DNA of 64,000 nucleotides. It comes from an uncultured Tateyamaria sp. GTDB taxonomy: Bacteria > Pseudomonadota > Alphaproteobacteria > Rhodobacterales > Rhodobacteraceae. The notes below the pieces were generated by a model. That model saw nothing but the letters and a program-made list of their open reading frames with translations. It did no database searches and had not been told where the DNA came from. The translations under genes were made by a program, and so were the position numbers. The stretch spans positions 62,001 through 126,000 of the forward strand of contig CANMVD010000001.1 in the NCBI GenBank assembly GCA_947501275.1, in the 5' to 3' direction. Shown here piece by piece: positions 1 to 64,000 of the stretch (its first letter is position 1; each line of letters starts with the position of its first letter).

Positions 1-348
1 ATAACTGTCAAGGGTCAGGCACTCGTATTCACCCTGTGGTTTCAAACGATCAATGAGCGGCCCTCCGTCTCCGCAATCAAGGATGCCGGTGGCAAGAGCC
101 TGATCGCCCCGCACCTCCTTGACCTTGCAGCCGCTTACCATCTCCATGGCCATGCCCGCGCGGTCTCTGATGGGACCAAAGCGCGGCGCATATTGAGCAT
201 TGGTGCGAATGGCTTCGGCCAAATCGCCATTGACCCGCACGTCAAACGTGGATCCCTCAATGGTCACCGTCGTTGCCGGAAGCCCGCGGAAATGCGGGCC
301 AGCAGTGTTGCAGCCAACCAACAGCATAAAAAGCACAAGATACCTCAT
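1..348 (-). CDS. Putative lipoprotein, 3' end beyond window
   Basis: An open frame of 116 codons runs leftward off the window edge. It begins with a short signal sequence whose h-region is followed by a lipobox ending L-V-G-C, with the lipidated Cys at residue 13. The protein is therefore probably an outer-membrane or periplasmic lipoprotein. The visible remainder (about 100 residues) has two further Cys residues and a Gly/Asp-rich stretch and matches no family I recognise. Its ATG lies about 125 bp from the divergent FadR-type regulator at 473. The C-terminus is not visible, so length and function are unknown. Confidence 0.6.
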   Translation of the reverse strand, partial: MRYLVLFMLLVGCNTAGPHFRGLPATTVTIEGSTFDVRVNGDLAEAIRTNAQYAPRFGPIRDRAGMAMEMVSGCKVKEVRGDQALATGILDCGDGGPLIDRLKPQGEYECLTLDSY

Positions 349-472
349 AGGGGCATGTCACTGCAGATTGGTTAATGGGAACTTAACGTCGCAAGGATGG
401 TCGGGATCATTGCGCCCGGGACACACTGGTCATATGATTTTACCAATTCCCACCGTCACACCCGGACCGATC

Positions 473-1240
473 ATGCCCTTCCGCCCCGTTCAGCCCGAAA
501 AACTCTCTGCCGCTGTGATCAGACAAATCGAGCAACTGGTGTTGCGTGGAATCTTGCGACCCGGCGAACGACTGCCACCAGAACGCGACCTTGCAGAACG
601 GCTGGGCGTGTCGCGGCCATCTCTGCGGGATGCGATTGGGCACCTGCAAGACATCGGCCTGCTCAGCGCACGGCCCGGTGCAGGGATATTTGTGGCCGAC
701 GTGTTGGGCAGCGCCTTTGCGCCCGCGCTCACACAACTGTTTGCGCGCCATGATGAAGCGGTGTTCGACTACCTCAGCTTTCGGCGTGACATGGAGGGGC
801 TTGCTGCGGATCGCGCAGCCCGGCTCGGCTCAGATACAGATCTGGCTGTGGTGCAGGCTGTTTTCGAAAAGATGGAGGGCGCGCACCCCAAACGTAACGC
901 GGACGAAGAAGCGCAACTGGATGCGCAATTCCACATGGCCATTATCGAAGCAAGTCACAACGTGATCATGCTGCACATGATGCGTTCCATGTATCAATTG
1001 CTGCGCGAAGGGGTCTTCTACAACCGGCAGGTGATGTTCAAACAACGCACAACCAGACAGGCTCTGCTGGACCAACACCGCGCCATCAACGACGCATTGC
1101 AAGCCCGCGATGGTCAGGCAGCGCGCAGCGCCGTTCACACCCACCTCGATTATGTGGAACGGGCCATGCGCGACCACCAAAAAGCCGAGCGAAACGAAGA
1201 TGTTGCACGACAGCGGCTGGACCACGAAACAAACGGCTAA
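473..1240 (+). CDS. FadR/PdhR-subfamily GntR transcriptional regulator
   Basis: 255 aa. The N-terminal winged HTH (about residues 8-70) contains PPERDLAERLGVSRPSLRDA, the GntR recognition region. The rest is an FCD-type helical effector domain with FHMAI and, near the end, HTHLDYVERAM, matching the metal-binding His pattern of FCD regulators. FadR/PdhR-type members usually sense a carboxylate such as lactate, glycolate or pyruvate; the ligand here is unknown. The frame is open back to 200, but that part overlaps the divergent lipoprotein and does not look like protein, so I start at ATG 473. ATG 434 is an alternative. A single gene, followed by a repeat and the atp terminator. Confidence 0.85.
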   Translation: MPFRPVQPEKLSAAVIRQIEQLVLRGILRPGERLPPERDLAERLGVSRPSLRDAIGHLQDIGLLSARPGAGIFVADVLGSAFAPALTQLFARHDEAVFDYLSFRRDMEGLAADRAARLGSDTDLAVVQAVFEKMEGAHPKRNADEEAQLDAQFHMAIIEASHNVIMLHMMRSMYQLLREGVFYNRQVMFKQRTTRQALLDQHRAINDALQARDGQAARSAVHTHLDYVERAMRDHQKAERNEDVARQRLDHETNG

Positions 1241-1294
1241 AAACAGTCTTCCAAACCGCAACGGACCCTTACGGCCAAATCGCTACGCGCACCC

Positions 1295-1390
1295 GTTTCT
1301 TCTGACCCAAAATACCACGGGGGCCGCGCGCAGCGCCGGGGGCAGAGCCCCCCTCTTCTCTTGAAAAAGAGTGCGGCGCAAGCCGCTCCA
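1295..1390 (+). repeat. Dispersed intergenic repeat family 1, copy A
   Basis: The element starts with TTCTTCTGACCCAAAATACC, followed by ACGGGG, a G/C hairpin (GGGGGC-AGA-GCCCCC at 1338-1352) and a GCGGCGCAAGCCGC-like end. The same layout recurs at 26311 and 36712, and variants occur at 20230 (minus) and 50541. It lies in the gap after the FadR-type gene and may also act as its transcript end. Confidence 0.75.
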
Positions 1391-1410
1391 TTTGGCAACA
1401 TTTCCAAACA

Positions 1411-1440
1411 AAAAACCCCGGCCAAAGGGGCCGGGGTTTT
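1411..1440 (-). terminator. Bidirectional rho-independent terminator of the atp operon
   Basis: A perfect 8-bp stem CCCCGGCC (1416-1423) / GGCCGGGG (1429-1436) is flanked by AAAAAA on the left and TTTT on the right. It can therefore terminate transcription in both directions. It lies 25 bp past the atpF stop and closes the leftward atp operon. Confidence 0.85.
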
Positions 1441-1464
1441 CCAAATCATACTGTCAGCAAAAGA

Positions 1465-2061
1465 TCAGTGCAGCTTGGCATCAACTTCGGCTATCGCCGC
1501 ATCAATCAGCCCATTGGCACTTTCGGCGGTCATCTGCTTGGCAATAACGTCGCGCGCAGCCTGAACGGCCACAGTGGCCGCCATGTCACGGACTTCCTTG
1601 ACAGCGCCCGCCTCAGCCGAAGCAATCTGATCAGTCGCAGCAGCCAAGCGGCGCTCGATCGACTTTGTCAGGTCAGCGCGTGCCTGATCAGCAGCAGCTT
1701 CCGCATCCACCTTGGCCTGCGCGACAATTTTGTCTGCCTGCTCCTGCACTTCGCGATGCTTGCGCTCATAAGAGGCCAAAAGAGTCTGAGCCTCTTCCCG
1801 CAGAGACCGGGCCTCGTCGATTTCTGACTGAATGCCCGCAGCGCGGTCGTCCAGCATTTTCGAAATCATGCCCGGGACCTTGAAGTAGAACAGAACCCCA
1901 ATGAACAAGATAAAGGCAATGGAGACGATAAAGTCTGTGTTGCTCAGCTTCCAGAACTCCGCCGAAAACGGATTCTTGGAGGCAGCAAGCGCTGGACCAG
2001 CAAGTACAACAGCCACAGCGGTCACGGCAACGGATGTCCGGTTTGGAAGACGCATCATCAT
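1465..2061 (-). CDS. atpF: F0F1 ATP synthase F0 subunit b
   Basis: 198 aa. Subunit b of the peripheral stalk that ties F1 to the membrane sector. An N-terminal signal-like hydrophobic stretch (to about residue 26) precedes the membrane anchor, with SIAFILFIGVLFYFKVPGMI at about 46-65. After this comes a long charged, Ala-rich coiled coil, EARSLREEAQTLLASYERKH onward, as expected for the stalk. Last gene of atpI-atpB-atpE-atpF'-atpF, one base downstream of atpF', followed by the terminator at 1411-1440. Alphaproteobacteria encode two b-type subunits. The longer N-terminus with a cleavable-looking leader marks this copy as b rather than b'. Confidence 0.93.
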   Translation of the reverse strand: MMMRLPNRTSVAVTAVAVVLAGPALAASKNPFSAEFWKLSNTDFIVSIAFILFIGVLFYFKVPGMISKMLDDRAAGIQSEIDEARSLREEAQTLLASYERKHREVQEQADKIVAQAKVDAEAAADQARADLTKSIERRLAAATDQIASAEAGAVKEVRDMAATVAVQAARDVIAKQMTAESANGLIDAAIAEVDAKLH

Positions 2062-2062
2062 C

Positions 2063-2590
2063 TTATCCTTTCATCCGTGCGGTCACAGCAGCCGTCACAC
2101 TGCGCGCATCGGCCTTGCCACCCATGGCAGCCACGATTTCCTTTGCGGTGTCCTTGGCGACCTCCCTGATGGCCTCCTGCGCACCGGCACGGATTTCCGT
2201 GATGGCCTTCTCGCTCTCAGCCGCCTTGGCGGCAATCTCGGCATCCGCCCTTGCAATGGCCACATCCAGATCCGCTTGGATAGCAGCCTTGGTTTCGCCT
2301 GCAATGCGTTGCGCTTCGCCGCGGGCATCTGCCAGCGCCTTTTCATAGGCGGCTTCAGCTTCCTGCGCTTTGACCTTCAGGTCTTCGGCAGCGGCAATAT
2401 CATTTGTGATCGTGCCCTGACGCTCTGCCAGAATGGCCGCAATACGCGGCAACGCCACGCGCGACAGCACGAAAAAGATGACCACAAGCGCAATGAGCAG
2501 CCAAAAGATCTGGTTGCTGAAGGTTGTGATATCCAGTTGTGGCATACCGGGCCCTGCGGCCTCGGCGGCACTATGTGTATCGGTTGCCAT
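2063..2590 (-). CDS. atpF2: F0F1 ATP synthase F0 subunit b'
   Basis: 175 aa. The second peripheral-stalk subunit (b', also called AtpG or AtpX) found in photosynthetic and other alphaproteobacteria, forming a heterodimer with b. The sequence has a short N-terminus containing [20 protein letters not shown], typical of b', then a single membrane helix to about residue 45 and an Ala/Glu-rich coiled coil. It ends one base before atpF. It is separated from atpE by 114 bp that contain a strong hairpin (2648-2677). The two adjacent b-type genes are complementary subunits, not a redundant duplication. Confidence 0.92.
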
Positions 2591-2647
2591 ATCGGTCGTT
2601 CCCCTGAGTAGACCCTAGGACCAGGGCCGGAATGCGAGGCCTTAGCC

Positions 2648-2677
2648 CGGTCAGTGTAGCTTAAGCCACACCGACCG
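2648..2677 (-). promoter_or_regulatory. Long stem-loop between atpE and atpF'
   Basis: In the leftward RNA the sequence folds into a 13-bp stem closed by a UUAA tetraloop, CGGUCGGUGUGGC / GCUACACUGACCG, with two G-U wobbles. No U-run follows, so a terminator is unlikely. A role in stabilising or processing the atpE mRNA, whose product is needed in about ten copies per complex, is my inference. Confidence 0.6.
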
Positions 2678-2704
2678 ATCGTAAGGATTGCGCGTCAGAG
2701 TGAC

Positions 2705-2929
2705 TTAGACAGCAAACATCAGCAGCAGAGCGACGAGGAACGAGAAGATCCCCAGAGCTTCTGCGAAGGCGATGCCGATGAACAGTGTTGCTGTCTGACC
2801 GGCAGCTGCCGATGGGTTACGCAGTGCGCCAGCAAGGAAGTTGCCAGCCACGTGACCAACCCCGATTGCGGCGGCACCAGAACCGATTGCTGCGAGGCCT
2901 GCGCCGATGTGTGCGAGTTCACCTTCCAT
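2705..2929 (-). CDS. atpE: F0F1 ATP synthase subunit c (proton ring)
   Basis: 74 aa, full length for the family. Forms the rotating c-ring in the inner membrane. Two hydrophobic helices flank the polar loop ALRNPS (R37-N38-P39) that contacts the central stalk. The proton-carrying carboxylate is Glu57 in [11 protein letters not shown]. The N-terminal helix shows the Gly/Ala-rich packing motif [16 protein letters not shown] good ribosome site (AAGGAG) precedes ATG 2929, consistent with the high translation this subunit needs. Third gene of the atp operon. Confidence 0.97.
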
Positions 2930-2991
2930 GAGAATTCTCCTTACGATTGGAAGTTAGTAGATGTGTCCGGCGGGATCAGCCCCGCCATACA

Positions 2992-3771
2992 TTAGTGATG
3001 CGGGTGCAGTGCATCCTTGAGATACACGCATGTGAGGATGGTAAAGACGTAAGCCTGAATGGCCGACACCAGAACTTCGAGGCCGTAGATCGCCATGACA
3101 CCAATGATCGCAACAGGGGCGATTGCTGCGACTTGCGCAAAGCCAGCGAACACTTTGAGAACGGCGTGGCCAGCCATCATGTTGCCTGCCAGACGAATGG
3201 AGTGGCTCACCGGGCGCACGAAGTAGGAAATGATCTCGATCAGGGCAAGGATGGGGCGCAGCGGCAATGGCGCGCTCGACACCCAAAACAGCGACAGAAA
3301 GCCCGCACCGTTCTTCACAAAGCCAAGGATGGTCACTGCAAAGAACACACCAAAGCCCAAAACAGCCGTCACAGCGATATGTGACGTCGTCGTGAAGGAT
3401 GTCGGGATCAGACCAAGGAAGTTGGCGCATAGGATAAACATGAACAGCGTCATGATGTAGGGGAAATACTTGATCCCGTCCTTACCGGTCACGTCCTCGA
3501 CCATCTTATAGACAAAACCGTACATCAGTTCGGCGATTGACTGACCGCGCCCCGGCACAACCGCACGTTTGGATGTGGTCAACACCATCAACGCAAAGAC
3601 GGCAACAACAGCCAACGCCAACCACAGCGTTACATTGGTAAGGGTGAACATCCCGATGTCACCGCCAAACAGCGATTTGACCTCGAACTGATCCATCGGG
3701 TGGAACGAAAGACCGCCCCCTTCACCATGTGCATCATCTGCCATCAGGCTTTCTCCGTCGCTCATGCCCAC
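2992..3771 (-). CDS. atpB: F0F1 ATP synthase subunit a
   Basis: 259 aa. Integral membrane stator subunit forming the proton half-channels against the c-ring. The essential arginine is R193 in [13 protein letters not shown], followed by the conserved helix with [18 protein letters not shown] near the C-terminus. About five to six membrane helices are visible. A His/Gly/Asp-rich N-terminus precedes the first. Starts at GTG 3771, or ATG 3765 six bases on. The GTG directly abuts the atpI stop codon, so the two are probably translated together. Confidence 0.95.
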
Positions 3772-4101
3772 TCAGTGGGCGTCATCCTCTGCCGCTTGTG
3801 CAGCTTCCTGCTCTCTCTGGACCTCTTTCGCGGAGCGCATCATCGTCTGGATGCCGGCCGCGAAGCCCAGAAAGATAAATATGATCATCAGAAACGGAGA
3901 GGTGCCAAACAGCGCGTCCAACCCGTATCCAATCCCAAACCCGATCCCAAGACCGGCCACCAGTTCGATCACCATGCGCCAGGCCAACTGGGCCTGAGAG
4001 TGTGCGTCCTGAGGACGGGGTTTTGGGCTGTGGACCTCTTTCACAGCATCGATCTTGGCCTCGAGGGCTTTCAATCTGTCTGTGTCATCGGGGTCGGTCA
4101 C
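3772..4101 (-). CDS. atpI: ATP synthase accessory protein AtpI
   Basis: 109 aa. Small membrane protein that heads the F0 operon and helps c-ring assembly or Mg2+ supply. Two membrane helices (about residues 43-63 and 68-88) carry the Gly-rich LVAGLGIGFGIGYGLDALF and the family pattern FLGFAAGI. A charged N-terminus and a C-terminal Glu/Gln/Ala tail flank them. It starts with GTG at 4101. The stop abuts atpB. A promoter-like TTGACT-17-TATCCA lies 33-61 bp upstream, marking this as the first operon gene. Confidence 0.88.
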   Translation of the reverse strand: MTDPDDTDRLKALEAKIDAVKEVHSPKPRPQDAHSQAQLAWRMVIELVAGLGIGFGIGYGLDALFGTSPFLMIIFIFLGFAAGIQTMMRSAKEVQREQEAAQAAEDDAH

Positions 4102-4133
4102 GTACCTGTCATCCCGCCATTTGGCTTGAGGTG

Positions 4134-4162
4134 TGGATAGGACGGTGGGCAGGATGAGTCAA
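4134..4162 (-). promoter_or_regulatory. Probable sigma-70 promoter of the atp operon
   Basis: Reading leftward, TTGACT (-35), a 17-bp spacer and TATCCA (-10) end 33 bp before the atpI GTG. The first 11 bases, TTGACTCATCC, and the CC before the -10 are identical to the ffh promoter candidate at 10555-10583. Confidence 0.55.
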
Positions 4163-4305
4163 CGCGCTGCACAGCCGATCTCCAACACATCCAAGGCACT
4201 GTTTTTAATACATATCTTGCGGACTATGAAACCAAGGACACCACGTCGCACCCCACGCATTTACACAATCCGGACGTTTCTCGATATTCAACCATTTGGT
4301 TGATC

Positions 4306-5190
4306 TTAGTGATCGCGCAACGCAATTGTCTGCTCCAACAGCCACGCGCGCACCTGGCGCACCGCCTTGCGTCGCCCCGCCTGACCGCTGGTTAGCAGAT
4401 GAAACGCGCCGTGGGACAACCCCACCTGAGACAACTGCACCAGACGCCCCTCCTCTACGTCCCGCAGAACACCATCGCGCGACGCCATCAAAAGGCCGGC
4501 CCCGTAGATCACTGCTTCCTGCGCCAGCGCCGAACGCAACCGCCACCCATCCTGCGCAGGCAACGTCACATCAAAGCCCGCAACATCACACCACCATCGC
4601 CACACGTCATCTCCACGGTCCTTGTATAGACGAAACTGCGCCAGATGCTCCGGCAGCAAGACGTTGTCAGGCACGAGGCCCGGCGCCGCAAACGGATAGA
4701 CACGGGCATTGCTGATCAAATCTGACGGCACATCAACGACCCCACTCCGGGTAAAGCGGATGGCCAGATCCGCCTCGTAGCGATCAAGGTCCGCCATAGC
4801 CGAGGATGCTATGATACGCAGCTCAATCTCCGGAAACTGGCGCTCAAAGGACGCAAGCAAGGGCGCAACCACATTGATCGCGAAAGTCGGTTCGCTGTTC
4901 AACGTGACGCGTCCCATCGGGGTGTCCGACAATCCGTCCGTCGCATCATCAATGACATCAAAGGCCGGGCCAATGCGGTCCAGATAGTGACTGCCCTCCG
5001 CCGTCAGGGTTACACCGCGCGATGCCTCACGAAACAATTGTACACCCAGACGTTGCTCCAAACCACGCACATGGCGGCTGATGGCGGAATGACTCACGCC
5101 CAGCTCGTCAGCGGCGCGACTGAAACTTTGGTGACGTCCAGCAGCCTCAAAGGCGCGCAAGGCATTCAATGGCGGCAAACTGCGGGGCAT
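4306..5190 (-). CDS. LysR-family transcriptional regulator (GcvA-like)
   Basis: 294 aa. N-terminal HTH begins MPRSLPPLNALRAFEAAGRH and continues SFSRAADELGVSHSAISRHV, the LysR DNA-binding signature. An effector-binding domain of about 200 residues follows. The N-terminal style PPLNALRAFEAAGRH is that of the GcvA/AmpR branch. The frame is open upstream to 5286, but the family start is ATG 5190. Divergent from a DUF1127-like gene at 5307. The 116-bp gap holds an inverted repeat with a T-N11-A core (5208-5228), a likely autoregulatory site. The regulated process is unknown. Confidence 0.9.
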   Translation of the reverse strand: MPRSLPPLNALRAFEAAGRHQSFSRAADELGVSHSAISRHVRGLEQRLGVQLFREASRGVTLTAEGSHYLDRIGPAFDVIDDATDGLSDTPMGRVTLNSEPTFAINVVAPLLASFERQFPEIELRIIASSAMADLDRYEADLAIRFTRSGVVDVPSDLISNARVYPFAAPGLVPDNVLLPEHLAQFRLYKDRGDDVWRWWCDVAGFDVTLPAQDGWRLRSALAQEAVIYGAGLLMASRDGVLRDVEEGRLVQLSQVGLSHGAFHLLTSGQAGRRKAVRQVRAWLLEQTIALRDH

Positions 5191-5207
5191 GAGAAACGAT
5201 ATCCGCT

Positions 5208-5228
5208 CTTGTGCATTTTCGGCACAAG
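5208..5228. promoter_or_regulatory. LysR-type operator candidate
   Basis: Inverted repeat CTTGTGC-ATTTTCG-GCACAAG with perfect 7-bp arms and an internal T-N11-A core, 18 bp upstream of the LysR start codon (5190) and between the divergent genes. This is the usual form and position for LysR autoregulation. Confidence 0.6.
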
Positions 5229-5306
5229 ATATGTCAGGGATCTTTGTTTGTCTCAAGCCGTAGCAGGAAGCATAGTGGCGACACACCTTAATTTTGCGAG
5301 GCCATC

Positions 5307-5516
5307 ATGCAAATCGCCAGATCCAACGCGCTTCTGCGCGCCCTGTTCACTTGTGCCGAAATCTTACGTGAATACGGCACTCCACCACCTCCAAATGGTA
5401 CTGCGCCGCCCCCGCTCAACGACCATATCGCACGTGACATCGGCCTTTCAGCGGGCGAAGTCGCGCGCCTGAAGCACCAATGGCCCTCCCAAAGCGCACA
5501 ACACCCCTATCTCTGA
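5307..5516 (+). CDS. Small DUF1127-like protein
   Basis: 69 aa. The C-terminal half LNDHIARDIGLSAGEVARLK matches the DUF1127 (YjiS-like) pattern L-D-x-x-x-R-D-I-G-L, found in small basic proteins, some of which bind RNA or affect phosphate and C1 metabolism in Rhodobacterales. The middle is Pro-rich (TPPPPNGTAPPP), longer than usual. A GAGG ribosome site precedes ATG 5307. It is divergent from the LysR gene and shares its operator region, so it may be that regulator's target. Function unproven. Confidence 0.65.
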   Translation: MQIARSNALLRALFTCAEILREYGTPPPPNGTAPPPLNDHIARDIGLSAGEVARLKHQWPSQSAQHPYL

Positions 5517-5555
5517 AAGGCTTTCACACAGTGGCTCAAAGGCTTACACACACCT

Positions 5556-5891
5556 ATGGCCAATCCACTCGACACCGTTTTTCAGGCGCTCGCCGATCCG
5601 ACACGCCGGGCAATCCTGACGATGCTGCTTGAGGATGATATGGCTGTGACCGACGTGGCCGAACCATTTGACATGTCGCTGGCCGCGATTTCCAAACACC
5701 TGACTATCCTGACGCGCGCAGGACTGATCCAACAGGAAAAACGCGGTCGTGTGAAATGGTGCAAACTGGACCCCGACGCGCTCAAGGCAGCGTCAGTGTG
5801 GATGCAAGGCTTTGGACAATTCGAACCGATTAACCTCGACGCATTCGAACGGTTCCTCGAAACCGAATTGCCGAGCGAACCCCTGCCCTAA
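5556..5891 (+). CDS. ArsR-family winged-helix regulator
   Basis: 111 aa. Starts MANPLDTVFQALADPTRRAI, the classical ArsR N-terminus, followed by the HTH DMSLAAISKHLTILTRAGLI and the wing region EKRGRVKWCKLDP. No metal-binding Cys pair (ELCVCDL type) is present, so it belongs to the non-metal, SdpR-like group that often pairs with SRPBCC/AHSA1 genes. No such partner is adjacent. It follows the DUF1127-like gene by 39 bp. Its stop is directly followed by a dispersed repeat at 5892. Confidence 0.88.
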   Translation: MANPLDTVFQALADPTRRAILTMLLEDDMAVTDVAEPFDMSLAAISKHLTILTRAGLIQQEKRGRVKWCKLDPDALKAASVWMQGFGQFEPINLDAFERFLETELPSEPLP

Positions 5892-5934
5892 GGGTCGGTG
5901 GGCGGGCGTCTTTGCCGCAGGCAAACAGAGCCGC
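5892..5934 (+). repeat. Dispersed repeat family 2, copy A
   Basis: A 43-bp element GGGTCGGTGGGCGGGCG plus TTTGCC-GCA-GGCAAA plus CAGAGCCGC. A second copy lies at 20307-20348 with the central hairpin conserved by compensating change (TTTGC-GCAA-GCAAA). It sits between the ArsR stop and the convergent EamA stop. Confidence 0.65.
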
Positions 5935-5943
5935 ACAGCGGCC

Positions 5944-6822
5944 TCAATCCTCGCGCAACAACAACCCCAATGCCAAAACTGTCAAACCAACTCCGATCCA
6001 GACCAATGGTCCCGGCACGCCATTGCCCAAGGCAACCTCCCACAAGATCACCCAGCTTGGTGTCAGGTAGGTATAGGCCATGACCTTGGCAGACGGCAGA
6101 CGCAGCGCCGCAAACTGCAACAACACAAATGTCGCCGCGCTTGCAAACAGCGAAATGTAAAGCAGCGTGATCCACACAATGCCCGGCAAGGCCAGCCAAT
6201 CAATCGTCTGCAAATCGGCCCAGCCAAAGGCGGTCAGCAAAAGAGCGCCTGAAACCAACATCCCAAACGTGAAGACAACGGGGCGTTCGCCCCTGTTCAA
6301 CTTGCGCACCATCGGCGTGTAAACCGCGTGTGCCACCACACCAAAAAAATAGATGATCTCGCCGCCACCAACCTCAAAGGCCAGCAAAGCCGCAAGATCC
6401 GCACGGAAAATCACCCACAGAGCGCCAATCGCTCCAATCGCAAGAGCCAATGCCATCCTTGGTGTCGTGATCTGGCGCAACAAAACCCAGCCGAAGACAC
6501 CGGCAAGCACCGGAGTGAGCGTGAACACCGCTGCCGCACTCACGGGAGGAGCCGTCTTCAACCCCTCGAACATCAACACAAAATAGATCGAGAACAGCCC
6601 ACCCAGCACCAAATAGCGCCAAGGCGCCGCAAAGTCTGCTCGACCTGCCCCACCCGTCGCCAGTACAGCCGCCCCGATCACGCAGGCTGCAATCCAGAAT
6701 CGTGCAGCATTCAGCGCGGCAGGCGCAATCTCATTGGCCGCCATCGCCCCGAGCGAAAACGATCCCGCCACCAGCGCCGAAAACAACAGCATGGCCGCAT
6801 GGCCCTGAAGTGGCGGGCTCAC
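5944..6822 (-). CDS. EamA/DMT-family transporter
   Basis: 292 aa with about ten hydrophobic helices in two EamA repeats, typical of drug/metabolite exporters such as RhtA or YdcZ relatives in the inner membrane. The open frame extends to 6915 through the upstream LysR gene, so an internal start is required. GTG 6822 overlaps the LysR stop (GTGA) and has an AGG ribosome site; ATG 6792 is the alternative. It is co-transcribed with, and translationally coupled to, the LysR gene. That arrangement suggests the LysR protein controls the exporter. Substrate unknown. Confidence 0.85.
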   Translation of the reverse strand: MSPPLQGHAAMLLFSALVAGSFSLGAMAANEIAPAALNAARFWIAACVIGAAVLATGGAGRADFAAPWRYLVLGGLFSIYFVLMFEGLKTAPPVSAAAVFTLTPVLAGVFGWVLLRQITTPRMALALAIGAIGALWVIFRADLAALLAFEVGGGEIIYFFGVVAHAVYTPMVRKLNRGERPVVFTFGMLVSGALLLTAFGWADLQTIDWLALPGIVWITLLYISLFASAATFVLLQFAALRLPSAKVMAYTYLTPSWVILWEVALGNGVPGPLVWIGVGLTVLALGLLLRED

Positions 6823-7703
6823 AGCACCTGCCAACTGCTCGAGCGCTCCTTGAGGAAAGTCAAAAACGCCTGCACCTTGTTGGTGCGATGCAGATCGACA
6901 TGCGTAACCAGCCACAATGGTGCCGCCCAGTCTTCCTGCGGAGTCTGGATCTCGACAAGGTCAGGGTTCGCACGCGCTTCCAACACAGGCAAAAAGCCGA
7001 TGCCTGCACCCGACAAAACCGCCTGCTCAAGGGCACGCACGTCGGTGGAGCGAAAGGTGATCGCGTCACTCGGCACATTGGTCCAGAGCCATTTGTGAAA
7101 CGGGGCGCGATTGTCCTCCTTGTCGTGCCCGACAAACCGGTGGCCGGTCATACCCTTGTGGATATGATCTGGTTTGCCATGAGCCGCGACATAGGCCTTG
7201 GTTGCGTAAATTCCCATCGATTGGCGCACAAAGGGCTGCACAACGTTGTCAGGCTGATCCGGGGCATTGCCAGCGCGGATCGCGACATGCGCCTCCCCAT
7301 ACTCCAGTCGAAACAATCGCTCACCGGTCAGATAGCGCACAACGACTTCGGGATGTGCAGTCTGGAACTCGGTCAAAACCGGGGCCATACGCGGGGCCAA
7401 CGTGACCAGCGACGTGACCACCAATTCGCCAGACACTTCCGTGCCACGCCCCTTGATCCGACCCGCCAACTGGCTGAACTGATCATCCGTTGCCTGAGCG
7501 ACCCGAAACAGGTCATCTCCGGCTTCTGTGGGCGTGTAACCACGGGCATGACGTTGGAACAGTTTCACACCCAACCGCCCCTCCAGTGCATCAATGTGGC
7601 GAATGACGGTGGCGTGATGCACGCCCAGCATTTCCGCTGCTCCACTGACAGTGCCCATGCGGGCCACCTGATAGGCAGTTTTGATCTCGTCCCAGTTGTC
7701 CAT
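6819..7703 (-). CDS. LysR-family transcriptional regulator
   Basis: 294 aa. HTH near the N-terminus (WDEIKTAYQVARMGTVSGAA, then EMLGVHHATVIRHIDALE), followed by the substrate-binding domain. The frame is open to 7988, but the family-like start is ATG 7703 (MDNWDEIK). Divergent from the azoreductase gene (start 7828) with 124 bp between, and followed by an overlapping EamA exporter. A LysR gene next to an azoR-type flavoprotein is a common layout in which the regulator responds to quinones or electrophiles. That role is inferred only from position. Confidence 0.9.
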   Translation of the reverse strand: MDNWDEIKTAYQVARMGTVSGAAEMLGVHHATVIRHIDALEGRLGVKLFQRHARGYTPTEAGDDLFRVAQATDDQFSQLAGRIKGRGTEVSGELVVTSLVTLAPRMAPVLTEFQTAHPEVVVRYLTGERLFRLEYGEAHVAIRAGNAPDQPDNVVQPFVRQSMGIYATKAYVAAHGKPDHIHKGMTGHRFVGHDKEDNRAPFHKWLWTNVPSDAITFRSTDVRALEQAVLSGAGIGFLPVLEARANPDLVEIQTPQEDWAAPLWLVTHVDLHRTNKVQAFLTFLKERSSSWQVL

Positions 7704-7827
7704 GATGCCGTGCCTGATGTGCAATTCCAAACATATGGTGTTGAGTTTCGATAATTGCGTTCGAATTTGCAAGAGCCAATTGTAAGGACAAGCGCCACTC
7801 ACGGCACCACAACAAGGAAACCGCACA

Positions 7828-8400
7828 ATGACTCTCCTGCACATCGACAGCTCCGCCCGCATCACTGGATCCATCACTCGTGACCTCTCTGCCCAGATCG
7901 TCGGGCAATTGGGTGGCGAAGTGATCCGCCGCGACCTCAATGATGCTTTGCCACAACTCACGGAAAACTGGGTGAACGCTAATTTCACCCCCGCCGAGGA
8001 CCGCGATGCGGTGCAGCGCGATACGCTGGCTCTGTCCGATCAACTTGTCGGTGAGCTGCAAGCGGCAGACACCATTGTCATCGGCCTGCCTGTTTATAAT
8101 TTTGGCGTACCGACCGCCCTGAAGGCGTGGATTGATCTGGTGGCCCGCGCCGGTGTCACATTCCGCTATTCAGAGAACGGCCCCGTGGGTCTGCTGACGG
8201 GCAAACGCGCCATTCTCGCTGTCGCCTCAGGCGGGACAGCTGTGGGCAGCGATATCGATTTTGCCACCGGTTACATGCGGCACGTATTGGGTTTTATCGG
8301 TATCCATGATGTCGAAATCATCGCTGCTGACCGCGTCATGGCCGAAGGCCCCGAGGCGATCGCAGATGCCAAGTCCAAGATCGAAAAACTGGTGGCTTGA
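7828..8400 (+). CDS. azoR: FMN-dependent NADH-azoreductase (flavodoxin-fold quinone reductase)
   Basis: 190 aa, near the family length of about 200. Two-electron reduction of quinones and azo compounds with NADH, cytosolic, FMN-bound. Evidence includes the N-terminal phosphate-binding loop HIDSSARITGSITRDLS and the flavin-contact motif LPVYNFGVPTALKAWIDLVA. The following VTFRYSENGPVGLLTGKRA is typical of AzoR. Divergent from a LysR gene. An 11-bp GC-rich hairpin 19 bp after the stop probably ends the transcript. Role in detoxifying quinone stress is from family knowledge. Confidence 0.92.
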   Translation: MTLLHIDSSARITGSITRDLSAQIVGQLGGEVIRRDLNDALPQLTENWVNANFTPAEDRDAVQRDTLALSDQLVGELQAADTIVIGLPVYNFGVPTALKAWIDLVARAGVTFRYSENGPVGLLTGKRAILAVASGGTAVGSDIDFATGYMRHVLGFIGIHDVEIIAADRVMAEGPEAIADAKSKIEKLVA

Positions 8401-8418
8401 ACCAAAGCGCCTGCGCAC

Positions 8419-8450
8419 ATGCCCCTCGCTCTGCATCGCGCGAGGGGCAT
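8419..8450 (+). terminator. Hairpin terminator after azoR
   Basis: Perfect 11-bp stem ATGCCCCTCGC (8419-8429) / GCGAGGGGCAT (8440-8450) just past the azoR stop. The U-run is weak, so termination may be partial. Confidence 0.55.
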
Positions 8451-8455
8451 TGCAT

Positions 8456-8653
8456 TCAATGGCAATGCACAGGTTTGACCCCCCCGGGACAGCACTGCCC
8501 GGCGGGTAAACTATTGCGACATCCTCCGCCATAATGAACGGCGACAACCGCGCCCCAGAAAAGACTCGTACTCGGAGCAGCACCCGCTGGCGGGGCCACA
8601 CTCATCGCGGCCAGAACAGCCAACATGGCAAATCGTTTGATACAAATATTCAT
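8456..8653 (-). CDS. Possible small secreted Cys-containing peptide
   Basis: 65 aa. Reads as a clear Sec signal peptide (MNICIKRFAMLAVLAAMSVA then PPAGAA) followed by a short mature part with Cys at three places (GGGC, QCC, HCH). No ribosome site is obvious. It lies in the 385-bp gap between azoR and the rightward membrane protein genes. A perfect 12-bp inverted repeat stands just upstream of its ATG. The signal-peptide look is the main support; no family is recognised and it could be a chance frame. Confidence 0.4.
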   Translation of the reverse strand: MNICIKRFAMLAVLAAMSVAPPAGAAPSTSLFWGAVVAVHYGGGCRNSLPAGQCCPGGVKPVHCH

Positions 8654-8658
8654 TTTTT

Positions 8659-8702
8659 AGTTTAACGCGCATCCAACGATATCTGTCTCGGCGCGTTAAA
8701 CT
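8659..8702. promoter_or_regulatory. Perfect 12-bp inverted repeat in a divergent gap
   Basis: AGTTTAACGCGC (8659-8670) and its exact complement GCGCGTTAAACT (8691-8702) are separated by 20 bp. The arms are unlike neighbouring repeats. It lies 6 bp from the start of the small secreted ORF and 84 bp before the membrane-protein gene at 8786, a suitable place for a dimeric regulator. Confidence 0.6.
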
Positions 8703-8785
8703 TGTGTTAACCATTTCCCGCCCAGCACACTTTGATAGTGATCAAACGGCTAGACCCAAGAATTGCGGCCGCTAAAGTCCAGTGT

Positions 8786-9262
8786 ATGACCGTCATTCGC
8801 AATGTGCCCAGTCAGTTGATCCTTGCCCACGCGCCCTGGCTACTGGGCGGTGGCTTGATCGTGTGTATCGTGGCCTGCGCGGCGGCTGGCACCGCTCTTT
8901 TGTTTGCAGGCGAAATCGCGGGGGTGCTGACAGTTCTGGTCGGGGCGGCTGTCCCTTTGGGGATCTTCGCTTTGGCGATCAAACGGGATCAGGCGATCTT
9001 TGATGCGGCTGCTGATACGGTCACATTTCAACGGCGCACCCTGTTCAGCTATCGCAACCACATCCATCCGCTAGGGCTTGTACGTTGGGTCGAAATCGAG
9101 GATTTCTCTGACACTGCTCGTGCCACCTTGACCTTTCATGACGCCACGCCGCCCTATCCATTGGTCGAAGCATTTGTATCCGGCAACCGGCCGGGAGACA
9201 CTGCGAACATCATCAACAACTGGCTGCGCCACCTGCGCTCGGCACGAAAGGACACGGCTTGA
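8786..9262 (+). CDS. Membrane-anchored protein, tandem paralog 1
   Basis: 158 aa. Two hydrophobic helices (about residues 18-38 and 45-65) precede a soluble beta-rich domain with FDAAADTVTFQRRTLFSY and a C-terminal helix NIINNWLRHL. The layout resembles small bacterial PH-domain (bPH) membrane proteins, but no family is certain. ATG 8786 is chosen because it aligns with the paralog downstream: VIRNVPSQLIL here, VTRNTPEQLIL there. The stop overlaps the next start as TTGA, so the two are co-translated. Function unknown. Confidence 0.7.
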   Translation: MTVIRNVPSQLILAHAPWLLGGGLIVCIVACAAAGTALLFAGEIAGVLTVLVGAAVPLGIFALAIKRDQAIFDAAADTVTFQRRTLFSYRNHIHPLGLVRWVEIEDFSDTARATLTFHDATPPYPLVEAFVSGNRPGDTANIINNWLRHLRSARKDTA

Positions 9263-9762
9263 AAGTCACCCGCAACACGCCCGAACAACTGATCCTCGAA
9301 AAAAAGTCGTGGGGCGTCGGAGGAATGCTGATCGTCATGATGATGGCATCCGTGGTAATGGGGGCTGTGTTCATCGGCATCGGTCTCACCTCGGAAACCC
9401 TGATCTTTACCGTCATGGGGGCGCTGGCCCCGGTGCTCACCATCACCCTGTGCGCCTATGCGATGCGCAGCTTTGTGGAACGGCTGCAACTCATACTGGA
9501 CAGGCATGCCGGCACCCTGACGCTGCGCACTCAAAAGCTGAAGGACTACACCGAAGTGATCCATGATCTGGACCATTTTGTAGGGGCTAAACTGGACCGT
9601 CACACTGACAGCGAACGCAATCGGACATCACGGGTCGTCCTGATCCTGTCCGACGGGCCAAGCGCGGGCGACCATCCCGTCTCAAACGTCTTTGTCAGCG
9701 GCTGGGGTCCGAAAAAGGCGGTCGAGACGATCAACGCATGGCACGCAAACGCTGCGGGCTAG
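9259..9762 (+). CDS. Membrane-anchored protein, tandem paralog 2
   Basis: 167 aa. Same architecture as its upstream neighbour: N-terminal RNTPEQLILEKKSW, two membrane helices (about 20-62), then LDRHAGTLTLRTQKLKDYTE matching the neighbour's FDAAADTVTFQRRTLFSYRN. Both end with FVSG and a helix containing a W-H/W-L pair. It starts with TTG 9259, inside the upstream stop (TTGA). The overlap and the lack of a better start support coupled expression in fixed ratio, perhaps as a hetero-oligomer. Its stop lies 2 bp from the convergent hydrolase stop. Confidence 0.7.
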   Translation: MKVTRNTPEQLILEKKSWGVGGMLIVMMMASVVMGAVFIGIGLTSETLIFTVMGALAPVLTITLCAYAMRSFVERLQLILDRHAGTLTLRTQKLKDYTEVIHDLDHFVGAKLDRHTDSERNRTSRVVLILSDGPSAGDHPVSNVFVSGWGPKKAVETINAWHANAAG

Positions 9763-9764
9763 TT

Positions 9765-10463
9765 TCAGACTGCGACGGCTTGCCCGGACGCAGTGCACCA
9801 CGGTGCCAGAACGTCCAACACTGCATCCGGGGCCTCAACAGGCACCGCGTGCCCACAATCATGAACGACTTGCAAACGCGCACGCGGCGCAACCTTTGCA
9901 AGATAGGCGCGCAGTCGATCCTCTGGTGCCATAAAATCCAAGGCACCGAGCAGGCAAGTGATCTTGTGGTCATGCGAGCCAAGTGCGGGATGGTCAACAA
10001 AGGATTGCGAGACTGCGCGCAGACGCCGTGTCTCGCGCAGCATGGCACGACTGCCCGTCAGGGTATCAAGCGTTGCGACCGCTTGGGCCACATGATCGTC
10101 TGCAACCGCCGGGTCCATATTGGGCGTAAAAAGCGCACGCACAAAAGGTTCCAGATCCGTGCGCCGCAACGGAATGCTGCCTGTGTCATGATCAAACGGT
10201 GGACCTGTCAGCACCAGATGATCCGCCAGATCCGCCAACTCGAGGGCCAGCACGCACCCGATCGAATTGCCAAGGATCACAACAGGTGCGCCGGGCATGG
10301 CCTCTGCCTCGATCCGGGTCGCGATCTGGGCCACATGTTCCTCAAGGCTTAGGGCCGCGTAGTCGATCTGCGGCGCAATCCATGTTTGGCCCGCAGGCAA
10401 TCGCGCCCCAATAACGTCAAAATGGGCCGATGCCCCAATTAACCCGTGCAGGAAGACAAACAT
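9765..10463 (-). CDS. Alpha/beta-hydrolase fold protein
   Basis: 232 aa. Begins MFVFLHGLIGASAHFDVIGA, with the HG oxyanion-hole motif. The nucleophile elbow is GNSIG (Ser) and the catalytic His is in VHDCGHAVPVEAPD near the C-terminus. It is a cytosolic esterase- or hydrolase-type enzyme of unknown substrate. The open frame reaches 10529, but ATG 10463 has a strong GGAGG ribosome site. The gene is divergent from ffh, with 288 bp between containing the ffh promoter candidate, and convergent with the paralog pair. Confidence 0.85.
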   Translation of the reverse strand: MFVFLHGLIGASAHFDVIGARLPAGQTWIAPQIDYAALSLEEHVAQIATRIEAEAMPGAPVVILGNSIGCVLALELADLADHLVLTGPPFDHDTGSIPLRRTDLEPFVRALFTPNMDPAVADDHVAQAVATLDTLTGSRAMLRETRRLRAVSQSFVDHPALGSHDHKITCLLGALDFMAPEDRLRAYLAKVAPRARLQVVHDCGHAVPVEAPDAVLDVLAPWCTASGQAVAV

Positions 10464-10554
10464 GCCCTGCCTCCAATAGCTTAGTTTAAAATAGCGTCCT
10501 AAAATCTCATCCAGATTGCGGTTCAACAACGCGCAAAGTCAACGCCGCAAACGG

Positions 10555-10583
10555 TTGACTCATCCAGACATCAGCCCTATTGC
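10555..10583 (+). promoter_or_regulatory. Probable sigma-70 promoter of the ffh operon
   Basis: TTGACT, 17 bp, TATTGC. The first 11 bases and spacing match the atp promoter candidate at 4162-4134. It implies a 5' leader of about 160 nt before ffh. Confidence 0.5.
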
Positions 10584-10751
10584 CCCCACAACACCCGGAT
10601 AGCGTCAGCCATCCGGTCCCTTGGGTTCACCCGGGATCGCCCTCCGTCAGCGCGTTGCGCCCACGGGGGCTCTTTCGGTTTGCACCATTGGGTTCCCCGC
10701 CGCCCGTGCTTACCTTGCGGGCAAACGTCAACGGCTCGAAAGGCATGCTAT

Positions 10752-12254
10752 ATGTTTGAAAATCTATCCGAACGCCTCTCCGGTGTCTTCGATCGCCTGA
10801 CGAAACAGGGGGCCCTGTCCGAAGAGGATGTGAAGACGGCGCTTCGCGAAGTCCGCGTGGCGTTGCTGGAGGCAGACGTATCGTTGCCCGTCGCCCGCGA
10901 TTTCGTCAAACGTGTCCAAGAGGCCGCCACCGGTCAGGCCGTCACGAAATCCGTTACCCCCGGGCAGCAGGTCGTCAAGATCGTGCACGACGCGCTGGTC
11001 GAGACACTGACGGGTGAAGGCGAACCGGGTGCCCTGAAAATCGACAGCCCGCCCGCCCCGATTCTCATGGTTGGCTTGCAAGGCGGCGGTAAGACCACAA
11101 CCACAGCCAAGCTCGCCAAACGCCTGACGGAACGAGAAGGCAAACGCGTGCTCATGGCCTCGCTCGACGTGAACCGCCCCGCGGCCATGGAACAACTCGC
11201 CATCCTCGGCACGCAGATTGGCGTCGACACCCTGCCGATTGTGAAGGGCGAAGACCCCGTCGCAATCGCCAAGCGCGCCAAGACCCAGGCCAACATGGGC
11301 GGCTATGACGTCTATATGCTCGACACAGCAGGTCGCCTGTCCATTGACGAAGAACTCATGTCGCAGGTCGAAGCCGTCCGCGACGTGGCCAACCCACGCG
11401 AGACCATTCTGGTGGTCGACGGTCTGACGGGTCAGGACGCGGTGAATACCGCTCAGAATTTTGACGACCGCATCGGCATCTCCGGCGTGGTCCTGACCCG
11501 GATGGATGGTGACGGACGTGGCGGTGCCGCCCTATCCATGCGCGCCGTCACCGGCAAGCCGATCAAATTCGTCGGCCTGGGCGAAAAAATGGACGCGCTC
11601 GAAACCTTCGAGCCCGACCGGATCGCAGGGCGCATCTTGGGCATGGGTGACATTGTCTCGCTCGTAGAAAAGGCTCAGGAAACCATCGAGGCCGAACAGG
11701 CCGAAAAGATGATGAAGCGCATGGCCAAAGGTCAGTTCAACATGAACGACCTCAAGATGCAGCTTGAACAGATGATCAAGATGGGCGGCATGGAAGGGAT
11801 GATGGGCATGATGCCCGGCATGGGGAAACTCTCCAAACAGGTTGCGGACGCTGGTTTTGACGACAAGATCCTCAAACAGCAAATCGCCATGATCCAGTCC
11901 ATGACGAAAAAGGAACGTGCCGCACCCCAAGTGCTGCAGGCTTCTCGTAAAAAACGCATCGCGCGTGGCTCGGGCATGGAAGTCTCCGACCTCAACAAAT
12001 TGCTGAAAATGCACCGCCAGATGTCGGACATGATGAAGAAGATGGGCAAAGGCAAAGGCGGGATGATGAAACAGGCCATGAAGGCCATGATGGGCGGCAA
12101 AGGTGGCATGCCCGGCATGGAAGGCATGGACCCCAAACAGCTCGAAGCAGCGGCCAAACAGATGGGTGGCAAACTGCCGGGCGGTCTGGGCGGTCTCGGT
12201 GGCGGCGGCATGGCCCTGCCCCCCGGCCTCTCCGGCTTTGGGAAAAAGAAATGA
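10752..12254 (+). CDS. ffh: Signal recognition particle protein Ffh (SRP54)
   Basis: 500 aa. Cytosolic GTPase that, with 4.5S RNA, carries nascent membrane proteins to FtsY. N domain begins MFENLSERLSGVFDRLTKQG. G domain has the P-loop GLQGGGKTTTTAKLA, DTAGRLSID and TRMDGDGRGG. The C-terminal M domain is Met-rich (MGGMEGMMGMMPGMGKLSKQ) and binds RNA and signal peptide. It ends with a long Gly/Met/Leu tail and GFGKKK. ATG 10752 is the family start. Heads an operon with the NIPSNAP and GNAT genes, coupled by an ATGA overlap. Confidence 0.98.
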   Translation: MFENLSERLSGVFDRLTKQGALSEEDVKTALREVRVALLEADVSLPVARDFVKRVQEAATGQAVTKSVTPGQQVVKIVHDALVETLTGEGEPGALKIDSPPAPILMVGLQGGGKTTTTAKLAKRLTEREGKRVLMASLDVNRPAAMEQLAILGTQIGVDTLPIVKGEDPVAIAKRAKTQANMGGYDVYMLDTAGRLSIDEELMSQVEAVRDVANPRETILVVDGLTGQDAVNTAQNFDDRIGISGVVLTRMDGDGRGGAALSMRAVTGKPIKFVGLGEKMDALETFEPDRIAGRILGMGDIVSLVEKAQETIEAEQAEKMMKRMAKGQFNMNDLKMQLEQMIKMGGMEGMMGMMPGMGKLSKQVADAGFDDKILKQQIAMIQSMTKKERAAPQVLQASRKKRIARGSGMEVSDLNKLLKMHRQMSDMMKKMGKGKGGMMKQAMKAMMGGKGGMPGMEGMDPKQLEAAAKQMGGKLPGGLGGLGGGGMALPPGLSGFGKKK

Positions 12255-12583
12255 TCACCGCCCTGATCACATATGTGATCGACCCCGGTAAGGTCGATGC
12301 GTTCGAAGTCTATGCCAAGGCTTGGATCCATCTGGTGAACCGGATGGGCGGAATGCATCACGGCTACTTTCTGCCGTCCGAAGGGGCCAACAACAAGGCG
12401 TGGGCCATGTTCTCCTTCCCGTCACTGGCCGCCTACGAAGCCTATCGCATCGAAATGGCGCAGGACGGCGAATGCCAGCGCGCCTACGCACACGCCCAGA
12501 AGACCGGCTGCATCCTCAGCTTTGAGCGGACATTCACCCGCCCCGTTCTTGACGGCGCCAGCCCCGAGGTGCTTGGCCTGTGA
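12251..12583 (+). CDS. NIPSNAP-family protein
   Basis: 110 aa. Small ferredoxin-like alpha/beta-barrel protein starting MITALITYVIDPGKVDAFEV, with a conserved HHGYFLPSEG and AYEAYR. This is the pattern of NIPSNAP domains in bacteria, whose function is poorly known. The start overlaps the ffh stop (ATGA) and the end overlaps the next gene (GTGA), so it belongs to the ffh transcript. A role linked to SRP is not implied by the family; only the context suggests co-expression. Confidence 0.85.
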   Translation: MITALITYVIDPGKVDAFEVYAKAWIHLVNRMGGMHHGYFLPSEGANNKAWAMFSFPSLAAYEAYRIEMAQDGECQRAYAHAQKTGCILSFERTFTRPVLDGASPEVLGL

Positions 12584-13098
12584 CAACCGCCCCCTGCATA
12601 GAAACAACGCGTTTGACACTGCGCGGCCACGAGATGGCGGATTTTCAGCCGCTCTACGATCTCTTTGCGACGGATCGTGCGCAATTCATGGGGGGTCCGG
12701 TGGCCGCCAAAGAAATGTGGTACTGGATCGCCGCCGAAGTGGGCAGCTGGGTGCTGAAGGGGATCGGCTCATGGGGGATCACCCGCACGGATGACAATGC
12801 CTTCATGGGACAGGTCGGCATCAACGCGCCGCATCACTTCCCGGAACCGGAACTGGGCTGGACCCTGCTTGAACCGTTTGAAGGCCACGGCTACGCACGC
12901 GAAGCCGCAACAGCCGCACTGCACTGGTGGTGGGACCAGAATCGCTCGGATACGCTGGTCAGCTACATCCACCCCGACAACACCCGCTCCATCGCGCTGG
13001 CTGAACGGCTGGGTGCTGTGCATGACGCAGCAGCGCTTTTGCCCGCCGGCGAAACAGCAGATGAAACGCTGGTGTACCGACACAGGAGGGGCGCATGA
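12580..13098 (+). CDS. GNAT acetyltransferase, first of four tandem copies
   Basis: 172 aa. RimJ/RimL-type GNAT fold: N-terminal CIETTRLTLRGHEMADF, central FMGGPVAAKEMWYWIAAEVG, acetyl-CoA region EPFEGHGYAREAATAALHWW and C-terminal PDNTRSIALAERLGA. Starts with GTG inside the NIPSNAP stop (GTGA). Shares the frame GGP-x-x-A-x-x-x-W and G-H-G-Y-A-x-E-A with the three GNATs that follow, so the four are paralogs. It is the most divergent in the central loop. Acceptor substrate unknown. Confidence 0.9.
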   Translation: MTTAPCIETTRLTLRGHEMADFQPLYDLFATDRAQFMGGPVAAKEMWYWIAAEVGSWVLKGIGSWGITRTDDNAFMGQVGINAPHHFPEPELGWTLLEPFEGHGYAREAATAALHWWWDQNRSDTLVSYIHPDNTRSIALAERLGAVHDAAALLPAGETADETLVYRHRRGA

Positions 13099-13607
13099 CA
13101 CCTCCCGTCCTTTACACCGAACGGCTCAAGCTGCGCGGCCTGCGCCCCTCTGACACAGAGGCGTTTCTCACCTATTTCCAATCTGAGCGCGCCGAGCACA
13201 CCGGCGGCCCCATGACCGCCAAGGCCGCGTGGCGCCATCTCGCTGCGAATGTGGGTCACTGGAGTCTGCGCGGCTTTGGCATGTTCGCCGCCACCCGCCG
13301 CGACAGTGACGACATCATCGGCATCTTCGGCCACTGGTTCCCGCACGGCTGGGCCGAACGCGAAATCGGATACGTTCTGTTCAACGCCGCTGACGAAGGT
13401 CAAGGCCTCGCCAGCGAAGCCGTCAAGGCGTGCCGCAAGCACGCCTTCGACACACTGGGCTGGGATACGGCCGTCAGCTACATCGCCGCCGAAAACACAG
13501 CCTCCATACGCCTCGCCGAACGGGTCGGCGCGGTCCGCGACGATGCAGCAGCCCAGCCCGATACCGCATATGAGGTTGTGATTTTCCGGCACGAGGCGGC
13601 ACGATGA
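13095..13607 (+). CDS. GNAT acetyltransferase, second of four tandem copies
   Basis: 170 aa. RimL-like GNAT with LYTERLKLRGLRPSDTEAF, TGGPMTAKAAWRHLAANVGH, WPH-like FPHGWAEREIGYVLF and the acetyl-CoA loop EGQGLASEAVKACRKHAF. Starts ATG 13095 overlapping the previous stop (ATGA) and ends in ATGA with the next. The last of the acetyl-CoA contacts has QGLA in place of the GYA of its paralogs, a small deviation in the pyrophosphate loop. Substrate unknown. Confidence 0.9.
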   Translation: MTPPVLYTERLKLRGLRPSDTEAFLTYFQSERAEHTGGPMTAKAAWRHLAANVGHWSLRGFGMFAATRRDSDDIIGIFGHWFPHGWAEREIGYVLFNAADEGQGLASEAVKACRKHAFDTLGWDTAVSYIAAENTASIRLAERVGAVRDDAAAQPDTAYEVVIFRHEAAR

Positions 13608-14131
13608 CCGTTCAGTTCACTGCCCCCACGCTCCAGACAGATCGACTGATTTTGCGTGCTCCGCAACTCAGCGACTTTGAAGCCGTGGCCGCATTTTACG
13701 CATCGCCGCGCTCAAGTTTTGTGGGTGGCCCAATCAGCGCGGAACTGGCCTGGCGCTCTCTTGCACAAGAGGCGGGGCACTGGGTGCTGCGCGGCTTTGG
13801 ACGTTGGACCGTCGTGGAAAAAGCCACCCAAAAGCCTGTTGGCATTGTCGGGCTCTGGCTTCCCGAAGGCTTCCCGGAAAACGAACTGGGCTGGGATCTG
13901 TTCGACGGCGCAACGGGCAAGGGCTATGCCACAGAAGCAGGTAAGGCCGCGCGCAACTTCGCCTACAACACGCTTGGCTGGTCTACCGTGATCAGCCTGA
14001 TCGCGGATGGCAACGATGCGTCGCGCGGGGTCGCAAAGCGGCTCGGTGCGACCCATGACGGGGCTTTCACACACGAACGGTTCGGATCGATGCAAATCTG
14101 GCGTCATCCCGCAGCGGAGGCCTGTGCATGA
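13604..14131 (+). CDS. GNAT acetyltransferase, third of four tandem copies
   Basis: 175 aa. Contains LQTDRLILRAPQLSDFEAVA, FVGGPISAELAWRSLAQEAG, HWVLRGFGRWTVVEK, FPENELGWDLFDGATGKGYA and a final GDGNDASRGVAKRLGA-like segment. These mark the RimJ/RimL GNAT fold. Coupled to its upstream neighbour by ATGA. At its end the stop is overlapped by a 39-codon small ORF instead of by the fourth GNAT. Only the first three are directly joined. Acetyl acceptor cannot be deduced. Confidence 0.9.
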   Translation: MTVQFTAPTLQTDRLILRAPQLSDFEAVAAFYASPRSSFVGGPISAELAWRSLAQEAGHWVLRGFGRWTVVEKATQKPVGIVGLWLPEGFPENELGWDLFDGATGKGYATEAGKAARNFAYNTLGWSTVISLIADGNDASRGVAKRLGATHDGAFTHERFGSMQIWRHPAAEACA

Positions 14132-14247
14132 TCCATGCCTCAACACACACAGACGCTGCGGCGCGGGCTCACGCTGCAATGCGCACCAGTATGGCGTCGC
14201 GCGTCAGCGCGCCCGCTGGATCACCTCTGCCGGGGGAAATGCGCTGA
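14128..14247 (+). CDS. 39-aa coupled small ORF between GNAT 3 and GNAT 4
   Basis: Too short for usual callers. A GGAGG Shine-Dalgarno sequence (14116-14120) stands 7 nt before ATG 14128, better than most real starts nearby. The start overlaps the GNAT 3 stop (ATGA), and its own stop overlaps the GNAT 4 start (TGATG). The peptide is Ala/Ser/Arg-rich (MIHASTHTDAAARAHAAMRT...) without a membrane segment. It may be a translated leader that passes ribosomes along the chain rather than a functional peptide. Confidence 0.5.
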   Translation: MIHASTHTDAAARAHAAMRTSMASRVSAPAGSPLPGEMR

Positions 14248-14849
14248 TGGGCCACAAAATCATCCCCACGCTCGAAACCAAACGCCTGATCCTGCGCGGT
14301 CCAACGCCCGAGGACTACCCGGATTTCAAGGCCACCTTTGCCTCCTACCGCTCACGCTATATGGGCGGGCCGCTCAATCCCTACGAGGCGTGGATGCTCT
14401 ATGCCGCCGAAATCGGACACTGGAACATCCGCGGGTTCGGAATGTGGATGATCCATGACAAGGACAGCGATGAAACCTACGGCATGGCAGGCGGCTGGCA
14501 GCCCGCAGGCTGGCCGGAACGTGAAATCGCCTGGATCATCTGGCCTGACAAGGCGGGCAAGGGCTACGCGCTTGAAGCAACCCATGCCGCGCGCGGGTAC
14601 TACTACGCCAATGGCTGGGACGGAGCGGTCAGCTATATCGACCCCAAGAACCTCGATAGCATTCGGCTGGCCGAACGTTTGGGTGCGACCAAAGACAAGG
14701 ATGCGCAAACCATCGATGGCTCTGACGCGGTCTACCGCCACCCCGGCCCAGCCGCTTTGCAAGACAGCCAAGTGGCGCACGGAATCGAGATGGAGATCAC
14801 GCATTACGCCGACCCGATGTTCAAACCGAAAGGATGGGCGCTTGACTGA
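14247..14849 (+). CDS. GNAT acetyltransferase, fourth of four tandem copies
   Basis: 200 aa, 25-30 residues longer at the C-terminus than the other three. Shows TLETKRLILRGPTPEDYPDF, MGGPLNPYEAWMLYAAEIGH, the WPE-REIAWIIW segment, KAGKGYALEATHAARGYYYA and SIRLAERLGATKD. The frame is open to 14007, but the start is ATG 14247, which overlaps the small ORF's stop and has a GGGGGA site. The extra C-terminus (VAHGIEMEITHYADPMFKPK) is unusual for RimL-type proteins. Substrate unknown. Confidence 0.9.
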   Translation: MGHKIIPTLETKRLILRGPTPEDYPDFKATFASYRSRYMGGPLNPYEAWMLYAAEIGHWNIRGFGMWMIHDKDSDETYGMAGGWQPAGWPEREIAWIIWPDKAGKGYALEATHAARGYYYANGWDGAVSYIDPKNLDSIRLAERLGATKDKDAQTIDGSDAVYRHPGPAALQDSQVAHGIEMEITHYADPMFKPKGWALD

Positions 14850-14933
14850 TCACCAACACCACAATGTGTACGGAATGTCCCTGTCCTGTGCACAGCGTTT
14901 TGCGCCCTTTTCGCACGTCTTCGGAGGCCATTC

Positions 14934-15230
14934 ATGAGCGACGCAACCACCAAAGCGGCCGAGATTTTGGCCGAACACCGCGAAAGCATTGACCGTCTCG
15001 ATGCCATCCTCGTCTACACATTGGGCGAGCGGTTCAAACACACGCAGGCTGTGGGGAAACTCAAGGCAGCACACGACCTTCCGCCCTCAGATCCGTCGCG
15101 TGAAGCGGCCCAGATCGCGCGGCTCGAAGACTTGGCAAACCGGGCCAGTCTGGACCCCGCATTCGCCAAGAAGTTCCTGAACTTCATCATCGCTGAAGTC
15201 ATTCAGCACCACAAAAAACACCAAACGTAG
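14934..15230 (+). CDS. Chorismate mutase, AroQ class
   Basis: 98 aa. Converts chorismate to prephenate for Phe/Tyr synthesis. All-helical AroQ fold: AEHRESIDRLDAILVYTLGE carries the first active-site Arg region, FKHTQAVGKLKAAHDLPPSD the Lys-containing helix, and AQIARLEDLANRASLDP the third helix. Good GGAGG site before ATG 14934. A monofunctional short form, not fused to a dehydrogenase or dehydratase. It lies between the GNAT row and rpsP, probably in the same transcript, with a hairpin (15231-15249) directly after the stop. Confidence 0.9.
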   Translation: MSDATTKAAEILAEHRESIDRLDAILVYTLGERFKHTQAVGKLKAAHDLPPSDPSREAAQIARLEDLANRASLDPAFAKKFLNFIIAEVIQHHKKHQT

Positions 15231-15249
15231 GGTGGGCAATTTGTCCACC
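15231..15249 (+). promoter_or_regulatory. Short hairpin between chorismate mutase and rpsP
   Basis: GGTGGGC-AATTT-GTCCACC, 7-bp stem (one G-U pair in RNA), immediately after the chorismate mutase stop and 29 bp before rpsP. It could be a processing site or partial terminator separating the two genes. Confidence 0.4.
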
Positions 15250-15277
15250 ATCCAACTGAAAAAAAGGAAATAACACT

Positions 15278-15685
15278 ATGGCTATGAAAATTCGTCTCGC
15301 CCGTGGCGGCTCCAAGAAGCGCCCCTTCTATCGTATTGTCGCGGCCGACAGCCGTATGCCACGCGATGGCCGCTACATCGAGAAACTGGGCACATATAAC
15401 CCCCTTCTGCCCAAAGACAGCGAAGAGCGCGTCAAGATGAACATGGAGCGCGTTCAGTACTGGTTGGGTGAAGGTGCTCAACCCACCGACCGGATCTCCC
15501 GCATGCTCGAAGCGGCTGGCGTTCTCGAGAAAAAAGAGCGCGCGAACCCCAAGAAAGGTGAGCCCGGCAAGAAAGCCCAAGAGCGTGCAGAAGAGAAAGC
15601 CGCCAAAGCAGCCGCAGCCGCCGAAGCACCTGCCGAGGAAGCGCCTGCTGAAGAGGCACCTGCGGAAGAAGCAGCAGCAGAGTAA
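15278..15685 (+). CDS. rpsP: 30S ribosomal protein S16 (bS16) with acidic repeat tail
   Basis: 135 aa. The first 80 or so residues are canonical S16 ([20 protein letters not shown], then [20 protein letters not shown]). A 50-residue charged tail follows and ends in tandem copies of E-A-P-A-E around residues 115-130, absent from E. coli S16. Such Ala/Glu tails are common in Rhodobacteraceae ribosomal proteins. Ribosome site AAGGA. Strong terminator at 15712-15751 ends the transcript, so rpsP is not joined to rimM as it is in E. coli. Confidence 0.98.
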
Positions 15686-15711
15686 TCTGCGCCCAATCGC
15701 GCAATGCTCAA

Positions 15712-15751
15712 ACGCCCGCCTTGGCTTCTCAGCCAAGGCGGGCGTCTTTTT
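15712..15751 (+). terminator. Rho-independent terminator after rpsP
   Basis: Perfect 15-bp stem ACGCCCGCCTTGGCT / AGCCAAGGCGGGCGT (15712-15726, 15731-15745) with a TCTC loop and CTTTTTG. The strongest terminator in the window. Confidence 0.95.
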
Positions 15752-15781
15752 GTGTCACGTTCGTTTCAGACCGGTGCGCTA

Positions 15782-16240
15782 CTAACGCAGCGACTTCAAA
15801 AACGTCACCTTGTCTTCACCTGCCCCGAAAAAGGCAGGGATTGTCGCAACACGTGTATAGCCACGCGCCACATAAAAGTGCCGCGCCCGCTCTTGGTCCG
15901 GCAACTGCGTGGTATCGATGATGATCATCCGCGCCGCGTGCAGCGCCGCTTCGACAGCACGCAGCAGTGCTGTTCCAGCGCCGCCTTGCGCCTGTGGTGA
16001 CACAGCAATCGCACGCAAGTTCCACGTCGCATCAGTCATCGCCTCGGGCTGCGCAAAGGCAAAACCGATAGGCACATCTTCGCGACAGACAACACGCCAA
16101 ATATCGGGGCTCACCCCCTCTAATGCTGGCGTAATCATCGGCTCGATCATCTCTCCGGGAAACAGCGTTTCCTCGGCAATAGCGGCAAGAGCGGGGATAT
16201 CGCCCGCGCGCGGTGCGCGGGTCTCAAACGGGTTTGGCAT
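15782..16240 (-). CDS. GNAT-family acetyltransferase
   Basis: 152 aa. GNAT fold distinct from the four tandem copies: ETRAPRAGDIPALAAIAEET at the start, acetyl-CoA loop VSPQAQGGAGTALLRAVEAA, and C-terminal ARHFYVARGYTRVATIPAFF. ATG 16240 is preferred over the longer frame because an AAGGA ribosome site precedes it. It stands alone on the opposite strand between the rpsP terminator and the rimM transcription unit. Acceptor unknown. Confidence 0.85.
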   Translation of the reverse strand: MPNPFETRAPRAGDIPALAAIAEETLFPGEMIEPMITPALEGVSPDIWRVVCREDVPIGFAFAQPEAMTDATWNLRAIAVSPQAQGGAGTALLRAVEAALHAARMIIIDTTQLPDQERARHFYVARGYTRVATIPAFFGAGEDKVTFLKSLR

Positions 16241-16526
16241 TGGCCATCCTTTGAATTCATGTCTTTGGTTTTGGTGAAACCGGACTGCTCCGGCAAACAT
16301 TTGTTCGGGCACGACCCAAGCCAGCGCGACTGCACTGTTTGTTCCTCATGACACCGCGCAAGCGGTTGGGCCTATGCCCGATCTACCGACATAAATTCTC
16401 CTGTCCGAGCCGATTGGCCCGGTAAGTGACAGACTATGTGCGCCTGCCGGGCACGGCAACCCGCCTCTGGACAAATCCGCACCTCATGTTCCAAATGCGC
16501 CACCAACACCGCAACCGGAGTGCCGC

Positions 16527-16667
16527 ATGTTCCGTCTGATCCGCACGGTCATTCTTGTCCTTATTGCCTTTGTCGCGGGTCTGATGTTTGAACGCAGCCA
16601 GGCCGGCGATACATGTCGCGCCGCAGGAGGCGAAATGCAAAACGGGATTTGCCGCGATGAAGGATGA
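16527..16667 (+). CDS. 46-aa single-pass membrane protein upstream of rimM
   Basis: Short for automatic calling. ATG 16527 follows a GGAG site by 6 nt. The product has one membrane helix ([20 protein letters not shown], about residues 5-24) and a short C-terminal part with two Cys ([19 protein letters not shown]) that could form a disulfide if periplasmic. The stop overlaps rimM by 11 nt, so rimM translation is probably coupled to it. I know similar small ORFs before rimM in roseobacters only from memory; function unknown. Confidence 0.65.
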
Positions 16668-17163
16668 ACTGATCTGCGTGGGTGCGCTCAGCGGCTCTTA
16701 CGGGGTACACGGCGAAGTCCGCGTGAAATCCTTTTGCGCAACCCCGGAAGACATTGAAACCTATAGTCCTTTGGTGGATGAGTCTGGCAATCGCACGTTT
16801 ACCCTCGCCTTGATCCGGCCAATGAAAAACGGCTTTGTTGCGCGACTCGCCGAGGTGGCCAGCAAAGAAGACGCAGATGCCTTGAAAGGGGTGCAATTGT
16901 TTGCCCGTCGCGATCAACTGCCCCATCTGCCGGATGACGAATATTATTACACTGATCTTGTCGGGCTCGAGGTGTTCGACACGGGCGGTGCATCGCTGGG
17001 GCATGTGAAATCCGTGCAGAACCACGGGGCCGCCGATCTGCTGGAAATCCATACCGCTGCCGCCACGGCCACTGTCCTTTTGCCATTTACTCAGGCCGCC
17101 GTACCCACGGTTGATCTGGGCGCAGGGCGCATTATCGCGGATCCCCCCGAGGGGCTGTTCTAG
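16657..17163 (+). CDS. rimM: 16S rRNA processing protein RimM
   Basis: 168 aa, normal length. Binds S19 and assists 30S head assembly. N-terminal domain [20 protein letters not shown] and [19 protein letters not shown], then the PRC-barrel part [20 protein letters not shown] and the conserved tail [14 protein letters not shown] followed by PPEGLF. ATG 16657 fits the family; the longer frame to 16588 lies inside the 46-aa gene. Followed 3 bp later by the sulfotransferase-like gene, then trmD. Confidence 0.96.
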
Positions 17164-17166
17164 GCG

Positions 17167-17934
17167 ATGACGCAGCGGCTCATCGTGCATGCCGGGTTTC
17201 ACAAAACCGGCACCACGTCGGCGCAACGCACGCTGGATCGCTACCGCAAGCAGCTCGCACCCCACGTTCAAGTCGTCTTGCGCAAGGATATGAAGGGCCT
17301 TTGCGAGGCCGCCCGCCGCTATTCCGTCAGCCGCGACCCGGTTGATCTGGGCTTTGTAAAATACGAAGCGGCCTTGGTTCTCGAAGGTTTGGACCCGGCA
17401 CAACCCGCCTTGCTCAGTTCCGAAGACCTCAGTGGGCATATGCCCGGACGTCGCAAGTTGCGGTCTTACGACGCCGCCCCGACAATCGCCGCTGCGATGG
17501 TCGATGCATGGCGTCAGCTTTGGCGAGAGCCGGAGATAACGCTGACCTATTCCACCCGCGCGCCCCAACCGTGGCTGGCCAGTTGCTATATCCAGCACCT
17601 GCGCGCGACACGGATTACAATGTCGGCAGGGGACTATGCACAAGCCTATGAAAACTCGGCCAATCTGAGTGACATTGTTTCCCGTGTTCGCGATGCCTGC
17701 CCAACGGTGCGCATCGTGTCAAACGCACTCGAAGATATCGGAACAGACCCACTAGGCCCCGCGCACATCTTGCTGAAGCAGGCAAACGTACCCACCGACT
17801 TGATCGCGCGATTGTCTCCCCTTCCCCGCGCCAATGAGGGGCTCAGCCCTGAACAACAGGCCACATATCTCGCGCTCAATCGGTCTGATCTGACAAACGC
17901 CGAAGTCAGCCAGCGCAAGAAAGCATTGCCATAG
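17167..17934 (+). CDS. P-loop sulfotransferase-like protein between rimM and trmD
   Basis: 255 aa. N-terminal [20 protein letters not shown] is the 5'-phosphosulfate-binding loop of PAPS-dependent sulfotransferases, and the family's 3'-phosphate region probably lies near [20 protein letters not shown]. Probably transfers sulfate from PAPS to a carbohydrate or other acceptor, though some members are inactive. It follows the rimM stop by 3 bp and precedes trmD by 40 bp. It therefore interrupts a usually tight ribosome-maturation operon, which suggests insertion of an accessory gene that uses its expression. Confidence 0.75.
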
Positions 17935-17974
17935 CCCCCTTCCCCTGCGTTGCCAGTGGACGTATCACCATCCT

Positions 17975-18787
17975 ATGAGCACGCAGAACAAGTCCCACGG
18001 TCGCAAGGCGATCCGCCCAACACTAAAGCCGTCTTCGCTGATGGACGAAGCGCCCGATCTGGTCGGCGTTTGGCAGGCCCGCATTGTGACACTGTTCCCT
18101 GACACGTTCCCCGGCGTTCTCGGAGCCTCTTTGACGGGCAAAGCCTTGCAGGACGGAAAATGGCAACTGCATACGCATGATCTGCGTCCCCACGGCATCG
18201 GCAGGCATCGCAACGTCGATGACACGCCGGCAGGGGGGGGCGCCGGCATGGTGCTGCGCCCCGATGTTGTCAGTGCCGCCCTCAGCGAGGCGCAAAGTCA
18301 CGCGCGGGGGCGCTGGCCGATCCTGTACATGTCGCCAAGAGGACGCCGATTTGATCAGCGCATGGCGCAGGAACTCGCGCGCTGTGACGGTGTAACGCTG
18401 CTTTGCGGACGGTTCGAAGGTGTCGATGAACGCGTGCTGGAGCATTGGGGCGTTACGGAAGTGTCCTTGGGCGACTTCGTCATGACAGGCGGTGAAATCG
18501 CGGCACAGGCCATGCTGGATGCCACCGTGCGCTTGCTACCGGGTGTACTGGGCAATGCGGAAAGCGCCGTTGAGGAAAGCCATTCCAGTGGGCTGCTGGA
18601 ACATCCCCAATACACCAAGCCTGCCAGTTGGGAGGGGCGCGACGTGCCGGAGATTCTGATGTCTGGTCACCATGGCAATATTGCTAAGTGGCGCCAGGAA
18701 CAGTCCGAGGAGCTGACCCGTGAGCGACGCCCAGACCTATGGGACATCTATACAACAAAGCCACAAAGCGGCACCAAAGTTCCTTAA
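17975..18787 (+). CDS. trmD: tRNA (guanine-N1-)-methyltransferase TrmD
   Basis: 270 aa. Methylates G37 of tRNAs with SAM, preventing frameshifting. The trefoil-knot SAM site is visible: [38 protein letters not shown] and [20 protein letters not shown]. The tRNA-binding [20 protein letters not shown] follows. An N-terminal extension of about 30 residues (Pro/Lys-rich, [20 protein letters not shown]) precedes the canonical [13 protein letters not shown]. If translation really begins at ATG 17975, this is a lineage-specific addition. Confidence 0.96.
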
Positions 18788-18834
18788 ACACGCCGCATTC
18801 AGCAAGTAGCGAACGTGGGATTAAGAGGTGAGCC

Positions 18835-19299
18835 ATGACTACTGAAACACTACCCCAAGCCCCCCGCACATCACGCGTAGGCCTTGCCGGATTTGCGCTA
18901 GGCGCGCTTGCTCTGCTGGTGGTTTGCATCACATTTGTGGCCGGCCCCTTTGCTCCGCAACAAGCGGTCGGCGTGTCGCTGGGCGAAATCGCCGCAGAGG
19001 CGGGCAAAGCAACCTTGCGCAACTGGCTGGGTCAGGAACAACCCGCACCGGAGGCGGCAGCGTGGACTATTGATCGCACGCTTTGGATGTTGGGCGTTGT
19101 TGCTGGCGTACTTGCCCTGCTCAGTGGCGCCGTGGCCTTGCTGTTGCACGAACGGCGTGATGTCGCCCTTTGGGCAATTGGATTGGGCGTTAGTGCCGTT
19201 TTGGCGCAAGTCCTCGCATCGACATTGATGATCATCGTTGGCGCGCTGGTTTTGTGTGCACTGATCTATGCGTTAGGCGATGTGCTGAGCTTTGGGTGA
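18835..19299 (+). CDS. Hypothetical inner-membrane protein between trmD and rplS
   Basis: 154 aa with about four hydrophobic helices (around residues 15-40, 80-104, 112-126, 128-150). A periplasm-like loop at 41-78 contains SLGEIAAEAGKATLRNWLGQ. I do not recognise the family. Good AGAGGTG ribosome site before ATG 18835. It separates trmD from rplS, which are adjacent in most bacteria. rplS has its own promoter candidate at 19316-19344. Whether it has any ribosome-related role is unknown. Confidence 0.75.
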   Translation: MTTETLPQAPRTSRVGLAGFALGALALLVVCITFVAGPFAPQQAVGVSLGEIAAEAGKATLRNWLGQEQPAPEAAAWTIDRTLWMLGVVAGVLALLSGAVALLLHERRDVALWAIGLGVSAVLAQVLASTLMIIVGALVLCALIYALGDVLSFG

Positions 19300-19315
19300 T
19301 GCGGGTAAACACCCC

Positions 19316-19344
19316 TTGATCGCTTCTGTCTTCCCCCATATACA
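19316..19344 (+). promoter_or_regulatory. Probable promoter of rplS-rpmE
   Basis: TTGATC, 17-bp spacer, TATACA, with 4 of 6 matches to each sigma-70 hexamer. It starts 17 bp after the stop of the preceding membrane-protein gene and implies a leader of about 205 nt before rplS. Confidence 0.45.
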
Positions 19345-19516
19345 GCGCCCATTCCGACTCGGGGAAACCTGATCGGGATCCTTTTTGCTGTGGCCCCTTC
19401 TTCGGTGGCACTCCTGCAGCAAGGCGGAGAGCGAGACAAGGAAATGATGACCTGAACTCTGGCGGGCGCATTGGCGAACCCGGTGAAGACCAAGAGCTCT
19501 GAGGCGCAACAAACCT

Positions 19517-19533
19517 TCGTGGAAAAACCACGA
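19517..19533 (+). promoter_or_regulatory. Hairpin in the rplS leader
   Basis: TCGTGG-AAAAA-CCACGA, a perfect 6-bp stem with an A5 loop, ending 21 bp before the rplS ATG and just upstream of its AGGAGAG ribosome site. L19 and other ribosomal protein leaders are often autoregulated; whether this is a protein-binding element is untested. Confidence 0.4.
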
Positions 19534-19554
19534 GCATCATAGGAGAGATCGTCC

Positions 19555-19941
19555 ATGGACGTGATCGCACAGATCGAGGCGGAACAGATCGCCGCCCTCG
19601 GGGCAGACATCCCCGATTTCAAAGCCGGAGACACCGTTCGTGTCGGCTTTAAGGTTACCGAAGGTACACGTACCCGGGTTCAGAATTATGAAGGCGTCTG
19701 CATTGCGCGCAACAACGGTCACGGCATCGCCGGATCCTTTACCGTGCGCAAGATTTCCTTTGGCGAAGGTGTGGAGCGTGTGTTCCCCCTGTACTCAACA
19801 AATATCGACAGCATCACCGTGGTCCGCCGCGGCCGTGTGCGTCGCGCCAAACTGTACTACCTGCGCTCGCGTCGTGGCAAATCTGCCCGTATCGCAGAAG
19901 TTACAAACTACAAACCCAAGTCTGAAGGAGCCAAGGCATGA
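19555..19941 (+). CDS. rplS: 50S ribosomal protein L19 (bL19)
   Basis: 128 aa. Sits at the 30S-50S interface. Canonical sequence: [44 protein letters not shown]-like [34 protein letters not shown] and [18 protein letters not shown]. The C-terminal tail is slightly longer than in E. coli. AGGAGAG ribosome site. Its stop overlaps the rpmE start (ATGA), giving a coupled rplS-rpmE pair; the unit ends at the terminator 20187-20220. Confidence 0.98.
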
Positions 19942-20159
19942 AGGCCGATACGCACCCCGACTACCACATCATCAACGTCAAAATGACAGATGGCACAGTG
20001 GTTCAGATGAAATCGACATGGGGCGCCGAGGGCGACCAACTGGCTCTGGATATCGACCCATCCGTGCACCCTGCATGGACTGGCGGGACATCCCGCTTGA
20101 TGGACACCGGCGGGCGCGTGTCCAAGTTCAAGAACAAGTACGCAGGTCTTGGCTTCTAA
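19938..20159 (+). CDS. rpmE: 50S ribosomal protein L31 (bL31), zinc-free form
   Basis: 73 aa. Recognised by [27 protein letters not shown] and [14 protein letters not shown]. It contains no cysteine at all, so the zinc-binding form (C-x-x-C) is absent; this is the C-minus type, which needs no zinc. Coupled to rplS by an ATGA overlap. A terminator follows 27 bp after the stop. The C-minus L31 is seen in Rhodobacteraceae generally, so it is not necessarily a paralog for zinc limitation. Confidence 0.95.
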
Positions 20160-20186
20160 GCCAATCGACAGCGCATCCATGACTGC

Positions 20187-20220
20187 AAGGCCGCCCCTGT
20201 CAGGGCGGCCTTTCGCTTTT
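20187..20220 (+). terminator. Rho-independent terminator after rpmE
   Basis: Perfect 10-bp stem AAGGCCGCCC / GGGCGGCCTT (20187-20196, 20203-20212) with a CTGTCA loop, followed by TCGCTTTT. Confidence 0.9.
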
Positions 20221-20229
20221 GCAAAGACG

Positions 20230-20290
20230 ATGCAGGGGCTCTGCCCCCAAGCCTACGGCCTTCCCCCGGGATATTCTGGGAACAGAAAAA
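20230..20290 (-). repeat. Dispersed intergenic repeat family 1, copy D (variant)
   Basis: Leftward reading gives CTGTTCCCAGAATATCCCGG, a short divergent stretch, then GGGGCAGAGCCCC. This is the family 1 layout with CTGTTCCC in place of CTGACCC, as in copy E at 50541. Confidence 0.55.
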
Positions 20291-20306
20291 TTGCTGAGAG
20301 GACCAC

Positions 20307-20348
20307 GGGTCGGCGGGCGGGCGCATTTGCGCAAGCAAACAGAGCCGC
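20307..20348 (+). repeat. Dispersed repeat family 2, copy B
   Basis: GGGTCGGCGGGCGGGCGC, hairpin TTTGC-GCAA-GCAAA, CAGAGCCGC. About 85 percent identical by eye to 5892-5934 with one gap; the differences in the hairpin preserve pairing. Confidence 0.65.
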
Positions 20349-20394
20349 CCGATGACCTCGGCAGATCTTTCGAAACAACCTGGAAAAGTGCTTA

Positions 20395-20427
20395 TCACCT
20401 AACGCGCCGAAGTCTTTGATTTCTGAC
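20395..20427. repeat. Dispersed repeat family 3, partial copy
   Basis: ATCACCTAACGCGCCGAAGT followed by CTTTGATTTCTGAC. It matches the left half of the longer palindrome at 51347-51393 (TCACCTAACGC...TGATTTC). Confidence 0.45.
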
Positions 20428-20433
20428 AGCGCC

Positions 20434-20463
20434 AGAAAAGCGCGATTTTCGAAAACCGCTTTA
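20434..20463 (-). terminator. Terminator-like hairpin after eda
   Basis: Directly after the eda stop the leftward strand reads AAAGCGGTTTTCGAAAATCG then CGCTTTTCT. The stem is AAAGCG/CGCTTT with an inner TTTTCGAAAA palindrome and a T-rich end. Confidence 0.55.
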
Positions 20464-21105
20464 GCGTGACAACGCCGACGCGTCGCGCGCCAATGCCTCG
20501 ATCCCAGCCCAATCGCCTGCCAGTACTTTGTCTTTTGGTGCAACCCAACTGCCGCCGGCGCACACGACATTGGAAAGTCTCAGGTAACTCTCAGCATTTG
20601 ATGGGCTGACACCACCTGTCGGGCAAAACGAGATTTGCGGCAAAGGTGCTCCGATAGCCTTGAGCGCAGGCGCGCCGCCCGAGGCCTCGGCGGGAAAGAA
20701 CTTCAACATGTCATAGCCGCGCTCATAAAGCGCCATCGCTTCCGAAGCAGTCGCCGCGCCGGGAAGCAAAGGCAGACCTTCCGCTTCGCAGGCGGCAATC
20801 AATGCGTCCGTTGCACCGGGAGAGACGCCAAATTGCGCCCCTGCGGCTTTGGCTGCACACACATCCTCAGGTGTCACCAGTGTTCCGGCCCCGACCACAC
20901 CGCCTTCGACCTCTGCCATCGCAGCAATCACATCAAGCGCAGCGGGTGTACGCAACGTCACTTCCAGTGCGGGCAGGCCACCTGCAACAAGTGCTTCCGC
21001 CAATGGCCGGGCATGGGCCGCGTCCTCCACAACCAGCACAGGCACGATAGGTGCCAATGAACAAATTTCCTTGGCCCGAACAGCAGCAGCCTTTGCGGTA
21101 ATCAT
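20461..21105 (-). CDS. eda: KHG/KDPG aldolase (Entner-Doudoroff)
   Basis: 214 aa. Splits 2-keto-3-deoxy-6-phosphogluconate into pyruvate and glyceraldehyde-3-phosphate. TIM-barrel class I aldolase: Glu48 and Arg52 in LEVTLRTPAA, the Schiff-base Lys135 in YDMLKFFPAE, and the phosphate-binding CPTGGVSPSNAESYLRL. The start directly abuts the edd stop, so the two form an edd-eda operon. The pathway is the main glucose route in most roseobacters, fitting the glucokinase elsewhere in the window. Confidence 0.96.
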   Translation of the reverse strand: MITAKAAAVRAKEICSLAPIVPVLVVEDAAHARPLAEALVAGGLPALEVTLRTPAALDVIAAMAEVEGGVVGAGTLVTPEDVCAAKAAGAQFGVSPGATDALIAACEAEGLPLLPGAATASEAMALYERGYDMLKFFPAEASGGAPALKAIGAPLPQISFCPTGGVSPSNAESYLRLSNVVCAGGSWVAPKDKVLAGDWAGIEALARDASALSR

Positions 21106-22920
21106 TTAAAAATCTCCAAATACAGTTGCGCCAGTGTCAGCCGAGCCAACGCTGTTGCGGAATGCGCTGAACATGTCCCGTCCCACACCCCACTGATTAT
21201 CTGACAGGTCAGCCTTTGCAAGGGGCCGCTCAAGCGCATCGGCGTTCATAACCTCCAGCACGCCCGCATCACCGTCCACCCGAATGATATCACCATCCTG
21301 AATGCGGCCAATGGGCCCACCATCCAGTGCCTCCGGGCTGACATGGATCGCTGCCGGCACTTTGCCGGACGCTCCAGACATCCGCCCATCCGTGACCAAA
21401 GCCACCTTTTGGCCCCGTCCCTGCATGATGCCAAACATTGGCGTCAGGCTGTGCAGCTCCGGCATACCATTGGCCTTTGGTCCCTGAAAACGCACAACGA
21501 CAACGACATCACCCTCTGCAAACGCACCCGCCTTGAACGCGGCTTTCACCTCATCCTGATCGTGGAACACCCGTGCAGGCGCTTCGACGATGCGGTGTTC
21601 GGGGGCCACGGCCGAAATCTTCATCACCCCGGTCCCAAGATTGCCTGACATCCGGCTCAGACCGCCTGTCGGCTGGAAGGGATCACTGGCCGGGCGGACA
21701 ATCTTGTCGTTGAGGCTTTCAACTGAACCCGGTGTCCACTCAAGTGCACCATCCACCAGTCTGGGCTCTTGCGTGTAATTATCCAAACCTTCGCCCGCGA
21801 CAGTCTGCGTGTCGTCATGCAGCAGCCCCGCACCCAAAAGCTGCCCGATCATGTAGCCCAGCCCGCCAGCCGCGTGGAAATGGTTCACGTCTGCCATGCC
21901 GTTTGGATACACACGCGCCAGCAGCGGTGTGATCTGTGACAGTTCTGCGAAATCTTCCCAATCGAGAATGATGCCACCCGCCCGCGCCATGGCGATCAAG
22001 TGGATTAGAAGGTTTGTCGATCCGCCCGTCGCATTGAGCCCTACAATTCCATTCACAAATGCCTTTTCGTTCAGGATATCGCAGACCGGTGTGTAATTGT
22101 TGCCCAACGCGCTCAGTGACAAGGCCCGCGTCGCCCCTTCGACCGTCAGCGCGTCGCGCAAGGGCGTGTTCGGGTTCACAAAAGACGAGCCGGGCAGATG
22201 CAGCCCCATGAATTCCATCAGCATTTGATTGGTATTGGCTGTCCCGTAGAAGGTGCAGGTGCCGGGGCCATGATAGGCGGCCATCTCGGAGGCCAGCAAC
22301 TCTTCCCGCGTCGCTTCACCCGCCGCAAATCTCTGGCGCACCTTTGCCTTTTCGTCATTGGCCAGACCGCTTGTCATTGGCCCGGCAGGCAGAAAGACCG
22401 CAGGCATATGCCCAAAGGACTGCGCGGCAATGATCAGGCCTGGTACGATCTTGTCACACACCCCTAGGTACACAGCGGCATCAAACGTGTTGTGGCTCAG
22501 CGCGACACCAGCGGCCAGTGCGATCACGTCCCGCGAAAAGAGGCTGAGTTCCATGCCCGCCTCGCCTTGTGTCACTCCATCGCACATGGCTGGAACACCT
22601 CCAGCCACTTGTGCCGTCCCGCCAGCCGCACGCACGGCATCACGAATAAGGGTCGGGTAGCGTTCAAACGGTTGATGTGCCGACAGCATGTCGTTGTAAG
22701 CCGTCACGATCCCAAGATTTCCGACAGATGCCTCTGCAAGGCGCGACTGGTCATCACCCGCAGCCGCAAACGCATGCGCCTGTCCGCTGCAACTCAGATG
22801 TGCGCGCGCCGGTCCTTGTGACTTTGCTGCCCGCATGCGGTCAAGGTAGCGTTGCCGGGATGGCGCACTGCGTTCAATGATACGATCGGTCACACGGGTC
22901 AAAGTCGCGTTCAGGGGCAT
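21106..22920 (-). CDS. edd: Phosphogluconate dehydratase (Entner-Doudoroff)
   Basis: 604 aa, full length. Dehydrates 6-phosphogluconate to KDPG; [4Fe-4S] IlvD/Edd family. Motifs: [40 protein letters not shown], the Fe-S-associated [20 protein letters not shown], and [20 protein letters not shown]. Good AGGAG ribosome site. A LacI-type operator-like palindrome (22973-22986) lies 53-66 bp upstream. That site suggests control by a sugar-responsive repressor not encoded here. zwf and pgl are not adjacent. Confidence 0.96.
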
Positions 22921-22972
22921 GATGCTCTCCTATGTCCTCAAATGGCTCAGCTGGCCTATAACATATACCAAA

Positions 22973-22986
22973 TGGTAGCGCTAACG
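22973..22986. promoter_or_regulatory. LacI-family operator candidate upstream of edd
   Basis: TGGTAGCGCTAACG, an imperfect palindrome centred on GC-GC (5 of 7 symmetric positions), matches the usual LacI-family core with central CG (GCGC). Position 53-66 bp before the edd start fits repression at the promoter. Confidence 0.5.
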
Positions 22987-23113
22987 GGAATTGCAGGACT
23001 GACCCCGCGCCACGGTGCCGCAGGAAAACACACAGCACCGCTAGGCAATCGCTGCGACACAACATATAGTGTTCCCAAACATCGCTAGGCAGATGTGCGG
23101 TAAGGGGACAGGC

Positions 23114-23923
23114 ATGGCGCATATCATCGTCGTGGGGAACGAAAAAGGCGGCGCGGGCAAATCGACCGTGTCGATGCATGTGGCAACGGCGTTGGCACGA
23201 ATGGGGCACAAGGTCAGCGCGCTAGACTTGGACTTGCGCCAACGCACCTTCGGTCAATACGTTGAAAACCGGACAAATTTCCTGAAAACAGCAAATCTGG
23301 CGCTGCCCAGTCCGGATGTACATGAACTCCCTGAAATTGACGCCAGCAGGTTGAAACCGGGCGAAAACATTTACGATCATCGCCTCTCTGCGGCCGTTGC
23401 CACGCTCGAAGGGGACAACGACTTTATCCTGATCGACTGTCCCGGCTCGCATACCCGTCTGAGCCAGGTTGCCCATTCGCTGGCCGATACGTTGATCACA
23501 CCCTTGAACGACAGTTTCGTGGACTTTGATCTGCTGGCCAAGACAGACCCAATGGGCGAGGAAATCAAAGGCCCGTCGGTGTATTCGGAAATGGTCTGGA
23601 ACGCGCGTCAATTGCGTGCGCAAGCCGGACTGACGCCGATCGACTGGATCGTTTTGCGCAACCGCGTGGGCGCGCAGCGCATGGTCAACAAGGAAAAGAT
23701 GGAGCGCGTTGTGGCCGCCCTGTCCCGCCGCATCGGATTTCGCGTTGCGCCAGGTTTTTCAGAACGGGTGATTTTTCGCGAGCTGTTCCCGCGCGGCCTG
23801 ACCCTGCTGGATCTCAAGGACGTTGGCGTCAAGCAACTCAACATCTCGAACGTGGCGGCACGTCAGGAGCTCCGGGATTTGATCAAGGCCCTGAAACTGC
23901 CCGGTGTCGAGGTCGACTTTTAA
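23114..23923 (+). CDS. mipZ: Division-plane positioning ATPase MipZ
   Basis: 269 aa. ParA/MinD-type P-loop ATPase that forms polar gradients with ParB and blocks FtsZ away from midcell in alphaproteobacteria lacking MinCD. Deviant Walker A at residues 8-18 (GNEKGGAGKST), then ALDLDLRQRTFGQYVENR and Walker B-like FILIDCPGSHTRLSQVAHSL. The sequence LPEIDASRLKPGENIYDHRL and IDWIVLRNRV are typical MipZ. ATG 23114 with an AAGGGG site; the frame extends upstream. A single gene, divergent from edd and overlapping the LysR stop by 4 bp. Confidence 0.93.
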   Translation: MAHIIVVGNEKGGAGKSTVSMHVATALARMGHKVSALDLDLRQRTFGQYVENRTNFLKTANLALPSPDVHELPEIDASRLKPGENIYDHRLSAAVATLEGDNDFILIDCPGSHTRLSQVAHSLADTLITPLNDSFVDFDLLAKTDPMGEEIKGPSVYSEMVWNARQLRAQAGLTPIDWIVLRNRVGAQRMVNKEKMERVVAALSRRIGFRVAPGFSERVIFRELFPRGLTLLDLKDVGVKQLNISNVAARQELRDLIKALKLPGVEVDF

Positions 23924-24816
23924 CGCTGCCGCAGACCATCGCGCAGTACGTCGATCACACCCCGAACTTTGGCAGGCAAATAGTCGCGGCTGGGGTACAG
24001 CAGCCATGCTGCGGTTTCAAAAGTTGTCGCGGTGACTTCATGCTTGGGGAACAGATCCACCAGTTGCCCGGTCGCAATGTCCTGGTCTGTCATCCAGTCG
24101 GCCAACAGTGCGGGGCCCAACCCACGTCGCGCCGCCGCCCGCAGTGCCAACGCATTTGAAATGAGTACATGGCCGGTCACGCCAACGGTTCCTGTGCTTT
24201 CTCCGCGAAAATGCCATTCTGTGCGGTAATCCGGCAGCGTCATCCGCAGGCAAGCGTGGCCGGTCAGATCCTGAGGTTGGGCGGGCGCGCCATGCCTTGA
24301 CAGATAGGCTGGTGCCGCCACCACACGATAGCGGGTCGATCGCAGTCGCGTACTGATCAGATCGCCTTTGGGCGCAGGGGCCAGACGGATCGCCAGATCC
24401 ACTTGGGTTGCCACAAGGTCCACGTTCTGGTCACTCAGGCTCAATTCAAGTTCGATGTCTGGCAACGTGGCATGGATTTTGGGCAGCAACGGCACCAGCA
24501 TCTCTTGGCCAAACGCAACAGAGGCTGACAGCCGCACTCGCCCTTTCGGTTGTGTGCCAGCAAGCGCTACTGCGTCTTCTCTCGCCAAGTCCAGATCATC
24601 CAGCAACGGACCGATGCGGGCCAGATAGATTTCACCGGCCTCCGTCAATTGCAGGTTCCGGGTAGAACGCTGGAACAATCGTAACGCCAACTGGGCCTCG
24701 GCCCCAGCGACAACCCGGCTGACCGAAGACGGATCGACATCCAATACCCGTGCGGCAGCCGCAAAGCTGCCATGCCGAGCGACAAGTTGAAGAGTGCGCA
24801 GAGAGTCTGTGTCCAT
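23920..24816 (-). CDS. LysR-family transcriptional regulator
   Basis: 298 aa. HTH MDTDSLRTLQLVARHGSFAA then VLDVDPSSVSRVVAGAEAQL, followed by the periplasmic-binding-like effector domain (RLSASVAFGQEMLVPLLPKI onward). Divergent from the yceI-like gene at 24916. A perfect palindrome TGCAA-TAT-TTGCA with T-N11-A spacing begins 4 bp before the start codon (24820-24832), a near-ideal LysR autoregulatory box. By position it should control the YceI-SDR pair. Effector unknown. Confidence 0.92.
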   Translation of the reverse strand: MDTDSLRTLQLVARHGSFAAAARVLDVDPSSVSRVVAGAEAQLALRLFQRSTRNLQLTEAGEIYLARIGPLLDDLDLAREDAVALAGTQPKGRVRLSASVAFGQEMLVPLLPKIHATLPDIELELSLSDQNVDLVATQVDLAIRLAPAPKGDLISTRLRSTRYRVVAAPAYLSRHGAPAQPQDLTGHACLRMTLPDYRTEWHFRGESTGTVGVTGHVLISNALALRAAARRGLGPALLADWMTDQDIATGQLVDLFPKHEVTATTFETAAWLLYPSRDYLPAKVRGVIDVLRDGLRQR

Positions 24817-24819
24817 ACA

Positions 24820-24832
24820 TGCAATATTTGCA
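24820..24832. promoter_or_regulatory. LysR box between the regulator and yceI-like gene
   Basis: TGCAATATTTGCA, a perfect 5-3-5 palindrome that is exactly T-N11-A. It begins 4 bp upstream of the LysR start and 84 bp before the divergent gene. Confidence 0.7.
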
Positions 24833-24915
24833 CGAATATAATGTTACATGGAATGTTTTTTGCGCAAGTCGCACGAGATATCTGGTGCTCACAGAAATCA
24901 GTTTTGGAGACACTC

Positions 24916-25551
24916 ATGCACCGCACCCTCCCGCTCGCCGCTTTTTTGCTGACCGCTCTGCCTGCATTGGCAGAGCCAACCGAATGGACGCTTGATCTAG
25001 GCCATGCCCACGTCGGCTGGGAAATCGACCACATGGGCCTTAGCCGCACGGTTGGCCGCTTCAACAGCTACGATGGCACTTTCCTGATCGACGAAGATGA
25101 ACCTGAAAACTCGCAGATCACCTTTACGATTGATGCATCCAGCATCGACAGCAATCATGATGCCCGTGACGCACACCTGCGCCACGCCGACTATCTTGAT
25201 GCGGACAACAACCCGAAAATCACCTTCACCTCGACCGACATCCTGATGTTGACCCCAACTTCGGGCAAGCTGACCGGAGATCTCACCCTGCGCGGTCAGA
25301 CAGCCCCGGTGACTTTGGATTTTTCCATGATCCGCGACCGTACCTACCCGGATTTTATACCCAATTACGATGAAGTCCGCGTGGTAGGGTTTGAGGCGAC
25401 AGGAGAGATTTTGCGGCTTGATCACGGCATGGATTTCATCGCCTTTCTCGACAGCCCCACAGGCCTGAGTGTGGATGTCGATCTGCACTTTGACCTCGTG
25501 CAATGCGGAGGCACACCAGACAGCAATGTACCATGCACGTGGGGGCGTTAA
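24916..25551 (+). CDS. YceI-family periplasmic protein
   Basis: 211 aa. Sec signal peptide (MHRTLPLAAFLLTALPALAE, cleavage near residue 20). Then a YceI lipocalin-like barrel that binds isoprenoid-type lipids: WTLDLGHAHVGWEIDHMGLS, HLRHADYLDADNNPKITFTS and GDLTLRGQTAPVTLDFSM. A GGAG site precedes ATG 24916. The C-terminal Cys pair (QCGGTPDSNVPC) could form a disulfide. Followed after 3 bp by a short-chain dehydrogenase, so they are probably co-transcribed under the divergent LysR. Physiological ligand unknown. Confidence 0.9.
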   Translation: MHRTLPLAAFLLTALPALAEPTEWTLDLGHAHVGWEIDHMGLSRTVGRFNSYDGTFLIDEDEPENSQITFTIDASSIDSNHDARDAHLRHADYLDADNNPKITFTSTDILMLTPTSGKLTGDLTLRGQTAPVTLDFSMIRDRTYPDFIPNYDEVRVVGFEATGEILRLDHGMDFIAFLDSPTGLSVDVDLHFDLVQCGGTPDSNVPCTWGR

Positions 25552-25554
25552 GCG

Positions 25555-26295
25555 ATGGAGCATGTAAAGGGCAAAACAGTAGTCATCACGGGTGCCAGCA
25601 AGGGGATCGGGGCGGCCAGCGCCCGGGTTCTGGCGGAAATGGGCGCACATGTGGTGCTCGCCGCGCGTTCAATTGACGCGCTGGAAACACTCGCCAAGGA
25701 GACAGGCGGTCTTGCCGTCGCTTGTGACGTGCGCGAGGCCGCGCAGGTCGCCGCCTTATTCGACACCGCGGAAGGTGTAGACGTTTTGATCAACAATGCT
25801 GGCCTCATTGACCCGATCGCGCGGATCGAAGACAGCGACGCATCCGCGTGGGGTGACGTGGTCGATGTCAATATCAAGGGCGTCTATCATGGATTGCGCG
25901 CCGCCTTGCCGCATATGTCCACTCGAGGGGGCGGGACGGTGATCAATATCAGCTCGGGCGCGGCGACAAGTGCTCTGGAGGGTTGGAGCCACTATTGTGC
26001 GACAAAGGCCGCCGTCCTGTCCCTGACGCGTGTTGCCGACAAGGAAATGCGCGACAAAGGCGTGCGGGTGATCGGTCTGTCGCCCGGCACGGTGGCCACA
26101 GACATGCAGCGCAACATCAAAGCCAGCGGGATCAACCCGGTATCACAACTGCCGTGGGACGCCCACATTCCCGCGGACTGGGTCGGACGCGCCATTGCCG
26201 TATTGATGGGGCCTACAGGTGATGCCTACCAAGGCACGGACTTTTCCCTAAAGACCGAGGAAGGCCGAAAAGCCGCAGGCCTTCCACCTCTCTGA
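25555..26295 (+). CDS. Short-chain dehydrogenase/reductase (SDR)
   Basis: 246 aa. Classical SDR with Rossmann GASKGIGAASARVLAEMGAH, NNAG at LINNAGLIDPI, catalytic Ser in INISSGAATS and YxxxK in HYCATKAAV. NAD(P)H-dependent oxidoreductase of unknown alcohol or ketone. It follows the YceI-like gene by 3 bp. The transcript runs into repeat family 1 copy B, whose hairpin may help end it. Confidence 0.92.
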   Translation: MEHVKGKTVVITGASKGIGAASARVLAEMGAHVVLAARSIDALETLAKETGGLAVACDVREAAQVAALFDTAEGVDVLINNAGLIDPIARIEDSDASAWGDVVDVNIKGVYHGLRAALPHMSTRGGGTVINISSGAATSALEGWSHYCATKAAVLSLTRVADKEMRDKGVRVIGLSPGTVATDMQRNIKASGINPVSQLPWDAHIPADWVGRAIAVLMGPTGDAYQGTDFSLKTEEGRKAAGLPPL

Positions 26296-26310
26296 CAAGA
26301 CAGCACCAAC

Positions 26311-26390
26311 TTCTTCTGACCCAAAATACCACGGGGAGTTTGAGGGGCAGAGCCCCTCATTCCCAAAATAGATAGCGTCGCGCAGCGCCC
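26311..26390 (+). repeat. Dispersed intergenic repeat family 1, copy B
   Basis: TTCTTCTGACCCAAAATACC, ACGGGGAGTTT, perfect hairpin GAGGGGC-AGA-GCCCCTC, then a variable spacer and GTCGCGCAGCGCCC. The best-preserved copy. It separates the SDR gene from the convergent glutamine-synthetase-like gene. Confidence 0.8.
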
Positions 26391-27653
26391 TTAAACAAAC
26401 GGCAGGTAATAGTTGCGCACCTCGTCGACCGATTTGTCCTTCAGCCGCTTCCACTCATCCTGCTTGAGGAAGATCAGCGCATCACACAACTGCTCCCCCA
26501 CCGCCACACGTAGCGGTTTGTCCGCATCCAAAGCCTCCAGCGCCTTGTCCAGTGCAGACGGCACGTGGCGGGTCGCACGCACATTCTCAAGGCCATCCAG
26601 ATCCTCTGCCGCCCCGGGCTCCAATCCGCCCTCGACCCCCAACAAAGCGGCCTGCAAAACAGCCGTAACGGCAAGGTATGGATTTGTTGCGCAATCCGCC
26701 ATGCGATGCTCCAACCGCGCCGAGCGGGGCGAGGCCACTGACGACCGCGTCGTGACCAGACGGTGATCATCCGCCCAATTCGCCCAATATCCTGCCATCG
26801 ACGCCGGACCCAACCGATCATAGCTGTTAACTGTCATCGCCAGCAAGCCTGCCAGCCCCTCGTGGTGATGGATCAAACCGGCCATGCAACCCTTGGCGAC
26901 GTCCGACAACTGCCCGTCCGGTGCAATCACATTGACCCCTTGGGCATCCTCAAAGCTGAAATTCACATGCAGGCCCGACCCGCCGCGTTCAGGGATCGGC
27001 TTGGGCAGGAAGGTCAGCAGCAGATCCATGTCCGCTGCCACTTCCCGCGCCATCGTTTTGAACAAAAAGGCGTTGTCACAAGCCGCCAATGCATCATCGA
27101 AACGCAAGGTCAGCTCAAACTGGCCGTTGTCATATTCCCCGTTCATGGATTCGATGGGCAATCCGGCCGCCTCCGCCACGGTCCAGATCGCATCCATCAG
27201 ACCTGCCGGGTCATTCTGCGGCCCCGTCCCGTACACAAAAGCACCCGGCGTGTCATAGGGGATCCAAACACCATCACCGTCTTGCTGAAAGACATAGGCC
27301 TCAAGCTCAAGCCCCACTTTCGGGCTCAATCCACGCGCAGCCCACGCTTTTATCGTTGCCTGCAACCGGCCCCGTGCACACAGCCCAAAGGGCGCGCCAT
27401 CGGCGTGCAAGGTGCCTAGCGCGATTTCCGTATCATGCTGCCAGCCTGCATGGCGGGTTTCGTCCAGCACCAGCTCCATATCAGGCAGGCCATCAAACAC
27501 GCCCGCCCCCGGCACCGGGATCAGATCCCGATCAAAGGTCGTGCCAAAGACACCACGGGCAAACCCAATCTTGCCACCGGCAGCCATGTCAGATGGCACA
27601 TATTTCCCGCGCGGCAGGTTCAGAAGATCACAGAAAAGAACACGCGTACGCAT
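26391..27653 (-). CDS. Glutamine-synthetase-family ligase, likely gamma-glutamyl-amide synthetase
   Basis: 420 aa, shorter than GlnA (about 470). Catalytic features of the GS fold are kept: the GLELEAYVF glutamate pair, NGEYDNGQFEL replacing the E-x-x-P-G-Q-x-E motif, GSGLHVNFSF with the substrate His, NSYDRL, and RLEHRMADCATNPYLAVTAV. In this family non-GlnA members (PuuA, GlnA3/4, AtdA1, IpuC) ligate glutamate to amines. Last gene of the leftward operon, 4 bp after a P450 and near a class I amidotransferase. That context points to gamma-glutamylation of an amine substrate. The exact amine is not known. Confidence 0.85.
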   Translation of the reverse strand: MRTRVLFCDLLNLPRGKYVPSDMAAGGKIGFARGVFGTTFDRDLIPVPGAGVFDGLPDMELVLDETRHAGWQHDTEIALGTLHADGAPFGLCARGRLQATIKAWAARGLSPKVGLELEAYVFQQDGDGVWIPYDTPGAFVYGTGPQNDPAGLMDAIWTVAEAAGLPIESMNGEYDNGQFELTLRFDDALAACDNAFLFKTMAREVAADMDLLLTFLPKPIPERGGSGLHVNFSFEDAQGVNVIAPDGQLSDVAKGCMAGLIHHHEGLAGLLAMTVNSYDRLGPASMAGYWANWADDHRLVTTRSSVASPRSARLEHRMADCATNPYLAVTAVLQAALLGVEGGLEPGAAEDLDGLENVRATRHVPSALDKALEALDADKPLRVAVGEQLCDALIFLKQDEWKRLKDKSVDEVRNYYLPFV

Positions 27654-27657
27654 GACA

Positions 27658-28875
27658 TCACCTCAGCGTTGGGCGCAGTGTCAGAGATTTGACACCGCAG
27701 ATAAAATTCGACCGGGTCCATGTAGGCGGCGACGCAACCTCGAGCGCCGCAACCCGTTGCGCCAGTTCCTGTAGCACAGCCGTCAGTTCCAGTTTGGCCA
27801 GCCACATGCCCAGACAGACATGCGGCCCCCCTTGTCCAAAGGCGAGGTGCCGGTTCGGGCTGCGGTCAAGGCGCACCTCATTGGGTGCTTCAAACATCGC
27901 CTCATCCCGGCAACCCGATACAAACCACATCAGCACCTTGTCGCCCTTGCGTATGGTCTGTCCGTGCATTTCGACATCTTGCGTGGCCGTGCGGCGGAAA
28001 TGAAGGGTCGGCGCGGCCAGCCGGATAAACTCATCGGCGCAAGTGTCCCAGACGTCGCCGGCCTGCAATTGCGTCAGCAACGCATTGTCCTGCGCAATCA
28101 ACCACAACGCCATCGCGATGGAATAGCGTGTCGTGTCATTGCCCGCCGCCACCAGCAGGCAAAAGAAATTCTTGAACTCTTGCCCTTGGATCGCACTGTC
28201 CCCGTTCAACACGCGGGCCAGAATACCGTTTTCGTCGACGTGGCGCGCCCCGTCCAAGATCCCTTGGGCATAGTCATAAAGCTCAACCCCCGCAGGCGAG
28301 CGAAACGGCATCATCCGGTAGGCATCCGTGTCGACCTTGTCGAGCACCGTGTCAGTGAAATCGGGATCCGTGTTACCAATCAGCGCGTCCCCCCGCTCGA
28401 CCAGCCAATCTAGGTCAGCGTCAGGCACACCCAAGATCCGCCCCAGCATCAGCATCGGCAGGCGCTTGGCAATCATCTCAACCGCGTCGAATTCGACGTG
28501 CTCCAGCGCCTCGGCCACAATGTCACGGGCCAGTTCCCGGATCAGCGGTTCAAATTGCGCCACCACAGGCTTGGCAAAGACCGGGTTCACTGCACGGCGG
28601 GTACCCGAATGCTCGGGCGGATCGGTTTCCTGAAAGGTGCGGCGGGCAAGGTATTCGTCGCGGCTTTGATCCTCGATCCGAATGCCTTGGGCACTGGAAA
28701 ACACGGTGGGCTGCTTTTGTGCCTCCATGATGTCGGCGTAGCGCGTCAGCGACCAAAACCCCTGCTGACCTGCAAACCCTTCGGTCCAATGCACCGGCGC
28801 CTCCCGACGCATCTGCGCAAACGTCTCATGCGGGACCCCGTCCACAAAGCTGTCATGGTCAGCGAGGTTTTTCAT
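27658..28875 (-). CDS. Cytochrome P450 monooxygenase
   Basis: 405 aa, soluble bacterial class I type. I-helix oxygen site AAGNDT (residues 243-248), E-x-x-R at 282-285 (EFIR), and haem loop FGQGGPHVCLGMWLA with the thiolate Cys354. The remaining sequence resembles the CYP branch that hydroxylates terpenoid or steroid-like compounds; substrate prediction from that is weak. ATG 28875 overlaps the amidotransferase stop (ATGA). No ferredoxin or ferredoxin reductase gene lies in the cluster, so redox partners must be elsewhere. Confidence 0.93.
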   Translation of the reverse strand: MKNLADHDSFVDGVPHETFAQMRREAPVHWTEGFAGQQGFWSLTRYADIMEAQKQPTVFSSAQGIRIEDQSRDEYLARRTFQETDPPEHSGTRRAVNPVFAKPVVAQFEPLIRELARDIVAEALEHVEFDAVEMIAKRLPMLMLGRILGVPDADLDWLVERGDALIGNTDPDFTDTVLDKVDTDAYRMMPFRSPAGVELYDYAQGILDGARHVDENGILARVLNGDSAIQGQEFKNFFCLLVAAGNDTTRYSIAMALWLIAQDNALLTQLQAGDVWDTCADEFIRLAAPTLHFRRTATQDVEMHGQTIRKGDKVLMWFVSGCRDEAMFEAPNEVRLDRSPNRHLAFGQGGPHVCLGMWLAKLELTAVLQELAQRVAALEVASPPTWTRSNFICGVKSLTLRPTLR

Positions 28876-29585
28876 GGCGTGCCTCCAAAAAAACGAGTGG
28901 CCCACTCTGCAAACAGCGCGCCTTGATGGGGGCGGCGGAGGCTGGCCTCGGCATCCGCAATCTCGTCCGCACTCAGGATTGGTTTGGTATAGTCCAACAC
29001 GCAGCGCATGAAGGGATCGGTGAATTCAGGGTGGGCTTGCGTGGTGAAGACATGACTGCCCTTGGAAAACCCAGCGATGTCGCAACGGTGCGAGGCCGCA
29101 TAGGCCATGCATCCCTCGGGCAGCGTGGTCACCGCGTCGTGGTGGAATTGATAAAGCTCAAGTGCCGCTGCATTGGGCCGCATCCACGGCAGTTTCTGCG
29201 TGATCCCGATGTGATCCACACCTATGTTCCAGTCCTGCCGGGCGATTTGACCACCAAGAGCCTGCGCAATGGCCTGATGGCCAAAACACACACCGAGCAG
29301 GGGCTTTTGCGCCACATCACAGCGACGGATAAAATCATGCAACGCAGGCAGGAACGCGAGATCGTCCAGCACACTCAGCGGTGAGCCGGTGATCAGATAG
29401 GCGTCATGGGCGTCTAGGTCAGTTGGCACCTCACCCCCGATGGTCATGTAAACACGGTGGGTAAAGCGTTGATCCTGCGCATCAAACAAATCGCGAAAGC
29501 GGTGGGCATCATCGGGAAAGGCATCGCCAACCTCGATCGAACGATCATGGTTCACCTGCAAAATCCCAAGTTTCAGTCGCGCCAT
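28872..29585 (-). CDS. Class I glutamine amidotransferase-like hydrolase
   Basis: 237 aa. GATase1 triad: nucleophile Cys100 in LLGVCFGHQAIAQALGG, His185 and Glu187 in QAHPEFTDPF. No synthetase domain is fused. Stand-alone members include GMP-synthase-like proteins and the AtdA2/IpuF-type enzymes that cleave gamma-glutamyl amides. Next to a glutamine-synthetase-like ligase and a P450, the second role is the better inference. ATG 29585 is the family start; the frame extends 10 codons upstream. It is preceded by a terminator-like hairpin after tctC. Confidence 0.85.
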   Translation of the reverse strand: MARLKLGILQVNHDRSIEVGDAFPDDAHRFRDLFDAQDQRFTHRVYMTIGGEVPTDLDAHDAYLITGSPLSVLDDLAFLPALHDFIRRCDVAQKPLLGVCFGHQAIAQALGGQIARQDWNIGVDHIGITQKLPWMRPNAAALELYQFHHDAVTTLPEGCMAYAASHRCDIAGFSKGSHVFTTQAHPEFTDPFMRCVLDYTKPILSADEIADAEASLRRPHQGALFAEWATRFFGGTP

Positions 29586-29602
29586 ATTTCTCACCCTGCT
29601 GG

Positions 29603-29628
29603 AAAAGGGCGGCACGCCAGCGCCGCCC
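29603..29628 (-). terminator. Internal terminator or attenuator after tctC
   Basis: Leftward GGGCGGC-GCTGGCGT-GCCGCCC followed by TTTT (stem 29607-29613/29622-29628). Situated between tctC and the amidotransferase gene; it may hold the three enzyme genes below the transporter in expression. Confidence 0.6.
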
Positions 29629-29638
29629 CAAAAAGGCC

Positions 29639-30571
29639 TTAACGGCCCAAGATCTCGTTGATCTCAGCCGATTTGACGCGGTCCGCTTCGATCCGGGCTT
29701 GTGCCTCGGCCTGACCTTGCCAGTACACAGCGGCACCGGTCTCGGCCATCAACGCTTGCGCCTCGTCCGATGCCATGGTCTTGGCAGCGACTTCGGCGAT
29801 GGTGTCGATCACTTCTTGCGGTGTGCCTTTGGTCACAAACAGACCGTTCCACAGCTCGACATCGTTCACGCCGGACTGGGCCGCGATGGTTTCGACACCC
29901 TCCAGCTTGGCAATGGGGTCGGCCCCGATATTGCCCAGCACATTGATGTCACCTAGGCACGGTTCGATCAGCGCCAGCGTCGTGTTAATCACATCCGCAT
30001 CGCCCGAGGACAGCGTGTTGCAATCCAGCAGGTCAAAAGCGCTGTCATCTGCAAATTCAAAGCCCATCTTGGCCGCAGCCGCCATGGACACTGCCGTCGG
30101 CGTCAGGCCCGCACCAAAGTGGCCTAAAACGACGTCGTTCTCTTTGGCGTAATCCGCCAATTCGGCCATGTTGGAGTAGGGCGCATCACCCGAGGCCGCC
30201 AACACAAACGGGTAGGTCAGGAAAATGCCGACGGGGACAAAGCTGTCTTCTTCGATGCCAATGTCAATCTTGGGGCCGACAATCGGCACGCCAATCACGA
30301 ATGACCCGATAACCGAGCCGTCATTGGGGCCATTCAGCACCTCTAGCGCACCGGGAAACGGCCCGTCGCCGCCACCGGGGCGGTTCACAACAGACGCAGG
30401 CTGACCAGTAGCCTCGGCCATGTCGGCGGCGATCATGCGCGTCAGGATGTCTTCGAAATCACCGGGAGGCCACGGCACGATGAACTGCACAGGCCCTGTC
30501 GGGTATTCGGCCATCGCGGAGCCAGCAAGCGCGGCCAAGGCGAAGGCCGCTGATGTCAAAAGCTTTTTCAT
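29639..30571 (-). CDS. tctC: TTT transporter substrate-binding protein (TctC/Bug family)
   Basis: 310 aa. Periplasmic solute receptor with Sec signal (MKKLLTSAAFALAALAGSAM, cleavage after AMA) and the family pattern VQFIVPWPPGDFEDILTRMI, NRPGGGDG and GAGLTPTA near the ligand pocket. Bug receptors bind carboxylates such as citrate, nicotinate or aromatic acids. Third transporter gene in the order tctB-tctA-tctC. A hairpin follows it. The unusual FED after PWPPG replaces the more common GGxxD and could mark an atypical ligand. Confidence 0.92.
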   Translation of the reverse strand: MKKLLTSAAFALAALAGSAMAEYPTGPVQFIVPWPPGDFEDILTRMIAADMAEATGQPASVVNRPGGGDGPFPGALEVLNGPNDGSVIGSFVIGVPIVGPKIDIGIEEDSFVPVGIFLTYPFVLAASGDAPYSNMAELADYAKENDVVLGHFGAGLTPTAVSMAAAAKMGFEFADDSAFDLLDCNTLSSGDADVINTTLALIEPCLGDINVLGNIGADPIAKLEGVETIAAQSGVNDVELWNGLFVTKGTPQEVIDTIAEVAAKTMASDEAQALMAETGAAVYWQGQAEAQARIEADRVKSAEINEILGR

Positions 30572-30604
30572 GTATTCTCTCCCTGAGTTTGGTTGCTTTT
30601 GGTT

Positions 30605-32095
30605 TTAGTGTTCGAACCTCTTCGTGCGGAGGCTTGTGTAGATCGTGAAGGCGACAACCATCACGATGACGATAAAAAGAGTGCCCGAAACCGGGCGGTT
30701 GACCAGATCAAAGACGGTTTTGATTTGCCCGGCTCCTGCGGTGAGCTTTTCGATCATGATCGATCCAAGGACGAGGCCCAGCACAATGGGCACAAGCGGC
30801 CAGTCAAGGCGTCGCAACACATAGCCCAGAAACCCGAAACCGGCGGCAAACATGCAATCCGGAAACGAATTGCGGATCGAAAAGACGCCGACAAAGGCGA
30901 GGATCAGGATAAACGCACCCAGCAAGCGGTTAGGGATGTAGATGATCTTGGCAATCCACCGCGTGGATACCAGTAACGTCAGTACCACCAGCACGTTGAT
31001 GATCAGCAGCGCGATAAACAGCGAAAACAGGAAGTCTGAATTGTTCTCGAAAATGTCTGGCCCCGGCTTGATGCCTGCGTCAAAGAAAACAACCATCATC
31101 ATGGCTGTCAGCGCCTCACCCGGCACGCCAAGGGCCAGCAGCGGCACCATGGCCGCCGCGGGCACCGCGTTGTTCGACGCCTCGGACGCGATCAACCCAT
31201 CCGGTGCGCCGCGTCCAAACTTGCCCGGATCTTTCGACAGCGCGCGCGCGGTCGAGTAGCTGAAGAACTGCGCCACAAACTCGCCCACGCCGGGGATAAT
31301 CCCCATGATCGTCCCGTATCCCGCCGAAATCGTCACCACCAAAGGGTGCTGTTTCAACTCGCCAAACCCGCGCAGCAATCCACCCTTGAGCCGCGCCTCG
31401 GGTGGATCTGCGTCCTTGCCCGTCAGCAAATACAGGGCTTGGGAAATCGCAAAGATCCCCACGATCACGACGATGAGGTTGAAGCCGGGATAGAGATATT
31501 CGACATCAAACGTATAGCGGTCGATCTGTTTCAGCGACTGCCGCCCAATCAGCGCAATCAGGAACCCCACGCCAAACAGCAGCGTCGCAATCCCCATGGA
31601 CTGCCGATGCGCCGCAATCAGCAATACGGCCCCTAGGGCGGCAGCCATAAAGATGTCGCGCTGCCCGAACAGCGCTCCAAGGTCACGCAAAAACGGTCCA
31701 AACAACATCAGCGCGCCGAGACCCAGAAGGATCGAAAAACACCCACCGAAAAAGGACGCCGCATAGGCCAGCGATAACCCGCGCGCCGCCTCTCCCCGCC
31801 GCGTCATCGCATAGCCATCATAGGTGGTCAGCGCGTTCACAGGCGTTCCGGGCGTGTTGATCAGGATGGCCGGGATCGCCCCGCCATACATCGACGACCC
31901 ATAGACCCCAAGCAGCAGCACAAGGCTGACCAGATCATCCAGAAACACAGTGGCAGGCAGCAGGATCGCGATGGCAATGGCCGGTCCAATTCCCGGCACC
32001 GCTCCGATGGCCAGCCCTCCGACCGACCCGATCAGAATGGCGACCATGACGGGCCAGCTTGCTAAGTTTTCCAGCCCTGCCCAAAACGCGTCCAT
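30605..32095 (-). CDS. tctA: TTT transporter large membrane subunit (TctA)
   Basis: 496 aa, about 11-12 hydrophobic helices. Family motifs: AIGAVPGIGPAIAIAILLPA, YGSSMYGGAIPAILINTPGT and the second repeat IIPGVGEFVAQFFSYSTARA. Carries carboxylated substrates together with TctB and the binding protein TctC. It begins 3 bp after tctB and is followed by tctC after 33 bp. Location inside the operon with aminotransferase and oxygenase genes suggests it imports the regulon's substrate. Confidence 0.95.
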   Translation of the reverse strand: MDAFWAGLENLASWPVMVAILIGSVGGLAIGAVPGIGPAIAIAILLPATVFLDDLVSLVLLLGVYGSSMYGGAIPAILINTPGTPVNALTTYDGYAMTRRGEAARGLSLAYAASFFGGCFSILLGLGALMLFGPFLRDLGALFGQRDIFMAAALGAVLLIAAHRQSMGIATLLFGVGFLIALIGRQSLKQIDRYTFDVEYLYPGFNLIVVIVGIFAISQALYLLTGKDADPPEARLKGGLLRGFGELKQHPLVVTISAGYGTIMGIIPGVGEFVAQFFSYSTARALSKDPGKFGRGAPDGLIASEASNNAVPAAAMVPLLALGVPGEALTAMMMVVFFDAGIKPGPDIFENNSDFLFSLFIALLIINVLVVLTLLVSTRWIAKIIYIPNRLLGAFILILAFVGVFSIRNSFPDCMFAAGFGFLGYVLRRLDWPLVPIVLGLVLGSIMIEKLTAGAGQIKTVFDLVNRPVSGTLFIVIVMVVAFTIYTSLRTKRFEH

Positions 32096-32098
32096 CGC

Positions 32099-32839
32099 TC
32101 AGAACCACACCTGCATGAAAGTTTCCAGGGATTGCGGCAGTTGATCATAAAGCCAAATGTTCACGGGCGTGCGGATTTGCAGGCCTGTGCGAAAGATCAG
32201 CACGATGGTGAAACTCGCCGCCAGACAGATCCCCATCCAGCGCAGCCCCCGATATCCCAACCGCCACGGCAACGCTGTGCCCAGCAATAGCGTGGCCACC
32301 AGATAGCCAAGCACCGGCACCAGCAGCGTATAGGCAATGAACCAGCCCACATATTCCAGCGCGCGGCCCCATTGACCGAGCTCATATGCCACCGCATTGG
32401 GCAAACCGAAACGCGCGCGCCAGCGCACAGACCGCAGCGATCCACGCAGGTTCCAAATGGCCGCAGGTACGAGGATCACGAGACAAGCCATCGGCGCGAT
32501 CCAGCTTTGTTTCAGGATCCGGCCCAAACGCGCGGGGCGTTTATCCGGGTCAGTTATGCCAAACTGATCCATCCAGTAACGCGCCATATTGGCAGGCAGT
32601 TTACGGTCTTCCCACCCCGTCTGGGTAAAAAAGAACACAAGGAAAAACAGCGCCACAGCGACCATGAACACCGAAAACACCAAATCCCCCCGGCCCCGGC
32701 GAAAGTTCGTCACATCCCGCAGATCAAAACGCTTGTCGGGCACGCACATACTTGCAAATGCAGGCCCTACCGTACGCGAACGCATTTGCGTTGACGCAAC
32801 AGCACTCTCGAGCGCAGGGGAGGTCGTGGTGCTTTTCAC
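32099..32839 (-). CDS. tctB: TTT transporter small membrane subunit (TctB)
   Basis: 246 aa, longer than most TctB (about 150-180). An N-terminal cytosolic segment of about 50 residues is followed by four hydrophobic helices (about 52-72, 112-130, 160-190, 195-215). An unusual soluble loop TGWEDRKLPANMARYWMDQF lies between helix 1 and 2. Starts with GTG overlapping the aminotransferase stop (GTGA). The position immediately upstream of tctA supports the call even though the sequence is only weakly TctB-like. Confidence 0.8.
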   Translation of the reverse strand: MKSTTTSPALESAVASTQMRSRTVGPAFASMCVPDKRFDLRDVTNFRRGRGDLVFSVFMVAVALFFLVFFFTQTGWEDRKLPANMARYWMDQFGITDPDKRPARLGRILKQSWIAPMACLVILVPAAIWNLRGSLRSVRWRARFGLPNAVAYELGQWGRALEYVGWFIAYTLLVPVLGYLVATLLLGTALPWRLGYRGLRWMGICLAASFTIVLIFRTGLQIRTPVNIWLYDQLPQSLETFMQVWF

Positions 32840-34197
32840 GCCTGCGCCATCATCGCTTTCAGGCCGGTTTCGGTCGCCGCCAGGATTTTTTGCACGTGGT
32901 TTTCGTCCACCACCAAGGGCGGTGAGAAGATCGCGTTGTTGCCGGACACGCGGATCATCACACCATCTTCATAAGCGGCCTTTTGGAAAGCCACGGGCAA
33001 CGTCTTGCCCACAGGGGTCTTCTTGGCCTGATCGCTGACCAATTCGATGGCGCACATAAGGCCCTCGCCGCGCACATCACCTATTATGTCATAGCGTGTG
33101 GCCAGCGCCTCAAGCCCCGCCTTCAGTTCCGCCCCGCGCGGGGCTGCGTTTTCCCAAGGGCGGATGCGCATGGTCTCTTCCACCGCTGCCACGGCCGCCG
33201 CCGCGCCAACCGGGTGGCCAGAATAGGTATAGCCGCTGTCCACGGATCCGGCGCCGCTGTCGTCATCTTCAAACACGGCTGCGACCTTGTCAGCGATCAT
33301 CACAGCCCCAAACGGAAAATATCCATTGGTGATCGCCTTGGCGGTACACATCAGATCGGGCTGCACAGCCCAATGGCGCGATCCGGTTTCAGTGCCGGTG
33401 CGGCCAAAGGCGGTAATGACCTCATCCGCAATCAGCAGCACACCGTGTTTGTCACAGATATCGCGCACCATCGGCATGAATGACGGATGGGGCGGAATAA
33501 CTCCGCCCGCCCCCTGCACAGGCTCCATCACAAAGGCGGCCACCGTGTTGGCCCCCTGAAAGGCGATCTCGCGCTCCAGCATCCCGGCACTCAGATGGGC
33601 CAATTCCTCGGCACTCTCGGTGCCAAAGGGATTGCGATAAAGATACGGCCCCGGAATGTGAAAGCATCCTGCCATCAATGGTTCGTAGGTGTTGCGAAAC
33701 TTGGCGTTGCCGTTGACCGACGCACCACCAAAATGGGTACCATGATAACCTTTGTCGAGGCTGATGAACTTGGTTCGCGCAGCGTCGCCACGGATGCGGT
33801 GATATTGACGGGCGAGTTTCAAGGCAATCTCGATGGAGTCCGAGCCGCCCGAGGTAAAGAAACTGCGCGACATGCCATCCGGTCCAAAGAACTCGGCCAG
33901 CAAAAAGGCCAGCTCAATCGCCTTGTCGTTGCTGGTGCCTCGAAACGTCGAATAATACGGAAGCGCCTCTAGCTGGTTCGCAATCGCCGCCTTCACCGGG
34001 GCACAGGAATAACCAAGGTTCACGTTCCACAACCCGCCCACCGCATCAATGCTACGGTGTCCATCCACATCCGTGATGTAAACGCCCTCCCCCCCGGTCA
34101 GGATGGTGGGCGGGTTGGCCATGCTGTCGGCAGGATGAGCCATGGGATGCCAAAACTGGCGGGCATTGTTTTCCTTGAGGAAATTGCTGTCCTTCAT
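32836..34197 (-). CDS. Class III aminotransferase (omega-transaminase type)
   Basis: 453 aa. PLP fold type I: GLWNVNLGYSCAPVKAAIAN at the N-terminus, GSDSIEIALKLARQYHRIRG, the Asp in LIADEVITAFGRTG and the PLP Lys in CTAKAITNGYFPFGAVMI. Members convert primary amines or beta/omega-amino acids to aldehydes or oxo acids with pyruvate or similar acceptors. It lies between the IclR gene (ATGA overlap) and tctB (GTGA overlap). In this regulon a natural job is amine-to-aldehyde conversion before aldehyde oxidation. Substrate unproven. Confidence 0.92.
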   Translation of the reverse strand: MKDSNFLKENNARQFWHPMAHPADSMANPPTILTGGEGVYITDVDGHRSIDAVGGLWNVNLGYSCAPVKAAIANQLEALPYYSTFRGTSNDKAIELAFLLAEFFGPDGMSRSFFTSGGSDSIEIALKLARQYHRIRGDAARTKFISLDKGYHGTHFGGASVNGNAKFRNTYEPLMAGCFHIPGPYLYRNPFGTESAEELAHLSAGMLEREIAFQGANTVAAFVMEPVQGAGGVIPPHPSFMPMVRDICDKHGVLLIADEVITAFGRTGTETGSRHWAVQPDLMCTAKAITNGYFPFGAVMIADKVAAVFEDDDSGAGSVDSGYTYSGHPVGAAAAVAAVEETMRIRPWENAAPRGAELKAGLEALATRYDIIGDVRGEGLMCAIELVSDQAKKTPVGKTLPVAFQKAAYEDGVMIRVSGNNAIFSPPLVVDENHVQKILAATETGLKAMMAQA

Positions 34198-34994
34198 GAC
34201 GCGGCCCTTTCATGGCTCGGTGTCCAGATCTGTTCAACCTCGGGCGGTACATTGCCCCCCATGGCTTCGGTGATGTCACGACCTGCCGTCATCAGCAGGG
34301 TTGCCAGTTCCTGTTCACGTGCAGGTCCGCCCCTGCTCGAAGGAAAGGCGATGGAACACGTGGCAAACGGGCGCGAGGCGCTATCAAAAACCGGAATTGC
34401 GACCGAAGAGACCCCAAGGCGCAACGTGTCGCGATTGCTGGCATGACCGCGCTGTGCAATCAGCGCCAACTCATTCGCAATGGTTTCGCGATCCGGACGG
34501 GAGCTTCCAGCCTGATAGGTGCGCGAGTCATCCAAAGCCATGTCGAGCATCGCAGCGGTCGAAAACGCCAGATACGCCTTGCCAGACGCAGTGGCGAACA
34601 GAGGGGGCAAACCATAGGCGTCAAAGCTGACACGCACTGGGTGGTCGTGATGCTCTGCGTGATAGACATCGACAAGATCAAACCGCTGTAAGCGCGAGAT
34701 GTGCACCAACTCCCCCGCCCTTCGGCTCAGCGCATCAATGACGCTGCGCACCATCTCGACCTCGGGCACTGTTCGGGCGCGCATTCCGGCAAGACGTGTC
34801 AGCGCAGGCCCCAGACGATAGGCACGTGTGTCCGTGTCCTGCTCGAGATATCCCACATTTTCAAGCGCACTCAGGTGGCGATGTACCGTTGCCTTGTCCC
34901 GCCCCGTGAGGCGTTGCACATCCGACAAACCAAGACGCGGTTGCGCTTCGGTGAACAGATCCAACAGGGACAACGCTTTTGAAATCGTCGACAT
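34194..34994 (-). CDS. IclR-family transcriptional regulator of the divergon
   Basis: 266 aa. N-terminal wHTH MSTISKALSLLDLFTEAQPR, LSDVQRLTGRDKATVHRHLS; C-terminal IclR effector domain with LAFSTAAMLD and SVAIPVFDSASRPFATCSIA. It heads the leftward operon and is divergent from hpaE. A perfect palindrome (35048-35064) lies in the 99-bp gap. IclR proteins next to aromatic-catabolic genes usually bind a pathway acid, for example hydroxyphenylacetate or homoprotocatechuate; the ligand here is inferred only. ATG 34994 is chosen; six codons upstream there is another ATG. Confidence 0.93.
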   Translation of the reverse strand: MSTISKALSLLDLFTEAQPRLGLSDVQRLTGRDKATVHRHLSALENVGYLEQDTDTRAYRLGPALTRLAGMRARTVPEVEMVRSVIDALSRRAGELVHISRLQRFDLVDVYHAEHHDHPVRVSFDAYGLPPLFATASGKAYLAFSTAAMLDMALDDSRTYQAGSSRPDRETIANELALIAQRGHASNRDTLRLGVSSVAIPVFDSASRPFATCSIAFPSSRGGPAREQELATLLMTAGRDITEAMGGNVPPEVEQIWTPSHERAAS

Positions 34995-35047
34995 GGTTTC
35001 AGCTTGACGCAACGCAAACTCCCTTGCAATATATTTTTGCGTCTAAC

Positions 35048-35064
35048 GGTTCATTATATGAACC
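35048..35064. promoter_or_regulatory. Perfect palindromic operator candidate for the IclR protein
   Basis: GGTTCAT-TAT-ATGAACC: 7-bp perfect arms around TAT, in the gap between iclR (34994) and hpaE (35094). It is the only long perfect palindrome there and has the size expected of IclR sites. It would sit near the hpaE promoter. Confidence 0.7.
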
Positions 35065-35093
35065 AATGCTGGAAATTCAGGCAGGAGCCACCG

Positions 35094-36605
35094 ATGTCAG
35101 ATCTGGACTCGAACCTCGCGAAATTGGCCCCACATCTGGCACGCATCGGCGAAACGGGCGTTTTGAATCATATCGGCGGACAGGCGCAGCCTGCGCAAAA
35201 CGGCGCGTGGTTCGATACAACCTCCCCTGTGGATGATAGCCACATCGCGCGCGTCGCCCGTAGCGATGCACGCGACATTGACGCTGCCGCCCAAGCGGCC
35301 AAAGCCGCCTTTCCCGCGTGGCGTGACACGGCCGCTGCCGAGCGCAAACGGATCCTGCACGCCATCGCTGACGGGATCGAATCCCGCGCCGAAGAGATTG
35401 CCCTATGCGAATGCTGGGACACGGGCCAAGCCCTGCGCTTCATGTCCAAGGCCGCCCTGCGCGGGGCCGCCAACTTTCGCTTTTTTGCCGACCGGGCGCC
35501 GTCTGCACGCGACGGGCAATCCCTGCCATCGCCGACACTGATGAACATCACCACCCGCGTGCCCATCGGCCCGGTGGGCGTGATCACCCCTTGGAATACA
35601 CCTTTCATGCTGTCGACCTGGAAGATTGCACCGGCGCTCGCAGCCGGTTGCACCGTTGTTCACAAACCTGCTGAACTCAGCCCATGGACTGCGCGCATTC
35701 TGCTCGACATCGCAGAAGAGGCTGGTCTACCACCGGGTGTCTGGAACCTCGTCAACGGCATGGGCGAAGATGCAGGGCGCGCACTCACCGAACACCCCGA
35801 CATCCGCGCCATCGCTTTTGTCGGCGAAAGCAAAACCGGCTCTGCAATCATGGCCCAAGGATCGGCCACGCTGAAACGGGTGCATTTTGAACTGGGCGGC
35901 AAGAACCCGGTTGTAGTCTTCGATGATGCCGATCTGGACAACGCACTCGATGCAGCGATCTTCATGATCTACTCGCTTAACGGCGAGCGCTGTACGTCGT
36001 CTTCCCGGCTGCTGGTCCAAGACACCATTGCCAACGATTTCGAGGAAAAACTCGCCGCCCGCGCCAAAGCGATCAAAGTCGGTCACCCGTTGGACCCAAA
36101 GACAGAAGTCGGCCCTCTTATCCACGAGGTCCACCGCACCAAAGTCATGGCCAGCTTTGACACCGCAACATCCGAAGGCGCTACAATCGCCGCAGGCGGC
36201 ACACGCGTCGGCGACATCGGGCAATTCGTGGCACCCACACTCTTCACCCACGCCACGAATGACATGAAAATCGCGCAGGATGAAATCTTCGGTCCCGTTC
36301 TCACCTCGATAAGGTTCAAAACCGAAGACGAGGCCCTGAGCATCGCAAATGACACCGCCTACGGGCTTACCGGCTATGTCTGGACGTCCGATGTCACTCG
36401 CGCGATGCGGTTCACCGAAAAGCTCGAAGCAGGGATGATCTGGGTCAACTCTGCCAATGTACGACACCTGCCGACACCCTTTGGCGGCGTCAAAGCCAGT
36501 GGCATAGGCCGCGATGGAGGTGACTGGTCGTTTGAATTCTACATGGAGCAAAAACACATCGGTTTTGCCACAGGAGACCCCAAAATCCCCAAACTTGGAG
36601 CCTAA
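35094..36605 (+). CDS. hpaE: 5-carboxymethyl-2-hydroxymuconate semialdehyde dehydrogenase-like
   Basis: 503 aa. Aldehyde dehydrogenase: NAD-site GPVGVITPWNTPFMLSTWKI, VHKPAELSP, catalytic Glu in FELGGKNPVVVF, nucleophile Cys in NGERCTSSSRLLV, and RHLPTPFGGVKASGIGRDGG. The length and FELGGKNP with NGERCTSSSRLLV are those of HpaE, which oxidises the ring-cleavage semialdehyde of homoprotocatechuate. ATG 35094 follows a GGCAGGAG site; the open frame extends to 35004. First gene of the rightward operon, ahead of the extradiol dioxygenase. Confidence 0.88.
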   Translation: MSDLDSNLAKLAPHLARIGETGVLNHIGGQAQPAQNGAWFDTTSPVDDSHIARVARSDARDIDAAAQAAKAAFPAWRDTAAAERKRILHAIADGIESRAEEIALCECWDTGQALRFMSKAALRGAANFRFFADRAPSARDGQSLPSPTLMNITTRVPIGPVGVITPWNTPFMLSTWKIAPALAAGCTVVHKPAELSPWTARILLDIAEEAGLPPGVWNLVNGMGEDAGRALTEHPDIRAIAFVGESKTGSAIMAQGSATLKRVHFELGGKNPVVVFDDADLDNALDAAIFMIYSLNGERCTSSSRLLVQDTIANDFEEKLAARAKAIKVGHPLDPKTEVGPLIHEVHRTKVMASFDTATSEGATIAAGGTRVGDIGQFVAPTLFTHATNDMKIAQDEIFGPVLTSIRFKTEDEALSIANDTAYGLTGYVWTSDVTRAMRFTEKLEAGMIWVNSANVRHLPTPFGGVKASGIGRDGGDWSFEFYMEQKHIGFATGDPKIPKLGA

Positions 36606-36711
36606 GGGGGAGTTGGTACTTCATCCTTGGCATCCTGCATTCCTGTTCGCGTGCCGCGAAATACAACAGAAAGCACGATACGATCTAAACCAAAGTCCAA
36701 GCGCCTCAGAT

Positions 36712-36800
36712 TTCTTCTGACCATAAATACCATCGGGGAGTTTGAGGGGCGGAAAGCCCCTCAAATCAAAAGTTAAATCGCGTGCGGCGCCAGCCGCCCA
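36712..36800 (+). repeat. Dispersed intergenic repeat family 1, copy C
   Basis: TTCTTCTGACCATAAATACC, ATCGGGGAGTTT, hairpin GAGGGGC-GGAAA-GCCCCTC, then GTGCGGCGCCAGCCGCCC. Inserted between hpaE and the dioxygenase gene, thus inside a presumed operon (36606-36818 carries no gene). Confidence 0.75.
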
Positions 36801-36818
36801 TTTTGAAAAGAGACCACC

Positions 36819-37799
36819 ATGCCCGTCCCACCGCCCGTGCTCTACCCGCCCTTCAACATCGTGCGGCTCAGCCATGTGGAATACCGGGTGACGGATCTGG
36901 CCGCCTCACGGCACTTCTATGTCGATACGCTCGGGCTGCAGGTCACGCATGAGGACGCAGACACAATCTATCTGCGCGCCATGGAAGAACGCGGCCACCA
37001 CTGCGTTATCCTGCGCGAAAGCCAAGCCCCTGATGTCTCACGGCTCGGGTTCAAGCTGTACGACCACCCTGATCTCGACAAAGCCGCCGCATGGTTTGAC
37101 AGTCAAAACCTGCCCACCACTTGGATTGAACGCCCCTTCATGGGCCGCGTTTTGCAAACTCAGGACCCATGGGGTGTGCCGCTGGAATTCTACGTCCAGA
37201 TGGACCGTCTGCCGACAATTGCGCAGAAATACGCGCTCTACAAAGGGGTCAAACCGCTGCGGATCGACCACTTTAACCTGTTCTCTTCAGACGTGGACGG
37301 GGCGGTTGCCTTCTACACCCAAATGGGGTTCCGGACGACGGAATATACCGAGGACGCAGAGACAGGAAAGTCATGGGCCGCATGGATGCACCGCAAAGGC
37401 GGCGTTCATGACATCGCCTTCACCAATGGCGTTGGGCCACGCCTGCACCACTCCGCCTTCTGGGTGCCGACCCCGCTCAACATCATCGACCTGCTCGATC
37501 TGATGAGCACGACAGGTTACCGCGACAACATCGAACGCGGGCCCGGTCGGCACGGCATCTCCAACGCATTTTTTCTCTACGTGCGCGACCCCGACGGCCA
37601 CCGGACCGAGATCTACTGCTCGGACTACCAAACCGTCGATCCCGACCACGAACCAATCAAATGGGACCTCAAGGATCCCTCGCGCCAAACGCTCTGGGGC
37701 GCGCCTGCCCCGCGCAGCTGGTTCGAGGAAGGCAGTGTATTTGACGGGGTTGCAACACTCGAACCTCTTCTCAAGGCACAGCCGATCGTGGCACCCTAG
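36819..37799 (+). CDS. hpaD: Homoprotocatechuate 2,3-dioxygenase, VOC extradiol type
   Basis: 326 aa. Two vicinal-oxygen-chelate modules, as in the Brevibacterium and Arthrobacter homoprotocatechuate dioxygenases. The likely Fe/Mn ligands are His151 (LRIDHFNLF), His210 or 211 (PRLHHSAFW) and Glu264 (HRTEIYCSDY). His197 in GGVHDIAF occupies the place of the acid-base His of that family. Cleaves 3,4-dihydroxyphenylacetate next to the diol. The unrelated LigB-type HpaD of E. coli does the same reaction. Located between hpaE and the decarboxylase, 19 bp after repeat copy C. Confidence 0.88.
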   Translation: MPVPPPVLYPPFNIVRLSHVEYRVTDLAASRHFYVDTLGLQVTHEDADTIYLRAMEERGHHCVILRESQAPDVSRLGFKLYDHPDLDKAAAWFDSQNLPTTWIERPFMGRVLQTQDPWGVPLEFYVQMDRLPTIAQKYALYKGVKPLRIDHFNLFSSDVDGAVAFYTQMGFRTTEYTEDAETGKSWAAWMHRKGGVHDIAFTNGVGPRLHHSAFWVPTPLNIIDLLDLMSTTGYRDNIERGPGRHGISNAFFLYVRDPDGHRTEIYCSDYQTVDPDHEPIKWDLKDPSRQTLWGAPAPRSWFEEGSVFDGVATLEPLLKAQPIVAP

Positions 37800-37871
37800 A
37801 CCCGACAAGACGTACCTTGAGTGCCGCCCCCGTAAGGCCCACATGTTATGTGGCCCGCCGAAAGGACCAAG

Positions 37872-39269
37872 ATGAGCTGGGATGATTTCGCCAAACACGC
37901 CCGTGACGCCGCAGATTGGGGGGCAAACTACCACAAAACCATCCGCGACCGCCCCGTGCGCGCACAAACCGCGCCCGGCGACATCGCCGCCCAACTCGCC
38001 CCAAGCCCGCCCGAGGACGGCACCGACCTAGGCGCGATCATGGCCGATTTCGAACGCATCGTGATGCCCGGGATCACCCATTGGCAGCACCCGCGCTTCT
38101 TTGCCTATTTCAACTCCAACGCCGCACCTGCCTCCGTGCTGGCCGAATTCCTGACCTCGATCATCGCCCCGCAATGCATGTTGTGGCAGACCTCGCCCGC
38201 CGCCACCGAGATGGAAACCAAGATGCTCGACTGGCTGCGGCAAGGGCTGGGCCTGCCAGACGGCTACCAAGGTGTGATCCAAGACAGTGCATCATCAGCC
38301 ACACTGGCGGCGGTGCTCAACATGCGAGAACGCGCGCTGAACTTTCGTGGCAATATCGAAGGGCTGCACGGCCAGCCCACCTTGCGCATCTACTGCTCGG
38401 ATCAGGTGCATTCGTCCATCGACCGCGCCATCTGGATCGCCGGAATCGGGTCCGACAATCTGGTCAAGATCCGCACCACCGGAGACCTGCGCGCCATGGA
38501 CCCGCTCGACCTTGAGGCCGCAATTGCCGAGGACAAATTGGCCGGACGCGTTCCCGCAGGCATCATCGCAGCCACGGGGGCCACCGGCATGGGCGCGTGC
38601 GATGACCTGCAAGCGGTCGCCGCCGTTGCAAAAGAACACAACCTTTACACTCATCTCGACGCCGCATGGGCCGGCACAGCCATGATCTGCCCCGAATTCC
38701 GCACCCTTTGGGCGGGGGCCGAACAGTTCGACAGCATTGTCTTCAACCCGCACAAATGGCTCGGCGCGCAATTCGACTGTGCCGCGCACTTCCTGCGTGA
38801 TCCGGACGTGCTGCGCCAAACCCTCGCCATCCGCCCCGAATACCTCAAGACCCACGGAGCCGAGGACATCATCGACTATTCCGAATGGTCAATCCCGCTG
38901 GGCCGCCGTTTTCGCGCACTGAAACTCTGGTTCCTGATGCGACATTACGGAATGGAGGGGCTGCGCGTGCGAATCCGCAACCACGTTATGTGGTCGCAAG
39001 CCTTGTGCGAACGGCTGCGCGCAGAACCTGAGATCGAGGTTGTGACCAACCCGATCCTGTCGCTCTGGACGTTCAAGGTTGCAGGGACTTCGGATGACGA
39101 CACCCAAGCCCTCGTGGACCGGATCAACGATGACGGGCGCATTTACCTTACCCAAACCAACGTAGATGGCACCAAGGTCATCCGCTTTCAGGCCGGTCAA
39201 TTTGACTGTGAACAGCGTGACTTTGACGTGGCCTTTGACACCATTTTGGAGCTTGCGAGGGCCACATGA
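37872..39269 (+). CDS. PLP-dependent aromatic L-amino acid decarboxylase
   Basis: 465 aa, group II decarboxylase. GITHWQHPRFFAYFNSNAAP at residue 67 on, the PLP-stacking His180 in IYCSDQVHSSIDRA, Asp263 in HLDAAWAGTA and Schiff-base Lys295 in FNPHKWLGAQFDC. The sequence is closest in style to DOPA/tyrosine/tryptophan decarboxylases. It makes tyramine, dopamine or a related amine. ATG 37872 with an AAAGGA site. It lies inside the homoprotocatechuate operon and its stop overlaps the next start (ATGA), tying amine formation to ring cleavage. Confidence 0.9.
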   Translation: MSWDDFAKHARDAADWGANYHKTIRDRPVRAQTAPGDIAAQLAPSPPEDGTDLGAIMADFERIVMPGITHWQHPRFFAYFNSNAAPASVLAEFLTSIIAPQCMLWQTSPAATEMETKMLDWLRQGLGLPDGYQGVIQDSASSATLAAVLNMRERALNFRGNIEGLHGQPTLRIYCSDQVHSSIDRAIWIAGIGSDNLVKIRTTGDLRAMDPLDLEAAIAEDKLAGRVPAGIIAATGATGMGACDDLQAVAAVAKEHNLYTHLDAAWAGTAMICPEFRTLWAGAEQFDSIVFNPHKWLGAQFDCAAHFLRDPDVLRQTLAIRPEYLKTHGAEDIIDYSEWSIPLGRRFRALKLWFLMRHYGMEGLRVRIRNHVMWSQALCERLRAEPEIEVVTNPILSLWTFKVAGTSDDDTQALVDRINDDGRIYLTQTNVDGTKVIRFQAGQFDCEQRDFDVAFDTILELARAT

Positions 39270-40117
39270 AATTCGCCACCTACACAACCCAAGGGGACAC
39301 CTATTACGGCGCAGTGGCCGAAGGCGGCATGATCCCGCTCTCGCCCAACTTCCCCAACTGGCCCACTCTGCGTGAGGTCATCGAAAACGACGGCCTGCAC
39401 GCGCTGGCCCGAGCCGCCGCAGGGCGCAGCGCCACGCACACCGATGTCACCTACCAAATCCCCGTGCCCAACCCCGAAAAAATCATTTGCGTCGGCGTTA
39501 ACTTCCCCGACCGCAATGCGGAATACAAAGACGGGCAGGACGCGCCGCCGAACATGTCCCTCTTCCCGCGTTTTCCACGCAGTTTCACGGGCCATGCGCA
39601 GCCCATCATTCGCCCGCCAGAAAGCGAGAAACTCGACTATGAGGGCGAGATCGCGATTGTTATCGGCAAAGCCGGGCGACGCATCGTCGAGGCCGACGCC
39701 TATGACCACATCGCGGCCCTAACGCTCTGCAACGAGGGCACAATTCGCGACTGGGTCCGACACGCCAAATTCAATGTCACCCAAGGCAAAAACTGGGACA
39801 ATTCCGGCGCCATGGGTCCGTGGCTCGTGCCTTTCACCCACGGCGCTCAACTCGACGACATCCGCCTCACCACCCACGTGAACGGGGAGTTGCGCCAAGA
39901 CGACCGCACCTCGCGCATGTTGTTCCCCATCCGCCGTCAGATCGCTTACATCTCGACTTTCACCACACTTGTCCCCGGAGACATCATCGTCACAGGCACG
40001 CCCACAGGCGCAGGGGCGCGGTTCGATCCGCCCAAATTCCTGATGCCCGGTGACGTGGTCGAAGTAGCGGCTGAGGGCATCGGCACCCTGCGCTCCGAGG
40101 TGGCAGATGACACCTGA
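39266..40117 (+). CDS. hpaG: Fumarylacetoacetate hydrolase-family protein, HpaG-like
   Basis: 283 aa. FAH fold: EKIICVGVNFPDRNAEYKDG, metal-binding LDYEGEIAIVIGKAGRRIVE, QGKNWDNSGAMGPWLVP and VPGDIIVTGTPTGAGARF. In the homoprotocatechuate pathway HpaG decarboxylates 5-oxo-pent-3-ene-1,2,5-tricarboxylate and/or isomerises the product. Only one FAH domain is present (E. coli HpaG has two) and no HpaF isomerase gene follows. Start overlaps the decarboxylase stop (ATGA); 11-bp overlap with hpaH. Confidence 0.85.
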   Translation: MKFATYTTQGDTYYGAVAEGGMIPLSPNFPNWPTLREVIENDGLHALARAAAGRSATHTDVTYQIPVPNPEKIICVGVNFPDRNAEYKDGQDAPPNMSLFPRFPRSFTGHAQPIIRPPESEKLDYEGEIAIVIGKAGRRIVEADAYDHIAALTLCNEGTIRDWVRHAKFNVTQGKNWDNSGAMGPWLVPFTHGAQLDDIRLTTHVNGELRQDDRTSRMLFPIRRQIAYISTFTTLVPGDIIVTGTPTGAGARFDPPKFLMPGDVVEVAAEGIGTLRSEVADDT

Positions 40118-40901
40118 ACAGCACAAAAACGCAGCCGCTGCCCTGCTGCAGGCCGAACGCACCCGCACCCAGATTGGCGTATTGTCGGTGGCCTACCCCG
40201 ATATCACCATGGACGACGCCTATGCGATCCAGACTCAATTCGTGGACGCCAAAGTCGCTGCCGGAGATCCGGTGGTTGGCTGGAAAATCGGGCTGACCAG
40301 CCGAGCCATGCAAATGGCGCTGAACATCGACATTCCCGACAGCGGGGTGCTGACGCGCTCAATGCAGTTTGACACAGGCGCGACAATCCCCGCCGGACAT
40401 TTCATCGAACCAAGGATTGAGGCCGAGATCGCTTTTGTGATGAAATCCGATATCGGCGGCGCGGATGTGACGCGCGACGATGTGCTTGCCGCCACCGGTT
40501 ATGTCGCCCCGGCGCTGGAAATCCTCGACACCCGCATCCTGCGCACCGACCCCACCACAGGCCAAGCGCGCAAGGTCTTTGACACGATCTCTGACAACGC
40601 CGCCAATGCGGGGATCGTGATGGGGCTCGAACGGCACAAGCCCGAAAACCTCCGCTGGGTCGGGGCCATCGTCAGGGTCGGCGAAACGGTTGAGGAAACT
40701 GGCCTTGGCGCGGGTGTACTAAATGATCCGGTTGAAAGCCTGGTCTGGCTGGCGCAGCGCATGGCGCTTTATGGCAATCGGATCAAAGCGGGGCAGGTTA
40801 TCCTGTCCGGCAGCTTTATCCGACCCATCGAATGCCCAGCAGGCACGCAGATTGACGCAGATTTTGGGTCCTTCGGATCGGTTGCGCTGAACTTTGCCTA
40901 A
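40107..40901 (+). CDS. hpaH: 2-oxo-hept-3-ene-1,7-dioate hydratase-like
   Basis: 264 aa. Hydratase/decarboxylase family (MhpD/HpaH): TMDDAYAIQTQFVDAKVAAG, VVGWKIGLTSRAMQMALNID, MQFDTG and EPRIEAEIAFVM with the Mg ligand, and LGAGVLNDPVESLVWLAQRM. Hydrates the linear oxo-acid before aldol cleavage. Last gene of the rightward operon; the aldolase HpaI is missing from the window. Overlaps hpaG by 11 bp, and its stop overlaps the convergent glucokinase stop by 4 bp. Confidence 0.88.
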   Translation: MTPEQHKNAAAALLQAERTRTQIGVLSVAYPDITMDDAYAIQTQFVDAKVAAGDPVVGWKIGLTSRAMQMALNIDIPDSGVLTRSMQFDTGATIPAGHFIEPRIEAEIAFVMKSDIGGADVTRDDVLAATGYVAPALEILDTRILRTDPTTGQARKVFDTISDNAANAGIVMGLERHKPENLRWVGAIVRVGETVEETGLGAGVLNDPVESLVWLAQRMALYGNRIKAGQVILSGSFIRPIECPAGTQIDADFGSFGSVALNFA

Positions 40902-41845
40902 ACGTCCGCTTGCCGTGCGCGCGCCAACAAGCGCGCCGTGCACCCACCCAATGCAACCGTGTCGGACACAAACAGGAATGCGGGAATGCGGGCAAACTGC
41001 CCATCAAAGCTGGCATCGTCGCGCAACGGCTTCAGAACGTTTTCGCGCCGCTCTGGCGCCAGCAGAAACTTGGCCAGTGACCCGTTGAAGTAAAGGCCCG
41101 CGCGCGGGAAATACGCGTAGGCCAATTCACGCACCATCAACGAAAACGCTTCTGCACAGGTCTCCATCGCCTCCCGGGCGCGGGGATCATCACTTTTGGC
41201 CAGTGCCTCGGCGGTGTCGACGTCAACGCCAATGACCTGGGCCAGACGCACCAGACCAACGCCGGAAAACAGGTTCTCCACAGTCTCAAAACGCGACGTG
41301 TCGGGCAAATGAGCGCGCAACACGGCCATCACGCTGACCGGAAGGCTTGCGTGGCCTTGCTCGGCAGTGAAGACCACACCGCTTTCCATATCCACGGCCG
41401 AGACGTTGAACCCGGTGCCAAGGCCAACCACCAGCGCCTGACCAGAGCGGCCCAGACGGGCACCCTCGTGCAAGGGTTCAACTGCATCTGCGGCAACGGT
41501 TGGCACCGCCTGACCCAAAGCCTCAAGGTCGTTCATCAACGTGACTTCACATGCGCCAAGCTGCATGGCCAATGCATCGGCGTCAAAATCCCAGTTGCGG
41601 TTGGTCAGACGGGCATGACGGCCCGCCACCGGTCCGGCCACGGCAATGACGACAAGATCAGGACAGGTGCGACCCGCCAGATAGGTGCGCACCAGATCCA
41701 GAAACCCGCCATGGGATGCATTGCGCTGGCTGACGACGGTGTCCCCCAGAACCCCGTCGCGCCCAACAAAGGCAAGGCGGGTATTCGTCCCGCCTACATC
41801 AGCCACAAGGCCGATAGCCCCGTCCTGTGCCGTCCCACCGTCCAT
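40898..41845 (-). CDS. glk: Glucokinase
   Basis: 315 aa. Cytosolic, phosphorylates glucose with ATP to glucose-6-phosphate. Phosphate-1 motif LVADVGGTNTRLAFVG, sugar contacts LTNRNWDFDADALA and MNDLEALGQA, ATP motif VVGLGTGFNVSAV and QGHASLPVS. It is the non-ROK Glk type. Its ATG overlaps the stop of the sugar ABC ATPase gene (TAATG), so it is the last gene of the transporter operon. That linkage suggests the imported sugar is glucose, or that glucose is one substrate. Confidence 0.9.
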   Translation of the reverse strand: MDGGTAQDGAIGLVADVGGTNTRLAFVGRDGVLGDTVVSQRNASHGGFLDLVRTYLAGRTCPDLVVIAVAGPVAGRHARLTNRNWDFDADALAMQLGACEVTLMNDLEALGQAVPTVAADAVEPLHEGARLGRSGQALVVGLGTGFNVSAVDMESGVVFTAEQGHASLPVSVMAVLRAHLPDTSRFETVENLFSGVGLVRLAQVIGVDVDTAEALAKSDDPRAREAMETCAEAFSLMVRELAYAYFPRAGLYFNGSLAKFLLAPERRENVLKPLRDDASFDGQFARIPAFLFVSDTVALGGCTARLLARARQADV

Positions 41846-42618
41846 TACGCCTCGCTCGGATGCTTGCCCAAAATGATCATGCCAAGCAGGTCATCGTCCG
41901 TCACATCGTCAACGTCAACCGTACCAACCAATTTTCCGTTTTTCATCACCGACGCGCGATCACACAGCTCCATCACATCATGAATGTCGTGGCTGATCAG
42001 GAAGATGCCAATGCCATCCGCTTTCAATTGCTGGATCAATTCGGACACCATTTGTGTCTCATGCGGGCCAAGGGCCGCCGTTGGTTCGTCCATGATCAGG
42101 ATGCGGGCGTTGAAATAGACCGCGCGCGCAATGGCGACAGACTGGCGCTGACCACCAGACAAGGCCGACACCGGGTCCTTGAACTTTTTGAAGTTCGGAT
42201 TGAGACGCGCCATGATCTTGCGTGTCTCGGCCTCCATCGCGTCATCGTCGACAAAGCCGATGGATGACACCAGTTCCCGTCCGAGGAACAGGTTGGAAGC
42301 TGCATCAAGATTGTCGGCCAAGGCCAGCGTCTGGTAGATCGTCTCGATATTGTGGGCACGCGCATCGCGGGGCGAGTTGATCGTGACCTTCTCGCCGTTG
42401 ACGTAGATGTCGCCCGAATCCTTGCCATAGGCGCCCGACAGGATCTTGATCAGGGTCGATTTGCCCGCACCGTTGTGACCCAGCAGGCCGACAACTTCAC
42501 CGGGGTAAAGATCAACCGAGACATGGTCCACCGCGTGCACCCCACCAAAGGAAATGCAGATGTCGCGCATATCGACCAGCGGTGTGCCAGTGCGATCAAT
42601 TTGCTTAGAAGCACTCAT
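41845..42618 (-). CDS. Sugar ABC transporter ATP-binding protein, single-domain
   Basis: 257 aa with one ABC domain: Walker [18 protein letters not shown], signature [15 protein letters not shown], Walker [17 protein letters not shown]. XylG, RbsA and MglA are normally double (about 500 aa), so this is a half-size type like FrcA that must work as a homodimer. Overlaps the permease stop by 4 bp and glk by 1 bp. Drives import with the permease (42615) and the XylF-like binding protein. Confidence 0.92.
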
Positions 42619-43952
42619 TTCGAAGCCCTCCGATAGAGGTTATCCAGATAGACGGCCAGCACCAGAACCGAACCGACAACGACCTGTTGGATGGCCGCAT
42701 CGAAACCGATCAACACCATGCCGGTTTGCAGGGATTGCATGACGAAAGCCCCAAGGATGGCACCGTAGATCGTACCCACGCCACCAGCCAGAGATGTGCC
42801 GCCGATGACGGCTGCTGCGATGACGTAGAGCTCATCGAGCGTCCCGAGCGCATTGGTCGCAGACCCCAGGCGGGCTGAGGCCACCGAGGCAGACAGGCCG
42901 GTCAGGAACCCCATGAGGGCAAAAATCTTGACCGTCATCCATTTGGTGTTGATGCCTGCAAGCGCTGCCGCTTCCGGGTTGCCGCCAATGGCGTAAACGT
43001 AGCGGCCAAAGCGCGTGCGGCTCATCAGCAGGGTCATGGCAATGGCCACGGCCAGCAGGATCAGGACCGGGATGGCAAAACCGTGGCTGATGAACAGACC
43101 ACCTTCGGGGATGGTGATGCCTTCGGCTTCGGCGTAACGGCGCACAACGCCGCGTGGCCATGGATAGGCATTGACCAACATAACCGCACCGATCACGGCT
43201 GCGCCACTGATCAACGCGATAAAGCTGTCAGCCCACATGGGGCGCTGTGCAAACCCGTGCTTTTCGCGTTGCTTGCGACCGGCGAAGACAAGGGACACGA
43301 CAACCGCGACACCAATGATGCCCACGATCCAGGACCCTGTCGCGCCAACAGCGCCTTCGGGTGTGCCGCCCAGCAGGCGGAACGTGCTGTCAACGGGCGA
43401 AATCGTTTCACCGCGCGCCACGAGGAACGCGGCCCCGCGCCAGACCAGCAAGCCGCCAAGCGTGACGATAAAGGCCGGGATTTGCATGTAAGCGATCATG
43501 TAGCCGTGGAACGCGCCCACGATCGTGCCCGTGATCAGGCCCACGATGACGGCGATGATCCAGATCGACCAATGTTCCAGACCCACAAGCTGTGGCAGAA
43601 ACCAGACCTGTGTAACACCCATGACAATGGCGCAAAATCCGAGGACAGACCCGACGGACAGATCGATATGGCGGGTCACGATCACCAGAACCATGCCACA
43701 GGCCATAATGCCAATCGAAGACGTCTGAACGCTGAGGTTCCACAGGTTGCGCGGCGTCAGGAATGCGCCAAATCCGTTGACCAGCGCGCCGTACATGTGA
43801 AAGCCGATCCAGATCAGGGCCAGCGCACCCAACATGCCCAAAAGGCGGGTATCAAGCTCGGTGGCTTGCAGAAAACGACCCATCAGACCTTTGGCAGGTG
43901 GCGGGGTCGGAGCGCCGGCGCTTTGCGGCGTGTCTTGCGAAGTATCAGTCAT
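42615..43952 (-). CDS. Sugar ABC transporter permease, XylH/FrcC-like
   Basis: 445 aa with some 10-12 hydrophobic helices; BPD_transp_2 family. Sequence features: [60 protein letters not shown] and [20 protein letters not shown]. The long soluble loop [15 protein letters not shown] between helices is XylH-like. ATG 43952 ([10 protein letters not shown]) is preferred; the frame extends 14 codons upstream. A 144-bp gap holding a 10-bp hairpin separates it from the binding-protein gene. Confidence 0.92.
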
Positions 43953-44045
43953 CTTGGTGTCCCGGATACAGGGCGGCTGTGACCACACGAGCATGTCCCG
44001 AGCGGTGCGCGCACGCAGATGATGTCATGGAAAAAGGGTGGATAC

Positions 44046-44077
44046 GCACCGGCGGCAAACGAACGCGCCGCCGGTGC
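44046..44077 (-). promoter_or_regulatory. Stem-loop downstream of the sugar-binding protein gene
   Basis: GCACCGGCGG / CCGCCGGTGC, perfect 10-bp arms with a 12-nt loop, between the binding-protein stop (44097) and the permease start. Such hairpins commonly stabilise the abundant binding-protein mRNA or reduce read-through. Confidence 0.6.
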
Positions 44078-44096
44078 AGAAGGGTGAAACCCTGTC

Positions 44097-45128
44097 TTAG
44101 CAGCCGTCAACACCGTCGATGGCACCGGCACACACTTTGTCTTTGGCAATGTGGCCTGCGTCGATCACGGCGCTGATGTTGTCTTTGGTGATCGGCGTAG
44201 GTGCGAGGAAGATTGCGTTCATTTCAACGCCCTTCTCACCACCGGACCATTTCTCGGCACCGTCCACATCAGCCAGGGCAGTGCCACCGGCCAGCGCAAC
44301 AGCGATCTCAGCGGCTTTGCCACCCAGATCCAGAGCGTTTTTCCAGACCGACACGGTCTGCTCGCCACGGGCAACACGGTTCAGAGCGGCGTGGTCGCCG
44401 TCCTGGCCACCAACTGGCACATCAAGGCCCTGCGCTTGCAGAGCGGCGATTGCACCACCGGCCATGCCGTCGTTCTGGGACAGAACCGCGTCAACATTGT
44501 TGTTGGCCGCTGTCAGGATCTGTTCCATGTTCTTTTGCGCATTGTCAGGCTTCCAGCCATCCGAGAATGCCTCGCCGACGATGGTGATCTTGCCAGCTGC
44601 AACATCGTCACCAATAACTTCCATCATGCCTTCCAGAAGGAAACCGGCATTTGGATCGCCCTTGTCGCCCTTGATAATGGCATAGTTGCCGGTCGGCTGC
44701 GCCGCCTTGACGGTTTCGGCAATGATGCGGCCGACGCCTTTGTTGTCAAAAGTCAGGTAGAAGGTACGGTCGTCTTCGATGAGACGGTCATAACCCACAA
44801 CCGGAATGCCTTCATTGTCAGCTTGGTCGATGGCGGGGCCGATGGCATCTTTGTCCATGGCCAGAATGATCAGGGCATCTGCACCCTGAGCGATCAGCGC
44901 TTCAACGTCTGTCAGCTGCTTGGCGGCAGAAGCCTGCGCGTCTGCAGAGATATATGTCGCGCCCAGCTCTTCCAGCTGTGCCTTGATGGCGGCTTCGTCT
45001 GTTTTCCAGCGCTCTTCCTGGAAGTTCGACCAGCTGACGCCAACGGTTACACCGTGGCCGTCCGCAAAGACTGGGGTCGAGAGCATTGTGGCAGCCGCGA
45101 GGGCGCCGATTAGCGTGCGTCGTTTCAT
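44097..45128 (-). CDS. xylF: Sugar ABC transporter substrate-binding protein, XylF-like
   Basis: 343 aa, periplasmic. Signal peptide MKRRTLIGALAAATMLSTPV then FADG. Peripla_BP_4 fold: VTVGVSWSNFQEERWKTDEA, AQGADALIILAMDKDAIGPA, GIPVVGYDRLIEDDRTFYLT and the XylF-type VDAVLSQNDGMAGGAIAALQ and VGGQDGDHAALNRVARGEQT. Xylose or glucose are possible ligands; the adjacent glucokinase favours glucose. First gene of the operon and divergent from a ROK repressor. The operator-like sequence 45198-45223 lies about 70 bp upstream. Confidence 0.9.
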   Translation of the reverse strand: MKRRTLIGALAAATMLSTPVFADGHGVTVGVSWSNFQEERWKTDEAAIKAQLEELGATYISADAQASAAKQLTDVEALIAQGADALIILAMDKDAIGPAIDQADNEGIPVVGYDRLIEDDRTFYLTFDNKGVGRIIAETVKAAQPTGNYAIIKGDKGDPNAGFLLEGMMEVIGDDVAAGKITIVGEAFSDGWKPDNAQKNMEQILTAANNNVDAVLSQNDGMAGGAIAALQAQGLDVPVGGQDGDHAALNRVARGEQTVSVWKNALDLGGKAAEIAVALAGGTALADVDGAEKWSGGEKGVEMNAIFLAPTPITKDNISAVIDAGHIAKDKVCAGAIDGVDGC

Positions 45129-45197
45129 GTGAGTCCTCCCAAAGACTTTTGCCGCTCTGCAGTGTTGCGTCAGTGCGGTTCGCTTATTGTTAGCCGT

Positions 45198-45223
45198 TTA
45201 AATTCGAAAAGCAAATTAAATTG
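45198..45223. promoter_or_regulatory. ROK operator candidate, xylF-like promoter
   Basis: TTAAATTC-GAAAAGC-AAATTAAATTG, AT-rich with TTAAATT / AAATTAA half-sites around a C-x5-GC centre, similar to NagC/Mlc-type operators. A close relative (20 of 26 identical) occurs at 49447-49472. Confidence 0.6.
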
Positions 45224-45308
45224 GACAGCTTTGCAAAAAAGCGTCAGTATCCATATCAGGGGCTGCGGGCAATGACCTGCGGCGGGGAGAAAAAAGAAAG
45301 TAATATCA

Positions 45309-46514
45309 ATGGTATTCGGTCATCAAAAGGTCGAAAGCAGACGGCTGGTTTTGCGGGAGATTTCCCAGCATGGCCCCCTGCCCCGCATCGATTTATCTCA
45401 ACGCACGGGCATCAGCCGGGCCACCGTGACCTCTGTAACAGCCGACCTTTTGCGTGGTGGATTGATCGAAGAAGTGCCCCGCGAATCACGTGCAGACGAA
45501 GTTGCGCGTGGTCGTCCGAGGGTCGATCTGAAGATTTCGGGACCGGCACATCTGGTGGCTGGGTTGAAAGTATCGGATCACGCGATTTCCTGCGTATTGA
45601 TGGATTTTGAGGGTGCCCATGTGGCAGATCATGTCCACACGCTGACCAAGACCCAGCATTCGCCTGTTGAGCTGGCACAGGAAATCGCTGCAGGTCTTGA
45701 GGCGCTGATTGCAGACAGCGGGCACGGCCTTGGCGATATATCGGGTGTCGGCGTTGGGCTGGCCGGGATCGTGGATGCGGAACATGGGCTGATCTATTGG
45801 TCGCCCTCTCTTGATCAACGCAACGTTCAGCTGGGCGACGTCCTACGCGGACATCTGGGCATCCCCGTTTATCTCGACAATGACGCCAACCTCGTGGCCA
45901 TGGCCGAACTGACCTTTGGCAAGGGCAAGGACCATTCCGATTTCATTGTCATCACCATCGAAAGCGGTGTCGGCATGGGGATGGTGCTGGGCGGCAAGGT
46001 TTACCGCGGTACGCGCGGATGCGGTGCGGAATTCGGACACACCAAGGTGCATCTGGACGGCGCGTTATGCCGCTGCGGGCAGCGCGGCTGCCTTGAGGCT
46101 TATGTGGCCGATTACGCATTGGTGCGCGAGGCCGCCAGTGTCGGTGGTGTCGGCGCGGGCCAAACCACGTCCCAAGCCGTTGCCACCATCCTGAGCACCG
46201 CCCGCGCAGGTGATCCCACTGCACGCACCGTGGTTGAACGGGCTGGCAAGATGTTTGCCATGGGATTGGCGAATCTCGTCAACATCTTTGACCCGGAACT
46301 GGTGATCCTCGCAGGTGAGCAAATGGAATTTGACCACCTCTACGCCGATGCCGTGATCGAGCAGATGCAAAAGAGCATCGTGGAAATCGACAAGCCGGCA
46401 CCTCAGGTCGTTGTGCACAAGTGGGATACGTTGATGTGGGCACGCGGAGCCGCAGCCTATGCGCTTGAATTTGTTCAGGACGATGCGGTCGAGGCTTTGG
46501 CTGATGCGGTCTGA
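45309..46514 (+). CDS. ROK-family transcriptional repressor (XylR/NagC type)
   Basis: 401 aa. N-terminal HTH (QKVESRRLVLREISQHGPLP, IDLSQRTGISRATVTSVTA) joined to a sugar-kinase-like ROK domain with LDNDANLVAMAE, ESGVGMGMVLGGKVYRGTRG, the ROK signature GAEFGHTKV and the zinc-binding CRCGQRGCLEAY. Divergent from the XylF-like operon. ROK repressors of this kind respond to sugars or sugar phosphates, so it probably controls the transporter. The operator 45198-45223 lies between. Its stop overlaps the VCBS gene start by 11 bp. Confidence 0.93.
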   Translation: MVFGHQKVESRRLVLREISQHGPLPRIDLSQRTGISRATVTSVTADLLRGGLIEEVPRESRADEVARGRPRVDLKISGPAHLVAGLKVSDHAISCVLMDFEGAHVADHVHTLTKTQHSPVELAQEIAAGLEALIADSGHGLGDISGVGVGLAGIVDAEHGLIYWSPSLDQRNVQLGDVLRGHLGIPVYLDNDANLVAMAELTFGKGKDHSDFIVITIESGVGMGMVLGGKVYRGTRGCGAEFGHTKVHLDGALCRCGQRGCLEAYVADYALVREAASVGGVGAGQTTSQAVATILSTARAGDPTARTVVERAGKMFAMGLANLVNIFDPELVILAGEQMEFDHLYADAVIEQMQKSIVEIDKPAPQVVVHKWDTLMWARGAAAYALEFVQDDAVEALADAV

Positions 46515-48081
46515 TCCCCTCGGTCACAGCCCGTTCGATGCGCACGTCGTGGCAAGACGCCGCCCACGGGCTGCACGGATCGCAGGTTGCGCAATGCTCG
46601 CTCTTGCGCTGGCACCAGGCATGGCTTGGTCTGCTGATCCCTCGTTTACGCCCGTCCCGGTGCCCCTACACGTCTACGACGGAGGCTGGGAGCACTTTGT
46701 GGGCGGCGGACTTGCAGTGCTGGATTGTGACGGCGACATGCGCCCCGACATTGTTGCCGCAGGCGGGGCCAATCCCCCGATCCTGTTGCGTAACACGTCA
46801 GCCCACGGCGGCGCTGTCACCTTTGAGCAAGCCACCCCCACTGCCCTCGACATCACGGCCACCACTGGCGCCTATCCGCTGGACATCAACAACGACGCAA
46901 TCCTCGATCTGGTGATCCTGCGCCTTGGGCCCGACATGATCCTGACCGGGCGTGGTGACTGCACCTTTGATGCAGAACCGCTTACCGAACAGGACTCGTG
47001 GTCCACAGCTTTCTCTGCCACTTGGGAAATCGGACAAAGCGCACCGACCCTCGCCATCGGCCATTATGTTGACCGCGCCGACCCCGAAGGCCCGTTCGAG
47101 GCTTGCGACGACAACATCCTCTACCGTCCCGGCCCGCAAGGCTATGCGACCACAACCCTCGGACCAGGACATTGCGCCCTGTCGATGCTGTTCACGGACT
47201 GGGCGCGTACGGGGCGTGCCGACTTGCGGATCTCGAATGACCGTCACTACTACGTGCGCGACGGACAGGAACAACTCTGGGCGATGGAGGCCACACCGCG
47301 GCTCTACACCGAGGCAGATGGATGGGACCGCCATATGCTTTGGGGTATGGGCATCGCGGTGCGCGACATCGATCGGGACGGCCGGGACGAGGTCTACCTC
47401 AGTTCCATGGGCGACCAGCGCCTGATGCAACAGCAGGGCGACTTGCCGACCTACCGCGATGTTCCCTTTGCCATGGGCACAACAGCACAACGGCCCTACA
47501 TTGGCGATGACGGCCGGCCCTCGACCGGTTGGCACATCGCCTTTGGGGATGTGCAAAATGACGGGCGCGATGACGTATTCATCGCCAAGGGCAATGTGCA
47601 GCAAATGCCCGGTAACGCGATGGAAGACCCCAACAACCTGCTGATCGGCCAAGCCAATGGTAGCTTTGCCGAGAAAGGAGATGTTGCAGGCGTGGCCTCG
47701 GTTCACCGCTCGCGCGGGGCCGCTTTGGTCGACTTCAACGGCGATGGGCTTCTGGATCTGGCCGTGGTGAACCGTCGGGCTCCGCTCGAAATCTGGCAGA
47801 ACACGAGTGCAGTCACAGGAAATTGGATCAGCATTGACGCGCGCCAAAACGGGCTCAACACGCAGGCAGTCGGCGCGTGGATTGAGGTGGATGACGGAAC
47901 GCAGGTGCAGGCGCGCGAGATCACCGTCGGTGGTGGACATGCCGGAGGCGTATCTGGCCCACAGCATTTCGGCGTTGGTTCCGCGCACAGCGTCAAGGTC
48001 CGCATGCGTTGGCCGCGTGGCGATTGGAGCACGTGGCGCGCGCTCGACACCAATCAAACGGTCGTCAGTATCGCCCCTTAA
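46504..48081 (+). CDS. FG-GAP/VCBS repeat protein with ASPIC/UnbV C-terminus
   Basis: 525 aa. Signal-type hydrophobic stretch about residues 28-44 (LALALAPGMAWSA). Repeated beta-propeller blades each with calcium-binding D-x-D-x-D-x-x-x-D patterns (LDCDGDMRPDIVA, LDINNDAILDLVI, RDIDRDGRDEVYL, GDVQNDGRDDVFI, VDFNGDGLLDLAV). Then an ASPIC/UnbV domain (GAWIEVDDGTQVQAREITV, GPQHFGVGSA, RWPRGDWSTW). This layout matches CRTAC1-type secreted proteins. It overlaps the ROK gene by 11 bp and is convergent with the MauG-like gene. ATG 46504 with a GAGG site is preferred over 46594. Confidence 0.85.
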   Translation: MRSDPLGHSPFDAHVVARRRPRAARIAGCAMLALALAPGMAWSADPSFTPVPVPLHVYDGGWEHFVGGGLAVLDCDGDMRPDIVAAGGANPPILLRNTSAHGGAVTFEQATPTALDITATTGAYPLDINNDAILDLVILRLGPDMILTGRGDCTFDAEPLTEQDSWSTAFSATWEIGQSAPTLAIGHYVDRADPEGPFEACDDNILYRPGPQGYATTTLGPGHCALSMLFTDWARTGRADLRISNDRHYYVRDGQEQLWAMEATPRLYTEADGWDRHMLWGMGIAVRDIDRDGRDEVYLSSMGDQRLMQQQGDLPTYRDVPFAMGTTAQRPYIGDDGRPSTGWHIAFGDVQNDGRDDVFIAKGNVQQMPGNAMEDPNNLLIGQANGSFAEKGDVAGVASVHRSRGAALVDFNGDGLLDLAVVNRRAPLEIWQNTSAVTGNWISIDARQNGLNTQAVGAWIEVDDGTQVQAREITVGGGHAGGVSGPQHFGVGSAHSVKVRMRWPRGDWSTWRALDTNQTVVSIAP

Positions 48082-48104
48082 GCACTTCCCTAGGGGCGCT
48101 ACAT

Positions 48105-49409
48105 TCAGCGATCAATCGGCAACCCACTGGGCACAGAGGCAGGAACCCCTAAAGCGCCTTTTAAGCTTTGCTGATCCGTCAGCGCCCGCAAGAATGCGAT
48201 GATATCCGCCACCCCTTCATCACTCAGCGACATAGGCGCCAACACATTGGCCTGCGCAATGGCCTCAATTTCGGCCGGGTCACTGACAACTCGCAAGTCG
48301 TCGGCCTTAAATCCGGGCATGATGGCTTGGCTCGGGTCGTAAGCGCGCAGGCTGGCGACGGGATCAAGGTGATGGCGCACCACGCCTTCGAGCGTCGCAT
48401 AGGCACCCGTGTGCCCGTAAGGCGCTGTTTCGGCCACGTTGCGCAAGGGCGGCGTGCGGAACGCATAGGCATCCTCGGCCCGCCCGGTGACACGCATCCT
48501 CCCCACATCGCGGGCGTGGGATTCAAATCGCGCGGCCTTGCCGGGCCCGATCTGAGGCATCGCAATGGCATGAAAACCGTGATCGGTTTGAAAACGCCCG
48601 GAATGGCAGGTCGCACAGCCCGCATCACCGTAAAACAACTCCATACCGCGCATGGCTGCCGGTTCCATCTCGGTCCCGTTGCGCAGGTAGAGATCAAAAG
48701 GGCTCGCCACTCCACGCCACTCGAAATCAAGAAAAGTCGCAATCGCATCCGAAATGTCGGTAAAGTGGATCGGCTCTGGCCCAATAACGGCGTCGAAACG
48801 GGCGCGATATTCAGGAAGCGCCTCAACCCGCTTGGCCAACACATCCCACGCGCCACCGGGGCCAGTCAGCAGCCCCTGACGGACTGCCTTGGCAACGTCA
48901 TTCTCGGTGTAGTGGCCCGCCATTTCGTCCGCTGACAAAACGGGAAACATGGATTGGGCCGACAACGCCGAGGCAAAACCCGCCTCCATCTCAGCGCCCA
49001 ACGGCGTGCGAATACCTGACGGGCGAGACGGATCAGCCTCCAGCCGGCCATCATGGAAAAAGACGGTGAATTCAGTCGCGCCAAGGTTGAACAAAGGCGG
49101 CGCGTTGCGCGGGATCCGCTGTTCAGGCACGTTGTCCGCCACCGCTTTGCGATCAGGGCCAAGACCAACGCCGCCATCTCCCAATCCCAAGGACACGCCA
49201 TCGCCCGTCCCAAAATTCGGATGGTGACAGGTGGCACAGGACACGGTCTTGGAGCCTGACAAGATGGGGTCATAAAACAGCAACTGCCCCAAAGCGACCT
49301 GCGCAGCATCGACATCAGGGTAAATGGGCTCCGCAAAAGGCAAATCAGCCGCCTGCGCGCTGACGGCCCAGACCGACAGAAACACACCTGTCAACAATTT
49401 GCGATGCAT
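48105..49409 (-). CDS. MauG/CcpA-like di-haem cytochrome c peroxidase
   Basis: 434 aa. Sec signal (MHRKLLTGVFLSVWAVSAQA), then two haem c sites, CATCH at residues 58-62 and CATCH at 265-269. Typical surroundings include LGQLLFYDPILSGSKTVSCA, APPLFNLGATEF, FFHDGRLEADPS and TPPLRNVAETAPYGHTGAY. Periplasmic; either a peroxidase or a MauG-type protein-oxidising enzyme. Strong GGGAGG site before ATG 49409. It faces the VCBS gene, 23 bp between stops. An operator similar to that of the sugar transporter lies 38-63 bp upstream, suggesting joint control by the ROK protein. Confidence 0.9.
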   Translation of the reverse strand: MHRKLLTGVFLSVWAVSAQAADLPFAEPIYPDVDAAQVALGQLLFYDPILSGSKTVSCATCHHPNFGTGDGVSLGLGDGGVGLGPDRKAVADNVPEQRIPRNAPPLFNLGATEFTVFFHDGRLEADPSRPSGIRTPLGAEMEAGFASALSAQSMFPVLSADEMAGHYTENDVAKAVRQGLLTGPGGAWDVLAKRVEALPEYRARFDAVIGPEPIHFTDISDAIATFLDFEWRGVASPFDLYLRNGTEMEPAAMRGMELFYGDAGCATCHSGRFQTDHGFHAIAMPQIGPGKAARFESHARDVGRMRVTGRAEDAYAFRTPPLRNVAETAPYGHTGAYATLEGVVRHHLDPVASLRAYDPSQAIMPGFKADDLRVVSDPAEIEAIAQANVLAPMSLSDEGVADIIAFLRALTDQQSLKGALGVPASVPSGLPIDR

Positions 49410-49446
49410 GTCTTTGATCCTCCCTGACTTGCGCACCGTTGCGCCC

Positions 49447-49472
49447 TTTAATTCAAATGTCAAATTAACTTG
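49447..49472. promoter_or_regulatory. ROK operator candidate, di-haem cytochrome promoter
   Basis: TTTAATTC-AAATGTC-AAATTAACTTG, 20 of 26 positions identical to 45198-45223 in the same orientation, in the gap between the cytochrome gene (start 49409) and the epimerase gene (start 49531). Confidence 0.6.
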
Positions 49473-49530
49473 TTGCTAGTAAATTCAGGTCTCTGAAGGC
49501 ACAAGCATGGCAACAGTGCAGGATATCAGC

Positions 49531-50532
49531 ATGACACGCACCGCTCTCGTCACCGGATCAGCCGGATTTATCGGTTACTTCACCGTGCAGGCCTTGCTGG
49601 CTGCTGGATGGAACGTGGTCGGGCTGGACGCGATGAGCGACTATTACGACGTCACGCTGAAAGAACGCAGACGGGCCATGTTACGCCAGTCCCAAGGCTA
49701 CGTAGATGTCGAAGAACGCATTGAAACACCTGGTGTTCTGAACGGGTTGTTTGCGGAATATGAATTTGACGCGGTCATTCACCTCGCAGCTCAGGCCGGC
49801 GTGCGTTATTCGATCGAAGCGCCCCGAACCTATGTCGAAGCAAACCTTATGGGCACCTTTGAACTGCTCGAAGCGGCGCGCAACACACCTCCAAAACACA
49901 TGCTGCTCGCGTCCACGTCTTCGGCCTACGGGGCCAATACGCAGATGCCCTATGTGGAAACCGACCGCTCGGATCATCAGATGTCTTTCTACGCCGCCAC
50001 CAAAAAGGCGACGGAAAACATGGCGCACAGCTATGCCCACCTATACGCCCTGCCCATCACCATGTTCCGCTTTTTCACGGTTTACGGGGCTTGGGGGCGG
50101 CCCGACATGGCGCATTTCAAATTCACCAAAGCCATCCTGAACGGCGATCCCATCGACATCTACAATCACGGCGACATGAAACGCGACTTCACCTATATCG
50201 ACGATCTGACCGCGGCCATCCTTGCGCTGATCGACGCCGTACCCGGGGACACACCCGTCGCGAATGACAGCCTTTCGCCAGTCGCTCCGCATCGCGTGGT
50301 CAACATTGGCAATGGCGCCCCCGTGCCGCTGATGGAGTTCATCGCCGCCATCGAACAGGCCTGCGGACGCGAGGCGATCAAAACCTACCATGACATGCAG
50401 CCCGGTGATGTGCCCGCAACATGGGCCGACGCCAGCCTTTTGGAGACGCTCACAGGCAAGCGACCCCAAACACCCATCCAAACCGGTATCCAACATTTCG
50501 TCGATTGGTATCGCGACTATTATCAGGTCTGA
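49531..50532 (+). CDS. NAD-dependent sugar epimerase, UDP-glucuronate 4-epimerase-like
   Basis: 333 aa. Extended SDR: TALVTGSAGFIGYFTVQALL dinucleotide motif, VIHLAAQAGVRYSIEAPRTY, ASTSSAYGANTQMPY, Y-x-x-x-K in SFYAATKKATENM, and RFFTVYGAWGRPDMAHFKFT. The sequence AGVRYSIE and PDMA are those of UDP-glucuronate 4-epimerases (LpsL/CapI), which supply UDP-galacturonate for surface polysaccharide. ATG 49531 gives the family start; ATG 49507 also has a GAAGG site. Divergent from the cytochrome gene. Confidence 0.88.
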   Translation: MTRTALVTGSAGFIGYFTVQALLAAGWNVVGLDAMSDYYDVTLKERRRAMLRQSQGYVDVEERIETPGVLNGLFAEYEFDAVIHLAAQAGVRYSIEAPRTYVEANLMGTFELLEAARNTPPKHMLLASTSSAYGANTQMPYVETDRSDHQMSFYAATKKATENMAHSYAHLYALPITMFRFFTVYGAWGRPDMAHFKFTKAILNGDPIDIYNHGDMKRDFTYIDDLTAAILALIDAVPGDTPVANDSLSPVAPHRVVNIGNGAPVPLMEFIAAIEQACGREAIKTYHDMQPGDVPATWADASLLETLTGKRPQTPIQTGIQHFVDWYRDYYQV

Positions 50533-50540
50533 CGCCCGCC

Positions 50541-50575
50541 CCTTCTCTGTTCCCCAAAAATCCCCCCGGAGGGAC
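50541..50575 (+). repeat. Dispersed intergenic repeat family 1, copy E (short)
   Basis: CTTCTCTGTTCCCCAAAAAT then CCCCCCGGAGGG. Short relative of copy D (CTGTTCCC-x-AAAxAT-CCC-CCGG); lacks the second hairpin. Confidence 0.4.
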
Positions 50576-50633
50576 CCTTTCCAGCATCCCGCCGGACCGT
50601 TATAGGGCAGGCACACATGCTACGGAGGCCCCA

Positions 50634-51323
50634 ATGCCCTTTGACCGCTCAATCAAGATCGCACCGTCCATCCTGGCCGCTGACTTCGCCAATTTCGGAG
50701 CGGAATGCGCGGCGGTCGAATCCCAAGGTGCGGACTGGATTCATGTGGACGTGATGGACGGGCACTTCGTGCCCAACATCACCTTCGGACCCGCCACCTG
50801 CGCCGCCATCCGCCCCCACATCAAGGGCGTCATGGATGTGCATCTGATGATCGCGCCCGTGGACCCCTATATTGACGCTTTCGCAGATGCAGGCGCAGAC
50901 GTTCTGACCGCCCATGTTGAGGCCGGACCGCACATCCACCGCACGCTGCAGGCGATCCGCGGCGCGGACATGAAAGCAGGCGTGGCGCTGAACCCCGGCA
51001 CACCCGCCTCTGCGATAGGCGAATTGCTGGACATGGTTGATCTGGTTTGCGTGATGACAGTCAATCCCGGCTTTGGCGGGCAAAAATTCATCGACATGAC
51101 GGCGAAAATTTCAGAACTGCGTGCCATGATCAGCGACCGCCCTGTGCATATCGAAATCGACGGTGGTGTGGACCCAAAGACCGCGCCGCTTGTCGCTAAG
51201 GCGGGGGCCGATGTGCTGGTGGCAGGTTCTGCCGTTTTCAAGGGCGGGTCAGCTTCGAACCCGGCACCTTATGGTGAAAACATCAGCGCCATCCGTGCCG
51301 CTGCCAACGGCACGTGGACCTAA
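50634..51323 (+). CDS. rpe: Ribulose-phosphate 3-epimerase
   Basis: 229 aa. Interconverts ribulose-5-P and xylulose-5-P; TIM barrel with divalent metal. Motifs: IKIAPSILAADFANFGAECA, WIHVDVMDGHFVPNITFGP (metal His and Asp), VHLMI, VCVMTVNPGFGGQKFI, and HIEIDGGVDPKTAPLVAKAG. ATG 50634 follows a CGGAGG site; a longer open frame upstream is not needed. Follows the epimerase after 101 bp that contain repeat copy E, so co-transcription is uncertain. Confidence 0.96.
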   Translation: MPFDRSIKIAPSILAADFANFGAECAAVESQGADWIHVDVMDGHFVPNITFGPATCAAIRPHIKGVMDVHLMIAPVDPYIDAFADAGADVLTAHVEAGPHIHRTLQAIRGADMKAGVALNPGTPASAIGELLDMVDLVCVMTVNPGFGGQKFIDMTAKISELRAMISDRPVHIEIDGGVDPKTAPLVAKAGADVLVAGSAVFKGGSASNPAPYGENISAIRAAANGTWT

Positions 51324-51346
51324 AGCGTTATGCGAAAAAAAACGTG

Positions 51347-51393
51347 ACTCACCTAACGCCGCCTGAAATCCATGATTTCAACGCGTCAGGTGA
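51347..51393. repeat. Dispersed repeat family 3, long palindromic copy
   Basis: TCACCTAACGC (51349-51359) pairs with GCGTCAGGTGA (51383-51393), and inside it GAAATC-CAT-GATTTC forms a second perfect stem. Half of this element recurs at 20395-20427. It follows rpe and may act as its transcript end; the rest of 51394-51498 shows nothing recognisable. Confidence 0.55.
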
Positions 51394-51498
51394 TAGGTGG
51401 TGTCTCAGGTACTTCGTCAAACGCTATGGACGTTTGCGCAACTCACTCCGGTCTTGGATCAACTCCGCAGAACCACCAGCTTGCGGGGCATCCATCAA

Positions 51499-52977
51499 TC
51501 ACGTCAACTGATCGGCAAACACCTCAATCAGCTTGTGTTTCAATATCTTACCCGTTGGGGCTGCAGGCAATGATGTCGCCAACACATAGCGCGCGGGGCG
51601 TTTGTACCCTGCCAAGCGCTCAGCCACAAAGGCGCGCAAGGTTTCAACGCTCAAGTCACACCCCTGCGCGATCTGAACAAAGGCAAGCACCTCTTCGTCT
51701 CCAGATACGGGACGGCCTACAACTGCGGCCTGCACAACGTCCACATGGTCGTTCAACGCCGCCTCGACTTCGGGTGGATAGACGTTGAAACCGCCGTGGA
51801 TGATCAACTCTTTTGAGCGCCCCAGAATGTGCAGGCGGCCGGTATCATCCAACCTTCCCAGATCTCCCGTGCGCAACCAGCCATCCCGGCCCAGCACTTC
51901 CGCTGTCGCCTCGGGATTTCGAAAATAGCCGGGCATGACGTGTGGACCGCGGGTCAGAACCTCGCCCGCTCCATCGCCGCCGCCGGGTACGGATGTATCC
52001 ACCCGCACCTCGATCCCCGGAAGTGCTGGGCCAACCGAAGTGTCCGGATCGCCAATCGCATTCAACGTCGCGGCAATGCCAGCCGTGCTTTCGGTCATGC
52101 CATAGCCGTTCTGGAGTGCGACGCCATAAAACGCCTCTGCCTCGCGCTTCCATGTGGGGTCGAGAGGCGCTGCACCCGAAGACACGTAACGCAACGTGTC
52201 CGAACCAAGCGCACGCTCTCCCAAAGCCCTTGCATGGGCCATCAACAGCGCATGCATCTGCGGCACAGCAGAAAACAGTGTGATGCCATCGCGCAGCGCA
52301 TCAAACACATCCGCCACCACGAAACGCGGCACGAGACGCACAGGTGCACCCGCATAGACGGCTGCCACCAGCACGGAACACAAGCCAAAGACATGGGTTG
52401 TCGGCAGCACACCGTAAATCAGATCGTCTATCGTCATGGATCGCAATGTGGCCGACGTCTTGCCGCCAAAACACACGTTGTCATGGCTCAGCATCACGCC
52501 CTTGGGCACCCCGGTCGTGCCTGTGGTGTAGAGTATGACAGCGACGTCCCTATCAGCGGGCCCACCCTGAGGTGTTCGTTTTACAGCGGCAAGCGATTGG
52601 GAGGCGTCAGCTGCGCCAAACTGCTCGGCGTGAGCACGGGCGTCAGGTGACGCATGACCCGTGAACAAGATCACAGACGGGTCCGCATGGTCGATAATGC
52701 GCTTCAACTCAGGCTGAGTCATCCGCGCATTGATCGGGACAGCAATCGCGCCCAACTGCCAGATGGCAAACACCGCCTGCATCACGGCGGCACAATTTTC
52801 ACACACAATCACAACACGATCGCCCGAAGTCACGACCGGCTTCAAACGGCGTGCGAAATCTGACACCGCAGCGTCCAGATCTGCATACGTCCAGCGCATG
52901 CCAAACGCGTCCTCAACGGCTGGTGCGTTGGGGCGCGCGTGCACATGCCGCGCCAGAAGATCGGGCACGCGGGTCAC
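51499..52977 (-). CDS. AMP-forming acyl-CoA ligase (PimA-like)
   Basis: 492 aa. ANL superfamily: P-loop ILYTTGTTGVPKGVMLSHDN, A5-like NGYGMTESTAGI, the hinge RTGDLGRLDDTGRLHILGRS, and the catalytic Lys in PTGKILKHKL. Activates a carboxylic acid to its CoA thioester at the expense of ATP. Last gene in the operon FadB-like, ACD large, ACD small, thioesterase, ligase, so it probably feeds that pathway. Overlaps the thioesterase gene (4 bp). Substrate class by context: dicarboxylate or medium/long-chain acid. Confidence 0.9.
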   Translation of the reverse strand: MTRVPDLLARHVHARPNAPAVEDAFGMRWTYADLDAAVSDFARRLKPVVTSGDRVVIVCENCAAVMQAVFAIWQLGAIAVPINARMTQPELKRIIDHADPSVILFTGHASPDARAHAEQFGAADASQSLAAVKRTPQGGPADRDVAVILYTTGTTGVPKGVMLSHDNVCFGGKTSATLRSMTIDDLIYGVLPTTHVFGLCSVLVAAVYAGAPVRLVPRFVVADVFDALRDGITLFSAVPQMHALLMAHARALGERALGSDTLRYVSSGAAPLDPTWKREAEAFYGVALQNGYGMTESTAGIAATLNAIGDPDTSVGPALPGIEVRVDTSVPGGGDGAGEVLTRGPHVMPGYFRNPEATAEVLGRDGWLRTGDLGRLDDTGRLHILGRSKELIIHGGFNVYPPEVEAALNDHVDVVQAAVVGRPVSGDEEVLAFVQIAQGCDLSVETLRAFVAERLAGYKRPARYVLATSLPAAPTGKILKHKLIEVFADQLT

Positions 52978-53393
52978 TGGCGCACCCGCTTGTAAACACC
53001 CGTGGCACTGGCCAGAACGCGGCCCGTCTCATCCTCAACGCGGCCTTCGGTAAACATCGTGTTGCGCCCGCCCCCGGACACTTCGCCAGTTGCAACAACA
53101 ACACCCTCGCGGATGGGGGCCATATATTGCGTGGTCATCGACAGCGTCATGACCTTGGTGTTACCCGCCTCGTCTCCCGTCAAAGACGCTGCGAAACCCA
53201 TGGCATTGTCCAACATACATGAAATAACGCCACCATGCAGCCCGCCGTGACGGTTCCCATGCTGCGGACCGATCTCCAGCCAGCAACGCGCCGTTCCGTC
53301 TTGTGCTGATATATCAACCACATAACCCAGAAGCGTCTGGGCTCCGGTCTCATCGCGGATGATGCCCGGACCCTCAGGCAACACAGAGGGCAA
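52974..53393 (-). CDS. PaaI-type hotdog acyl-CoA thioesterase
   Basis: 139 aa. Hotdog fold: WLEIGPQHGNRHGGLHGGVI with the catalytic-loop HGG, SCMLDNAMGFAA helix, and RNTMFTEGRVEDETGRVLAS. Hydrolyses acyl-CoA, freeing CoA when intermediates stall. The frame is open to 53426, inside the ACD gene. TTG 53393 is chosen because GGAG stands 7 nt upstream and the resulting N-terminus MPSVLPEGPGIIRDETGAQ fits the family; ATG 53426 is the alternative. Overlaps ACD small by 20 bp. Confidence 0.85.
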   Translation of the reverse strand: MPSVLPEGPGIIRDETGAQTLLGYVVDISAQDGTARCWLEIGPQHGNRHGGLHGGVISCMLDNAMGFAASLTGDEAGNTKVMTLSMTTQYMAPIREGVVVATGEVSGGGRNTMFTEGRVEDETGRVLASATGVYKRVRQ

Positions 53394-54444
53394 TGTAACG
53401 CTCCAGATGATAATCCGTGTCGCCAAAACGGTGATCCGCCATGACGATACGCTTGGCGATATGGGCGAGTTCGTATTCCTGCGTCATGGCAATGCCACCG
53501 TGCATCTGAATGGATTCTTCTGCCACCAATCGCCCGGCCCGCCCGATCAGGTTTTTTGTCGCCGACAGGAACAAGTCCCTGTCGTCCGTCTCAAGGTACC
53601 CGGCTGCGTTGATAACGGCGCTGCGCGCTTGCTCGACTTCGATCAATAAGTCCGACATCCGATGCGCAAGCGCCTGAAACGTCCCGATGGGGCGTCCAAA
53701 CTGCTTGCGGGTCATCAAGTAATCCTGCGTCAGTGCCGTGGCCGTTTCCATCGCCCCCAATGCCTCTGCGGATTGCGCGACAATGGCCAAGGCGTTGAGA
53801 TCCTTGATGTCATCCAACCCAAGGCCCAAGGCCTGCGCCGGAGTATTCTCCAGCGTCACCTCTGCTGCCCTGCCCCCGGCCAGCAATGGATAGCCCTGCA
53901 CGCTCAGTCCCGCAGCGCTCCGGTCCACCAGATAAAGACCAATCTCGTCACCTGAGCGGGCAGATACGAGAAGATGATCTGCCGCCTCGGCATTCATCAC
54001 AACCGCCTTGCGCCCGGTCAACCTATTTCCATCCGCTACCGTTTGGACATGATCCAGATCATAGCGTCCGCCCGGCTCACCATGCGCAAACGCAAGATGA
54101 ACAGCGCCCGCGATCACCTGTTCCACCAACGCATCGCGCCCGGCGCCCGCCAAGGCACGCCCGCCCAGCAAAGCACTGTCAAGGAGTGGCTCGACAACAC
54201 CTGCGCGGCCAAGCTCTTCAAAAACGACGGCTATATCAAATCCGGCGCCGCCAAAGCCACCCTGATCTTCCGTGAACAGCGCACCGATGACCCCCAGTTC
54301 TGCAAGCGCTGCCCAGATCTCGGGTGACATGCCGGCTTCGCTGCCAATGATCTCGTTGCGCCGCGCGGTATCGTATTTCTCACGCAGGAACCGCCGCAGC
54401 GTATCCTGCAGCATTTGCCGCTCTTCGGTCAGTTCAAAATTCAC
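53374..54444 (-). CDS. Acyl-CoA dehydrogenase small subunit (PimD-like)
   Basis: 356 aa. ACD fold: MNFELTEERQMLQDTLRRFL at the N-terminus, ALAIVAQSAEALGAMETATA, TRKQFGRPIGTFQALAHRMS, and QMHGGIAMTQEYELAHIAKR near the end. Slightly shorter than normal ACDs (about 380). Starts with ATG overlapping the ACD large stop (ATGA). Two adjacent ACDs of unequal length suggest a heteromeric enzyme, as in PimC/PimD (pimeloyl-CoA) or steroid side-chain ACDs. Uses FAD and ETF. Confidence 0.88.
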   Translation of the reverse strand: MNFELTEERQMLQDTLRRFLREKYDTARRNEIIGSEAGMSPEIWAALAELGVIGALFTEDQGGFGGAGFDIAVVFEELGRAGVVEPLLDSALLGGRALAGAGRDALVEQVIAGAVHLAFAHGEPGGRYDLDHVQTVADGNRLTGRKAVVMNAEAADHLLVSARSGDEIGLYLVDRSAAGLSVQGYPLLAGGRAAEVTLENTPAQALGLGLDDIKDLNALAIVAQSAEALGAMETATALTQDYLMTRKQFGRPIGTFQALAHRMSDLLIEVEQARSAVINAAGYLETDDRDLFLSATKNLIGRAGRLVAEESIQMHGGIAMTQEYELAHIAKRIVMADHRFGDTDYHLERYIALCVA

Positions 54445-55640
54445 CGCCCACCTCCCATTGCAACCTTGGCAATAATGCCACGCTGGATCTCGTTGGAGCC
54501 GCCAAAAATCGACAGTTTGCGGTTGTTGAAATATGAGGCCGCAACTGGTCCGGCGTCATGAGGGTCAGGCACCATATCATTGGCACCCTCCACCGCTTCA
54601 GAGGCAAAGGGCATGGCATAGGGTCCTGCCGCGCGACGGGCCAGATCATTGATTTCCTGACGAATAATAGTGCCCTTCACCTTGAGCATGGAGGCCTCAA
54701 CCCCTGGCGCTCCGCCTGCCGCAGCTTTGGAAACGATGCGCAGATTGGTTGTTGCCATGGCCCGCAGATCAATTTCAACTTGTGCAAGACGAGCCGCAAA
54801 ATGCGGGTTTTCAATCAACGGACGTCCATTGTGATTTTCTGCGCGCGCAACCCGTTTAACAGCCGCCAATCCGGCCTGCGAAAATCCCACCCCGGCGATG
54901 TTGGTGCGTTCGTGGTTGAGCAAGTACTTGGCATAGGTCCAACCCTTGTTCTCTTCGCCCACCAGATTTTCGACAGGTACTTTCACGTCTGTGAACCAGA
55001 CCTCATTCACCTCATGGGTTCCGTCCAACAGGATAATCGGGCGCACTTCGACCCCCGGCGTGTCCATATCGATCAACAGGAAAGAGATCCCCTCCTGTTG
55101 CTTTACATCCGGGTCCGTACGGACAAGGCAAAAGATCATGTTGGCGTGCTGACCTAGTGTTGTCCACGTCTTCTGGCCGTTGACGATGTAGTGGTCGCCG
55201 TCGCGCACGGCCTTGGTTTTGAGCGACGCCAGATCAGAGCCGGCACCGGGTTCGGAATATCCCTGACACCACCAGTCAGAGCCATCCAAAATACGCGGCA
55301 GCCAATGTTCTTGTTGTGCTTTTGATCCAAATTTCTGCAACACGGGCGCCAGCATCGACAGCCCAAACGGGACGACGCGGGGCGCATGAGCGGCACAGGC
55401 TTCTTCCTCGAAAATGTGGCGCTGCACAGCGTTCCATTCGGCCCCACCAAAGGACTTGGGCCAATTCGGAGCCAACCAACCTCGTGCGTTCAACGTCGCG
55501 TGCCAGCCGTCCATATCCGCCTTGGTCAGATCCCGATCAAGGCGCACCTTTTCGGCCAGTTCAGGGGATAACTCTGCCTCCAAGAACGCCCGCACCTCGG
55601 CACGAAAGGCTTGTTCTTCAGGCGTATAGCTCATGTCCAT
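54441..55640 (-). CDS. Acyl-CoA dehydrogenase large subunit (PimC-like)
   Basis: 399 aa. ACD N-terminus DMSYTPEEQAFRAEVRAFLE, WCQGYSEPGAGSDLASLKTK with FAD contacts, NGQKTWTTLGQHANMIFCLV, and the C-terminal IFGGSNEIQRGIIAKVAMGG, where the last helix carries the usual catalytic-loop pattern. Partner to the overlapping small subunit. ATG 55640 is chosen among GTG 55643, ATG 55640 and ATG 55634; the FadB-like gene ends at 55644. Electrons pass to ETF. Confidence 0.9.
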   Translation of the reverse strand: MDMSYTPEEQAFRAEVRAFLEAELSPELAEKVRLDRDLTKADMDGWHATLNARGWLAPNWPKSFGGAEWNAVQRHIFEEEACAAHAPRVVPFGLSMLAPVLQKFGSKAQQEHWLPRILDGSDWWCQGYSEPGAGSDLASLKTKAVRDGDHYIVNGQKTWTTLGQHANMIFCLVRTDPDVKQQEGISFLLIDMDTPGVEVRPIILLDGTHEVNEVWFTDVKVPVENLVGEENKGWTYAKYLLNHERTNIAGVGFSQAGLAAVKRVARAENHNGRPLIENPHFAARLAQVEIDLRAMATTNLRIVSKAAAGGAPGVEASMLKVKGTIIRQEINDLARRAAGPYAMPFASEAVEGANDMVPDPHDAGPVAASYFNNRKLSIFGGSNEIQRGIIAKVAMGGGR

Positions 55641-55643
55641 CAC

Positions 55644-57737
55644 TCATCCCTCCTTGTTCAGGTCGTCAAACGTGCGCCCCGTCGCAACCAGGTCTTTTAG
55701 CAATGGCGCAGGTTCCCAAAAATACGGGTCCTCCTCGGCATATCCTTTGATATCCGCCAACAAAGCGTCCAGGCCAACCATGTCCGCCCATTTCAAGGGG
55801 CCACCGCGGTAGCGCGGAAATCCATAGCCAAACAGCAGGGTCATATCGACGTCCAGTGGACGGCGCGCGATCCCTTCACCAACGACTTTCGCGGCTTCAT
55901 TCACCATAGCCGCCATGTAGCGGCGTACGATTTCCTCACTGCCAAATGCCCGTGGCTTTAGCCCTTGGGCTGCCCGTTCTGCCTCGATCAACGGCATGAC
56001 ATCCGGGTTCGGCACACGCGCCTTGGATCCGGCGGCATAGTCGTAATACCCCTTACCTGTCTTCTGCCCAAAATGCCCGTCTTCGCATAGCTTGTCTGCA
56101 TAGGCCGCATCGCGGGCACGCGGATCAAGCCCTTCCATACGCTTGCGTTTGCGCACGGCATATCCAATGTCCAACCCTGCAAGATCCGCCACCGCAAAGG
56201 GCCCCATCGCGAATCCGAACGCCTCCAACGCAGCGTCAATCTCATAAGGCGACGCCCCATCAAGAATCATGTGATCTGCCGCGATGCGGTAGGTCGACAG
56301 GATGCGGTTACCGATAAACCCATCACAAACGCCGGCTCGGACCGACACTTTCCCAAGGCGTTTGCCTAGGGCAAATCCTGTTGCCGCGACGTCCGGCGCG
56401 GTTAGCGCACCGACCACCACTTCCAACAACTTCATGACGTGCGCGGGCGAAAAGAAATGCAAGCCCAGCACGTCACCGGGGCGCGACGTTGTCGCCGCAA
56501 TTGCGTCGATGTCCAGATATGATGTGTTCGAGGCAAGGATTGCCCCCGGTTTGCACACCCGATCAAGCTCTGCAAAGACGACCTTTTTGACGTCCATGTC
56601 CTCAAAAACAGCCTCAATGACCAGATCCGCGCCCGCAAGAGCATCATAGCCTGTTACAACACTCAGCGTTTCGCCCAATATCTGATCGTGCTGCGCTGGA
56701 CTGATCTTGCCCCGTTTCAGGGACCCGGCCAAATTGGCCGCGATCCGACTTCGGGCGGCCTCGCCCGCCTCGGCGCTCATTTCAAGCAGAGTCACACGCA
56801 AGCCCGACAGCAGCGCAGCGGTCGCAATCCCTGCGCCCATCGTGCCGCCACCTATGACGCCAATGTGGTCAAACTCACGCGCTGCCACACCTTTCAACTC
56901 GGGCAGATTGCCCACCGCACGCTCCGAGAAAAACGCGTGGATCATGCCCTCGCGCTGATCGGTCTGCATGAGGTCAAAGAAAATCTGGCGCTCCGCCTTC
57001 AACCCTTCTGCAAAGGGCTTTTCGACTGATGCCTGGACAGCACGCACACACCACGCAGGTGAGATCTGGCCCTTGCTGCGTGCCAATGTGGCCTCGAACG
57101 CCGCGTCCCAGTCGACAGGTGCAGGTGGATCCATTTCACTCACGGCCCGGCGTGGAGCGCTTTCATCCAGCAGCTTTTGCGCATAGGCAAGCCCGTTTTC
57201 AGCGGGATCACCGTCTTGCAAAACGTCAATGATACCAAGGTCATGCGCCTCAGATGCTCCCACGTGGCGCCCCGTTGTCATCACATCCAGCCCCGCCTCT
57301 ACCCCTGTCAGGCGCGGCAACCGTTGTGTCCCCCCTGCGCCGGGGATCAAACCCAGATGTACTTCGGGCAAACCGACCCGAGCCGAAGGTACGGCGATGC
57401 GATAATGACAGCCGAGTGCAACTTCCAACCCACCCCCTAACGAGACGCCGTGCATCGACGCCACCACGATCAACGGAGAGGCTTCGATCCGGTTGATAAG
57501 GGCTGGCAAGTTGGGTTCCACCAAAGGTTTGCCAAACTCGGTGATATCCGCACCTGCGAAAAAGGCGCGCCCCTCTCCCACAATCACAACCGCACGCACG
57601 CCCGCGTCCGCCTCCGCCCGGTCCATGCCGTCCCACAAACCTTGGCGAACCGCTTGGCTCAGCGCATTTACAGGCGGGTTTTTCACCGTCAAAACGGCGA
57701 CATCACCGTGTCGGGCATAGGCAATCTTGTCGCTCAC
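55644..57737 (-). CDS. Enoyl-CoA hydratase / 3-hydroxyacyl-CoA dehydrogenase fusion (FadB/PimF-like)
   Basis: 697 aa. N-terminal crotonase domain (NPPVNALSQAVRQG, MHGVSLGGGLEVALGCHYRI, GLPEVHLGLIPGAGGTQRLP with the two catalytic Glu). Then a Rossmann 3-hydroxyacyl-CoA dehydrogenase domain (IGVIGGGTMGAGIATAALLS) and its C-terminal helices (GFIGNRILSTYRIAADHMIL). Performs two beta-oxidation steps. GTG 57737 has a perfect GGAGG site; the frame extends 10 codons upstream. First gene of the leftward beta-oxidation operon. Confidence 0.93.
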   Translation of the reverse strand: MSDKIAYARHGDVAVLTVKNPPVNALSQAVRQGLWDGMDRAEADAGVRAVVIVGEGRAFFAGADITEFGKPLVEPNLPALINRIEASPLIVVASMHGVSLGGGLEVALGCHYRIAVPSARVGLPEVHLGLIPGAGGTQRLPRLTGVEAGLDVMTTGRHVGASEAHDLGIIDVLQDGDPAENGLAYAQKLLDESAPRRAVSEMDPPAPVDWDAAFEATLARSKGQISPAWCVRAVQASVEKPFAEGLKAERQIFFDLMQTDQREGMIHAFFSERAVGNLPELKGVAAREFDHIGVIGGGTMGAGIATAALLSGLRVTLLEMSAEAGEAARSRIAANLAGSLKRGKISPAQHDQILGETLSVVTGYDALAGADLVIEAVFEDMDVKKVVFAELDRVCKPGAILASNTSYLDIDAIAATTSRPGDVLGLHFFSPAHVMKLLEVVVGALTAPDVAATGFALGKRLGKVSVRAGVCDGFIGNRILSTYRIAADHMILDGASPYEIDAALEAFGFAMGPFAVADLAGLDIGYAVRKRKRMEGLDPRARDAAYADKLCEDGHFGQKTGKGYYDYAAGSKARVPNPDVMPLIEAERAAQGLKPRAFGSEEIVRRYMAAMVNEAAKVVGEGIARRPLDVDMTLLFGYGFPRYRGGPLKWADMVGLDALLADIKGYAEEDPYFWEPAPLLKDLVATGRTFDDLNKEG

Positions 57738-57904
57738 GTGGGACCTCCATGGATGCTGAACACACACAAAGGGTCCTGCGCCCCCTGCACAGCATGCAGC
57801 CTAGGCAGGTCACAAAAAAGGGCAAGGGTTTCTGGCAAAACGCCACGTCGCTGGCATCTCTGTTCCTAAAAAATCCTGCCCGAAAGGTCGGTCAGCAACC
57901 GCGC

Positions 57905-58402
57905 CTAAACTTCCCGGCGATAGATGAAACAACGGCCTTCTACAGCACCTGCAGGCAAGGGTTGCTCGACAAGGGCGTCAAAATACATCCGGTCAGACGC
58001 AACCATCAGCCCCCCCAAGGCCAAAAGGGGCTCCACCAACGGAGAGATATTGCGGGCAAAAACGTCGTTCTTGGCCGCATTGTGCCCCCCCAGATCCGCA
58101 TGGATCAGCGCAGCGGTCGGGCCAAAGCGCTCCAATGCTGCGGGCAATGTGTCATAGACATCACCCAGCACCACCATTTCATCCGGCGGCGTACTGTCAG
58201 GGTGCGAGGCCACAGCGCGCTCAAATACGTAGATGTCGCGAGAAGGCATGACGTGACGCATATGATGATAGGTCCGTCCATTTCCCAGGCCCAACTCGAA
58301 CACAGGTCCGGCAAGGTCCGCCACCGCCGTTGCAGCAAAATCCAGACAGGCGCGTTGGGACACCATGCGGTCCACAAACAGATCAAGGCGGCTTTGGCTC
58401 AT
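57905..58402 (-). CDS. Class I SAM-dependent methyltransferase
   Basis: 165 aa. Motif I is FELGLGNGRTYHHMRHVMPS, then the acidic strand IYVFERAVAS, HADLGGHNAAKND (motif IV region) and a C-terminal VEGRCFIYRREV. The frame is open all the way to 59698, but that part is antisense to the ABC transporter gene, so the start must be ATG 58402 (MSQSRLDLFVDRM), which has a GAGG site. Methyl acceptor unknown. Divergent from the ABC importer, with 171 bp between showing nothing recognisable. Confidence 0.8.
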   Translation of the reverse strand: MSQSRLDLFVDRMVSQRACLDFAATAVADLAGPVFELGLGNGRTYHHMRHVMPSRDIYVFERAVASHPDSTPPDEMVVLGDVYDTLPAALERFGPTAALIHADLGGHNAAKNDVFARNISPLVEPLLALGGLMVASDRMYFDALVEQPLPAGAVEGRCFIYRREV

Positions 58403-58573
58403 GACAAAATTCCTCATACGTTTCCGACTACATGGGCCAGAACGGCACAAATGACTAGAGGCAGCCCCCACGCACATTGGCGCGAGCACTCCGTGTTCGG
58501 ACGCGGTATGGACGTGGGGCCCGGAATCGGGTTCAGTGTCAGCGGTACCTCTGCCCACAATCCGGGACACGAA

Positions 58574-60343
58574 ATGTCGCCACTGCTTGACGTCAAAAAT
58601 CTGTCCATCGGCTTTGGCTCTGCCCCGCCGGTGGTCTATGGGGTGTCCTTCAGCGTTAGTGCAGGTGAAACGCTCGCACTGGTTGGCGAGAGCGGGTCGG
58701 GCAAGACGCTCACCTGCCGCTCCATCTTGCGGATCCTGCCCAAGACAGCGCAACTGCGACAAGGCGAAGTCCACTTTGGCACCGGAGCTTCGCGCGCGGA
58801 CCTTCTGCAACTTAGCCAAAGTCAGATCCGTGATGTCCGCGGCGACAGAATTTCCATGATTTTTCAGGAGCCTATGCGCTCTCTTTCGCCACTCCACCGC
58901 ATTGGCAATCAGGTTGCTGAAGTACTGACATTGCATCGTGACATGACAGCCAGCCAGGCCAAGAAAGACGTGCTTGCAACATTCGAACGCGTTGGGTTTC
59001 CCGACCCGGAACGCGCGTTCCGGGCTTACCCGTTTGAGCTGTCGGGGGGGATGCGGCAGCGTGCCATGATCGCCATGGCAATGGTCGCCAAACCGGACCT
59101 TCTCATCGCAGACGAACCGACCACGGCGCTTGATGTGACAACGCAGGCACAAGTCCTGGGTCTGATGAAAGATCTGCAACGCGACACCGGCATGGCGATG
59201 ATCCTTGTCACCCACGACCTCGGTGTGGTCGCCAACATGGCCGATAGCGTTGTTGTGATGAACAAGGGACACGTGATGGAAAGCGGGCCGGCCGAGGCCG
59301 TTCTCGGTGATCCCGGCCATGGATACACCCGCAAACTGTTCGCCGCCGCCCCAATCATTCCAGAAGTCGCAACGCCCGCCGATCCTGTAGATATGACAGA
59401 TCCCATTCTGGAACTCAGAAATGTGTCCAAAACCTACCACGTCTCTGCCGGCGGATGGAAAGCCAAACAGGCCGTTCATGCCTGCATCGATGTCAATCTG
59501 ATCCTGCCACGCGGCAAAACGCTGGCCGTGGTTGGCGAAAGCGGATCTGGCAAGACCACGTGCGCCCGCATCGCCCTTGGCGCCGAAGGGCCGGACCGCG
59601 GAGGCGAAGTGATCTTTCGCGCAGGCGATGGTACGCAACCCGTGCGCGTTGACAACCTCAGCCGCACCGAAAAGGTCGCCTTTCAGCGTCAGGCGCAAAT
59701 GGTGTTCCAGGATCCCTATTCCTCACTCAGCCCCCGTATGCGGGTTCAGGAAGCACTGACCGAGCCAATGGAAATCCACGGCCTTGGTTCCAAAATCGCA
59801 CGACGCGACAAGGCTGCCGAGATGTTGCGGTGGGTCGGGCTCAACCCTGACATGCTCAAACGCTACCCACACGCGTTTTCCGGGGGGCAGCGGCAACGAT
59901 TGTCGATTGCCCGCGCTCTGACGCTTGATCCCGTGTTGCTGGTCTGTGACGAACCGACTTCGGCGCTCGATGTCAGCGTTCAGGAACAAATCCTGTCCCT
60001 GCTGGAACGCATCCGCGATGGCATGGGGCTCAGTTATCTGTTTATCAGTCACGATCTGGCAGTGGTTGCACGCATCGCGGATGAGGTCGCAGTGATGCGT
60101 CGCGGCGTAGTGGTGGAACAGGCCGCACCGGAAACCCTGTTTTACAATCCCTCACATCCCTACACCAAGGCACTGATTGCTGCCCAACCCGAACCCGACA
60201 TTTCCCGCCCCATTGATCTGGCTCAGGTCGCGCACGGCGCGGGCCGTCCGGAAAGCTGGCCCGAGATGTACCGTTTTGAAGGGCGCGACGCGCCAAATCT
60301 GCACGAAATCGAACCCGGACATAAGGTGCGCTGCCATGTTTGA
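58574..60343 (+). CDS. Dual-ATPase ABC importer component (YejF/DppDF-fusion type)
   Basis: 589 aa with two complete ATPase domains. First: GESGSGKTLTCRSIL, signature LSGGMRQR, Walker B LLIADEPTTALD. Second: GESGSGKTTCARIAL, signature FSGGQRQRLSIARA, Walker B LLVCDEPTSALD, and the oligopeptide-family C-terminus with YNPSHPYTKALIAA. One chain replaces the OppD/OppF pair. ATG 58574 (MSPLLDVKNL) starts the first domain; earlier codons in frame are antisense to the methyltransferase. First gene of an importer operon with the binding protein and two permeases. Confidence 0.92.
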   Translation: MSPLLDVKNLSIGFGSAPPVVYGVSFSVSAGETLALVGESGSGKTLTCRSILRILPKTAQLRQGEVHFGTGASRADLLQLSQSQIRDVRGDRISMIFQEPMRSLSPLHRIGNQVAEVLTLHRDMTASQAKKDVLATFERVGFPDPERAFRAYPFELSGGMRQRAMIAMAMVAKPDLLIADEPTTALDVTTQAQVLGLMKDLQRDTGMAMILVTHDLGVVANMADSVVVMNKGHVMESGPAEAVLGDPGHGYTRKLFAAAPIIPEVATPADPVDMTDPILELRNVSKTYHVSAGGWKAKQAVHACIDVNLILPRGKTLAVVGESGSGKTTCARIALGAEGPDRGGEVIFRAGDGTQPVRVDNLSRTEKVAFQRQAQMVFQDPYSSLSPRMRVQEALTEPMEIHGLGSKIARRDKAAEMLRWVGLNPDMLKRYPHAFSGGQRQRLSIARALTLDPVLLVCDEPTSALDVSVQEQILSLLERIRDGMGLSYLFISHDLAVVARIADEVAVMRRGVVVEQAAPETLFYNPSHPYTKALIAAQPEPDISRPIDLAQVAHGAGRPESWPEMYRFEGRDAPNLHEIEPGHKVRCHV

Positions 60344-62264
60344 CCGTTTGAAAGTTCTACTCCTTGCCTGCTCGCTCGCTTTACCCGCGATGGCCCAGAC
60401 ACCCGTTCAGGAAAGCGGTTTCTGGGCGGCGGAGGTGCGCAAGGGTGACATGCCCCCTGCGGCTGAGCGTATCCCTCAAACGCCACTCATCGTCGATCTC
60501 GAAGCAAAGGGGCGCAGTTTTGGCACCCAAGGCGGGACGCTGCGCACGATGGTCACGCGCTCAAAAGATGTGCGCCAAATGGTCGTTTACGGTTATGCGC
60601 GTCTGGTTGGTTATGATCACGAATACAGGCTCAAGCCAGACATTCTGCGCGACATAGAAGTCGAAGATGGGCGCAAATTCACTTTGCATCTGCGCCCCGG
60701 TCATCGCTGGTCCGACGGACAACCCTTCACATCGGCGGACTTCCAATACTGGTGGGAACACGTGGCCCAGAACAGTGAATTGGCGCCAAACGGGCCACCG
60801 GACGTGATGCGCTCGGGCTCTGGCATCGCGACGATGACGTTCCCGGACACGTACACCGTGGTGATCACCTTTCCGGATGCAAATCCGCGCTTTTTGCCAG
60901 CATTGGCCGGGGCCAGCCCCCCATTCATCTACCGTCCCGCACATTACCTCAAACAGTTCCATGTTGATTTCAACACGATGGAAGAGATGGAGGAAATGAT
61001 CGACCGCAAGCGGGTCCGGGGGTGGGCACCGCTGCACAACAAGCTCGACAACATGTACAAGTTCGACAACCACGAACTGCCCACCCTGCAACCGTGGATG
61101 CCCGCCAGTACCGGCGGGGCGTCGCGTAACCTGTTTGTGCGAAACCCGTATTTCCATCGCGTTGATTCACGCGGCATCCACTTGCCCTACATTGACGTCG
61201 TCGAGATGGACATTGTGGGCTCTGGGCTTGTGGCTGCAAAATCCAATGCCGGGGAAAGCGATCTGCAAGCCCGCGGCCTTGATTTCCGCGATGTGTCGAT
61301 CCTGAAAAAAGGCGAGGCGGACGGCGGAAAATACCGCACCTTCCTGTGGTCCAACGGGGCAGCCAGCCAGATTGCCATTTACCCCAACCTCAACTTTGCC
61401 GATCCGGTCTGGCGCGAGGTCATCCGCGATGCGCGCTTCCGGCGCGCGCTGTCTCTGGCCATCGACCGGCGCATGATCAACCGTGCGCTCTATTTCGGCC
61501 TCGGCAAGGAAGGCGGGATGACTGCCCTTGCCAAAAGTCCGCTGTTTGATCCCCAGAACCTGACCAAGTGGGCCATCTACGACCCCGACAGCGCCAATGC
61601 CTTGCTGGATGAAATGGGGCTCGACACCCGAGACCGCGCCGGCATCCGCCTGCTCCCTGACGGACGGCCCATGGAATTTGTAATCGAAACCGCAGGGGAG
61701 CGTCAGGAAGTCGAGAACGCGCTCGCCATAATCACTGACACATGGCGCGATATTGGCGTCAAGCTGATCATGCGCCCGCTGGACCGAGACATCCTGCGCA
61801 ACCGGGTGTTTTCGGGGGTGACAATGGCGGCTGTCTGGTTTGGTTGGGACAACGGCATCCCACAGGCCTACACCCCACCCGCCTATCTGGCGCCAACGGA
61901 TCAGGTGTTTTTTGCGTGGCCCAAGTGGGGCCAATATTACCAGACCCATGGCGCCGCCGGTGAGGCTGCCGATCTCGAGCCCGCCAAGAGGCTGCTGGAC
62001 CTCAATCGTCGTTGGGAAGCCACGCAAAACGAGACCATACGCACTGAAATCTGGAAAGAGATGCTGGCCATTCACGCCGATCAGCAATTCGGGATCGGCA
62101 TCTTGTCTGAGGCCCCTCAACCCGTTGTCGTATCCGACCGACTGCGAAACGTGCCAGAGTTTGGCAAATGGGCATGGGACCCCGGCGCACATTTCGGGGT
62201 GCATCGCGTTGACGAATTCTACTTTGGCGATCCGGCCGAAGAACTTGCGCAGGTGCTCAAATGA
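60336..62264 (+). CDS. ABC transporter substrate-binding protein (SBP_bac_5 family)
   Basis: 642 aa, periplasmic. Signal MFDRLKVLLLACSLALPAMA. Opp/Dpp-type fold: GGTLRTMVTRSKDVRQMVVY, LKPDILRDIEVEDGRKFTLH, LRPGHRWSDGQPFTSADFQY, RDARFRRALSLAIDRRMINR, and the long C-terminal lobe. Larger than DppA (about 535), closer to YejA-like or oligosaccharide receptors. Overlaps the ATPase gene by 8 bp and the permease gene by 4 bp. The ligand could be a peptide or a sugar; the sequence alone does not decide. Confidence 0.9.
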   Translation: MFDRLKVLLLACSLALPAMAQTPVQESGFWAAEVRKGDMPPAAERIPQTPLIVDLEAKGRSFGTQGGTLRTMVTRSKDVRQMVVYGYARLVGYDHEYRLKPDILRDIEVEDGRKFTLHLRPGHRWSDGQPFTSADFQYWWEHVAQNSELAPNGPPDVMRSGSGIATMTFPDTYTVVITFPDANPRFLPALAGASPPFIYRPAHYLKQFHVDFNTMEEMEEMIDRKRVRGWAPLHNKLDNMYKFDNHELPTLQPWMPASTGGASRNLFVRNPYFHRVDSRGIHLPYIDVVEMDIVGSGLVAAKSNAGESDLQARGLDFRDVSILKKGEADGGKYRTFLWSNGAASQIAIYPNLNFADPVWREVIRDARFRRALSLAIDRRMINRALYFGLGKEGGMTALAKSPLFDPQNLTKWAIYDPDSANALLDEMGLDTRDRAGIRLLPDGRPMEFVIETAGERQEVENALAIITDTWRDIGVKLIMRPLDRDILRNRVFSGVTMAAVWFGWDNGIPQAYTPPAYLAPTDQVFFAWPKWGQYYQTHGAAGEAADLEPAKRLLDLNRRWEATQNETIRTEIWKEMLAIHADQQFGIGILSEAPQPVVVSDRLRNVPEFGKWAWDPGAHFGVHRVDEFYFGDPAEELAQVLK

Positions 62265-63289
62265 TGTTTGTCCGCTATGCGGCCTACCGGCTTTTGACGA
62301 TGCTGCTCACACTGGCCGTGGTGTCCGTGCTGATCTTCATCATCATCAACCTGCCGCCCGGCGACTACCTGTCCAACCAAATCGCAGAACTGCGCGCCAC
62401 GGGCCAGGCCGAAGGTGTGGCCAAGGCTGAATTCCTGCGTCAGGAATACGCGCTCGACCGGCCGCTCTATCAGCAATACCTGATCTGGGTTGGCGTGATC
62501 CCCGGCCCGCAAGGATTTTCCGGCCTGCTGCAAGGCGACTTTGGTTGGTCATTTGAATTTGACGCACCAGTCGCAGACATCGTCGGCGACGCGCTCTGGC
62601 TGACTGTGCTGGTCAACCTCGCCGCCGTGCTGTTTGTCTACCTCGTCGCCCTGCCCCTTGGTGTGCTGGCGGCAGCCAGATCCGCCACGTGGGTCGATTA
62701 CACCACCGCTTTTGTCGGCTATCTGGGCCTTGCGACACCCAACTTCCTGCTGGCGCTGATGCTGTTTTACTACGGTCACAAATACCTCGGCCTTCCCATC
62801 GGCGGCCTTATGGCCCCGGAATACGAGGGCGAACCGATGAGTCCCGGCAAGATCCAGTCGATCCTTGTGCACCTCATCGTGCCCACTTTCGTGATCGGCA
62901 CCTCGGGGGCGGCGGGCATGATGCAACGGCTGCGGGCCAACATGCTGGATGAACTCAGCAAACCTTACGTCGAAACTGGCAAAGCCAAAGGCCTCGGCCC
63001 AACCAAGCTGCTGACGAAATACCCGCTGCGTATGGCCTTCAACCCGTTTGTAGCTGACATCGGCAACCTGCTGCCCGCGATGGTGTCCGGCTCGGTCCTC
63101 GTCTCGGTGGTGCTGGGGCTGCAAACCATCGGGCCCGCCCTGTTGACCGCGCTGAAGTCCCAAGACCAATTCCTCGCCGCCTTTGTGCTGATGTTCGTGG
63201 CCCTACTCACGCTCATTGGCACCATGATCTCTGACCTCTTGCTGGTTCTGCTCGATCCCCGCATCCGCTACGGCGCACGGGAAGGATAG
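62261..63289 (+). CDS. ABC transporter permease, YejB/DppB-like
   Basis: 342 aa, about six helices. N-terminal FVRYAAYRLLTMLLTLAVVS, periplasmic loop EYALDRPLYQQYLIWVGVIP and GLLQGDFGWSFEF, then LANMLDELS-like RLRANMLDELSKPYVETGKA with the EAA coupling motif (ETGKAKGLGPTKLLTKYPLR). Starts at ATG 62261 overlapping the binding-protein stop (ATGA). Fits the first of two permeases in oligopeptide-type importers. Confidence 0.92.
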   Translation: MMFVRYAAYRLLTMLLTLAVVSVLIFIIINLPPGDYLSNQIAELRATGQAEGVAKAEFLRQEYALDRPLYQQYLIWVGVIPGPQGFSGLLQGDFGWSFEFDAPVADIVGDALWLTVLVNLAAVLFVYLVALPLGVLAAARSATWVDYTTAFVGYLGLATPNFLLALMLFYYGHKYLGLPIGGLMAPEYEGEPMSPGKIQSILVHLIVPTFVIGTSGAAGMMQRLRANMLDELSKPYVETGKAKGLGPTKLLTKYPLRMAFNPFVADIGNLLPAMVSGSVLVSVVLGLQTIGPALLTALKSQDQFLAAFVLMFVALLTLIGTMISDLLLVLLDPRIRYGAREG

Positions 63290-63294
63290 CCCAG

Positions 63295-64000
63295 ATGAGC
63301 ACACTCCCCGACGGACGCTATATCGACGACGCGCCTTATGATCCCAACGTGGATCTCAGCGCGCCGGAACGCTCGGACATGGACGCATCCAATGCCGTCC
63401 TCGTATGGCGCAAGTTCCGCAAACACAAATTGGGGCTGCTGTCGGGGATCTTCCTGTTCTTCGCCTACGCCTTCATTCCGTTTGCGGGCTTCATCTCACC
63501 CTATACTCCGAACGAACGCAGCGCCGACCACCTCTACCATCCACCCCAAGCGATTAAATTCTGGCATGATGGCGAGTATGTCGGCCCCTTTGTCTATCCG
63601 ACAACCAGCGTGGCCGATCTCGAAAACTTCGTCTGGACTTACGAGACAGACACCACCCGCCCCATGCCGCTGCAGTTCTTCTGCAAAAAGACGGAATACA
63701 ACCTGATTGGGTTCATTCCCACTGAGAGGCACCTGTTCTGCGCGCCTGAAGGGGCCACCATCTTTATCTTCGGCTCTGACAGGCTGGGACGCGACGTGTT
63801 CAGCCGCATCTCCTACGGTGCACAACTATCCCTCACCGTCGGCCTGATCGGCATCACCGTCAGCTTTATCCTCGGCATAGGCTTTGGTGCCATCGCAGGC
63901 TATTTCGGCGGCTGGATCGACTGGACCGTGAACCGGGCTATCGAAATTCTGCGCTCCCTTCCCGAACTGCCGCTCTGGCTCGCTTTGTCGGCGGCTGTGC
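63295..64000 (+). CDS. ABC transporter permease, YejE/DppC-like, 3' end beyond window
   Basis: The first 235 residues are visible. One N-terminal helix (about 47-68) is followed by a large periplasmic insertion (about residues 70-158: HPPQAIKFWHDGEYVGPFVY, and two Cys at 130 and 149 that could pair). Then comes the conserved IFGSDRLGRDVFSRISYGAQ and further helices with LRSLPELPLWLAL. Such an insertion is typical of the YejE/oligosaccharide-type DppC proteins. Starts 5 bp after the upstream permease. The C-terminus lies outside the window. Confidence 0.88.
   Translation, partial: MSTLPDGRYIDDAPYDPNVDLSAPERSDMDASNAVLVWRKFRKHKLGLLSGIFLFFAYAFIPFAGFISPYTPNERSADHLYHPPQAIKFWHDGEYVGPFVYPTTSVADLENFVWTYETDTTRPMPLQFFCKKTEYNLIGFIPTERHLFCAPEGATIFIFGSDRLGRDVFSRISYGAQLSLTVGLIGITVSFILGIGFGAIAGYFGGWIDWTVNRAIEILRSLPELPLWLALSAAV

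Follow-up and report, generated by a model that had tools for sequence, protein, structure and literature searches.

A divergent gene cluster of an uncultured Tateyamaria sp. in which a GS-like ligase, a P450 and an amidotransferase share a locus with homoprotocatechuate genes

Results and Discussion

Gene content of the locus

The window analysed here is a 64,000-nt stretch of DNA from an uncultured Tateyamaria sp. (GCA_947501275.1, CANMVD010000001.1, positions 62,001-126,000). Open reading frames and profile matches confirmed 13 divergent genes at 26391-40901 of the window, listed below with their control region.

26391..27653, minus strand: GS-like ligase, proposed gamma-glutamyl-arylalkylamide synthetase (PF00120, 246 bits)
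27658..28875, minus strand: cytochrome P450, proposed gamma-glutamyl amide oxidase (PF00067)
28872..29585, minus strand: class I glutamine amidotransferase-like protein (GATase), proposed gamma-glutamyl amide hydrolase (PF00117)
29639..30571, minus strand: TctC solute-binding protein (PF03401)
30605..32095, minus strand: TctA large membrane subunit (PF01970)
32099..32839, minus strand: TctB small membrane subunit (PF07331, 26.1 bits, just below the Pfam cut-off of 29.1; also assigned by position)
32836..34197, minus strand: class III aminotransferase, proposed for the amine-to-aldehyde step (PF00202; NF005683 above cut-off)
34194..34994, minus strand: IclR-type regulator (PF09339 and PF01614)
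34995..35093: divergent control region, exactly 99 bp between the IclR and hpaE ATGs
35004-35032: candidate right-arm promoter TTGACG-17-CAATAT, both hexamer regions being conserved in the Tateyamaria alignment
35048..35064: palindrome GGTTCATTATATGAACC (GGTTCAT-TAT-ATGAACC), perfect, with 7-bp arms, proposed IclR operator
35094..36605, plus strand: hpaE, 5-carboxymethyl-2-hydroxymuconate semialdehyde dehydrogenase (TIGR02299, 758 bits, cut-off 638)
36819..37799, plus strand: hpaD, 3,4-dihydroxyphenylacetate 2,3-dioxygenase, VOC type (TIGR02295, 407 bits, cut-off 321)
37848..39269, alternative start 37872, plus strand: aromatic L-amino acid decarboxylase, Pyridoxal_deC (PF00282)
39266..40117, plus strand: hpaG-like isomerase/decarboxylase, FAH family (PF01557; HpaG C-terminal model 162.9 bits, cut-off 276.4)
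40107..40901, plus strand: hpaH, 2-oxo-hept-4-ene-1,7-dioate hydratase (TIGR02312, 358 bits, cut-off 351.5)

The ORF list opens the P450 and the GATase at GTG codons that make them longer; internal ATG starts were preferred here. A preliminary description of this DNA had reported 13 divergent genes around a common 99-bp control region, and its frames, families and distance all match ours. Its statement that almost all genes have overlapping starts and stops was too strong: three of the seven left-arm junctions overlap by 4 bp, while the other four have gaps of 3, 4, 33 and 53 bp. The right arm has a 213-bp gap between hpaE and hpaD.

The shared control region

The perfect palindrome noted earlier in the 99-bp region was found again. 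When the control region was shuffled, 67 of 2000 sequences gave a palindrome arm of at least 7 bp, so the palindrome by itself is only slightly out of the ordinary. What gives it weight is its conservation in eight of nine Tateyamaria IclR-hpaE regions (one with a compensating pair change), together with the single match of GGTTCA-N5-TGAACC in the 4.6-Mb genome. The same pattern occurs in 4 of 16 other IclR upstream regions. We propose that the palindrome is an operator-like site for IclR, one for both arms. The locus might also be two independent operons on either side of a regulator, serving no common pathway, and the arms do lie in separate places in many genomes. Such a chance neighbourhood is very improbable given a conserved palindrome in the common region with a single site in the genome, and given two observations described below: GS and HpaD co-occur even where unlinked, and GS and P450 adjoin hpa-like genes in Novosphingobium and Streptomyces.

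The GS-like ligase

In an alignment with GlnA, the GS-like protein has V at the position of Y179 and M at that of E327, and retains the metal and glutamate residues. D50 of GlnA aligns to A, but the loop is gapped and the alignment there is uncertain. We take Y179, E327 and D50 to belong to the ammonium site. Replaced ammonium-site residues together with retained metal and glutamate residues are the pattern of a glutamyl organic amide synthetase, and we propose from this alignment that the protein uses an amine rather than ammonia. An ordinary glutamine synthetase was rejected, as the ammonium-site residues are lost and the same genome has a GlnA (L001) 62% identical to that of E. coli; this is in line with the preliminary reading of the protein as a gamma-glutamylating ligase.

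In the tree, the GS-like protein belongs to a clade of 22 rows (96/99) that includes neither IpuC nor PuuA nor GlnA. It falls outside the IpuC branch, in which IpuC of plasmid pTC1 groups with PuuA and a paralogue from the Tateyamaria genome (L003).

The trio and its neighbours in other genomes

The P450 contains the motifs AGNDTT and EFIR, and its heme loop, read from the translation, is AFGQGGPHVCLG. Its nearest PDB chains are of the CYP125, CYP126 and CYP124 types. It is 31% identical to the Ipu P450 of pTC1 and is placed apart from it, in a tree that carries a long-branch warning. A search by similarity to the ferredoxin of relatives found no ferredoxin or reductase beside the P450 in the 64 kb of the window; of 23 family loci with gene calls, 12 have a [2Fe-2S] ferredoxin gene next to GS. 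The GATase has the motifs GVCFGHQ and AHPE, and its best PDB match is gamma-glutamyl peptidase 1. An FAD monooxygenase module lies near some trio loci and could supply ring hydroxylation.

The genes for ligase, P450 and amidotransferase are conserved as a unit. Of 80 related loci, 75 contain a P450 match. In 49 of 55 window-like loci the P450 gene lies immediately upstream of GS, and of the 48 with at least 2.5 kb upstream, 44 have GATase, P450 and GS in an unbroken row on the same strand. The synteny of the trio with hpa genes, which the preliminary description had proposed as a check, was found in other genomes, and a linkage unique to the Tateyamaria genome was thus rejected. The type strain Tateyamaria omphalii (L064) also carries the cluster. 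GS and P450 distances correlate (r 0.87 over 99 rows, r 0.82 over 56 rows; reached by 0 of 2000 permutations in a Mantel-type test), but this is weak support, since shared ancestry alone yields it and three loci were entered twice (L038/L106, L039/L081, L041/L113).

The unit also has exceptions. No hpa gene lies within 10 kb in 10 of the 31 window-like loci with full flanks. A P450 orthologue was missing at E<=1e-60 from 4 of 7 checked genomes that keep GS (loci L077, L102, L105 and L107), all of them MAGs of unstated completeness. In L102 and L107, GS directly follows TctC. In L048, a family locus, no P450 lies between GS and GATase. In L105, an agmatinase-family gene (TIGR01230 above cut-off) stands next to GS in place of GATase and P450. 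This replacement would suit a PuuA/PuuC-type route for polyamines or aliphatic amines, made up of GS, TctABC, the aminotransferase, an aldehyde dehydrogenase and UPF0261, with the hpa genes as mere neighbours under a common regulator. The 30% identity of the window GS to PuuA fits such a route as well, as does a recurrent aldehyde dehydrogenase (in L106) whose best NCBIfam model is PuuC, below cut-off (513 of 850 bits). We consider it improbable: the agmatinase gene is strong only in L105 and weaker in L054 and L071, the window GS is outside the PuuA/IpuC branch, the genome encodes closer PuuA-like and IpuC-like paralogues (35-37%), and GS co-occurs with HpaD genome-wide.

The hpa arm and co-occurrence with HpaD

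HpaD, HpaE and HpaH exceed the NCBIfam equivalog cut-offs. The gene previously called hpaG belongs to the FAH family and falls below the HpaG equivalog cut-off, and HpaF and HpaI were not found in the window. TIGR02309 and PF11794 profile searches detected no HpaB, the usual ring hydroxylase, in the genome, so that HpaBC was not found as the catechol source for the hpa pathway. The best PDB matches of the decarboxylase are DOPA/tyrosine decarboxylases (E 1e-105). It keeps the decarboxylase fold and lysine motif and, in the alignment, the loop tyrosine of decarboxylases; an aldehyde synthase was rejected because this tyrosine, presumed to be catalytic, is retained. Of 31 further hpaD loci, 12 likewise have the decarboxylase gene among those of the hpa operon. 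For the aminotransferase, omega-transaminases are among the best PDB matches.

Among 120 Rhodobacteraceae genomes, HpaD is present in 20 of 25 GS-positive and 15 of 95 GS-negative genomes (p=2.7e-9), and a DOPA/tyrosine-type decarboxylase in 22 of 25 and 32 of 95, respectively (p=1.7e-6); the remaining 5 of the 25 GS-positive genomes lack HpaD. Across the class Alphaproteobacteria, GS occurs in 5 of 7 genomes with HpaD above cut-off and in 4 of 378 others. In some genomes with both genes, GS and HpaD are far apart or on different contigs; the co-occurrence thus does not come from linkage alone. HpaB is absent from 18 of the 20 Rhodobacteraceae genomes with both GS and HpaD and present in two.

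In Novosphingobium and Streptomyces canus, GS and P450 adjoin a LigB-type 3,4-dihydroxyphenylacetate-dioxygenase-like gene and HpaE-like and HpaG-like genes. None of these ring-cleavage proteins reaches the cut-off of HpaD_Fe, HpaE or HpaG, so their substrate may differ.

Comparison with known systems

In the isopropylamine (Ipu) route, as described, the amine is gamma-glutamylated, a P450 hydroxylates a side-chain carbon of the tagged amine, and an amidotransferase releases the product (PMC6776027). This order, with IpuC as ligase and a P450 served by ferredoxin and reductase, is the same as the one proposed for the window, where ligase, P450 and amidotransferase are likewise encoded together. 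Comparison with the Ipu gene set read from pTC1 gave 29% identity for GS, and the window GATase had no BLASTP match at 1e-3 with pTC10065 and a partial one with pTC10062. The window differs in the tree position of its GS, in the junction of the trio with an aromatic decarboxylase and ring cleavage, and in that the similarity search found no ferredoxin and reductase like the dedicated ones of Ipu.

In the aniline and 1-naphthylamine routes (AtdA1/TdnQ/NpaA1), a GS-like enzyme with replaced ammonium residues is reported to form the gamma-glutamyl amide of the aromatic amine (PMC11335346). These routes, distinguished here by description and not by sequence, use a GATase and a Rieske dioxygenase on an aryl amine, whereas the window has a P450 and an amine probably on the side chain. 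The PuuABCD putrescine pathway shares a GS-like ligase, an aldehyde dehydrogenase and a gamma-glutamyl hydrolase with the window, but has an amine oxidase, no P450 and no ring cleavage; PuuD had no BLASTP match at 1e-3 with the window GATase. The homoprotocatechuate pathway shares the HpaE, HpaD and HpaH equivalogs, and the window departs from its standard form by the lack of HpaB, HpaF and HpaI noted above and by the decarboxylase inside the operon. The preliminary statement that no known pathway contains this whole set of genes fits our findings, although each part has a precedent. Searches of open-licence PMC papers listed none that describes a gamma-glutamyl route for tyramine or dopamine catabolism. 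Tagging is known for isopropylamine and aniline; its use on a tyrosine-derived amine looks new.

Proposed pathway

We infer the following route, including its substrates, the oxidised position and the order of steps. The decarboxylase would convert tyrosine or a close analogue to an arylethylamine such as tyramine, which the GS-like ligase would join to glutamate as a gamma-glutamyl amide. The ferredoxin-fed P450 would oxidise the tagged amine, most likely by ring 3-hydroxylation of gamma-glutamyl-tyramine to gamma-glutamyl-dopamine, in place of HpaBC, which would otherwise act on 4-hydroxyphenylacetate. The GATase-like hydrolase would remove glutamate, and the aminotransferase and an aldehyde dehydrogenase would turn dopamine into 3,4-dihydroxyphenylacetate, which HpaD, E, G and H, with HpaF and HpaI, would carry to central metabolism. 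IclR would repress or activate both arms from the single palindrome.

We give a probability of about one half to this route, with the locus as one regulon for the catabolism of an aromatic amine that derives from tyrosine or a closely similar compound. That a gamma-glutamylation, P450 and hydrolysis route feeds homoprotocatechuate is fairly likely, and the order decarboxylation, glutamylation, oxidation, release, transamination and cleavage, as in the preliminary description, is the most likely one. The present reading gains from gene content and the absence of HpaB and, like the preliminary one, which is supported in part, from trio-hpa linkage, co-occurrence of GS with HpaD and the decarboxylase, the palindrome, the lost ammonium-site residues and the Ipu precedent, which the preliminary description did not name; the checked genomes that keep GS without this P450 count against it. 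So does the transporter, whose role we also infer: TctC proteins are usually said to bind carboxylates, and a free amine would not fit that preference.

The specific assignment of the P450 step as ring hydroxylation of gamma-glutamyl-tyramine is tentative. An hpa pathway fed by DOPA or dopamine requires no ring hydroxylation. Among the 15 Rhodobacteraceae HpaD genomes without GS, 12 also lack HpaB and 11 have the decarboxylase; the pathway thus often operates with neither GS nor HpaB, DOPA and dopamine being possible substrates, and a catechol amine may be its normal input. With the catechol so supplied, the P450 of the glutamylation route might instead perform O-demethylation (3-methoxytyramine type), or benzylic or alpha-carbon oxidation that cleaves C-N to give aldehyde and glutamine, in keeping with the side-chain hydroxylation of the Ipu P450. 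We consider this unlikely, as we saw no other ring hydroxylase among the genes of the cluster and the GS-P450 unit follows HpaD, not HpaB, across genomes.

Implications

HpaB is missing from 30 of the 35 Rhodobacteraceae genomes with HpaD, which raises the question of how the catechol is made there. As a rather speculative proposal, P450 ring hydroxylation of a glutamate-tagged amine, not HpaBC acting on the free acid, could be the main route from tyrosine to homoprotocatechuate in marine Alphaproteobacteria; in sphingomonads and Streptomyces, where the ring-cleavage genes do not reach the scores of the known families, the ring may be cleaved while the catecholamine still carries its tag. Annotation at present calls the members of the three gene families no more than a glutamine synthetase family protein, a cytochrome P450 and a type 1 glutamine amidotransferase; all three would gain testable names if the proposed route is true. 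N-glutamylation, known for isopropylamine and aniline, would then also serve for biogenic aromatic amines of seawater bacteria, and would be a general means of offering small amines to oxygenases.

Gene organization and enzyme features

ORFs and family matches gave the 13 divergent genes of the preliminary description, eight leftward from IclR to the GS-like gene and five rightward from hpaE to hpaH. The IclR and hpaE ATGs are separated by 99 bp, as claimed for a shared control region. Overlap had been claimed for almost all left-arm genes; it does occur, at three of the seven junctions (4 bp each), and is thus rarer than claimed. The features concerned are:

26391-27653, minus strand, GS-like ligase
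27658-28875, minus strand, P450
28872-29585, minus strand, GATase
34995-35093, region between IclR and hpaE

HpaE, HpaD and HpaH reached their curated equivalog cut-offs and the HpaG-like protein fell below its own. The decarboxylase matched DOPA and tyrosine decarboxylases best and kept the loop tyrosine. At 40898-46514, a glucokinase-like gene, a sugar ABC transporter and a divergent regulator lie end to end with hpaH and look like an ordinary sugar operon.

Among the matches listed, which may omit records very close to the window, the closest GS relatives were from Tateyamaria (85-89% identity in the ten best loci, L061-L070), and the window sequence paired with T. omphalii in the GS tree, which makes Tateyamaria the probable genus. 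Aligned with E. coli GlnA, the window GS kept E129, E131, E212, E220, H269, R321, R339, E357 and R359, while D50 fell in a gapped loop where its assignment is uncertain. V was found at Y179 and M at E327; both positions are also changed in IpuC, the ligase of the isopropylamine (Ipu) pathway (T, W), and in PuuA of the putrescine pathway (V, Y). According to PMC11335346, replacement of such residues explains why these enzymes do not use ammonium.

The P450 contained the motifs AGNDTT and EFIR and the heme loop AFGQGGPHVCLG; with its one extra residue, this loop escaped the heme-loop regular expression. The GATase contained GVCFGHQ and AHPE, and its best PDB match was a gamma-glutamyl peptidase. 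A further GS-like gene of the same genome (L003) was 37% identical to IpuC of plasmid pTC1, grouped with it in the tree and may belong to a separate amine route.

Conservation of the trio

Judged from sequence and gene order, the GS-like/P450/GATase trio is a unit. GS was detected at E≤1e-80 in 25 of 120 Rhodobacteraceae genomes (one per genus, own genome included). A P450 55-72% identical lay near GS in 22 of the 24 other loci; in L042 the contig end adjoins GS, and L048 has GS and GATase without P450. In a second scan, made on a genome collection, covering the best 80 of 546 GS relatives and sharing three loci with the first, 75 loci had a P450 match and L077, L099, L102, L105 and L107 had none. 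Among the 57 loci with GS at least 60% identical to that of the window (window-like loci), P450 lay immediately upstream of GS and in the same orientation in 49 of the 55 with sufficient upstream DNA, and GATase-P450-GS was contiguous in 44 of 48.

Seven genomes were searched for a trio-type P450 at E≤1e-60. It was not found in those of L077, L102, L105 and L107, all MAGs; those of L074 and L083 have it, and that of L099 has it elsewhere, adjoining a GATase-like gene. In L107, the genes after GS are those for HpaF, E, D and G, and P450 is absent. In L105, TctC and the GS-like gene flank an agmatinase-family gene (L105:850-1968) instead of GATase and P450, which hints at use of another amine in this lineage.

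Upstream of TctB in L099 (Pseudooctadecabacter; L099:72-6128), three ORFs read by eye resemble terminase, primase/helicase and integrase, and may represent a phage-like element beside the cluster. Among the best 80 of 546 loci, 15 carry a UPF0261 (Tm-1-like) protein alongside the GS, Tct and aldehyde dehydrogenase genes (e.g. L106:1713-2942).

Association with homoprotocatechuate genes

The proposed linkage of the trio to hpa genes in other genomes was borne out: of the 31 window-like loci with complete flanking sequence, 21 had hpaE, D, G or H within 10 kb, as did 12 of the 21 that remained when Tateyamaria was left out. The original observation holds, and its interpretation is partly supported. 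Over the 120 genomes, GS and HpaD occurred together in 20, GS alone in 5 and HpaD alone in 15; the corresponding numbers for GS and the decarboxylase were 22, 3 and 32, and co-occurrence p-values overstate independence because the genomes share ancestry. At class level (385 genomes, only the first few candidates per genome scored), GS was present in 5 of 7 genomes with HpaD above cut-off, two of these five being from one genus, and in 4 of the other 378.

HpaB, the usual ring hydroxylase, was above cut-off in 12 of 120 genomes, 5 of 35 with HpaD and 2 of 20 with GS and HpaD; profile searches did not find it in the own genome. It was also missing from 12 of the 15 HpaD genomes without GS, so ring hydroxylation may often be unnecessary or performed by other enzymes. 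A module of DUF2783, FAD monooxygenase and MBL-fold genes is found repeatedly beside the decarboxylase and HpaI (L047:16088-18995) and is a candidate source of such an enzyme near some loci.

A second, LigB-type 3,4-dihydroxyphenylacetate dioxygenase lies beside the VOC-type HpaD in 11 of 31 hpaD loci; the one scanned (L168:10828-11706) was above the HpaD_Fe cut-off.

A related P450 adjoins a GS-like gene in Novosphingobium sp. EMRT-2 and Streptomyces canus. Both settings have HpaE-like and HpaG-like proteins and a LigB-type dioxygenase nearby whose sole NCBIfam match is HpaD_Fe, all under curated cut-offs. The Streptomyces P450 clustered with trio P450s (support 91/98, with a long-branch warning for the tree) and its GS fell outside the trio GS group. 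The GS-P450 association with ring cleavage recurs, though the compound cleaved may differ.

Putative operator

The palindrome GGTTCA-N5-TGAACC was carried by 8 of the 9 IclR-hpaE regions from Tateyamaria; that of L068 differs by a single mismatch. The 16 other loci with listed palindromes (arms of at least 7) included 4 with this sequence upstream of IclR (L081, L106, L112, L116). The own genome has a single copy (backward control, 0). These findings support one local putative operator for both arms.

Proposed pathway

Clusters of relatives supply what the window lacks, namely ferredoxin, aldehyde dehydrogenase, HpaF and HpaI. Together these genes would cover every step from tyrosine to 3,4-dihydroxyphenylacetate cleavage, with every substrate predicted from sequence. 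Tyrosine would be decarboxylated to tyramine, which would be converted to gamma-glutamyl-tyramine, then gamma-glutamyl-dopamine, and released as dopamine. Dopamine would pass through its aldehyde to 3,4-dihydroxyphenylacetate, and ring cleavage would follow. The three steps after decarboxylation would, by analogy and with presumed substrates, follow the Ipu route. There, as described in PMC6776027, IpuC attaches the tag to isopropylamine, the product is hydroxylated by a P450 system, and release by an amidotransferase is postulated. The cluster would work like Ipu; by sequence the window GS is not an IpuC. The cluster is best placed as a new variant among N-glutamylation routes.
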